A DNA stretch of 31,432 nt from positions 1-31,432 of the IMG/VR virus record IMGVR_UViG_3300048839_001666, one strand, 5' to 3'. Position numbers and translations under genes: made by a program. Positions 1 through 31,432 of the stretch are shown here, piece after piece; the first letter of the stretch is position 1; every line of letters begins with the position of its first letter. Below the pieces are notes generated by a model. The model was not told the origin of the DNA. It did no database searches and saw only the letters and a program-made list of their open reading frames with translations. Source of the DNA: a virus.

Positions 1-346
1 GGGGCCGCGCCGCGGGGGCCGGCTGGGGGCTCGCCGCCGACCCCACGTCGGGCATGGCCGGGGCGTCGGGGCGTCGGGCGTCGGGCCGGGGGTAGGGCCC
101 CACGTCGGGCATGGCCGGGGCGTCGGGGCGTCGGGCGTCGGGCCGGGGGTAGGGCCCCACGTCGGGCGCCCTCGGGGCCTCCCGCGTGACCCCGGGCAGG
201 GCGGCGGCGGTGGCCGTGGCGGTGACGTCGGGCCGCGCCGGCGGTGCGGCCGGTCGGGCGGGCGCGGGGCGCATCTCGGGAACGCGAACGCCCCGAGCAC
301 CCACGGGGAGACTCGGGGCGCTCGGGGCGTCGGGGCGGGGCGGCAC
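1..346 (-). CDS. Proline-rich protein, N-terminal part (runs off the window)
   Basis: The start chosen is a GTG at 346, preceded at 7 nt by an AGGAG ribosome binding site. The frame stays open to the left edge for about 115 codons. The product is almost entirely Pro, Ala, Arg and Asp, with a 19-residue tandem unit (PDVGPYPRPDARRPDAPAM) present twice plus a partial copy. It follows the tail-assembly chaperone pair, which is where lambda-like phages place the tape-measure gene. Nothing seen here looks like a tape measure (no coiled coil, no hydrophobic segment), although only the N-terminus is visible. It could be a disordered N-terminal extension of a long tail protein. Function unknown. The strong RBS and the codon-multiple repeat are the reasons for calling it a gene. 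Confidence 0.55.
   Translation of the reverse strand, partial: MPPRPDAPSAPSLPVGARGVRVPEMRPAPARPAAPPARPDVTATATAAALPGVTREAPRAPDVGPYPRPDARRPDAPAMPDVGPYPRPDARRPDAPAMPDVGSAASPQPAPAARP
41..167. repeat. 57-bp tandem repeat, 2 full copies plus partial
   Basis: The unit beginning CCCCACGTCGGGCATGGCC starts at 41 and 98, and a third truncated copy starts at 155. The period of 57 bp is 19 codons, so the repeat keeps the minus-strand reading frame of the proline-rich gene. The two complete copies look identical, which suggests recent slippage or unequal exchange. Confidence 0.9.
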
Positions 347-373
347 GGGGCGGCTCCTGTGTCGGGTTGTCGG

Positions 374-685
374 TCAGCGCAGCGGGTTGCGGGCCAGCAT
401 GGCCCTGGCCTGGGCCTCCACCCGGGCGGCGTTCTCGGCCCACTCCAGCTCGGCCCCGTCCTTCTCGCGGTCCACCTGGGCGTCGTAGAAGTCGGGCGGC
501 AGGGGGGAGTCGGCCCGGTCGAACTGGGCGGCCGAGCGGGCGTCCCACACGGCCCGGTAGCGGGCCCGGGGCACGTTCAGCCACAGCCCGTAGAAGGTCT
601 CGTAATCGACGGGCGGCACGACCGGTCCGAACGCCGCGAGGACGTCGGCGAGGGGCCGTGCCTTCAGCCGTTTCCCTCCGACCAC
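374..685 (-). CDS. Tail-assembly chaperone, frameshift extension (gpT-like)
   Basis: This frame overlaps the end of the upstream gene (664-984) and lies in its -1 register. A GTG at 685 could be an independent start, but there is no convincing ribosome site. A slippery G_GGA_AAC heptamer at 676-670 would instead fuse the frame to the upstream protein, adding 98 residues for a total of about 203. The product is charged, with a helical tail rich in Glu, Arg and Ala. In lambda-like phages G and GT are made this way, and the extension recruits tail tube subunits to the tape measure. Assignment rests on the frameshift geometry and gene order, because sequence similarity is not obvious. Confidence 0.65.
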   Translation of the reverse strand: MVGGKRLKARPLADVLAAFGPVVPPVDYETFYGLWLNVPRARYRAVWDARSAAQFDRADSPLPPDFYDAQVDREKDGAELEWAENAARVEAQARAMLARNPLR

Positions 686-984
686 CGGAAGTAGTCTTCG
701 AGAATCCCGAGGGCGTCGGAGTCGGTGCACCCCGTCCCGTCGTCGGAGCAGAACTCGGGCAGCGCGAAGGCGAACCGCGCGGCGAGGGCGAGGTCGCGGC
801 CGGCCCCGGCGCGCTGCACCGGGTCGGCCCCGGGGTCGCACCAGAGGGACCACCAGGGGGACAGGTTGCCGTCCGTGTGCTCGACGAGGTCGAAGTGGGC
901 GGCTAGGGGGTCGGCGTGGACCGTCACGCCGGAGCCGGGCGGGCACTCGTAGGCGAACACCCGCCGCTGCTGGTCGGTGTACAT
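664..984 (-). CDS. Tail-assembly chaperone (gpG-like)
   Basis: A 106-residue acidic protein with no close similarity that I recognise. It sits directly after the probable tail tube gene (6 bp gap) and ends in the slippery heptamer that leads into the next frame. Both size and position match gpG-type chaperones, which coat the tape-measure protein during tail assembly and are absent from the finished virion. It starts at ATG 984 and ends at TGA 664-666. Its four cysteines (residues about 14, 49, 83 and 90) are unusual for the family. Function is assigned by synteny and frameshift architecture only. Confidence 0.6.
   Translation of the reverse strand: MYTDQQRRVFAYECPPGSGVTVHADPLAAHFDLVEHTDGNLSPWWSLWCDPGADPVQRAGAGRDLALAARFAFALPEFCSDDGTGCTDSDALGILEDYFRWSEGNG
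670..676 (-). promoter_or_regulatory. Programmed -1 frameshift slippery site (GGGAAAC)
   Basis: On the minus strand the zero-frame codons read GAG GGA AAC GGC TGA. The heptamer G_GGA_AAC therefore has the canonical X_XXY_YYZ register and sits one codon before the stop. Slipping back one base continues as CGG CTG AAG into the 374-685 frame. Lambda G/GT uses the closely related GGGAAAG. Confidence 0.75.
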
Positions 985-990
985 CGGGCG

Positions 991-1572
991 TCAGTCCGGT
1001 TCGGGGAGTCCGGCGAAGTAGCCGGCGTCGGTGCCGTACAGCAGGAAGCCCCGGGTGGTCGGGTTGTACTGCCCGATGGCCTGGAAGATGCAGCGGGTGC
1101 GCCGCACCCGCGTGCCCAACTGGTCGAGCGTGTCCGGGCCGGCGAGCACGACGTTGGGAAAATAATAACCAGCCGGGAGGGTGGCCGGGGCGCGGATGGT
1201 GCCGAAGAAGTCGAACTTCAGCCACAGGCCGAACGCGACGTTGTTGGCCAGGGCCAGGGCGCCGGTGTCCAGGCGCGTGTCCTGCCCGAGCAGGTTCTGG
1301 GTGCGGGAAGCCATCGCCTGATAGACCAGCTCGTTGAACCGATTCAAATCGGTGACGACGATTGCGTCCTCGCCCTGGTAAATCAGGTCGAACGGCTTGA
1401 CGTCGCCGCGGAGGTCGTTGTGGACGGGCTCCCAGGCGGGCTGAATCTCGACCAGGGGGCGGTTCTCGGCGGTGCCCAGGTACACGGGTCCGGCCCGCAG
1501 GAGCGTGCCGTCCGCCTTCGCCCCGAAGCTGACGTAATGGTGAATCGCACCAGTGACGTACGTTTGCGCCAT
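991..1572 (-). CDS. Probable major tail (tube) protein
   Basis: A 193-residue protein starting at ATG 1572 with an AAGGGA ribosome site 6 nt upstream. It is rich in short beta-prone segments with aromatic and Gly residues, and has no membrane segment or catalytic motif. It lies between the head-tail connector and the chaperone pair, the place of the tail tube gene in siphophages. No tail sheath gene lies between, which favours a non-contractile tail in this part of the genome. I do not recognise a specific family. A head-tail adaptor or neck protein is the main alternative. Confidence 0.5.
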   Translation of the reverse strand: MAQTYVTGAIHHYVSFGAKADGTLLRAGPVYLGTAENRPLVEIQPAWEPVHNDLRGDVKPFDLIYQGEDAIVVTDLNRFNELVYQAMASRTQNLLGQDTRLDTGALALANNVAFGLWLKFDFFGTIRAPATLPAGYYFPNVVLAGPDTLDQLGTRVRRTRCIFQAIGQYNPTTRGFLLYGTDAGYFAGLPEPD

Positions 1573-1616
1573 TACTTATCCCTTGGTTGGTGGGCGTGCG
1601 GGCGGGGCGTGGCGGG

Positions 1617-2138
1617 TCAGCCCCAGTTCCGGGAGCCGGGGTTGGCCGCCCGGTTGAGGTTCGTGACGCCGAACAGGCGGACGTTCTTGCTCAGCAGGCT
1701 GCCGGACTGGTCGGTGACGGACACCACCTGGGCGAGGCCGGCGCCGGCGTTGGCCGTGAAGTCGAAGATGCGCTCGCCGAGGCGGAGCAACTCCAGTTGC
1801 TGCTGGGCCCACTGCCAGTTGGGGGCGAGTTCGTCCAGCTCGCGGGCGGAGTAGCCGCGGCGGGCGGCGAGCATGCCGAAGGCGAGGTCGCAGACGATGC
1901 GCTTGAGGAACGGGCCGCCGTCGGCGGACGCCAGGGCGGTCAGGTTGGCGCGGCTGTAGCGCTTGCCGACGAAGGCGGCCGAGTTGAGCATCTCGGAGGC
2001 GTCGGCGAGCAGGGCGGCGAGGGTGGCGTTGCCGGGCACGTCGGCGTCGGCCACGGGCGTGTCCGAGTCGGACAGCCACTGGCCGAGCCGGCGGACGTCG
2101 TAGCGGACGACCATGTCGGAGCCGGAGGCGTAGGCCAT
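1617..2138 (-). CDS. Head-tail connector/head completion protein (Mu gp36 / HK97 gp6-like)
   Basis: A 173-residue protein starting MAYASGSDMVVRYDVRRL. The layout matches the DUF1320/gp6-like connector family. There is an N-terminal Tyr-Ala...Asp-hydrophobic-hydrophobic-x-Arg-Tyr segment, a helix with ADAS (LLADASEML), an aromatic RY turn, and a second helix around residues 85-105 (RIVCDLAFGML). Such proteins bind the portal ring after DNA packaging and form the surface for the tail. The ATG at 2138 lies just past the stop of the upstream gene, behind a GGGGTGAG stretch. The C-terminal about 60 residues, rich in Gln and Leu and then Asn, extend beyond the usual core. Confidence 0.65.
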   Translation of the reverse strand: MAYASGSDMVVRYDVRRLGQWLSDSDTPVADADVPGNATLAALLADASEMLNSAAFVGKRYSRANLTALASADGGPFLKRIVCDLAFGMLAARRGYSARELDELAPNWQWAQQQLELLRLGERIFDFTANAGAGLAQVVSVTDQSGSLLSKNVRLFGVTNLNRAANPGSRNWG

Positions 2139-2145
2139 CGCTCAC

Positions 2146-2565
2146 TCACCCCTTCTTCGGCTTGCCCTTGGGCTTGGCGTCGGGCTTGTCCTCGACCTTG
2201 CCCTTGGCCGGTTCGGGCTGCGGCCAGAGGTTCTGGCGGTCGCAGAATTCGGCGAACTCGCGCAACAGCGACGGGGCGTAGCCGGGGTAGACGTCGTCCA
2301 CGGTCCAGCCGTGCAGCGGGTCCGCGCGCTCGACCCCGAGGGCGTCGAGCAGGGCGTCGGAGACGTCCCGGGGCACGCCGGCGAGCAGCTCGGCCCGGGC
2401 GGCGGCGGGGTCGCCGGGGTGGCGGGCGGCCAGCAGGGCGGCGGCCGCCGTGGGGTCGGCGTAGCGCGGCTCGGGCCGGGCCGAGACGCGCCAGTCCATG
2501 TAGAAGAAGACCGGCGCCGGCTCGGGGGCCGGTGCCGGGTCGGGGGCGTCGGTCACGGGGGTCAC
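2146..2565 (-). CDS. Hypothetical protein between capsid and connector genes
   Basis: A 139-residue protein starting at GTG 2565, with GTG 2556 as an alternative. The N-terminus is Pro/Ala-rich, the middle has predicted helices with Ala and Asp (residues 35-80), and the tail is strongly basic and Lys/Pro/Gly-rich. It sits 8 bp after the major capsid gene and 7 bp before the connector, so it is very likely a head or neck component co-expressed with both. I recognise no family, and the Lys-rich tail may simply contact DNA or the acidic scaffold. Confidence 0.6.
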   Translation of the reverse strand: MTPVTDAPDPAPAPEPAPVFFYMDWRVSARPEPRYADPTAAAALLAARHPGDPAAARAELLAGVPRDVSDALLDALGVERADPLHGWTVDDVYPGYAPSLLREFAEFCDRQNLWPQPEPAKGKVEDKPDAKPKGKPKKG

Positions 2566-2573
2566 CCCAGGGG

Positions 2574-3617
2574 TCAGGCCGTGCAGGCGGTGACGACGTA
2601 GCCGGAGGCCGGGGCGGCCACGACGGCGTCGAAGGTGTCGGTCAGGTCGAGCTGGTGGAACCGGTGGATGGGCTCGTCCCGGCTCTCGAAGTTCATCTCC
2701 TCCTGGGAGAAGACGTGGACGGTCGAGAAGTTCGAGCCCGGGCCGCCGGTCAGGGCGCCGGGGCGGGCCAGGATGAGGGCCGTGGTGTCGGCCAGCACGA
2801 AGGACTTGGTGGTCGTCCCGGCGTTGCGCTTGGTGGAGATGTACACCGAGTCCTCGACCACCAGCTTCATGCCGTAGATGCGGTTGGGCAGGCCGTAGGC
2901 GGCGTTGAGCCCCTCGACGTCGCCCTTAATCATCTGCGGGCTGCCGGCCTGCTGGGCCAGGTAGGCCCGGATTTCCTGGCTGCGCGCCATCGCGTTGGCC
3001 AGCACCGGGTTGACCACCAGGGTCAGGTCGGTGTACTTCACCGCCGAGTTGGTGTCCTTCATGATGGTGAAGGACGCCGACATCAACGTCTTCTGGATGA
3101 TGGGGTCGTTGATGGTGCCGGCGGTCCAGTAGCCGCCGCCCAGGGCCGAGGCCGTGCTGGTGTGGTCGCTCGGGTAGTTGGCGGTGTTGGACGCCTCGGC
3201 GATGACCTTGCGCGTGCGCCAGGTCATGGCCTGGGTGGCCAGTTGGTCGCGCTCGACGGCCAGGATGTCGAAGGACGCCTGCTCGACGGCCAGGTAGCCG
3301 AGCGTCTTGGGGAAGTTGTAGCGGTGGCAGTTGTAGACCTGGAACTCGAACTCCGAGTTGTTCCACTGGCTCTCGCCGTAGGGCCGCTTCTGGCCGTCGT
3401 TCCAGGCGAAGTTGGCGGCGTCGCCGGCGGTCAGGCGGACGGCCTGGTCGGGGGTGATGCGCAGGTAGTAGCCGGTGAGCTTGTCGACCGGCAGGAGGGT
3501 GACGTACTGGTTGACCTTGAAGTCGCGCGGGTTGCGCGAGAACTGGACGATCAGGTTCCCGGTCGCGTCGAACGACGGGAGGTACGTGTTGTTCATCGCG
3601 GCGACCGAGTCGGCCAT
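2574..3617 (-). CDS. Major capsid protein (HK97-fold, Mu-like group)
   Basis: A 347-residue protein starting at ATG 3617, with GGAG 8 nt upstream. It has the length and composition of an HK97-fold capsid subunit without a long delta domain: an aromatic beta-rich N-terminus (residues 10-110), a helical spine near 110-140, then a beta-rich A domain with a long Asn/Ala helix (around 205-225). It follows the protease-scaffold and cement-like genes in the usual Mu order. The scaffold is a separate gene, so no delta domain is expected here. It lacks the P-V-R-Y-A motif seen in the other suspected protease substrates, so N-terminal trimming is not predicted from that signal. The strong hairpins upstream could boost or stabilise its message. 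Confidence 0.8.
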   Translation of the reverse strand: MADSVAAMNNTYLPSFDATGNLIVQFSRNPRDFKVNQYVTLLPVDKLTGYYLRITPDQAVRLTAGDAANFAWNDGQKRPYGESQWNNSEFEFQVYNCHRYNFPKTLGYLAVEQASFDILAVERDQLATQAMTWRTRKVIAEASNTANYPSDHTSTASALGGGYWTAGTINDPIIQKTLMSASFTIMKDTNSAVKYTDLTLVVNPVLANAMARSQEIRAYLAQQAGSPQMIKGDVEGLNAAYGLPNRIYGMKLVVEDSVYISTKRNAGTTTKSFVLADTTALILARPGALTGGPGSNFSTVHVFSQEEMNFESRDEPIHRFHQLDLTDTFDAVVAAPASGYVVTACTA

Positions 3618-3718
3618 TGCCTAATCTCCGTGCTGTAGCGCGCGGGGGCCGCCGGACGTGGTGGGCGGTGCGCGTCGGACCTGGGATGTGTGGGGTGCGC
3701 TCCCCGGTGGGTGAGGTG

Positions 3719-3767
3719 GCCCCCGCTCGCCCGGGGAGAGCGGGCGGGGGCGTGTCGCCGCGGCGAC
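3719..3767. terminator. GC-rich hairpins upstream of the capsid gene
   Basis: Two inverted repeats fill the 186-bp gap between the cement-like and capsid genes. One runs about 3719-3751, with GCCCCCGC pairing GCGGGGGC around a G-rich loop. The other is the perfect palindrome GTCGCCGCGGCGAC at 3754-3767. No T-run follows on the minus strand, so a classical intrinsic terminator is doubtful. RNA stabilisation, processing or partial attenuation before the capsid gene is equally possible. Confidence 0.45.
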
Positions 3768-3802
3768 GGGGGGACGTGGCTCGGGCGCCGGGCGGGCTAC
3801 CG

Positions 3803-4216
3803 TCACGCGGACGGGTTGCCGCCGTAGACGATGGTGACGCGGACGGCGGTGCCGGAGGAGGTCCAGCCCTCCTCGGCCCGGGCGCCGTAATGCTGCTCGC
3901 CGGAGGAGTCCCACTCGAAGGCGACCCCGCGGCCGTTGGCGTCGGGCTTCAGGAAGGTGCCGGGGTTGCCGGAGTTGTCGCCGACATCGAGGTCGCACTG
4001 CTCGCCGAGGCCCCAGACCAGGACGTGGTCGCCGTCGTTGGCGGCGTAGCCGTCGTCGAACGGGGTGCCCGGGGCGCCCTGGACGCCCGGCTGGCTGACG
4101 CCCGCGGGCGGCTTGCCCGGGGTGGCGTCGGACTGGACGACGGTGAAGTCGTCGGTGTTCTGGACGACGAACCGGCGCGGGGAGATGTTGCCGCCGGCGA
4201 GGAAGTTCGTGGGCAC
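3803..4216 (-). CDS. Capsid cement/decoration-like protein
   Basis: A 137-residue protein starting MPTNFLAGGNISPRRFV at ATG 4216. The N-terminal pattern resembles small capsid cement proteins of the DUF2190 type: a Gly-Asn-Ile-x-Pro opening, an RFV strand, a V-V-Q-S-D-A repeat and a GVSQPG turn. These bind the outside of the expanded capsid. It sits between protease-scaffold and major capsid genes, where decoration proteins normally lie. The middle is Gly/Asp-rich and the C-terminus ends in beta strands. No membrane segment is seen. Confidence 0.7.
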   Translation of the reverse strand: MPTNFLAGGNISPRRFVVQNTDDFTVVQSDATPGKPPAGVSQPGVQGAPGTPFDDGYAANDGDHVLVWGLGEQCDLDVGDNSGNPGTFLKPDANGRGVAFEWDSSGEQHYGARAEEGWTSSGTAVRVTIVYGGNPSA

Positions 4217-4292
4217 GGTTCAGGGCTCCGGGGAAGGGCGTGCGGGGAGGTGGGGCCGGCGGCGGCCGGTCGGTGTCGGGGGGTGGGGTGGG

Positions 4293-5939
4293 TCAGCGGC
4301 CGGCGACGTCGGCCGCGGCCGGGGACTGCTTGGAGGCGAGGTACTCGCCGACGCTGTTGAACCCGGCGTCGATGGCCTGCTGGGCCAGCCGGCGCGTCTC
4401 CTGGTGGTCGACCGGGGCCGGGGCGGCCGAGGACTTGTCCTGGGCGCGCTGGTAGCGGGCCGGGGCCTGGGCGACGGCCCCGGGCTGCACCGGCGGCTTG
4501 CCCCCGTTGGGGCTGCGCCGCTTGTAGCAGGAACGCATGCGGCCCAGTTCCTTCTCGCGCTCGTCGCGCGAGAAGCGGACCAGCCGGTCGAACTCGGCGT
4601 CGTGGTCGAAGTCCAGGCCCTCGACGAACAGGCCCTGCAGGTCGGACTCGACCTCGGCCCGGTCGCGCTCGGCCTTGAGCTGCTGGTTCTCGGCTTCGGC
4701 GGAGGCCAGCCGCGTCTCCAGGCCGGCCAGGCGCTCCTCGAGTTTGGCGTACTTGAGCCGCTCGGCCACCTCGGCGCGGCGCTGGTACTGGACCTTGCGG
4801 CCGCCGTAGCCGGGCAGGTAGCCGGCGTCCATGCCGCCCACGCCGGCGGCGTAGTCGAAGTGGTCGTCGCCCATGCCGCCGTACTGGTCGTTGTCGGTGT
4901 AGTGGCCGCGCGGCCCGCTGCCGCGCCGGCTCATGTACTGCTGGCTGCCGTCGTCGTCGTAGCCGCCGTCGTCGTCGCCGTAGCCCTGGCCGCCGTCCTG
5001 GCCGCCGTGGCCGGCGAGCAGGGCCTCCAGGTCGTCGTCGCTCATGTCGCCGTCGTCCTGGCCCTGGGACGGGTCGGCGGGCGGCTGCTGTTCCTGGCCG
5101 GGCTGGGGCTGGGCGGAGGCCTGCTGCTCCATCATGGTGCGGATGAAGGCGAACTCCTTGGTGCCTTGCAGGGCGGCGAGGACCTTCTCCACGAGCCCGT
5201 CGTGGGAGCCGTCGCCGTCGATGTCCGAGGTGCTGGTGGTCTTCGTCGGGTCGGCCACGGGGGTCGCCTCCGGGTACTGGGTCGCGGTCGGGGTGGGGGA
5301 CCGGCCGACGGCCAGGTCCAGGGTGGGGTTGGCGTCCGTGATGGAGTAGCGCACGGGCTGCTCGCCGCGGGACGCCGCGCTGGAGAATCGGTGCAGGCCG
5401 AGGTCGCGCTCGGGGGTGGTCGCCCCCAACAGCGAGATGGGGTCGATTTGCAGGGAGCCGCGCCAGAACTCGACCGAGCGGCGCGGGTACCTGCGGAACA
5501 GCTCGACCGAGGCGCGGTCCTTGGCCACGGGGGTGACCGAGATGGCGTAGCGGCCGGTGTTGAAGAACGGCTCGACCCGGAAGTCGGCGGCGTAGCCGAT
5601 GATGTCGGGCTGCTTGTGCTCGGCCGCGTCGTCCTTGGTGTGGCCCACGACGACGGGGCAGACGTCGCCGGTGTCGGCGATGCGGGCGTTGTTGTTGGCC
5701 GCGATTTGCTCGAGCACGTCCCGGTCGATGGTCGTCGTGCGCTTGCGCAGCTCGCCGTTGGCGTCGCGCAGGGGCTTGCCGTCCTCGCCGTGCATCAACT
5801 CTTCCAGGACGTGTTCGTCCAGGACGAAGAAGCGGGGCAGGACGACACGGCCGTCGGGCAACTCCCGCAGCCCCGGGGAGGGGGGCGGGCCGTGCTCGCC
5901 GGGGGGCGGCGTCGGTGCGGGCAGGTTGACCGGGTTCAT
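4293..5939 (-). CDS. Prohead protease (Mu gpI-like) fused to scaffold
   Basis: A 548-residue protein from ATG 5939. Residues about 30-185 carry the Mu I-protein pattern: a hydrophobic strand, a TTTIDRDVLEQIAANN helix, CPVVVGHTKDD, IGYAADFRVEP, GRYAISVTP and then RRSVEFW before ISLLGATTPE. This is a self-limiting maturation protease. The rest is scaffold-like: an acidic, Gly/Asp/Gln-rich linker (about 255-375), a heptad-type coiled coil (about 385-425) and a basic C-terminal tail (about 455-548) that would bind capsid subunits. Residues about 194-200 read GEQPVRYSIT, the same P-V-R-Y-small motif that punctuates the giant proteins. It lies exactly at the protease/scaffold boundary, as a self-cleavage site should. 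Weaker copies (KVQYQ, RLKYA) flank the coil. It is the first gene after the tRNA. Confidence 0.8.
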   Translation of the reverse strand: MNPVNLPAPTPPPGEHGPPPSPGLRELPDGRVVLPRFFVLDEHVLEELMHGEDGKPLRDANGELRKRTTTIDRDVLEQIAANNNARIADTGDVCPVVVGHTKDDAAEHKQPDIIGYAADFRVEPFFNTGRYAISVTPVAKDRASVELFRRYPRRSVEFWRGSLQIDPISLLGATTPERDLGLHRFSSAASRGEQPVRYSITDANPTLDLAVGRSPTPTATQYPEATPVADPTKTTSTSDIDGDGSHDGLVEKVLAALQGTKEFAFIRTMMEQQASAQPQPGQEQQPPADPSQGQDDGDMSDDDLEALLAGHGGQDGGQGYGDDDGGYDDDGSQQYMSRRGSGPRGHYTDNDQYGGMGDDHFDYAAGVGGMDAGYLPGYGGRKVQYQRRAEVAERLKYAKLEERLAGLETRLASAEAENQQLKAERDRAEVESDLQGLFVEGLDFDHDAEFDRLVRFSRDEREKELGRMRSCYKRRSPNGGKPPVQPGAVAQAPARYQRAQDKSSAAPAPVDHQETRRLAQQAIDAGFNSVGEYLASKQSPAAADVAGR

Positions 5940-6170
5940 GCCGTGGGTGGTTGGCGTGCCGGGAGGGCGGTGGGGTGGACGAAGTCGGGGCGTCCGCAGG
6001 GGGCCAGAGGGTGTGTTGTGTCTGCCGTGCTGGAGCGGCGGGCGTGAGCCCGGGCCGGGCGAACCGGCGCCCCGACGTCCGTGCGTCGGTGTGGGAATGA
6101 TGAGTGGCCCGGGCCCCGCTCGTTGTCACGGGGGCGCTGGCGCCCGGCGACGGCCGGCGCACTCGGGCAG

Positions 6171-6242
6171 TGCGGGATGCAGGAATCGAACCTGCGACCT
6201 CTTGGTCATGAGCCAAGCGAGCTGCCGCTGCTCTAATCCCGT
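6171..6242 (-). tRNA. tRNA-Met (anticodon CAT)
   Basis: A 72-nt cloverleaf can be folded by eye: acceptor ACGGGAT/ATCCCGC, D-stem GAGC/GCTC with a GG-containing loop, anticodon stem CTTGG/CCAAG with loop CTCATGA, a 5-nt variable loop, and T-stem GCAGG/CCTGC with loop TTCGATT. The discriminator is A and no CCA is encoded. The first acceptor pair is an A-C mismatch, reminiscent of bacterial initiators. However, the anticodon stem lacks the initiator GGG/CCC pairs, so elongator Met or a lysidine-modified Ile tRNA is more likely. A promoter lies 43 bp upstream. The 231 bp between it and the protease gene (5940-6170) shows no supported gene. Confidence 0.9.
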
Positions 6243-6284
6243 ACGGTGGTGCGTGGCTCCCCAGAACGGGGGCACGTTAAGGCT

Positions 6285-6293
6285 ATTATACCA
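6285..6293 (-). promoter_or_regulatory. Extended -10 promoter for the tRNA
   Basis: On the minus strand the sequence reads TGGTATAAT, a perfect -10 hexamer (6290-6285) with an upstream TG. There is no good -35, which is acceptable for an extended -10. It is an AT-rich island in very GC-rich DNA. Transcription would begin near 6278, giving a roughly 36-nt leader before the tRNA, and could continue into the protease-capsid operon. Confidence 0.65.
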
Positions 6294-6369
6294 CGCCGCC
6301 GCCCGGCACGCGGCGGAATCTCGGGCTGGCGGCACGGGAATTGCTAGGGGCGGGTTCCGGGCGCGCGGG

Positions 6370-6684
6370 TTAGGCGGGGTGGGGCGGCTTGCGGACCCGC
6401 ATGATGCCCTTGTCGAGGGCGTACTGTTGGAACAGCGTTCGTGGGTGGTCGCGGCGGTGGTCCAGGAACCAAGCCGCGGAGTCGTTGCACATCGTGAAGG
6501 CGAACCAGTCCTTCGCGTATTCGAGGACGGCTTGCCGTTCGGCGCGGTCGTCGCCGTCGTAGGTCCGCAGGAAGTCCTCGCCGCGGCGAATCCATTCCGC
6601 GCCGCGGGCGAAGAACTCTTCGCGGACCCGGGCGGCCCACGCCACCTGTTTTTCGGTGCCCTTCAACTCCGGCAAGCCCGCCAC
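6370..6684 (-). CDS. Small phage/plasmid-type protein with LPxLKGTEKQ..WA motif
   Basis: A start at GTG 6684 is favoured by AAAGGGG 5 nt upstream, giving 104 residues. No ATG is available after the end of the upstream gene (6705). It begins AGLPELKGTEKQVAWAARVR, a pattern I have seen at the start of small uncharacterised proteins in phages and plasmids (Leu-Pro-x-Leu-x-Gly-x-x-Lys-Gln-x-x-Trp-Ala-x-x-x-Arg). The remainder is helical and aromatic, with a second conserved-looking patch SAAWFLDHRRD. The family has no function known to me. It is the last gene of the modular-protein block before the tRNA. Confidence 0.65.
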   Translation of the reverse strand: MAGLPELKGTEKQVAWAARVREEFFARGAEWIRRGEDFLRTYDGDDRAERQAVLEYAKDWFAFTMCNDSAAWFLDHRRDHPRTLFQQYALDKGIMRVRKPPHPA

Positions 6685-6704
6685 GTCGACCCCTTTCGCG
6701 GCGG

Positions 6705-9620
6705 TCAGTTCGGCCCGGAATCGCCCGCCGATTCCGCGTCGACCACCCGCGGGTGGGCCTCGTTGCCGGTGAAGAAGTCTTCGCCCCGGTAGTTGTTGTG
6801 CCACCAGTCCATCGCCTCTTCCGGCGAGCCGAACCGCAGGCCGCGGCCGTCCCGGTGGTGGTGCGTCCAGTTCCCCCCGGCGCCCGCCGTGTACGTGATG
6901 GCGTGCGGCAAGTCGGGCAGGTCGTCGTGGCGGAACTCGTCGTCGGTGTCCGGCTCCGGCCACGCCCCCTCCGCCCGCAGGCCCCGGGTCATCGCCGGCA
7001 AGGACTCGCGCGGGAAGTACATGTGCCAGCCGAACACCCCGCCCCGGTGGGCCATCTCGAGCCGGAGCACCGCTTCCCGGCCGTGGGTCGAGACGCCGTA
7101 GCGGCTGCGGCCGTCCGGGAGCGGCCTGTCGCCGGGGCCCGGGCGATAGAACCCGCCCGGGTGGAGGGCGTCCCCCTCTTTCATGTGGTGCCCGATGGCG
7201 TCCGCGTGCGCGGGCATGCCGTGGTCGCGCAGCCAGTCGGCGAGGGCGGAAGGCCCGCTCAGGTCGGTGATGAGGTACCGGCCGTTGAGTTCGTTGCCCT
7301 TCGCCGCCCGTTCGGCGAACCCGTCCATCAACTTCACGTGTTCGGGGTTGCTGTTCATCGCGTCAATCCTGGCGTACCGCAGTGGCTTACCTCGGGTGTA
7401 TTTTACGGCTTGCCTCGCCGCCGGGTCAAGGGGCCGACGCCGGTAGCGCCGCAGGTGCCCCTTGCTCAGTTCCGGGGGCGGTGCCTTCCTGGCCTCGTCG
7501 GGCTTCAACCCGGCGGTGCCGGGTCCGTGCGGGGTGTGGGCGCGCATGGCGGCCCGGACGAACGCCTTGCCGACGTCGTCCAGGGTGGCGCGCGGGGCCT
7601 CCGCCCGGGCGGCCGACAGGAACGCCTTCAGGAACGCTTGCTGCTTCCCGTTCACGTGGGCCCCGGGCAGGGTCTCGTAGAAGTTCGGGTTGGCCTTCCG
7701 GTAGCCCTCCGACACCCTGGTGTTGCCCTTGTTCAGGGCGAGCTTGTGGGCGTGCTTCGGGTCCACGCCGTTCTTGGCGAGGTAGCCCTCGACCAGGTGG
7801 TCGAGCACGACGCCCTTGCCGACGCGGTCCCAGTTGAGGGCGCCGGCAAGGTGGTGGCCGCGCGACTTCAGCAGCCGGCCGAGCTGGGCGTAGGCGTCCG
7901 GGGACGCGGCCGGGGCGCGGCCGCCGGGGTCGAGCGGGTCGTAGTCGGAGGGGGGCACGGCGGCGTCGCGGCGGACGTGGTCGGCGAGGCCCATCGACCC
8001 GCCCGGGGACAGGCCGAGGATGGCGGCGGCGGCGACGGACTTGACCCGCTTGTCGTCGATGTTGAAGGCCGACTCAAGCGCCTTGAACAGGGCAGGGTCC
8101 AGGGGCGGGCGGGCGCCCGGCTTGCTCACCTTGGCGGCGGCGCTGAGCCACTTGCGGGTGGCCCCGGCCCGGCGCAGGGCGTCGGCGGCGGGCACGCCCG
8201 GGGCGGTCGGGGTGCCCAGTTCGGGGTCGGCGCCGTCGTCGTCGGTGATGAGGTCGGCGGAGGCGTAGCGCAGGGGGCGGGCGGGGCGGGCGTAGCGGTG
8301 GGCGGCGACTTCCGAGCCGTATCGCAAAGTCGGCTCGGTCGCGAACGGGGGCAGCCCCGCCCCCCTTAATTGGTGCGCGTGCTCGCTACGCTGGGCGTGA
8401 ATTCGCCGCAGCGAGTCGATGATGCCGTCTCGCTCGGCGCGTTCCTGCTGCGTGCCGTCCTCGCCCTCGGGCAGGTGCGGGGCGAGCACCTCCAGCGCCC
8501 ACGGCGTGTTGTGCCGCATGCCGTCGATGAAATCTCTCGCCATCCCGGCGTCGGCATACGAATGCACCCACGCGGGGTCCCCGCCGGGCTGGTTGCTGTG
8601 CCACTGCTGGGCTTCCCGCAACGGGAACCGCCTGTCGGGGTGTGCCCGCACCGCCCCCAGCACCTTCCGGTCCAACTCCATGCCCTGGTGAATCCGGTCC
8701 CAGTTGTACGCCCCGGCCATCGGGTGGCCGTCGGCCTCCAGGGCGTGGCCGAGGTGGACGAACCGGCCGTGGTCGGGGCCGAACGCCAGTAACCCCGTGG
8801 CGAGGTCGTGGGCGGGATGCTCCGGGTCCAGGGTGCGGGTCAGATGGGTGAGCGCCCGGCCCAGCCGGGGGGCCACACCGTCCGGCCGGAAGTCGGGGTG
8901 GACCTCCTTCAACTCGAAGTGCGGGTCCACGGCGTACCGCAGGGGCCGACCCCTGCGGCGCATGCGGGCGGGCGGGGCGCCGGCTTCGGGTTCGGCCAGG
9001 TCGTCGTGGCGGAACTGCGGGTGGACCAACGACGTCGGGGACGCCCCCTCGAACCTCAGCCCCCGGGTCAGGCGAACCGCCTCCTCCGTGGTCAACCTGT
9101 GGGTGTGGTGGGACAGCGTCGAGCCACCCCCTCCGGCGTGGCTGAACTGCAGGGTTATCGCGTGCATCCCGGGCTTGGTCACCGAGTCATAGATGTCGTA
9201 CCTCGACCCGTCGACTGGCTTTCGGGAAAAACCCGGCGGGTACCACTGGGTGACCCGCGACCCCCGGACGACCTCGGCGTGGGCGGACAGGCCGTGGTCG
9301 GCGAGCCAGTCCGCGTAGATGCCGGAGTGGTCCGGGGGGACCTCCCCTCGGTCGTTGCCCCGGAGGAGGCCGTCATGCAGCGCCGCGTGGTCGGGGTGCG
9401 ACTTGACCTCGCCGATGGTGCGGGCGTACCGCACCGGCCGGCCCCCCCGGCGGCGCATGCGCACCGGCACCCCGCCGCGCTCGGCCAGCAGGGCCTCGGC
9501 CTCTTCCAGGGCGGCGGACACGTCGGCGTCGGTGACGCGCGGGGCGGGGGCGCGGGACTCCCGGGCGAGCCGGGCCAGTTCGCGGCGGGTCCAGAGAATC
9601 AGCAGCGGGTCGCGGTGCAT
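6705..9620 (-). CDS. Large modular protein with TIGR02996-like domains and P-[VL]-R-Y-A motifs
   Basis: 971 residues from ATG 9620. A helical N-terminus (1-50) precedes the first R-x-R-R-R-G-G-R-P-V-R-Y-A motif (about 62). Further copies lie near 226, 430-449 and 746. After motifs 1 and 4 follows a module of about 150 residues: H-P-x-H, then a YADWL..HG...HAdvv segment as in the Gemmata repeat-companion domain, then a beta-rich part ending in a helix with RGLRaEGA and FRHDD. The central part holds two copies (about 303 and 594) of another unit, AGAxNWDRvgxGxxLD, also found in the giant protein. No signal peptide, membrane segment or catalytic site is evident. Its place between portal and protease suggests a virion-internal protein. 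This is inference, and a host-derived repeat protein is the alternative. Confidence 0.75.
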   Translation of the reverse strand: MHRDPLLILWTRRELARLARESRAPAPRVTDADVSAALEEAEALLAERGGVPVRMRRRGGRPVRYARTIGEVKSHPDHAALHDGLLRGNDRGEVPPDHSGIYADWLADHGLSAHAEVVRGSRVTQWYPPGFSRKPVDGSRYDIYDSVTKPGMHAITLQFSHAGGGGSTLSHHTHRLTTEEAVRLTRGLRFEGASPTSLVHPQFRHDDLAEPEAGAPPARMRRRGRPLRYAVDPHFELKEVHPDFRPDGVAPRLGRALTHLTRTLDPEHPAHDLATGLLAFGPDHGRFVHLGHALEADGHPMAGAYNWDRIHQGMELDRKVLGAVRAHPDRRFPLREAQQWHSNQPGGDPAWVHSYADAGMARDFIDGMRHNTPWALEVLAPHLPEGEDGTQQERAERDGIIDSLRRIHAQRSEHAHQLRGAGLPPFATEPTLRYGSEVAAHRYARPARPLRYASADLITDDDGADPELGTPTAPGVPAADALRRAGATRKWLSAAAKVSKPGARPPLDPALFKALESAFNIDDKRVKSVAAAAILGLSPGGSMGLADHVRRDAAVPPSDYDPLDPGGRAPAASPDAYAQLGRLLKSRGHHLAGALNWDRVGKGVVLDHLVEGYLAKNGVDPKHAHKLALNKGNTRVSEGYRKANPNFYETLPGAHVNGKQQAFLKAFLSAARAEAPRATLDDVGKAFVRAAMRAHTPHGPGTAGLKPDEARKAPPPELSKGHLRRYRRRPLDPAARQAVKYTRGKPLRYARIDAMNSNPEHVKLMDGFAERAAKGNELNGRYLITDLSGPSALADWLRDHGMPAHADAIGHHMKEGDALHPGGFYRPGPGDRPLPDGRSRYGVSTHGREAVLRLEMAHRGGVFGWHMYFPRESLPAMTRGLRAEGAWPEPDTDDEFRHDDLPDLPHAITYTAGAGGNWTHHHRDGRGLRFGSPEEAMDWWHNNYRGEDFFTGNEAHPRVVDAESAGDSGPN

Positions 9621-9683
9621 GGCGGGGTGGCCCCGGGGAGGTGGGAGGCGGGGAGGTTGGGGAAGTGGCGGGCGGGAAGCGGG

Positions 9684-10499
9684 TCAGGCGCCGGGGTGGT
9701 TGGCGGCGTGGCGGGCGAGCATGCCCCGGAGGTGTTCGGCGACGTGGTCGTGGCCCCGCTCCTGCGCCCAGTCGGCGGCGGCGTGCAGGGCCGTCGGGTC
9801 CATCGTGTCGAGCGCGTGCAGGGCGAACTTGTGCAACTCGCGACCGTGCTCCTCCGGCACGGCGGGTTCCATCCAGTCGTAGCGGGGGGCGGAGAACCAG
9901 TTCGTCGGGCCGTGCCGGGTGCCGTAGTGGGCCGGGTCGAACAGCCGGGCCGCCTCCCGCAGCATGTAGGTGCGGTGGGCCAACTCGACCGACTTGGGGT
10001 GCCCAGCCTGCCACTGCCGCGCACCCTCCCGCGAACTGCGGCCGGCCGGGTCGTCGTGGATGTCTACCCAGCCGGTCGTGCCGTCGCGGCGCTTCACCGG
10101 TCGCTGGAACCACATGTTCTGCCCGGCCCGGCGGGAGCCGTCCGGGAAGTAGGCGTAGAGCAGCGCCCCGGGGTGGCCGGTGTCCCGCATGTTGGCGATG
10201 CGGATTCGTTGCTCGGCCTCGGCCGCGTCGGCGTAGCGGTGCCCGGGCGACTCGTGCAGCACCCGCCCGGCGTGTGGCCCGTCTCCCACCCCAATCACCC
10301 GCCAGACCGGCATCGGCGGCTCGTGCGGCTGCGGCATGCGGCCCTCCCCGGCGTACCTGACCGGCCGCCCGGCGCGGCCGTCCCGGGTGTATTTTACGGC
10401 GGCGCCCCGCCCGGAGGCAAGGCGGGCGTAGCGCAGGGCCTTCTCGCGCGGCAGGGGGGCGAGCCAGTAGTCGACGTCGTCGCGGCGGCGGGCGGTCAT
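9684..10499 (-). CDS. Modular-family protein with two N-terminal R-Y-A motifs
   Basis: 271 residues from ATG 10499. The N-terminus carries KALRYA (about 20-25), AAVKYTRDG and then RAGRPVRYA (about 40-46), the same arginine-tyrosine tags that separate modules in the 971- and 1871-residue proteins. The remaining 220 residues form one globular-looking domain rich in aromatics and His, with no membrane segment. Examples are WRVIGVGDGPHAG and, near the C-terminus, a helical stretch with LHAAADWAQERGHDHVAEHL. That last stretch resembles the YADWL...HAdlI signature. It lies 63 bp before the 971-residue gene and is probably a co-transcribed partner. Function unknown. Confidence 0.65.
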   Translation of the reverse strand: MTARRRDDVDYWLAPLPREKALRYARLASGRGAAVKYTRDGRAGRPVRYAGEGRMPQPHEPPMPVWRVIGVGDGPHAGRVLHESPGHRYADAAEAEQRIRIANMRDTGHPGALLYAYFPDGSRRAGQNMWFQRPVKRRDGTTGWVDIHDDPAGRSSREGARQWQAGHPKSVELAHRTYMLREAARLFDPAHYGTRHGPTNWFSAPRYDWMEPAVPEEHGRELHKFALHALDTMDPTALHAAADWAQERGHDHVAEHLRGMLARHAANHPGA

Positions 10500-10577
10500 G
10501 GCGGGGACTCGTGGGGAGGTGCGGGCGGGAGGTGGCGGGAGCGGGCCGGGGCGAACGGCGGCCCGCCGGGGTGCCGG

Positions 10578-10943
10578 TCAGCCGCCGTGGCAGACCGGGC
10601 AGTATTCGTGGTCGTCGTCGTCATCACCGCCGTCGCCCCAGCCGCCCGACGGCGGTTGCGGCACCGGGCAGGCGTAGACGAACCGGGCCTCGGCCAGGTT
10701 GAGCGAGTGCAGCCGGCCGTGGGCGACGGGCAGGACGTTGCCCGGGTTCAACAGGTGGTCGGTGTGGACGCGGCAGGCGTCGGCGGCCTCCTCCTCGGGC
10801 AGGTCGCACCAGAACTCCTGGCCGTCCTCGTAGGTCACACACAGCCGGACGTAGCGCTCGGGCTGCTCCTTCGGCGGGGCCGGCCTTGGGGGCGATTCGG
10901 GCGGGGCCGGCGGGTCGGGTCGGTCGGGGGTGGTCATGGTCAC
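10578..10943 (-). CDS. Hypothetical acidic protein with C-terminal CPVC motif
   Basis: A GTG at 10943 has GAGGG 7 nt upstream, giving 121 residues beginning MTMTTPDRPDPP. ATG 10937 is an in-frame alternative. A Pro-rich N-terminus is followed by a small alpha/beta core (RYVRLCVTYEDGQEFWCDL, then helices), a run of Asp and a terminal EYCPVCHGG that may bind a metal. It starts 10 bp after the stop of the upstream gene and ends the operon that begins with the glycosyltransferases. I recognise no family. Confidence 0.6.
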   Translation of the reverse strand: MTMTTPDRPDPPAPPESPPRPAPPKEQPERYVRLCVTYEDGQEFWCDLPEEEAADACRVHTDHLLNPGNVLPVAHGRLHSLNLAEARFVYACPVPQPPSGGWGDGGDDDDDHEYCPVCHGG

Positions 10944-10953
10944 GGCGCGGCCC

Positions 10954-11211
10954 TCACTCCGCGTAAGATTCCGGCGCCCCCGAATAGGGCAGCGCCTCCT
11001 GGTCAACCGTCACGGCCACCCGCACGCCCGGCTGCGCCACGACGGTGAACTCGTACACGTCGCCGCAGCCGCGCTCGCGCCGGAGCGTGCGCCGCAGCGT
11101 GCCGAGGAACATCTTGTCGCCCGGGATGTCGGCCCAGACGCCCGCGCCCCTCTCGGTGTCCACCGGGTGCGGGGCCTCGCCCCCGCCCGGATTCTCGTCG
11201 TCCTCGTGCAT
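10954..11211 (-). CDS. Hypothetical 85-residue protein
   Basis: It starts at ATG 11211, behind a G-rich ribosome site in the 13-bp gap after the GT75-like gene. The N-terminus is acidic and the core is beta-rich (YEFTVVAQPGVRVAVTVDQEA). There are no cysteine clusters or membrane segments. By position it belongs to the glycosylation operon. Function cannot be assigned. Confidence 0.6.
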   Translation of the reverse strand: MHEDDENPGGGEAPHPVDTERGAGVWADIPGDKMFLGTLRRTLRRERGCGDVYEFTVVAQPGVRVAVTVDQEALPYSGAPESYAE

Positions 11212-11224
11212 CGCTCCCCCCCTC

Positions 11225-12322
11225 TCAGCGGAACAGGTTCGCCCAGTCGCGGCAGCGCGTGGCGTAGTCGGCCAGCACCCGGTGGTACTGGGTCGGCACG
11301 TGCTCGTCGCGCTTCAGAATCTCCAGCATGTTGGTCGCCACCTCGAAGGCCACCTCGGCGTAGGGCACCCCGGCCGACCGCCCGACGTAGGCCGTCGCGC
11401 CGTTGAGCAGCCCCTCGAAGTACGGCTGGATGAGGTTGGTGACGTGCTCGGCCACCGCCTCCTTGCGCGGGTCGCCCTCCTTGGTGTGCAGGCCGATTGG
11501 CTCGCCGAAGGTGAAGGCGTGGCCCTTCAGGTCGGCGCACGCCTTGGCGAACCGGCAACTCCACACGTCGTCGTGGCGGCGGATGACCCAGCCGGAGTCG
11601 AGCTTGTAGTCGGGCGGCTGGTAGAACGCCGGCACCAGCTCCCGGGACAGCTGGCAGTTCATGATGGAGCAGGGCAGCTTCTGGGCCGGGCCGACCAGCA
11701 CGTAGCCGCGGAAGGACCGGTGCGGGTCCGACACGGCCGACCCCATGCCGGCCAGGTCGAACCGGATTTTGTCGATGCCGTTGATATCCGGCGTGCCGCT
11801 CCAGAGGCCCTGGTTGAACGCGGGCACCACCCGGGCGTGGGTGCGGCGCCCGGCGACGTGGTTCTCGGCGCGGTACTCGTAGGGCACGCCCCGGGAGACC
11901 AGGTGCGAGCCGCCGGTCAGGAAGGACGTGGCGTTGACCCAGCCGTCGGCGTCGTCGGCGTCCACCACCGACGCGGCCACCTCCCGGCCGACCGGAATCT
12001 TGTCCATGTACTCGGGCTCGACCCGCAGGTCCACGTCGTCGTCGAGCGTGATGATTCCGTCGTGGCCGTCCTTGTGGGCGAGCCACAGCGCGAAGTTTTT
12101 CGACGACGGCGACTTCCTCGGGACGAACCGGTTCTCGACGGCCCGGCCCATGAGCCGCTCGCGGTCGGCGTAGCGGTAGACGCGGAAGTTCGACGGCCAG
12201 CCGGACGCCGGGACGTCGCCGTCGGTGTCGTCGATGATGCACACGTCGACGTGGTCGCGGACCGGGTCGAGGAAGTCGAGGTTCGGTTGCCGGATGGTCG
12301 GCATCGCGAGTAGCCAGTTCAT
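11225..12322 (-). CDS. GT75-like glycosyltransferase/mutase (reversibly glycosylated polypeptide family)
   Basis: 365 residues from ATG 12322, overlapping the upstream stop (ATGA). The features match the family of UDP-arabinopyranose mutases/reversibly glycosylated polypeptides. They are: an N-terminal LLAMPTIRQ strand; SKNFALWLA before a D-D-D metal-site motif (ITLDDDVD, residues 92-98); an AFNQGLW...PDINGID segment (168-184, compare the family's GLWLNIPDYDA); the CSIMNCQLSRELVPAFY stretch; and RRHDDVWSCRFAKA (248-260, compare RYDDMWAGWCVK). Such enzymes interconvert ring forms of UDP-sugars or become autoglycosylated on Arg. With two neighbouring glycosyltransferases this suggests virion or host-surface glycosylation. 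Exact substrate unknown. Confidence 0.7.
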   Translation of the reverse strand: MNWLLAMPTIRQPNLDFLDPVRDHVDVCIIDDTDGDVPASGWPSNFRVYRYADRERLMGRAVENRFVPRKSPSSKNFALWLAHKDGHDGIITLDDDVDLRVEPEYMDKIPVGREVAASVVDADDADGWVNATSFLTGGSHLVSRGVPYEYRAENHVAGRRTHARVVPAFNQGLWSGTPDINGIDKIRFDLAGMGSAVSDPHRSFRGYVLVGPAQKLPCSIMNCQLSRELVPAFYQPPDYKLDSGWVIRRHDDVWSCRFAKACADLKGHAFTFGEPIGLHTKEGDPRKEAVAEHVTNLIQPYFEGLLNGATAYVGRSAGVPYAEVAFEVATNMLEILKRDEHVPTQYHRVLADYATRCRDWANLFR

Positions 12323-13797
12323 TTTACCCCCGTCAGAATCATGATTTCGGCGTCGCCCGGGGGCACGCCCTCGAGCACCGGGTTGCCGTCCGGCCCGGTG
12401 CCGTACCGCAGCTGGTGGTGCCACCGCAGGTCGCGGAAGCCGGCCGACTCCAGCAGGTGGTGGAACTGCTCCATGCCGAGCATGTGCCGGTCGAACGGCG
12501 TCCCCGGCGTGGCCCCGACCTGGGGCGTCGAGAACGCGCAGCGCCCGCCCGGCCGCAGGGCCTCGTACGCCGCGGCCACGCAGGCCGACTGGGCGGCCCA
12601 GGGCAGGTGTTCGAGCACCTCGAAGCAGGTGACCAGGTCGAACGACTCCGGCCGGGCCTCGTCGGGCAAGGCCCCCGAGGACAGGTCCGCCTGGAGGAAC
12701 GCCACCTCGTGCGGCTCGCCCGGCCCGGCGTGGTGCTCCCGGGCCCAGGCCACGCTCTCGGCGTCGGCGTCCAGCCCGACGAACCGCCGGCAGGGCACCA
12801 GGTCGGCCCCGTAGCCGGTGCCCGAGCCCAGGTCCAGGACGTTGTCGTGCGGGCCGCACAGGTCGGCCGCGAACAGGTAGCGCGAGCGGTGGTCGGCCAT
12901 CACCTCGCGCACGCCCGGCAGGGAGCGCTCGCGCGGGCCGGAGGCGTAGGCCCCGTACAGCCCGCCCAGCTGGCGGCAGCGCTCGCGGTCGCCGTAGCGC
13001 TCGACGCAGCGCAGGGCCGCCATCACCTTGTCCATGTCGCGCTGGCCCTCGTCGTGGTGCTGGTGGTACACCATCAACACCTTGTTCAGGCTCGGCGAGT
13101 CGGGCGAGCGGAGGAGGCTGGTCTCGACCCCCAGACACTGGCGGCGCTCCATGAAGTCCACGTCCACCGGGCCCCAGTTCTCGAACTCGCGGAAGCCGCC
13201 CATCCAGCGCCAGTTGGCCATCGACGTGGCCCACCAGACCTCGCTGTTCCATTCCCCGTCGCCGCGCCGCTCCTGCACGTTGTTGGAGTACGACGGGTTG
13301 CCCTCGTTGCGGTCGTAGAAGCCCGGCACCTCGCGCAGCACGTTCAGGTCGGCCTTCCAGTCGAACTCGTCGTAGACTTCCGGCGGGGCCGGGAGCCAGT
13401 AGGGGATGGCCGTGTGCCACTTCTCGGGCTCGGCCGTGGCCGCGTCGTACGCGACCCGCAGGGCGTCGGGGGGCGCCATGATTTCCGGGTGGGACGACAC
13501 CAGCACCTCGCCGAAGGCGAACAGGCTGGCCGCGTTCCTGAGTGCGCAGCCGTCGCGCCACTTGCCCGGCTCCTTCGGCTTGCCCAGGTCGCGGGCCGCG
13601 TCCAGCACGCGCAGGGGCAGCCCCCGGGCCTTGAACTCGCGGCACACCTCCAGGGTGTCGTCGGAGGAGCCGTCGTCCACGAGCAGGTACTCCCACTCGT
13701 CCGCCGGCAGGGTCTGCGTCAGGTACGTCTCCAGCGCCCGACGCAGGAGCGAGCCGCGGTTGAACGTAGATACTATGACTGATACTTTGATGGGCAC
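12319..13797 (-). CDS. GT2 glycosyltransferase fused to class I methyltransferase
   Basis: 492 residues from GTG 13797, with GGAG 8 nt upstream. Residues 1-265 are a GT-A/GT2 domain: VSVIVSTFNR, YLLVDDGSSDDT (38-48, metal/nucleotide binding) and NWGPVDVDFMER (208-218), which serves as the acceptor-side acidic motif. Residues about 300-492 are a class I SAM methyltransferase: NVLDLGSGTGYG (319-330), FVGLDAD (339-345), DLVTCFEVLEHLP (387-399) and a GG..FSTP loop. The fusion suggests that a sugar is transferred and then methylated. The first codons (GTA TCA GTC ATA GTA TCT) are AT-rich for this genome, which could keep the initiation region unstructured. Confidence 0.85.
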   Translation of the reverse strand: MPIKVSVIVSTFNRGSLLRRALETYLTQTLPADEWEYLLVDDGSSDDTLEVCREFKARGLPLRVLDAARDLGKPKEPGKWRDGCALRNAASLFAFGEVLVSSHPEIMAPPDALRVAYDAATAEPEKWHTAIPYWLPAPPEVYDEFDWKADLNVLREVPGFYDRNEGNPSYSNNVQERRGDGEWNSEVWWATSMANWRWMGGFREFENWGPVDVDFMERRQCLGVETSLLRSPDSPSLNKVLMVYHQHHDEGQRDMDKVMAALRCVERYGDRERCRQLGGLYGAYASGPRERSLPGVREVMADHRSRYLFAADLCGPHDNVLDLGSGTGYGADLVPCRRFVGLDADAESVAWAREHHAGPGEPHEVAFLQADLSSGALPDEARPESFDLVTCFEVLEHLPWAAQSACVAAAYEALRPGGRCAFSTPQVGATPGTPFDRHMLGMEQFHHLLESAGFRDLRWHHQLRYGTGPDGNPVLEGVPPGDAEIMILTGVK

Positions 13798-13801
13798 GGG
13801 T

Positions 13802-14248
13802 TCAACTCCGGCGGGTCCAGAGGGTCCGCAGCCCGCCCTCGGCGGCGGGGAGCGAGTCCCGGTGAATGACTTCCAGGCGGCCCCGGAACCACAGCGGCAC
13901 GCCGGCGGCGTCGCGCGCGGCGCGGAAGTGCAGCAGGTTGCCGCGGGGCGTCTCGAGGAACAGGTGCGGCGACCAGCGCACGCGCCGGCCGAAGCGCAGC
14001 CGCAGCGACCGGAAGCCGCCGCGCACGAACAGCAGCCACGCCGCCGCGGCGTAGCAGTTCGACCGCCGCTCCGGGGTGACGTAGCGGCGGCGCACGCGGC
14101 AGTCGCGCGGCGGCGGCGGGCCGTCCGGGAACCAGCCCAGCAGCCGGCCCGCCACCATCAGGGCGAACCAGGGCAGGAAGGCGGCGGCGGCGACCAGCAG
14201 CCACGCCAGGGCGGCCGGGCCGGGCGCGCGGGGCTGGCGGCGGGTCAC
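13802..14248 (-). CDS. Small basic membrane protein
   Basis: 148 residues from GTG 14248, which overlaps the upstream stop (GTGA). An N-terminal transmembrane segment (about residues 11-39, ALAWLLVAAAAFLPWFALMV) precedes a strongly basic, aromatic soluble part rich in Arg (RSLRLRFGRRVRWSPHLFLE). It is translationally coupled in the glycosylation operon. It may anchor the enzymes or act on the envelope. No family is recognised. Confidence 0.65.
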   Translation of the reverse strand: MTRRQPRAPGPAALAWLLVAAAAFLPWFALMVAGRLLGWFPDGPPPPRDCRVRRRYVTPERRSNCYAAAAWLLFVRGGFRSLRLRFGRRVRWSPHLFLETPRGNLLHFRAARDAAGVPLWFRGRLEVIHRDSLPAAEGGLRTLWTRRS

Positions 14249-14700
14249 GGCAACTCCCGGAAGAACTCGTAGGGCACCGGCGGCGGCATGGCGCCGGCGG
14301 CGTACATCTCGGGGCCGATGGCGGCCCGCAGCTTGGCCAGGTGGCGGGCCACCACGCGGGCGTGTTCGGGGGTGCCGACATCGCCCCACTCGAACGACCG
14401 CCAGGCGTTGTCGAGGGAGTCCCAGGCGGACTCGCACAGGGCCGCCCGGCGGCGCCACTCCGTCGGCCAGGAGCCGCCGTAGGCGCCCAGCAGGTCGGGC
14501 CGCAGCACGGCCGCCCCCTCGGCCCCGTAGGCGTCGGCCAGCCAGCGCCGGTGGGCCGAGGCCAGTTCCCAGTTCTCCCGGCACGCCTCGGCGTCGAACG
14601 GGAACCGGGCCAGGTCGGACGGGGCCACCGGGGCGCCCAGGTCCCACGGGGCCAGCACGGACAGCGCGGCGGACAGCGCGGCGGACAGCAGGCAACCCAT
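14245..14700 (-). CDS. Exported or membrane-anchored hypothetical protein
   Basis: 151 residues starting MGCLLSAALSAALSVLAPWD at ATG 14700, with GGAGGTGGAG upstream. The first about 18 residues are hydrophobic and look like a signal or anchor sequence. A Cys at position 3 is too close to the N-terminus for a standard lipobox. The rest is helical and rich in Ala, Trp and Arg, with no catalytic motif. Start and stop both overlap neighbours, so it is tightly coupled to the small membrane proteins on each side. Confidence 0.6.
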   Translation of the reverse strand: MGCLLSAALSAALSVLAPWDLGAPVAPSDLARFPFDAEACRENWELASAHRRWLADAYGAEGAAVLRPDLLGAYGGSWPTEWRRRAALCESAWDSLDNAWRSFEWGDVGTPEHARVVARHLAKLRAAIGPEMYAAGAMPPPVPYEFFRELP

Positions 14701-14852
14701 CACTCCACCTCCGGGTCGGCCTTGATGGCGGGACAGTCGCGGCAGTCGCAGGGCTTCTCGGCCCAGACCAGCAGCGACGCCCCGGCGTAGACGGCCAGCG
14801 CCAGCAGGGCCAGCCCGCCCAGGAACGCCGCCGTGTCCTTCCAGTCGTCCAC
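14700..14852 (-). CDS. 50-residue single-pass membrane protein with CDCRDC motif
   Basis: GTG 14852 begins VDDWKDTAAFLGGL, 3 bp after the upstream stop, and the TGA overlaps the next ATG. One hydrophobic helix (about 9-29) is followed by a short tail containing C-x-C-x-x-C. The overlapping stop/start pair and the membrane-then-cysteine layout argue that it is real despite its size. Small cysteine-tailed membrane proteins in phages include spanin- and holin-like factors, but nothing here proves that role. Confidence 0.55.
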   Translation of the reverse strand: MDDWKDTAAFLGGLALLALAVYAGASLLVWAEKPCDCRDCPAIKADPEVE

Positions 14853-14855
14853 CGC

Positions 14856-15152
14856 TCACCAGTCCCACTCTTCGGCCGTGACCTTCGCCCCCTTGGAGGC
14901 CAGCCACGGCAACAGTTCGCCCTTGAAGCAGCCCGGGCACAGGTCCACGGAAACCTCGTCGCCCCAGCCGCCGTCGGGGTAGTTGCGCCCGGACTTGTGC
15001 CGGACGACCACCCGCAGTTCGGTCTCGCCCACGTCGTGGCCGGCCGCCCAGTCGCCGCCCGGCCCGGCCAGCCGGCCGCACAGGTCGCAGGTGCGGGAGG
15101 CGAGGCGGGTGACCTTCCGGGCCTCCTCGACGGTCTCGTACGTGCGGGCCAT
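14856..15152 (-). CDS. Small zinc-ribbon protein
   Basis: 98 residues from ATG 15152, overlapping the stop of the glycosyltransferase (ATGA). Two C-x-x-C knuckles, CDLCGR (about 22-27) and CPGCFKG (about 72-78), are separated by a beta-rich loop and would hold one zinc. The C-terminus is acidic and Trp-rich. Such small proteins are common in phages and may bind nucleic acid or a protein partner. Confidence 0.7.
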   Translation of the reverse strand: MARTYETVEEARKVTRLASRTCDLCGRLAGPGGDWAAGHDVGETELRVVVRHKSGRNYPDGGWGDEVSVDLCPGCFKGELLPWLASKGAKVTAEEWDW

Positions 15153-16255
15153 CACTCCACCCCCGCCAGTTCCAGGAACGCCTTCACCCAGACGGCCGCC
15201 GCGTCGGCGTTCTGCCAGGCGTGGCCGAACAACTTCCCCCGCCCGTCGGGCAGGTCCGGGTCGGTCGCCGCCCGCTCGATGGCGTCGGCCCAGTCCCGCG
15301 CCTTCTCGTCGTCGGGCACGTCCCCGTACTCGGCGTAGGCGGCGTGCCTGACCACCAGGTCGGCGTCCGGGTAGGCCCACGGGGCGTTGGTCACCGTCCG
15401 CGCCCCGGCCGCGGCCGCCTCCATCCAGCGGATGGGACTCTTGCTGCGGTTGAACGGGCAGTCGTCCAGGGGCAGGAGGAACACGTGCGGCTTGACCACC
15501 TGGGACAGGTAGGCCGGGTAGTCCCGCAGGGGGACGCCCGGGTGGTAGCGGAAGCCGCGGCCGCCGAAGCGACCCAGGAGGTCGCCGTCGCACTCGCCGA
15601 AGTAGTGGAACTCGTAGCGCCGGCCCTCGCCGGCGTCGCAGCGCTCCAGCAGCAGCCGGACCCCGCCGCGGGCCGTCGCCAGGTCGCCCTCGTGGGTGGT
15701 GCCGCCGGCCCAGGCCACCCGCACGGCCGGGGCGTCGAAGGCGTCCCACGGGGCCGCCCGCGGCCAGTCGCGCAAATCCAGCAGGTTGGGCAGCACCCGC
15801 ACCGCCGTGCGGTCGGAGACGCCCAGTTGTTCGAGGCGGGCGGCCAGGGCGGGCGTGCTGGCCCAGGCGAAGTCGGCGTGGCGGCGGCACAGGGTCAGCC
15901 GGGCCATGAGCAGCGGGTCGTCGGCGTAGCGGGAGCGGGCGGGCGACCAGTCGGGCACCGACCACAGGTCGTCGTCCACGTTCCAGGCCAGCCGGAACGG
16001 GCGGGCCGTGCCACTCCGGGCGGCCGACTCGGCCAGCAGCAGGCCGGCCAGGTCGGGCTCGGCCTCGCGCAGGAGCACGGCCCCGTCGAAGCCGGCCAGG
16101 TCGCGCACGCGCAGGGACGCCGAGAGCACCAGCTCGACCCCGTGCCGGACCCGCAGCAGGTCCACGCAGTGGCGGTAGGGCAGCAGCGTCCGGTAGTGCC
16201 GGCAGGCCCCCTCGGCTAAAGGCAAATGCACGAAGATGCGGCGCGTGGTCGGCAT
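15152..16255 (-). CDS. GT-B (GT4-like) glycosyltransferase
   Basis: 367 residues from ATG 16255. An N-terminal Rossmann-like half starts RRIFVHLPLAEGACRHYR and includes WNVDDDLWSVP (91-101), and VRVLPNLLDL marks the interdomain region. The C-terminal half carries FLLPLDDCPFNRSKSPIRWMEAAAAGA (259-285). This is the Asn-x-x-K...E pattern of GT4-like enzymes that bind the donor diphosphate. It is the first gene of the glycosylation operon, 137 bp downstream of the degenerate modular gene. The AT-rich patch at 16283-16314 may contain a promoter, but no clear -35/-10 pair is visible. Confidence 0.8.
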   Translation of the reverse strand: MPTTRRIFVHLPLAEGACRHYRTLLPYRHCVDLLRVRHGVELVLSASLRVRDLAGFDGAVLLREAEPDLAGLLLAESAARSGTARPFRLAWNVDDDLWSVPDWSPARSRYADDPLLMARLTLCRRHADFAWASTPALAARLEQLGVSDRTAVRVLPNLLDLRDWPRAAPWDAFDAPAVRVAWAGGTTHEGDLATARGGVRLLLERCDAGEGRRYEFHYFGECDGDLLGRFGGRGFRYHPGVPLRDYPAYLSQVVKPHVFLLPLDDCPFNRSKSPIRWMEAAAAGARTVTNAPWAYPDADLVVRHAAYAEYGDVPDDEKARDWADAIERAATDPDLPDGRGKLFGHAWQNADAAAVWVKAFLELAGVE

Positions 16256-16315
16256 GGGGGAGAACGCCCGGGTAGCGTCAGGGTGAATTTTGCGACACTA
16301 CCGGGAGTATGACAC

Positions 16316-16352
16316 GACGCCCCGGAACCGGGTTGAGGGATTCCGGGGCGTC
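16316..16352. terminator. Strong inverted repeat before the glycosylation operon
   Basis: Perfect 12-bp arms (GACGCCCCGGAA and TTCCGGGGCGTC) surround a 13-nt loop. It lies 40 bp downstream of the degenerate gene and 61 bp upstream of the glycosyltransferase start. No T-run follows on the minus strand. It probably ends or stabilises transcripts of the modular-protein block. Confidence 0.5.
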
Positions 16353-16391
16353 GGGCGCCCTGGGGCGGGCGTGCGGGTCGGGATGTGACGG

Positions 16392-17071
16392 TCAGTGGGC
16401 GGATTCGGGCGGGGGCGGGGCGGGCGGCTTGGCGAGGTCGTCGTGGAAGAAGCGGGCCGTCAAGGGGTTATCGGCACCGACGCGCATCGGCTCGGCCCCC
16501 TCGGCCCGCAGATTCCGCGTGACATCCAGGACATGTGATGCACCCAGGGGCCGCCCGTGCGTCTGCAACAACAGGGTGCCGCGTGGGTGTGGGAGGTACA
16601 AGGCAAACCAGGCGGCGTCCGGCTGTTCCGGGTTAGATCTGGCGTGGTAAATCGAGGTGTGGGGGTCGGTGATGCTCGAAGAAATGCGCTTGTGCTGCAA
16701 GATAACCGGGCGCACGTTGCCAACCAAACTGTCCACCGCGTCCGCGTGCCCCTGGAGCCCCTGGTCACGCAGCCAGTCGGAGTACACCCGCACGGCCATC
16801 GGGTCCACCTCGACCGGCATGGACCTCGGCCGCCGCCGTGGCGGGTAGGGGTGGGAGCGATACAGGTGTTCCTAGATGGACAGATGCTCCGGGTGCCCGG
16901 CCACCTCCTGAATCGTCCGCGCGTACCTCACCGGCCGGCCCCCCGGCGGTAGCGCACGCGCCGGCCTCGGTCCAGCAGGATGCGGGCGGCCAGCCGGGCC
17001 AGCAGCAGCCGCCGGTCGCCGGCCGGGGCGACCGCCGGCTCCGGCCCGCGGACCCGGTACGGGAACGGCAC
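16392..17071 (-). pseudogene. Degenerate copy of the modular R-Y-A/TIGR02996-like gene
   Basis: Three pieces line up with the intact modular proteins. The first (17071-16931, from GTG 17071) encodes LLLARLAARILLDRGRRVRYRRG. It shifts frame in a run of six C (16939-16944) where the intact paralogue near 9442 has seven. Restoring one base continues as RPVRYARTIQEVAGHPEHLSI until an in-frame TAG at 16874-16872. The same frame then continues through MPVEVDPMAVRVYSDWLRDQGLQGHADAV (ATG 16820) to 16392, ending in the usual RNLRAEGA...FFHDDLA. The last 142 residues could still be translated from ATG 16820. A sequencing error could explain the base loss, but not also the amber codon. This protein therefore looks broken or recoded. 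Confidence 0.75.
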
Positions 17072-17084
17072 GGGGCGGGCGCGG

Positions 17085-17816
17085 TCACGCGGGCTGGCAT
17101 CGGGCCTCCTCCGGGGCGGGGGCGGGGTGGGCATCGCAGAAGCCTCTCAGGTCGGGGTGCAGGTGGGCGGACGGGACGCCCCGGCAGGGCAGCACGCGCA
17201 CGCGCCGGTCGTCCCGGCGGGCGGAGCCGAGCGCGTCGGCCAGGGCGAACCGGTTGCGGTTGCGCCAGTCGGCGGCGGCCCGCGCGGCGGCCTCGGAGGG
17301 GAAGATGGCGTGGGCGGCCCAGCCCGCGACCCACTCGTTGCGGCCGCGCCGGTCGGGGCGTAGGTGCTCGGGCAGTTCCCAGACGTGGACGGCCGACGGG
17401 GCGGCGCGGGCCGGGGACTCGACGCACACCCAGCCGAACGCGCCCGGCGGGTCGAACTCGCGCTGGTGCCGGGCGTACCACTCGACGCCCCGCACCCGGG
17501 CGGCGAACGCCGCCGGCGTGAACGGGTTGCCGCGGTGGAACGGGAACCAGCCGCGCAGGGCGGGCGGCACCCTGGCGCCGGCCCCCTGCTCGTACAGGGC
17601 GTCGGCCAGGGCGTCCAGTTCGGTGCCGGTTCCGGGTTCGGCCAGCCAGCCGCGGACCACGCCGGCGATTCGGTGCCACCGGGAGGCCGGGACGGTGTGG
17701 GCGGCGTCGGCGGCCAGTTCGGCGGCCCGGCCGCGGGCGCCCCAGGGGAGGCAGTCGGGGTGCAACTCCTCCCAGCGGACGTCCCCGACGTAGTGCCGGG
17801 AGGTCATGTACGGCAC
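17085..17816 (-). CDS. Hypothetical 243-residue protein downstream of the giant gene
   Basis: GTG 17816 has GGAGGG 7 nt upstream and starts VPYMTSRHYVGDVRW, only 16 bp after the giant gene. It is mixed alpha/beta, Trp- and Arg-rich, with no membrane segment or known motif. One stretch reads LHPDLRGFCDAHPAP. It lacks the R-Y-A motif, so it would be an unprocessed partner of the giant protein. Function unknown. Confidence 0.6.
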   Translation of the reverse strand: MPYMTSRHYVGDVRWEELHPDCLPWGARGRAAELAADAAHTVPASRWHRIAGVVRGWLAEPGTGTELDALADALYEQGAGARVPPALRGWFPFHRGNPFTPAAFAARVRGVEWYARHQREFDPPGAFGWVCVESPARAAPSAVHVWELPEHLRPDRRGRNEWVAGWAAHAIFPSEAAARAAADWRNRNRFALADALGSARRDDRRVRVLPCRGVPSAHLHPDLRGFCDAHPAPAPEEARCQPA

Positions 17817-17832
17817 GGGCGTGCCCTCCGAA

Positions 17833-20800
17833 TCAATACAAGGACAGGCGGAACTTTTCCGCGCTCATTGTATCATTCGTCCGGGCGGGCGCCAGATTTG
17901 ATTTGCCCCCGCCCCCCAGCCAGGAGAACAGGCCGTACCGCACCGGGGAGCCGGGGCGGCGCATGCGGCGGGGCTGGTCGCCGCCGTCGGCTTCGGGGGC
18001 GGCGTCGTCGTGGCGGAACTCGTCGTCAGACGACTGGTGCGTCGCGCCTTCCGTTCGCAACTCGCGGGTCACTTTCCGCGCCTGTTCGAGCGGCATCCGG
18101 GCGCTCCAGACCATGCTGCCGCCCTGCGGCCTGGGAAGGTTGAGCGAGACGCGGGCGTGGGGAACCCCGAACATGCCCCGCTCGGGCTCGCGCCAGGCCA
18201 TGTAGTACGGCTCGCCGGGTTGTACGCTGGACTGAATGCCGCCGCCGTTCTCGTTCTCCCTCCTGTGCGCGTTAATGACGGCCATGTGCCCCATCATCCC
18301 GTGGTCGCCGAGGAACTCGGCCAGGACGCCGGCCCCGTCGGGGTGCAACACCAAGTCGCGGTAGACGTGGCCCTCCGGGTGGTGTGCGCCCCCGACGATG
18401 GCGCCGTAGTCTGGGTGCCGGATGACCTCCCCGATGGTCGCCCGCGCGTACCTCACCGGCCGCGCCCCCCGGCGGCGGTAGCGGAACGCCCCGCCGGCCT
18501 TCTGCCGGGCGCGCCACTTGTCCACGAGGTCCTTGAGCAGCCCCGGGTTGCCCAGGTACTTCTCCTTGATTTTCTTCGCGTCCTCGGGCGTGGCCCCGCG
18601 CAGCATGTCGGCCAGGAGTCGCTTCCGCGCGGCCTCGTCGTTGACCCGCGGCGGGGCGACCGGCTCCGGCGTCTCGTGGTGGGCGCGCCAGCCGGCCCCG
18701 GCGCTGGACCCGGCGTACGCCTTCATGGCGGCGGCGGCGGCGGGGTCGGCGAGCCCGCGGGCGCGGAAGTAGTCGGCCCCCTGCTCGGCCAAGGCCCGCT
18801 TGGTCGCCCGGTCGGCGATGCGGCGCAGGGCGTTCTCGACCGCAGCCCTGGTCGCCGGCGCCCACTCGCCGTCCCGCTTGCCGGCCAACTTCTTGTCGCC
18901 GTACTGCATCCCCGCCGCGGCCGCGTGCAGGGCGTCGCCGTGCCTGTCCAGGGTGTCGTTGTTGGTGGCGTCCTCGTGCTCGATGCCCTTGTCGTCGAGC
19001 ACGCGCTCGAGCGATTCCTCCAGGGCGAGGGCGTGGCCGACCCGGCCCCAGTTGACCGACCCGGCGTAGTCGGTCCCCTTGAGCAGGTCGCCCAGGCGGC
19101 GGAAGTGGCCCACCCGCTCGGCCGCCGTGCCGGACTCGGACAGGGCCGCCCGGGCCTCCTTGTGCTGGGGCGAGTTGCCATCGGTCTTGGCCATCACGTC
19201 GCGCAGCAGGTAGGCCAGACGGGTGTTGGCCAGCCGGGGGTCCACCCGGGGTGCCTCGCGCCGGGCCTTCGCCCCCGACGGGGCGGGGCTGTCCACGAAC
19301 GCCCCCAGGTCGAGCTGGCGCCGCTGCACGCCCGGCGAGCGGGCGCCGGCGGACGGGGCCGGGCCGGACGGGGACTCGGACAGGGCGGCCAGGGCGGCGT
19401 CGTGGCCCGCGCCCGCGGCGAGGGCGGCGGCGGCCGCGCGCAGGTTGACGCGCAGGTGGCCCTTGTGCGTGCCCTTGTCGCGGTAGAGGGCGTTGACCTT
19501 GGGGGCGGCGCCGGATTCGCGGAGGGCGTCCAGGGCGTCGTGCAGGCGGGCGAAGCCGGCGTGGTCGCCGGAGAGGGCCAGCTTGAGGGCGGTGCGGGCC
19601 GGGTGCTCGGCCGGGGACGGGCCGACGACGGCGCTGTGCACGCCCGGGACGGCGTCGTGCGGCAGGGTCGCCTCGATGGCGTCGAGTTCGAGCCGGAGCG
19701 GGTGGCGGGCCGGCAGCGGGGTCGGGCCGCCGCCGGGCTCGGGGACGGCCGACGCGACCGGGCGGGCGGGCGGCGGGGGCGGGGAGCCGGCGGCGCTTCT
19801 TCTTCGGGGGGGCTTCGGAATCGGGCGGGCCACCGGGTGCGACCCCTTCCGGTAAGGACCCACGCCCGGCCGGCCGGCGTAGCGGGCGGGGGTGCCGCGC
19901 CGGCGGAACCGCTCGGGCCGGTCGCCGTCGTCGTGGCCGTCGAGGATGCCGACCAGCCGGGTGCCGGCGTTAACCCCGGGGGCGGACTCGGCCAGGTCGG
20001 CGGCGAACGCCTCCGCCTCGGGGTGGGTGAACTCGAAGTGGTAGGCCATCGGGCTGCGCCCCTTGCCGTCGTGGAAGGCCGCGTGGACGACGTGCCGCTG
20101 GTTGGAGCCGGGGTCGCCCTCTTGCGAATAGGCCAACTCGAACGGGCCGTGCGTGCCGAGCGGGCGGTAGCCGACGGCCGGGTCGAAGTCGGTCGCGCCC
20201 GGGGTGGCGAACTCGTGCCACAGGTTGTCGTTGCCCTGGTCGGTCTGCATGCGATGGCGGACGTGCGCGGCGATGGGGGTGGCCTCGGGCCACGTCTCCT
20301 GGACGTGGTCGGCGAAGGCCATGTGCTTGACCGGGTCGTACACGTCGCGGGCCAGGGCGCGCACCAGCGGGGCGTGGTTCTCCATCGCGTACCGCACCCG
20401 GCGCCCGCGCCGCGCCAGCCGGGCCGCCCTGCCCTTGCCGGCCCGGCCCTCGGTGCCGGCGAGGGCGACGCCCTTCGGCCCGCCCGCGCGGGTGCCGGTG
20501 ACCGCTCCGGTGCCGCCCTTGCTCATCATGGTGCGGATCTGGTTCAGGACGTCCTTGCGGCCGGCGGCGTTCTCGGCGCCGCTCATGGCGAGCAGGTCGC
20601 GGTGTGATTTGGCCAACTCGTCGCCGAGCTTGCCGGCCCCGGGCCACGGGGCGTCGCCGGCGTGGTCGCGGTGGACCAGCCAGTGGCCGGACGGCCCCTC
20701 GACGACCTGGTGGCCGTTCTTGTGGGCCCATTCGAGGATGGCGGCCCGGTGGGCGGGGTCGGCCACGTCGCGGTGGTTCAGGTGGGCGGCCCGGAGTTTG

Positions 20801-23448
20801 CCGGCCTTGAAGTCGCGCAGGTGGTCGGCCAGGGCGGCCGAGACCGCGACCCCGCCGCGGGCCAGCCGGTCGGCCCGGTCGGCGGCCTCCACCCAGGCGG
20901 GGGCCGGCCGGCCCGAGTCGGGCGACTTGCCGCGGAGCCGGCGGGCGACCCAGTTGGCGACCGGGGCGGCGGCGCGGGCCATGCCCCGGCCGATGGTGCG
21001 CGGGTCCATGTAGTGGTCGACCGCCTCCCCGGCGGCCTCCAGCCGGCGGCGGACGGTGGACAGCGCGCCCGGGCCGCGAGAGGAACTCGGGGGCGAGTCG
21101 GGGGTGTCGTCCACCATGTGGGCGAACGGCTCCAGGTCCGGCAGGTCGTCGTCGCCGCCGTCGTAGCGCAGGGGCGAGCCCCGGCGGCGCATGCGGCGGG
21201 GCTGTTCGGGCGGCGGGATTTGGCGGTGGGTGAACGTGTCGCCGTGGACGGCGCCTTCGGCGAGCAGGCCGTGCCCCAACTCCTCCGCCTCGTGGAACGG
21301 CATCGGCGACGACTCCCACTCCATCCGGTCGTTCGGCTGGTGGTGCGCCTGCATGTCCATGACAATCTTGAACCCCGTGTTGGCGCCGCGGTCGAAGTGG
21401 GCCCGCAGTCGAAACCGGGTCGGCATGGGCGGAACCTGTTGGCCGGGCCGAGCGTTGTACGCATCCAGTTGCCGCCGGAAGCCGTTCCCGTCCCGCGCGT
21501 GCTCGCGAATGACCCGGGCGTGATGTTCCCCGATGTCCTCGTGGACCTTGTCGGCGTACACGAGTTGGCCCTCCGGCGTCGGGTCGGCGAACAGCGACCG
21601 GTGGAAGGCGGCGTGGTCGTGCCCGCCCTGATTCTCGTGGAAGGCATACCGCACCGGCCGCCCCCGGCGGGCGAACGGCACCGGGCGGGGCTCGGCGGCG
21701 TGGCCGGCCTCGTGCAGGGCGACCCGGGCGGCGACGTGGGGGCTCGCCCCCTCATCGACCAGCCCGCGCGCCAGGGCGACGGCGTCGGCGTGGGGCAGGA
21801 CGGTCTTCCAGCGGAAGCCGCGGTCGGGGTTCGCGTGGTGGCGCATGAACAGGCTCACCTGGGTGCGGCCGCCGTCGAGGCCCTTGAGCAGGTCCACGGA
21901 CGTGCGGGTCGGGGTGTCGCGGGGCGTGCCCTGGAGGTGGTAGGCCGACGACGGGCTGAACGCCGGCACGGCCCCGGTCGGGTCGGCCGCGGACGCCCGC
22001 GCCTGCGCCCGGATGACGGCCGCGTGGTGCTCGCCGACGTCCTCGTGGACCTTGTCGGCGTAGGCCAGCGTGCGGGTCGGGTCGGACGTGGCGCCGGGCT
22101 GGGACAGCCCCTCGTGGAAGGCGGAGTGGTCCACCGCCGGCCTGGCCCAGGCGGCGGGGTTGTTCAGCTCCAGGCCGGCGTAGCGCAGGGGCGGGCGGGC
22201 GCGGCGGCGCATGCGGGCGGGGGGCTGGCCGCCCTCGGCTTTGGGCGGGTCGTGGCGGAACTGTTCCGGGACTCGCGGGTGGGGGACGGCCCCCTCGGCA
22301 CGCAGCCCCCGGGTCAGGGCGAGCGCGTGCTCGTGCGGCACCTCGGCGACGAACTCGAAGTGGTTGCCGTGCGCCACGTCGGGTAACTTCAGTTGCACCT
22401 GGGTCTTGCCGCCGTCGCCGGCTTCGGGGTGGACGTGGTAGGCGGCCGCGTCCGGGTCAACGTCCCGGTAGCCGGGGCCGCGGAAGTACCAGCCGCCTTC
22501 GAGGTACGAATCCTTGCCGGCCGCGTGCCGCCCGCGGGACCGCTCCATCATGCCCTGGATGAGGTCCGCGTGGGCTTCCAACCCCTGGTCGCGGAGCCAG
22601 TCGGCGTACTTGCCGGCGTGCCCCCAGTCCACCCGGTAGTCGCCCGCCCCCTGGGGCGGCCTCATCGCCGCGTGCCACTCCGCGTGGTCCGGGTGGGCCA
22701 GTGACTCCTGCACCGTCCGCGCGTATCGCACCGGCCGCCCGCCCCGGCTCATCTTCGCCGGCACGCACGACCCCTCGCGGCACTTGGCGCTGGCCAGGTG
22801 GGCGGCCTTGCCGCGGGGGTGGCCCTTGGACAGGTAGAAGTTGAACCAGGTGGTGAACAGCGCCCGCTTGCCGTTGGCCGGGCGCGGCTTCTTCTTCGGG
22901 GCGGGGGCGTCGGGCTCGGAGCGGGCCATGCGGCGGGGCTCCCGGGGTTCGGCGGGCGTGGCGGCTTCGTCCGCCCGACGCAACTCATCGTTGACGGCCT
23001 CGCCCTGAACGTGAGCGCCCTCGGCCCGCAACCGCTTGACCATGTCGAGGCCCTCGGCGGCGGGCACTTCGACGTGCCAACTGAGCTTGTGGGACGGGGC
23101 GTGGTGCGCCCGCATGTTGAGCATCACGAACCGCTTGCCCTGGCTGTCCGGGCCGGTCGCGAAAACGCCCGTTCCGTGTTGCGGCATCCACCCCAACCCG
23201 TCTCGCGGGCCGTGCACCACCGCCCCCTCCTCGCCGCTGACGTGCGCGGCGGGCCAGCCCTCGCCGTGCCGGCGGATGAGGTCGGCGTGGGCCTCCCCGA
23301 CGTCCTCGTGGACCTTGTCGGCGTAGGCCATCCGGGCCACTGAGTCGGACGGGTTCGCCAGCAGGTGGCGGTGGAAGCCCGAGTGGTCGCCCCCGCCCTG
23401 CGACTCCGCGAGGGCGTATCGGACCGGGCGGCGGCTGGCATTGACCAT
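17833..23448 (-). CDS. 1871-residue giant modular protein with nine P-V-R-Y-A-type motifs
   Basis: ATG 23448 starts MVNASRRPVRYAL, so the protein opens with the motif itself. Further copies lie near residues 241, 419, 598, 759, 1017, 1187, 1664 and 1835. Consensus: R-x-x-G-x-P-[VL]-R-Y-[A/G/D], usually after Met-Arg-Arg-Arg. Several inter-motif segments are about 160-180 residues and contain D-H-x-x-F-H..L, a YADKVHEDVGE.HAdlIR or YADWLRDQG..AHADLI signature (TIGR02996-like), and a beta part closing with RGLRAEGA. The long segment 1187-1664 is different: Ala-rich helices, a NWGRVGHALALEE unit shared with the 971-residue protein, and a helical EDAKKIKEKYLGNPGLLKDLV region. Residues about 185-235 form a basic patch with AKCREGSC. 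No secretion signal or enzyme motif is seen. It takes the place of a MuF-type minor head gene, so injected internal virion cargo is plausible but unproven. Confidence 0.8.
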   Translation of the reverse strand: MVNASRRPVRYALAESQGGGDHSGFHRHLLANPSDSVARMAYADKVHEDVGEAHADLIRRHGEGWPAAHVSGEEGAVVHGPRDGLGWMPQHGTGVFATGPDSQGKRFVMLNMRAHHAPSHKLSWHVEVPAAEGLDMVKRLRAEGAHVQGEAVNDELRRADEAATPAEPREPRRMARSEPDAPAPKKKPRPANGKRALFTTWFNFYLSKGHPRGKAAHLASAKCREGSCVPAKMSRGGRPVRYARTVQESLAHPDHAEWHAAMRPPQGAGDYRVDWGHAGKYADWLRDQGLEAHADLIQGMMERSRGRHAAGKDSYLEGGWYFRGPGYRDVDPDAAAYHVHPEAGDGGKTQVQLKLPDVAHGNHFEFVAEVPHEHALALTRGLRAEGAVPHPRVPEQFRHDPPKAEGGQPPARMRRRARPPLRYAGLELNNPAAWARPAVDHSAFHEGLSQPGATSDPTRTLAYADKVHEDVGEHHAAVIRAQARASAADPTGAVPAFSPSSAYHLQGTPRDTPTRTSVDLLKGLDGGRTQVSLFMRHHANPDRGFRWKTVLPHADAVALARGLVDEGASPHVAARVALHEAGHAAEPRPVPFARRGRPVRYAFHENQGGHDHAAFHRSLFADPTPEGQLVYADKVHEDIGEHHARVIREHARDGNGFRRQLDAYNARPGQQVPPMPTRFRLRAHFDRGANTGFKIVMDMQAHHQPNDRMEWESSPMPFHEAEELGHGLLAEGAVHGDTFTHRQIPPPEQPRRMRRRGSPLRYDGGDDDLPDLEPFAHMVDDTPDSPPSSSRGPGALSTVRRRLEAAGEAVDHYMDPRTIGRGMARAAAPVANWVARRLRGKSPDSGRPAPAWVEAADRADRLARGGVAVSAALADHLRDFKAGKLRAAHLNHRDVADPAHRAAILEWAHKNGHQVVEGPSGHWLVHRDHAGDAPWPGAGKLGDELAKSHRDLLAMSGAENAAGRKDVLNQIRTMMSKGGTGAVTGTRAGGPKGVALAGTEGRAGKGRAARLARRGRRVRYAMENHAPLVRALARDVYDPVKHMAFADHVQETWPEATPIAAHVRHRMQTDQGNDNLWHEFATPGATDFDPAVGYRPLGTHGPFELAYSQEGDPGSNQRHVVHAAFHDGKGRSPMAYHFEFTHPEAEAFAADLAESAPGVNAGTRLVGILDGHDDGDRPERFRRRGTPARYAGRPGVGPYRKGSHPVARPIPKPPRRRSAAGSPPPPPARPVASAVPEPGGGPTPLPARHPLRLELDAIEATLPHDAVPGVHSAVVGPSPAEHPARTALKLALSGDHAGFARLHDALDALRESGAAPKVNALYRDKGTHKGHLRVNLRAAAAALAAGAGHDAALAALSESPSGPAPSAGARSPGVQRRQLDLGAFVDSPAPSGAKARREAPRVDPRLANTRLAYLLRDVMAKTDGNSPQHKEARAALSESGTAAERVGHFRRLGDLLKGTDYAGSVNWGRVGHALALEESLERVLDDKGIEHEDATNNDTLDRHGDALHAAAAGMQYGDKKLAGKRDGEWAPATRAAVENALRRIADRATKRALAEQGADYFRARGLADPAAAAAMKAYAGSSAGAGWRAHHETPEPVAPPRVNDEAARKRLLADMLRGATPEDAKKIKEKYLGNPGLLKDLVDKWRARQKAGGAFRYRRRGARPVRYARATIGEVIRHPDYGAIVGGAHHPEGHVYRDLVLHPDGAGVLAEFLGDHGMMGHMAVINAHRRENENGGGIQSSVQPGEPYYMAWREPERGMFGVPHARVSLNLPRPQGGSMVWSARMPLEQARKVTRELRTEGATHQSSDDEFRHDDAAPEADGGDQPRRMRRPGSPVRYGLFSWLGGGGKSNLAPARTNDTMSAEKFRLSLY

Positions 23449-23468
23449 AGGTATTTTCCGGGTATATT
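23441..23468 (+). promoter_or_regulatory. Sigma70-type promoter for the plus-strand gene pair
   Basis: TTGACC (23441-23446), a 16-bp spacer and TATATT (23463-23468) match the sigma70 consensus at 5/6 and 5/6. Start of transcription is expected near 23475. The -35 overlaps the first codons of the giant gene, so binding here could interfere with or divide transcription of the giant. Confidence 0.75.
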
Positions 23469-23543
23469 ATGACGTTTGTAAGGGCCGGGCGGGGCGTCCG
23501 GCCGGGGCGGTTCGTGGTGCCGGAAGGCGGGGGGGATGTCGCG

Positions 23544-23855
23544 ATGGTCGGGCTGGAGGAACTGGACCGGATGGTCGAGGCGGCGGCGCGGTCGCACCCG
23601 GAGTTCGAGCACGAACTGGACGAGTGCGGCAGCGAGTTCCGGGCGCTGGGGGTCACGGCCCTCTACCTGGGGCGGGCGGCCGGGTGCGGCATGCCCTGGG
23701 TGCGCGAGCACCTGAAGAACGAGGGGCTGGCCGACCTGCTCGCCCTGGACCGCCGGGAGTTGGGGGCGGCGTTCGCGGGCTACGTCCGGCGCGGGCCGGC
23801 CCGGCGGGCGCTGGCGGAAGCGGCGGCGGCTGGGGAGGGCGCGCGATGCGACTGA
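23544..23855 (+). CDS. Small plus-strand protein (moron candidate, gene 1)
   Basis: The promoter places transcription start after the upstream-most ATG (23469), so ATG 23544 is preferred. It sits behind a G-rich ribosome site and gives 103 residues beginning MVGLEELDRMVEAAARSHPE. GTG 23514/23517 are alternatives. It is mostly helical and acidic then Ala/Arg-rich, with a Gly/Tyr/Arg stretch in the middle (GVTALYLGRAAGCGMPWVREHL). It overlaps the next gene by 10 bp. Orientation opposite to all late genes, together with its own promoter, suggests a cargo gene expressed independently. Family unknown. Confidence 0.65.
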   Translation: MVGLEELDRMVEAAARSHPEFEHELDECGSEFRALGVTALYLGRAAGCGMPWVREHLKNEGLADLLALDRRELGAAFAGYVRRGPARRALAEAAAAGEGARCD

Positions 23856-24112
23856 CGAAGACCGACCGCGGGTTCGAGGCGGTCGAGCACCCGGCCTACC
23901 CGCCGGGCGCCGGCCGGGGCGAGACGCGGCTGCTGCAGCAATCCTCGGCCATCGGGGACGGGGACGACGGGCTGGCGCGGCCGGGGTCGGCGTTCCTGTG
24001 GGTGGGGCGCGACCACCACCTGACGCGCGCGGAGGTGGCCGAGGCGGTCGCCTACATGCGGCGCTGGCTGGAGACGGGGTCGCTGGGCGAACCGGTCAGC
24101 GCCGGCGGCTGA
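23846..24112 (+). CDS. Small plus-strand protein (moron candidate, gene 2)
   Basis: 88 residues from ATG 23846, with GGGAGGG 7 nt upstream. The core, ARPGSAFLWVGRDHHLTRAE, is followed by a helix (VAEAVAYMRRWLETG). It resembles small phage proteins with a PGSa[FY]LWVG..HHL..EE pattern that I have seen but cannot name. It is translationally coupled to the preceding gene. Its 3' end overlaps the convergent portal gene by 17 bp, so antisense contact between the two transcripts is possible. Confidence 0.65.
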   Translation: MRLTKTDRGFEAVEHPAYPPGAGRGETRLLQQSSAIGDGDDGLARPGSAFLWVGRDHHLTRAEVAEAVAYMRRWLETGSLGEPVSAGG

Positions 24113-25700
24113 GCCCGCGCTGATCCTTGCGGTACCTCACCTTCGACGGCCCCGGCCGCGCCCCCGCCTCCGGGGGTTGGCCGGGCTGCCCGCCACTTCC
24201 CCCGCCGGCCTGCTGCTGGGCCTGCGCCTCCATGCCCATCTGGGCCTGCTGCATCTGCAACTGGGCCTCCATCTGCCGCTGCTGGGCCTTGACCTGGCTG
24301 ATGACGTCGTGGCCCTCCTCCGGGCGGGGCAGGGCGAGCACCTCGCGGGCGTCGTCCTCGTCAATCTCCAGGCCCATCTCGTAGGCCGCCTGCATGGCCT
24401 GCAGGTACTCGCCCACGTCCGGCTTGTCGATGAGGAACTCGAACCGCGGCGACGGCATGCCGCCCCAGCCCCAGGCCGGGGCGTTGTAGCGGTGCAGGGT
24501 GTTGACCAGTTCCTGCAGCGTCTCGCGCAGGTCCACCGCGTCGTAGCGGGTGCGCTGCTCGGCCGTGCCCTCGTGGGCCGACGCCACCCCCGAGCCCAGC
24601 CCCGTGGGGGCCGTGTCCGTGGTCAGCGTCTCGCCCAGGATGGCGTCGGTCATCACCGAGTCCAGCCACTGCGCCGTCTGCAGGAACAGTTGGGCGCCGC
24701 CCATCGACGGCTCCACCCGCTCGATGCCCGGCCCGGAGTAGGCCGACTGGCCGTCCCGGTTGCGCGGGAACAGCAGGGTGTTGTTCTGTATCTGGTCCGA
24801 CGCCGCCTTGTACACCTCGGCCCGCGACTCCTCGTTGCCGGCCTCGTAGAAGAACACGGTCCAGCCCGAGGCCACCCGGTCGGTGAAGTTGGTGAACTGG
24901 CTGAGAATCGTATTCCTGAGCCACCAGTACCAGTAGAGCCGGCCGCGGTAGCCCAGGCCGTGGACGGCCCCGCCCAGGTTGCCCTCGAAGTAGTCGGCGT
25001 CCTCGGGCTCGAAGGAGCCCCACAGGAACACCTCGCGCTCGGCGGGCGTGAGGAAGTGGACCGGCCCCCGGTCGGTGACGGTGATTTCCTTGTCCGGGTA
25101 GGTGGCCGCGTAGTGGGCCATGTTCACGTACAGCCCGGGGGTGCCGTCCCAGCGAACCGCGATTTTGTCGCCGTTGACGGGGAACCAGTCGGTGATGTTG
25201 AGTCGCGGGTAGCCCTTGGCGTAGTCCCAGGCGGTCACCAGTTGGGCGCCGTAGCGGCCGTAGAAGAGTTTCTCGAGCAGGACGCGCTTGAGCTGCTGGA
25301 AGTTCGGCACGTCCTTGAGGGCGTCGGACAGGCGGCGGGCGTTCTCCTCCTGCTTCGGGTCGTTGGGCGAGTCCGGGATGAGCTGCCATTCGAGCTGGCA
25401 GGTGGGGCGCTGGCGCTTGCGCAGGGCCGACCAGATGACCGGGTCGCGGCGCATGGCCAGGGCGTTGGTGCGCGAGTCCTTGAGGGCCTCGTCGAAGGTG
25501 TAGCGGTAGGTGCGCGAGGCCCAGTTGACGACCGACGTGAACGTCTGGTAGTGCGGGGCGATGAGCCGGCCGGCGTTGGGCGGCAGGCTGCCGCCGGCGG
25601 CCAGCGGCGCGGGCGGGGCGGGCAGGCCCTGCTCGGACGGGGTGGCTTCGGCGGACATGGCGCGCTCGTGCGGGCGCCCGTATTCGTTACTGTAGAGCAT
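24096..25700 (-). CDS. Portal protein (DUF935 / Mu gp29-like)
   Basis: 534 residues from ATG 25700, with ATG 25658 (MSAEATPSEQ) as an alternative. The family core is clear: MRRDPVIWSALRKRQ near residue 85, then FYGRYGAQLVTAWDY and ITDWFPVNGDKI. Next is DAILGETLTTDTAPTGLGSGVASAHEGTAEQRTRYDAVDL (about 350-390), the LGQTLTT..GSrA..EVH..V..D block of Mu-type portals. It ends in a Gln/Met-rich coiled segment (460-490) and a basic tail, PSKVRYRKDQ (about 517-526), which repeats the V-R-Y element found in the modular proteins and scaffold. Portals form the dodecameric DNA gate. The tail may be a protease or interaction signal. Confidence 0.85.
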   Translation of the reverse strand: MLYSNEYGRPHERAMSAEATPSEQGLPAPPAPLAAGGSLPPNAGRLIAPHYQTFTSVVNWASRTYRYTFDEALKDSRTNALAMRRDPVIWSALRKRQRPTCQLEWQLIPDSPNDPKQEENARRLSDALKDVPNFQQLKRVLLEKLFYGRYGAQLVTAWDYAKGYPRLNITDWFPVNGDKIAVRWDGTPGLYVNMAHYAATYPDKEITVTDRGPVHFLTPAEREVFLWGSFEPEDADYFEGNLGGAVHGLGYRGRLYWYWWLRNTILSQFTNFTDRVASGWTVFFYEAGNEESRAEVYKAASDQIQNNTLLFPRNRDGQSAYSGPGIERVEPSMGGAQLFLQTAQWLDSVMTDAILGETLTTDTAPTGLGSGVASAHEGTAEQRTRYDAVDLRETLQELVNTLHRYNAPAWGWGGMPSPRFEFLIDKPDVGEYLQAMQAAYEMGLEIDEDDAREVLALPRPEEGHDVISQVKAQQRQMEAQLQMQQAQMGMEAQAQQQAGGGSGGQPGQPPEAGARPGPSKVRYRKDQRGLSRRR

Positions 25701-25775
25701 GCGTCGGCCGGGGAGGTGGGGGCGGGTCGGCTAGGGGAAGTGCGCGGGCGGGCGGGACGGGGAGGTGCAGGCCGC

Positions 25776-26081
25776 TCACCCCTGGACGGAGTAGTGGACG
25801 TGGCCGGTGACGGCGACGGCGGCGGAAAGGTGCAGGTTCAGGGCCTCGCCGGGGGCGCAGTCGAACCAGCCGTCGAGCGGGGTGGACGGGACCGGGAGTT
25901 TGTCGTTGGCCACGAACGGCATGGCCCCGGTCTTGTCGGTGGAGGCGGACTGCCACTTGACGCTGACGGTGCCGGCGGCGGCCAGGACGTAGCCGTGGAC
26001 GCGGATGAACTTCGGGGAGGTGGGTGCGGCGACGATTTCGTTGGCGTTCTGGGTCGAGACCGAGACGGCGGCGGACGGCAT
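25776..26081 (-). CDS. Small beta-rich phage virion-type protein
   Basis: 101 residues starting MPSAAVSVSTQNANEIVAA at ATG 26081, with GGAG 7 nt upstream. The pattern is typical of a widespread small phage protein with a beta-sandwich look, probably a decoration or neck component: KFIRVHGYVLAAAGTVSVKWQS, a TDKTGAMPFVAN turn, GWFDCAPGEALNLHLSAAVAVTGHVHYSV. It lies between methyltransferase and portal. Function is assigned by resemblance only. Confidence 0.65.
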   Translation of the reverse strand: MPSAAVSVSTQNANEIVAAPTSPKFIRVHGYVLAAAGTVSVKWQSASTDKTGAMPFVANDKLPVPSTPLDGWFDCAPGEALNLHLSAAVAVTGHVHYSVQG

Positions 26082-26118
26082 GGGGTGGCTCCGTGGGTCG
26101 GGCGGGGCGGTGGCTGGG

Positions 26119-26847
26119 TCAGGCGAACGGCAGGGCGGCGGCGCGGTCGGCGAGGGCCTTCTGGACGCGGGCCTTGGCGACCTCAAAATGGTGCGGGTCG
26201 AGTTCGATGCCGACGCAGGGGCGTCCCTGCTCGACGGCCGCGACCAGGGTGGTGCCGGAACCCATGAACGGGTCGAGCACGGGCCGCCCCGGGTGGACGT
26301 ACGACTTGACGAGGTCGGCCATCAACTCGACCGGCTTCTCGTTGGGGTGCTCCAGGGCGTGCCCGCCCAGCCTCGGGAACCGCACGACCGACTTCGGCCG
26401 CCTACCGGGCACCTTGTAGCCCGGCCGGGCGGCGAACCAGATGAGGTCGTGGCACGGGGATGGGCGACTTGAAGGGTCGCCCATCCCGTGGACGACGCGG
26501 TCCCAGACGATTTGTGCGCCGGCCTTCAGCCCGGCCCAGCCGATGGCCAGCCGGAACGCCTCGGCGGTGTCCCAGCGGCAGAACGACAGCAGGCAGCCCT
26601 CGGGGTGGAGGACGCGCTCGGCGAAGGCGAGCCACCACACGAACGGCCGCTTGTCGTTGGCGATTTTCGGGAACCATTCCTGCTTATCAGTCCGCCTGGC
26701 GGACTGATAAGCAATCCCGTACGGCGGGTCCGTGATAATCGCCCCCCCCAACCCGCTCAACCCGGGCAACACCTCCAGGCAGTCCCCCAGGTACAGGGTG
26801 GCCGTGCCGCAGTCGCTCACCCACGCCGGCTCCACTGTGGCGCTCAC
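26119..26847 (-). CDS. Beta-class DNA adenine/cytosine-N4 methyltransferase
   Basis: 242 residues from GTG 26847, overlapping the upstream stop (GTGA). Motif IV (TDPPYGIAY, 39-47) precedes motif I (LDPFMGSGTT, 191-200), the order of beta-class N6-adenine/N4-cytosine methyltransferases. HPNEKPVELM (167-176) and GIELDPHHFEVAKARV complete the SAM pocket. The gene contains two large inverted repeats, at residues about 45-56 and 119-132. No restriction endonuclease is next to it. Protection of phage DNA from host restriction, or a packaging or regulatory mark, is likely. Confidence 0.85.
   Translation of the reverse strand: MSATVEPAWVSDCGTATLYLGDCLEVLPGLSGLGGAIITDPPYGIAYQSARRTDKQEWFPKIANDKRPFVWWLAFAERVLHPEGCLLSFCRWDTAEAFRLAIGWAGLKAGAQIVWDRVVHGMGDPSSRPSPCHDLIWFAARPGYKVPGRRPKSVVRFPRLGGHALEHPNEKPVELMADLVKSYVHPGRPVLDPFMGSGTTLVAAVEQGRPCVGIELDPHHFEVAKARVQKALADRAAALPFA
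26453..26490. repeat. Inverted repeat inside the methyltransferase gene (15-bp arms)
   Basis: CACGGG(G)ATGGGCGAC pairs with GTCGCCCATCCCGTG around a 7-nt loop (TTGAAGG), with one bulged base. It encodes the stretch around HGMGDPSSRPSP, in a loop between the two catalytic motifs. Confidence 0.85.
26681..26713. repeat. Near-perfect 33-bp palindrome inside the methyltransferase gene
   Basis: TGCTTATCAGTCCGCC is followed after a single T by its exact reverse complement, giving 16-bp arms. It is AT-richer than the surrounding DNA. It encodes AYQSARRTDKQ immediately after the DPPYG motif. It could be an operator, a recombination site or the footprint of a small inserted repeat. Confidence 0.95.
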
Positions 26848-27104
26848 TCCGGCATCTCCTCGCAGGCGCGGACGGCGGCGTCCCACTCGTTGTCGCGCTC
26901 GTAGTCGCGCTCGCCGGGGTCGGGCGGGTCGTCGGTCGGCAGGCTCACCCAGCGGACCGGGTCGGGCGAGCAGAAGTCGCACCGCCGGCCGACCAGGAAC
27001 TCGCCGCACTTGCGGCAGCGCGGCCAGTCGCGCGGCGGGTCCGGGGGCGGGTTATCCGAGAAAGCGCGGGGCCGGCTTCGGCCGCTGGGGCTTGAGGAAT
27101 CCAT
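26844..27104 (-). CDS. Small zinc-ribbon protein next to the large terminase
   Basis: 86 residues from ATG 27104, overlapping the end of the large terminase by 53 bp. The ribosome site is poor, so the start is uncertain. A four-cysteine zinc ribbon (CRKCGEFLVGRRCDFC, about 30-45) is followed by an acidic Asp/Glu-rich tail. It overlaps the methyltransferase start (GTGA). It could assist terminase or methyltransferase, but no specific family is recognised. Confidence 0.65.
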   Translation of the reverse strand: MDSSSPSGRSRPRAFSDNPPPDPPRDWPRCRKCGEFLVGRRCDFCSPDPVRWVSLPTDDPPDPGERDYERDNEWDAAVRACEEMPE

Positions 27105-28707
27105 GAGGCGCGTGCGATTTGATGTCGCCGGGGGACTGCATGCCCATGAACCCGGCGGTCGGTTTGGGGGGGAGTGACTGTTCCCAGTGCGGGGTGGGGC
27201 CGGCCTTCTCGATGGGCAGCGGCGGGGTCCACGCCGGCTGGGCGTGCTCGACGCACATGAGGGCGGCCATGCCCACGGCGACCGCCCGGTCGTCGTGGAA
27301 GCCGCTCTCGTGGTCGAAGCGGTAGCCGTAAGACATCTGTTTGAAGACGAGGGCGGCGACCTCGTCCACGAACGTCTCGGGGTGGCCGTTGACCAGCAGC
27401 GTGCCGGCCCCGGGGTACCAGGCCAGCTTGCCGTTGACGACCAGGTCGCGGAAGCACTCGCACAGCCGGTAGGTGTTCTTGCCGCCGCGGGCCTCGAACG
27501 TCTCGACGATTCGCCGCCGCCGCTCGTCCTGGGCCAGTTCCAACAGTTGGTAGGGGTCGAGCACCAGGTCCGGCCGGCCGAACCCCTCGTCCACCTCCTC
27601 GAGCCACTCCCGGATGCGGGCGATGCGTATCTCCGGCTGGCCCTGGTTGTCCGGGTCGTAGGGGCGCCACTGCCACACGTCCAGCCGGTCGAGCACGACC
27701 AGCCCGCCCTCTTCGGGGTGGCAGACGGCCAGGGCGGTGCGGTCTCTCTTGGGGCCGTAGTCGATGCTGGCCCAGTAGCGCTTGCCCCGCTCGCCCCTGG
27801 TGCGGTAGGTCAGGCCGAGTGCGGCGCCCCGGGACTCGCACAACTGGGCGTCCGCCCTGGTCAGGTAGCCGGACTCCTCGCCGGGGTCAATCCAGACGTT
27901 GTCGAACAGCCGCCGGCCCTCGCTGGGCAGCATCTTCTCGCGCAACTTGTCGATGCGCTCGGGCGTCATCCAGGACGCCAACTGCACCCGCTCGGGCGAC
28001 TCGTAGACGTCCCAGTCGGGGTCGTCCCTGGCCTTCAGGAACGTGTGGTGCTGCCAGGAGAACTTGACCCCGGCGTTGCTGATGACGATGAGCACCGAGT
28101 TGGGCCGCTTCTCCATGCCAGACAGGATGGCCGTCCACAGCTCGTACCCGGCCTTGCGCTCCCAGACCGTGAGTTCGTCGGCCACGACCACGTCCGGCTT
28201 GAGCCCTTGGTTGCTGCCGGCGTCGGCGGCGAGCACCTGGAGGAACCCGCCGGGGCCGCGCACGACCGACTGGCCCTTGCCGGTGCGGGCGGCCAGCCAC
28301 GGGTTGAGGCGGCGCTCGGCCGCCATCGCCTGGGTGATGAGCCCGGCCTGGTCGGCGTCGGCCGCCACGCAGTACAGGTTGAGCGGCCGGCGGGCGTAGG
28401 CCAGCAGCCAGTTGAGCCGCCGGGCGATGCTGCTCGTCTTGTCGTGCCCCTTGGGCAGCCCGCGCCAGAACGCCCGCGGCCCGCCGTAGTCGCTGCGCAC
28501 GCCGGCCACCTGCTCGAGGGCGGCGTCGATGGGGCCGTACACCGACCACTGCCAGGGCTCGGCCACGTCGCCGAACGCGCAGGGCGGGACCGACTCGATG
28601 ACCACCCGGCTCAGGTAGTCCGTCAGCGACCCGGCCGACTCGGCGTCCGCCATCGCGTGGTGGACGGCGATGGCCCGGGCCAGCGCCGCCGGGTCATTCG
28701 GGACCAT
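27052..28707 (-). CDS. terL: Terminase large subunit
   Basis: 551 residues from ATG 28707, overlapping the small subunit by 14 bp. The packaging ATPase half has a Walker A-like RGLPKGHDKTSS (82-93) with an unusual His-Asp in the P-loop, and Walker B PDVVVADE (171-178). The motif III region is LIVISNAG (206-213). The C-terminal RNase H-like nuclease has SIDYGPKRDRTAL (314-326), DLVLDPYQ (380-387) and HDDRAVAVGMA (471-481), providing the acidic metal ligands. It cuts concatemeric DNA and drives it into the prohead through the portal. The long Pro-rich C-terminal tail (about 500-551) is less conserved. Confidence 0.93.
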   Translation of the reverse strand: MVPNDPAALARAIAVHHAMADAESAGSLTDYLSRVVIESVPPCAFGDVAEPWQWSVYGPIDAALEQVAGVRSDYGGPRAFWRGLPKGHDKTSSIARRLNWLLAYARRPLNLYCVAADADQAGLITQAMAAERRLNPWLAARTGKGQSVVRGPGGFLQVLAADAGSNQGLKPDVVVADELTVWERKAGYELWTAILSGMEKRPNSVLIVISNAGVKFSWQHHTFLKARDDPDWDVYESPERVQLASWMTPERIDKLREKMLPSEGRRLFDNVWIDPGEESGYLTRADAQLCESRGAALGLTYRTRGERGKRYWASIDYGPKRDRTALAVCHPEEGGLVVLDRLDVWQWRPYDPDNQGQPEIRIARIREWLEEVDEGFGRPDLVLDPYQLLELAQDERRRRIVETFEARGGKNTYRLCECFRDLVVNGKLAWYPGAGTLLVNGHPETFVDEVAALVFKQMSYGYRFDHESGFHDDRAVAVGMAALMCVEHAQPAWTPPLPIEKAGPTPHWEQSLPPKPTAGFMGMQSPGDIKSHAPHGFLKPQRPKPAPRFLG

Positions 28708-29110
28708 CGCCGCCCCCCACGGGGATGCCGCAGCGGCGGGCCTCCTCGCGCAGTTGGGCCAGCGGCATCCCGGCGAGGTGGTTGACGTCGAACTTGTCCA
28801 CGAACATGCCCAGGTGGCGGCCGACCAGTTCCGCCGCCCGCACCTGCGTCGCCGGGGGCGAGTTCTGGTTGACCGCCGCGGCGATGAGCCGCTCCAGCAC
28901 CCACGCCTGGTCCACCCGGAGCGATTCGGCCCGCTCGCGCATGGCCTCGGCGACGGCGGCCTGGACTTTAGGGTTTGTTAGCAGTCGCGACCCCTCCACG
29001 TGGGCGGAGTTTTCGGCGTATTGGGCGCGGCGGGCGGCCTCGGTCGCGTTCAGGCAGACGAGGTAGTGCCGGACGAAGTCCTGCTGCTTGACGGTGAGTT
29101 CCGTGCTCAT
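28694..29110 (-). CDS. terS: Terminase small subunit
   Basis: 138 residues, starting MSTELTVKQQDFVRHYLV at ATG 29110. An upstream in-frame ATG (29155) would add a Pro/Arg-rich stretch not typical of the family. It matches the Terminase_2 (P27/pNR-type HTH) pattern very well: LT.KQ..FV..YL..LNATEAARRAqYaenSAHVEGSRLLTNPKVQAAVAEAM. It recognises the packaging site and recruits the large subunit. The C-terminus is charged and the gene ends inside the large-subunit gene. Confidence 0.9.
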   Translation of the reverse strand: MSTELTVKQQDFVRHYLVCLNATEAARRAQYAENSAHVEGSRLLTNPKVQAAVAEAMRERAESLRVDQAWVLERLIAAAVNQNSPPATQVRAAELVGRHLGMFVDKFDVNHLAGMPLAQLREEARRCGIPVGGGDGPE

Positions 29111-29123
29111 GGCGGGTCGTGGG

Positions 29124-29195
29124 TCAAAGCGCCGCGAGCCAGGCGGCGGCGGCATCGGAGACGTGGCGGAAGTAGAGGATGATGGTGTCGGACAT
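29124..29195 (-). CDS. 23-residue leader-type ORF before small terminase
   Basis: ATG 29195 to TGA 29124 encodes MSDTIILYFRHVSDAAAAWL plus three residues. An AGG lies 8 nt before the start. The terminase start at 29110 has no clear ribosome site of its own and lies 13 nt after this stop, so translational coupling would explain the arrangement. It is short enough to be chance. Confidence 0.35.
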   Translation of the reverse strand: MSDTIILYFRHVSDAAAAWLAAL

Positions 29196-29326
29196 GGCGC
29201 GGGCCTGATGTGAAGTCGACCGCGCCGTGCCAGACCCTACCGTGGGCTACGAAACCAAACCATGCGACACCTAACCGTATGGTTCTTCGTTCGGCTGACG
29301 GCGCGGGGTGACTTGAGGTGTGGTCG

Positions 29327-29357
29327 CGCCCCGCCGGTCGGGAGGGCCGGCGGGGCG
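29327..29357. terminator. Hairpin in the terminase leader
   Basis: Perfect 11-bp arms (CGCCCCGCCGG / CCGGCGGGGCG) with a 9-nt loop lie between the extended -10 promoter and the terminase start. No T-run follows. It could end the upstream array transcript, attenuate the terminase operon or protect its 5' end. The rest of 29196-29393 shows only a weak AACCAT/ATGGTT inverted repeat and no gene. Confidence 0.5.
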
Positions 29358-29392
29358 GGGTCGGGCCGGGGAGCCCTGCGGTTCTGTCGATG

Positions 29393-29401
29393 ATTATAGC
29401 A
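29393..29401 (-). promoter_or_regulatory. Extended -10 promoter for the terminase operon
   Basis: The minus strand reads TGCTATAAT, a perfect -10 hexamer with an upstream TG. It overlaps the TAA stop of the last array gene. Transcription would begin near 29386, giving a leader of about 190 nt (with the hairpin) before the 23-codon ORF. Confidence 0.6.
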
Positions 29402-29606
29402 CACGCCGGGCCGTCCGCGCCCGGGAAACGTCCGGCAGGCTGTAGCCGAGCCTGAGCGCCGGCGACACAACCGTCACGCTCCGCACGGTCGGCCGTTCGA
29501 CGCCCCACGGGTAGAGCGCCCACGACGAACTGCACCAGGCACCGAGGAATCGTCGCTTGCGCTGCCGGGACACGGGGCCGCGGATTAGGTGTCTGGGGCA
29601 CCACAT
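29394..29606 (-). CDS. MWCP-family mini-protein 9 (last of array)
   Basis: 70 residues starting MWCPRHLIRGPVSRQ at ATG 29606, two bases after the stop of the preceding member, with GGAGG 8 nt upstream. It is very basic, with a Trp-rich centre (GAWCSSSWALYPWGVERP). Only the first residues and the W/S patch resemble the others. Function unknown. Confidence 0.65.
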   Translation of the reverse strand: MWCPRHLIRGPVSRQRKRRFLGAWCSSSWALYPWGVERPTVRSVTVVSPALRLGYSLPDVSRARTARRVL

Positions 29607-29608
29607 CG

Positions 29609-29812
29609 TCACACCCTCCCTTGCTGGACCGAAGCGTACACCCGGAGCACGTGGGGCCCGACGTCGACGAGTCGCCCGCGGCCGTCCTTGGAGTGGGCGC
29701 GGTCGGTGACGCCGGAGACGTGCCGCAGGCGGTTCGGCCGGGCGGCTTCCCGCATGACACAGGGCCGCCGGTAGTTGGAGGCGTGCCGGGCACGCCACAT
29801 GGGGCACCACAT
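29609..29812 (-). CDS. MWCP-family mini-protein 8
   Basis: 67 residues. There are two adjacent ATGs (29815 and 29812). The second is preferred because AGGAGG is 5 nt from it and only 2 nt from the first. It starts MWCPMWRARHASNYRRP, is basic, and has no membrane segment or Cys pair beyond the N-terminal motif. Its start overlaps the previous stop (ATGATG). Confidence 0.7.
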   Translation of the reverse strand: MWCPMWRARHASNYRRPCVMREAARPNRLRHVSGVTDRAHSKDGRGRLVDVGPHVLRVYASVQQGRV

Positions 29813-30012
29813 CATTGCCTCCTTGCTCGGTCTTCGTGCTGAACGGGCCGCGAGCGGGCGCGGGCGCCCTGCCAGGACACGGGTGTCACCAGGTCGAGCC
29901 CAGCCGATCGGTGGGCGGATTGGGCGCGGCACAGCCGGTCGGCGGGACTCTGCCGTGACCTCAGCAGGTAGCGCGGGCCGGGCAGGACGACCCTCCAGGC
30001 GGGACACCACAT
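29812..30012 (-). CDS. MWCP-family mini-protein 7
   Basis: 66 residues starting MWCPAWRVVLPGPRYLL. The ATG at 30012 shares its first base with the previous stop (TGATG). The first eight residues are identical to member 6, after which the two diverge completely. The C-terminus is Arg/Gln-rich with a VSWQGARAR patch corresponding to the W-S-Q region of other members. Confidence 0.7.
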   Translation of the reverse strand: MWCPAWRVVLPGPRYLLRSRQSPADRLCRAQSAHRSAGLDLVTPVSWQGARARSRPVQHEDRARRQ

Positions 30013-30233
30013 CAGCGCAACCCCCGTCGCATGCCGTCGAAGTGGGAGCCATCGGCGATGAGGCGGTGCGCCCACTGCCTGGAGCAGAACTCGCCCTCGC
30101 GGTCACGGCCGGACTGGCTGGACACGTCGCGCTCGTGGGTCTCGGTGCGAATGCCGGACTCGGTGTGGCCGCGGCGGCGGGCGGCCATGCGGGCGAGCAT
30201 GGGTTGGGGAACTCTCCAGGCGGGGCACCACAT
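30012..30233 (-). CDS. MWCP-family mini-protein 6
   Basis: 73 residues starting MWCPAWRVPQPMLARMAARR at ATG 30233, with AGGAG 7 nt upstream. It is separated from the previous stop by 17 bp. It is strongly charged (Arg, Glu, Asp, His), probably soluble and helical, and contains VSSQSGRDREGEF. Codon third positions are overwhelmingly G/C, as in the neighbouring phage genes, which supports real coding. Confidence 0.75.
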   Translation of the reverse strand: MWCPAWRVPQPMLARMAARRRGHTESGIRTETHERDVSSQSGRDREGEFCSRQWAHRLIADGSHFDGMRRGLR

Positions 30234-30250
30234 CGGGTTCTCCTCTCGGT

Positions 30251-30472
30251 TCAGGTCGACCGCGACCGGTCGCGGCGGTCGAATCGGTCGGCGGTGGGGC
30301 CGGCGTAGGACGCCGCGTCGCAGGACAGCGGCCCCCGCGCCTGGGACCACCACCAGCCGGAGGGGGCGACGTGGTTCCGGGTCTGAGCCCGGGAGTCCTC
30401 GGCGCGGCCGACGTTGGGCCCGCCCGACTGGGTGGATGCCCGGCCGCGGACGTGGTAGAGGGGGCACCACAT
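30251..30472 (-). CDS. MWCP-family mini-protein 5
   Basis: 73 residues starting MWCPLYHVRGRASTQSG. The ATG at 30472 overlaps the previous stop as TGATG. It contains the clearest second motif, SGWWWSQARGPLSCDAASY (about 38-56), shared in part with members 1-3. Its end is Asp/Arg-rich. Confidence 0.72.
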   Translation of the reverse strand: MWCPLYHVRGRASTQSGGPNVGRAEDSRAQTRNHVAPSGWWWSQARGPLSCDAASYAGPTADRFDRRDRSRST

Positions 30473-30723
30473 CAGTCTGTCCTCCCCGTGCCCGTGCTGC
30501 GCGAGTCGCGGCGGGCGTAGTTGGTCGTGCGCATGCCGGAAGCGGAGCGGTGCCCGAAGGGGCCGGTGGACGCCGAGGACAGGTTGTGCAGCCAGCCCCC
30601 GGCGATGCGGGCGAGCGAGCCTTCCATGCGGACGGCGACGGTGCCCGCGTACGGGCGGGCGTGGAGGTCCAGCGTGCCGTGGGCCGAGCCGCGGCGTGCT
30701 CGGTAGTGCATGTGCGGCCACAT
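30472..30723 (-). CDS. MWCP-family mini-protein 4
   Basis: 83 residues, the longest, starting MWPHMHYRARRGSAHG, so Cys-Pro is replaced by Pro-His. AGGAG precedes the TGATG overlap. The central part (AGGWLHNLSSASTGPFGHRS) aligns loosely with the W-S-Q patch of the others. Confidence 0.7.
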   Translation of the reverse strand: MWPHMHYRARRGSAHGTLDLHARPYAGTVAVRMEGSLARIAGGWLHNLSSASTGPFGHRSASGMRTTNYARRDSRSTGTGRTD

Positions 30724-30965
30724 CAAAGCGCTCCTTGTCCGTCGGACAGTGACATCGAGGTCGGGAAGCCGCGGCGGCCGCGGGCGACTGAGTGGACGTC
30801 GCGGCGGGCGGCGGACCCGGCCTGGGACCACCAGTGTCGGAACGGGCACGGCATCCCCGGGGTCAGCGAGCGCGCGGACGAGTCCTGCTCGGCGAAGCCG
30901 CCCGCGCCGCGCTGCGAGGACATCCGGTGCGGCCGCAGCCGCACGACGTAGGTCGGGCACCACAT
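30723..30965 (-). CDS. MWCP-family mini-protein 3
   Basis: 80 residues from ATG 30965 (an ATG at 30968 immediately precedes it), with GGAGGA upstream. It starts MWCPTYVVRLRPHRMSSQRG. The second motif is CPFRHWWSQAGSAARRD. The start overlaps the previous stop (TGATG). Confidence 0.7.
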   Translation of the reverse strand: MWCPTYVVRLRPHRMSSQRGAGGFAEQDSSARSLTPGMPCPFRHWWSQAGSAARRDVHSVARGRRGFPTSMSLSDGQGAL

Positions 30966-31189
30966 CATTCGTCCTCCGGTTCGGGGGTGGAGTCGGAACG
31001 GGAATAGCGCAGCCCAGAGGGCCCGCGCATGTACGGCAGGGCGGGCAGGCGGTCGGTCCTCGACCAGGACCACGAGACCCGCCGCGTCCTTGCGTTCGAC
31101 CGGGTGGCCCAGAGCGAGGCCCACACAGTCGCGGCGGCCGGCCGGGCGTGGCTGCACGGTACGCGAACGTAGGTCTGGTCTGCCCACAT
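30965..31189 (-). CDS. MWCP-family mini-protein 2
   Basis: 74 residues starting MWADQTYVRVPCSHARP at ATG 31189. An AGGA is 6 nt upstream, and ATG 31195 gives a two-residue longer form. The Cys-Pro is replaced by Ala-Asp. The second motif is VSWSWSRTDRLP. The tail is acidic, unlike the other members. Confidence 0.68.
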   Translation of the reverse strand: MWADQTYVRVPCSHARPAAATVWASLWATRSNARTRRVSWSWSRTDRLPALPYMRGPSGLRYSRSDSTPEPEDE

Positions 31190-31191
31190 GG

Positions 31192-31401
31192 TCATTCCTG
31201 CCCGAATCGGAACGTGGATTCGTGCCAGGCATCCCCGCGCGGGTCTTCCTGCACGGACAGCGGGCGCCCTTGTTGCGACGACCACCCGACGCAGCCGTTG
31301 GTGTGGTTCGGCTGCGTGCTCTCCTCGCGGAGGGTGTGGGGGCGCCGCTCCGTCCGGCTCACGCTCTTGGCCACCCTGACGTAAACACGGTCAGGCCACA
31401 T
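31192..31401 (-). CDS. MWCP-family mini-protein 1
   Basis: 69 residues starting MWPDRVYVRVAKSVSRT at ATG 31401, with GAGGA 7 nt upstream (GTG 31407 is an alternative). Members 1 and 2 share MW-x-D-x-x-YVRV and form a subgroup. The second motif is CVGWSSQQGRPLSVQED. Confidence 0.68.
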   Translation of the reverse strand: MWPDRVYVRVAKSVSRTERRPHTLREESTQPNHTNGCVGWSSQQGRPLSVQEDPRGDAWHESTFRFGQE

Positions 31402-31403
31402 GG

Positions 31404-31432
31404 TCACATCCTCAAATGCTGGGAACGGGAGA
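31404..31432 (-). CDS. C-terminal end of a further array member (runs off the window)
   Basis: The frame ending at TGA 31406-31404 gives ...SRSQHLRM. It stops two bases before the next ATG, the same TGACCATG junction seen between members 1 and 2. Only eight codons are visible, so this is inferred from junction geometry. Confidence 0.35.

What the first reader, a model, noticed from the sequence alone, without database searches (positions are those of the whole stretch)
29394..31432. Tandem array of at least nine divergent MW(C)P mini-genes
Nine consecutive frames of 66-83 residues share only the start M-W-[C/P/A]-[P/H/D]-x-[WYH]...R and a loose W-[WS]-S-Q patch. The rest is unrelated between neighbours. 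Junctions are TGATG, ATGATG or TGACCATG in most cases, and most members have their own ribosome site. Constant N-terminus plus hypervariable body, all in one coupled operon next to the terminase genes, looks like a diversified set of small effectors or decoys (anti-defence, DNA-binding or virion peptides). I know of no described family like this.
Basis: partly seen in the sequence, partly recalled or inferred. Interest (0 to 1): 0.88.

Follow-up and report, generated by a model that had tools for sequence, protein, structure and literature searches.

The report
Tandem array of divergent small phage genes
A phage fragment, probably from a Gemmata-like planctomycete, carries at least nine small protein genes in a row that share a start (Met-Trp...) but have otherwise drifted almost beyond recognition; the array is real and no relative was found, but what the proteins do is unknown.

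Summary
Nine minus-strand genes of 66-83 codons lie head to tail at 29394-31401, all starting Met-Trp, mostly with a ribosome site in the tail of the preceding gene. A tenth may be cut by the contig end. They are genuinely coding: no stop in 655 codons, strong GC3, all eight start-to-start spacings congruent to 2 mod 3, synonymous variation at the conserved N-terminal codons, and residual body similarity only in the proposed frame. They descend from one ancestor; the best-matching pairs are mostly not neighbours (M2-M4, M1-M8, M3-M5, M6-M9). The W-[WS]-S-Q patch is weak.

No match in Pfam, NCBIfam, PADLOC or PDB, and only a marginal one in PHROGs. No comparable array in phage or plasmid records, in IMG/VR (DNA patterns only) or in sampled Planctomycetota genomes. 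The nearest prophages with related portal, capsid or terminase genes lack it where their flanks could be read. AlphaFold2 finds no confident fold.

Best reading: an orphan accessory module of tandemly duplicated, fast-diverging, mostly basic small proteins, made in parallel from one coupled message. The anti-host or effector role is inference. New variant of a known kind; moderate interest, limited by a single contig without close relatives.

The parts
31192..31401 (-). M1, 69 aa, MWPDRVYVRVAK..., near neutral (charge about +0.8)
   Evidence: ORF, SD-like TGAGGA upstream
30965..31189 (-). M2, 74 aa, MWADQTYVRVP...; body similar to M4
30723..30965 (-). M3, 80 aa, MWCPTYVVRLR...HWWSQAG...; body similar to M5
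30472..30723 (-). M4, 83 aa, MWPHMHYRARR...
30251..30472 (-). M5, 73 aa, MWCPLYHVRGR...WWWSQAR...
30012..30233 (-). M6, 73 aa, MWCPAWRVPQP...; starts 17 nt after the M5 stop
29812..30012 (-). M7, 66 aa, MWCPAWRVVLP...
29609..29812 (-). M8, 67 aa, MWCPMWRARHA...
29394..29606 (-). M9, 70 aa, MWCPRHLIRGP...; last member, stop TAA
31404..31430 (-). possible C-terminal remnant of a tenth member (SRSQHLRM*) cut by the contig end; stops 2 nt before M1 with the same TGACCATG junction as M1/M2
   Evidence: translation; only eight codons visible, inference
29327..29357 (-). strong GC hairpin between M9 and terS, possibly separating the array from the terminase unit
   Evidence: RNA fold, stem of 12 pairs; region as a whole z -0.94 and no T-run terminator called
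28694..29110 (-). terS, terminase small subunit (context)
   Evidence: Pfam PF03592 E 9e-26 and PHROG 51; start at 29110
27052..28707 (-). terL, terminase large subunit (context)
   Evidence: Pfam PF03354 and PHROG 9

Best explanation
Shown: a family of at least nine paralogous protein genes that grew by tandem duplication and diverged very far, keeping the reading frame, the coupled stop/start junctions and an N-terminal signature M-W-[CPA]-[PDH]-x-[YWH]-x-V-R. Inferred: all members are made together from one polycistronic message by termination-reinitiation and their own ribosome sites. They are small, mostly basic, largely unstructured binding proteins whose common N-terminus contacts one shared partner and whose bodies contact differing targets, so the array works as a parallel set of accessory (host-takeover or anti-defence type) proteins. 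Confidence that they are real coupled paralogous genes is about 0.95; the number given is for the whole functional reading.
For: Nine open frames with coding base composition; frame-preserving length changes and frame-specific body similarity; synonymous change at conserved N-terminal codons, for example Val8 GTC/GTT/GTG and Arg9 AGG/CGC/CGG; full-length similarity M2-M4 and M3-M5; amino-acid choice departs from the base-composition null as much as in terL or portal; pI 10-12 in eight of nine; no confident fold, pLDDT 55-61; absent from relatives, as accessory genes are.
Against: No functional evidence at all: no family hit, no homologue in another genome, no expression data. M1 is nearly neutral, so simple nucleic-acid binding does not fit every member. 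Poor AlphaFold2 models may only reflect the tiny alignment. Low constraint on the bodies could also mean relaxed selection rather than diversification; divergence is saturated, so dN/dS could not be measured.
Confidence: 0.35

Rival explanations
1. Virion or internal-head peptides: small basic Arg/Ser-rich proteins made with the packaging genes and packaged or bound to DNA, like T4 internal proteins in role.
For: Directly upstream of terS on the same strand; eight of nine basic, Arg 16%, Ser 11%.
Against: Charge density is far below protamine-like packers (M1 about +1, M5 about +5 in about 70 aa). Prophages with related portal and capsid genes lack the array. A GC hairpin may separate it from terS.
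Confidence: 0.2
2. A selfish or weakly selected expansion: tandem duplication with relaxed constraint, most members contributing little.
For: Bodies are nearly unrelated, composition is not far from GC-rich random codons in several residues, no fold is predicted, and the module is absent elsewhere.
Against: No stop and no frameshift in nine members at this divergence; N-terminal residues kept through synonymous change; ribosome sites kept.
Confidence: 0.25
3. A DNA- or RNA-level repeat (packaging site, operator or start-associated sequence) in which the frames are incidental.
For: A 13-17 nt repeat, TGATGTGGTGCCCC, recurs every 200-251 nt beside terS.
Against: The repeat sits exactly on start codons; upstream sequence is not conserved beyond the ribosome site; three members keep Met-Trp but lose the rest of the DNA repeat; body similarity is in one frame only.
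Confidence: 0.05
4. Precursor peptides of modified natural products: constant leader, variable core.
For: Constant N-terminus plus variable remainder in tandem copies.
Against: The constant part is only about 9 residues, bodies are 55-75 residues, and no modification enzyme was recognised next to the array (the neighbours searched are terS, terL and a DNA methylase).
Confidence: 0.04

Closest known systems
SPO1 host takeover module (PMC6873191)
   Same: A cluster of small phage genes with good ribosome sites, many of unknown target
   Different: SPO1: 26 genes, early, tested for growth inhibition. Here: one paralogous family with a shared N-terminus next to the terminase genes, no expression or toxicity data. 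That the SPO1 genes are not one paralogous family is from general knowledge
Start-associated sequences of cluster K mycobacteriophages (PMC3203893)
   Same: A short repeated sequence at the start sites of many small phage genes
   Different: SAS is a DNA motif (GGGATAGGAGCCC) upstream of unrelated gene families; here the constant part is inside the coding sequence and conserved at the protein level
T4-type internal head proteins (from general knowledge)
   Same: Small, basic, variable accessory proteins of phages
   Different: No packaging signal or maturation site was recognised, no sequence match, tandem array of nine

Membership tests
SPO1-like host takeover module | cluster of small tightly packed genes with strong ribosome sites | tested here: met
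SPO1-like host takeover module | early expression and growth inhibition of the host | not testable with these tools
   needs transcriptomics and expression tests
Start-associated sequences (SAS) | conserved DNA motif immediately upstream of start codons of unrelated genes | tested here: not met
   upstream columns vary apart from the ribosome site; conservation is within codons 1-9 and includes synonymous change
T4-type internal head proteins | presence in virions and cleavage by the head protease | not testable with these tools
   no virion data
Any described protein family (Pfam, PHROGs, NCBIfam, PADLOC, PDB) | profile or sequence match | tested here: not met
   only one marginal PHROG hit, E 0.08 for M6
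RiPP precursor peptides | leader recognised by a neighbouring modification enzyme | tested here: inconclusive
   neighbours searched are terS, terL and a DNA methylase; the genome fragment is incomplete

The most novel reading that the evidence does not exclude
A phage gene family that diversifies by tandem duplication under a constant docking peptide, giving one virus nine or more parallel variable-body proteins against different host or defence targets, a combinatorial effector array not described before.
Probability: 0.2. Interest if true: 0.85.

Novelty: new variant of a known kind. Interest (0 to 1): 0.5.

Why it matters
Small phage proteins of unknown role are a main source of anti-host and anti-defence factors. 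Large tandem arrays of one such family, with a constant start and nearly saturated bodies, would show how a phage can generate variety by duplication without a dedicated diversification system. Phages of Planctomycetes are little known, so it also adds to that record.

Tried and rejected
TerL, TerL segment, capsid, portal and linker-motif queries found no relative in IMG/VR, and TerL none in genome contigs. DNA patterns for coupled Met-Trp genes gave only chance matches in IMG/VR and Planctomycetota. In Gemmatales the triple pattern hit CRISPR arrays of genome G010 and one place in G076 (L242) whose locus was not examined further. Profile hits in five Gemmatales genomes (E 0.003-0.04) are read as chance: no tandem array, and two span stops. 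Antisense coding rejected: about 15 stops in the mirrored plus frame. Frameshift origin of body variety not supported: no similarity in other frames. Growth by two-gene duplication (best lag is 2) is only suggestive: 424/20000 orders, 610/5000 after correction for lags. CRISPR spacers of G010 do not match the window. A first motif script timed out; its replacement ran.

Full report
What the window is. The window is the whole of one IMG/VR virus record of 31,432 bases, linear, probably a fragment. Almost all genes run on the minus strand. Reading in that direction: the array (31401-29394), terS (29110-28694), terL (28707-27052), a DNA methylase, a Mu-type portal (25700-24096), very large TIGR02996-type proteins, glycosyltransferase/methyltransferase genes, then a possible head protease and capsid genes at the far end. 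TIGR02996 domains and the best TerL, portal and capsid relatives being in Gemmatales point to a Gemmata-like planctomycete host; this is inference.

The array is real. Nine ORFs start ATG-TGG and run 66-83 codons. Five junctions are TGATG overlaps, two have 2 nt and one 17 nt between stop and start; all eight start spacings (212, 224, 242, 251, 239, 221, 200, 206) are congruent to 2 mod 3. Under a non-coding null the last seven agreeing with the first has probability about 1/2187, although the overlap geometry and the frame are not independent facts. The frames hold no stop in 655 codons; the positional base composition predicts 9.7 in the 511 body codons. GC3 is 0.82-0.96 against 0.54-0.76 at positions 1 and 2, as in the phage's other genes. 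The GC3-mirrored plus-strand frame carries about 15 stops, counted. A chain scan over the window and 0.7 Mb of other loci found one 9-chain, in the window, and two 3-chains elsewhere. Codon-usage scoring favours the minus frame, though in some members one plus frame scores almost as well, as expected from mirrored GC3. A simple gene caller trained on the window called some members, merged others into longer in-frame ORFs and left some out, so their composition is unusual.

They are one family. The N-terminus is M-W invariant, then C-P (6 of 9) or P/A with D/H, an aromatic residue or His at 5-7 in most, Val8 (6 of 9) and Arg9 (6 of 9). Val8 and Arg9 are written with three different codons each, so conservation is at the protein level; upstream of the start only the ribosome site is conserved. 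Bodies (residue 13 on) are similar above shuffles in 7 of 36 pairs at p<0.05, best M2-M4 (z about 5), M1-M8, M3-M5 and M6-M9. Among 72 ordered comparisons, 16 exceed z=2 in the coding frame and 3 and 1 in the other frames. The W-[WS]-S-Q patch is clear in M1, M3 and M5 and only marginal as a nine-member motif. The four best pairs are not neighbours; similarity peaks at next-but-one members, which would fit duplication of two-gene blocks, but not significantly after correction.

A tenth member is likely. The 31 nt between M1 and the contig end hold an open frame ending SRSQHLRM* whose TGA lies 2 nt before M1, the same junction as M1/M2. This is weak evidence because only eight codons are visible.

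Properties. Mean composition is Arg 16%, Ser 11%, Trp 4%, Lys 0.5%; eight of nine have pI above 10 and charge +3.6 to +11.6, while M1 is near neutral. AlphaFold2 gave pLDDT 61 for M3 with the nine-row alignment and 55 for M5 alone, with no strands and at most a three-residue helix. With so few sequences this cannot prove disorder.

Relatives. No match in Pfam or NCBIfam at E<=1, one PHROG at E 0.08, none in PADLOC or PDB. No match for M3 in phage records or for the array DNA in plasmid records. IMG/VR pattern scans for coupled Met-Trp genes gave only chance matches. A pattern scan of 392 Planctomycetota genomes and a profile scan of 102 Gemmatales genomes gave no array. Prophages with related TerL (G065, G095, G053, 33-37% identity) or related portal and capsid (two in G076, 35-38%) lack an array upstream of the terminase where sequence is available; G065 and G053 have only short flanks. 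One triple-pattern place in G076 (L242) was left unexamined. IMG/VR may withhold close relatives of the record, as the tool states, and could be searched only by exact short patterns, so absence is not proven.

Interpretation. The safe statement is a tandem, coupled, extremely divergent paralogous family of small phage proteins with a conserved N-terminus. The most likely role is an accessory set of small host-interacting proteins, with the N-terminus meeting a shared partner and the bodies meeting different targets; this rests on anatomy and analogy with phage small-gene modules such as that of SPO1, not on any direct evidence. Virion peptides and relaxed-selection expansion remain live rivals; a DNA-level repeat such as start-associated sequences is disfavoured. 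Divergence is saturated, so selection on the bodies could not be measured.

Noticed in passing
17833-23448, 6705-9620, 9684-10499 (minus strand): A near-constant linker of the type RRxGRPVRYA recurs twelve times, often before TIGR02996-like modules, in three ORFs. It looks like the joints of a polyprotein or a repeated sorting or cleavage motif.
   Followed up: partly
6170-6242 (minus strand): A tRNA-Met (anticodon CAT) gene lies among the structural genes.
   Followed up: no
23544-23855 and 23846-24112 (plus strand): Two ORFs on the strand opposite to all other called genes, between the 1871-aa ORF and the portal.
   Followed up: no
11225-16255 (minus strand): A glycosyltransferase-like plus methyltransferase-like ORF (12319-13797, weak matches below cut-off) and other possible sugar-modifying genes among the structural genes.
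   Followed up: no
L251, L252 and the portal loci of genome G010: One 12.4 Mb Gemmatales genome has eight portal matches (two of them pieces that may be one gene) and two large CRISPR arrays; 116 spacers were extracted and none matches this phage beyond chance.
   Followed up: partly
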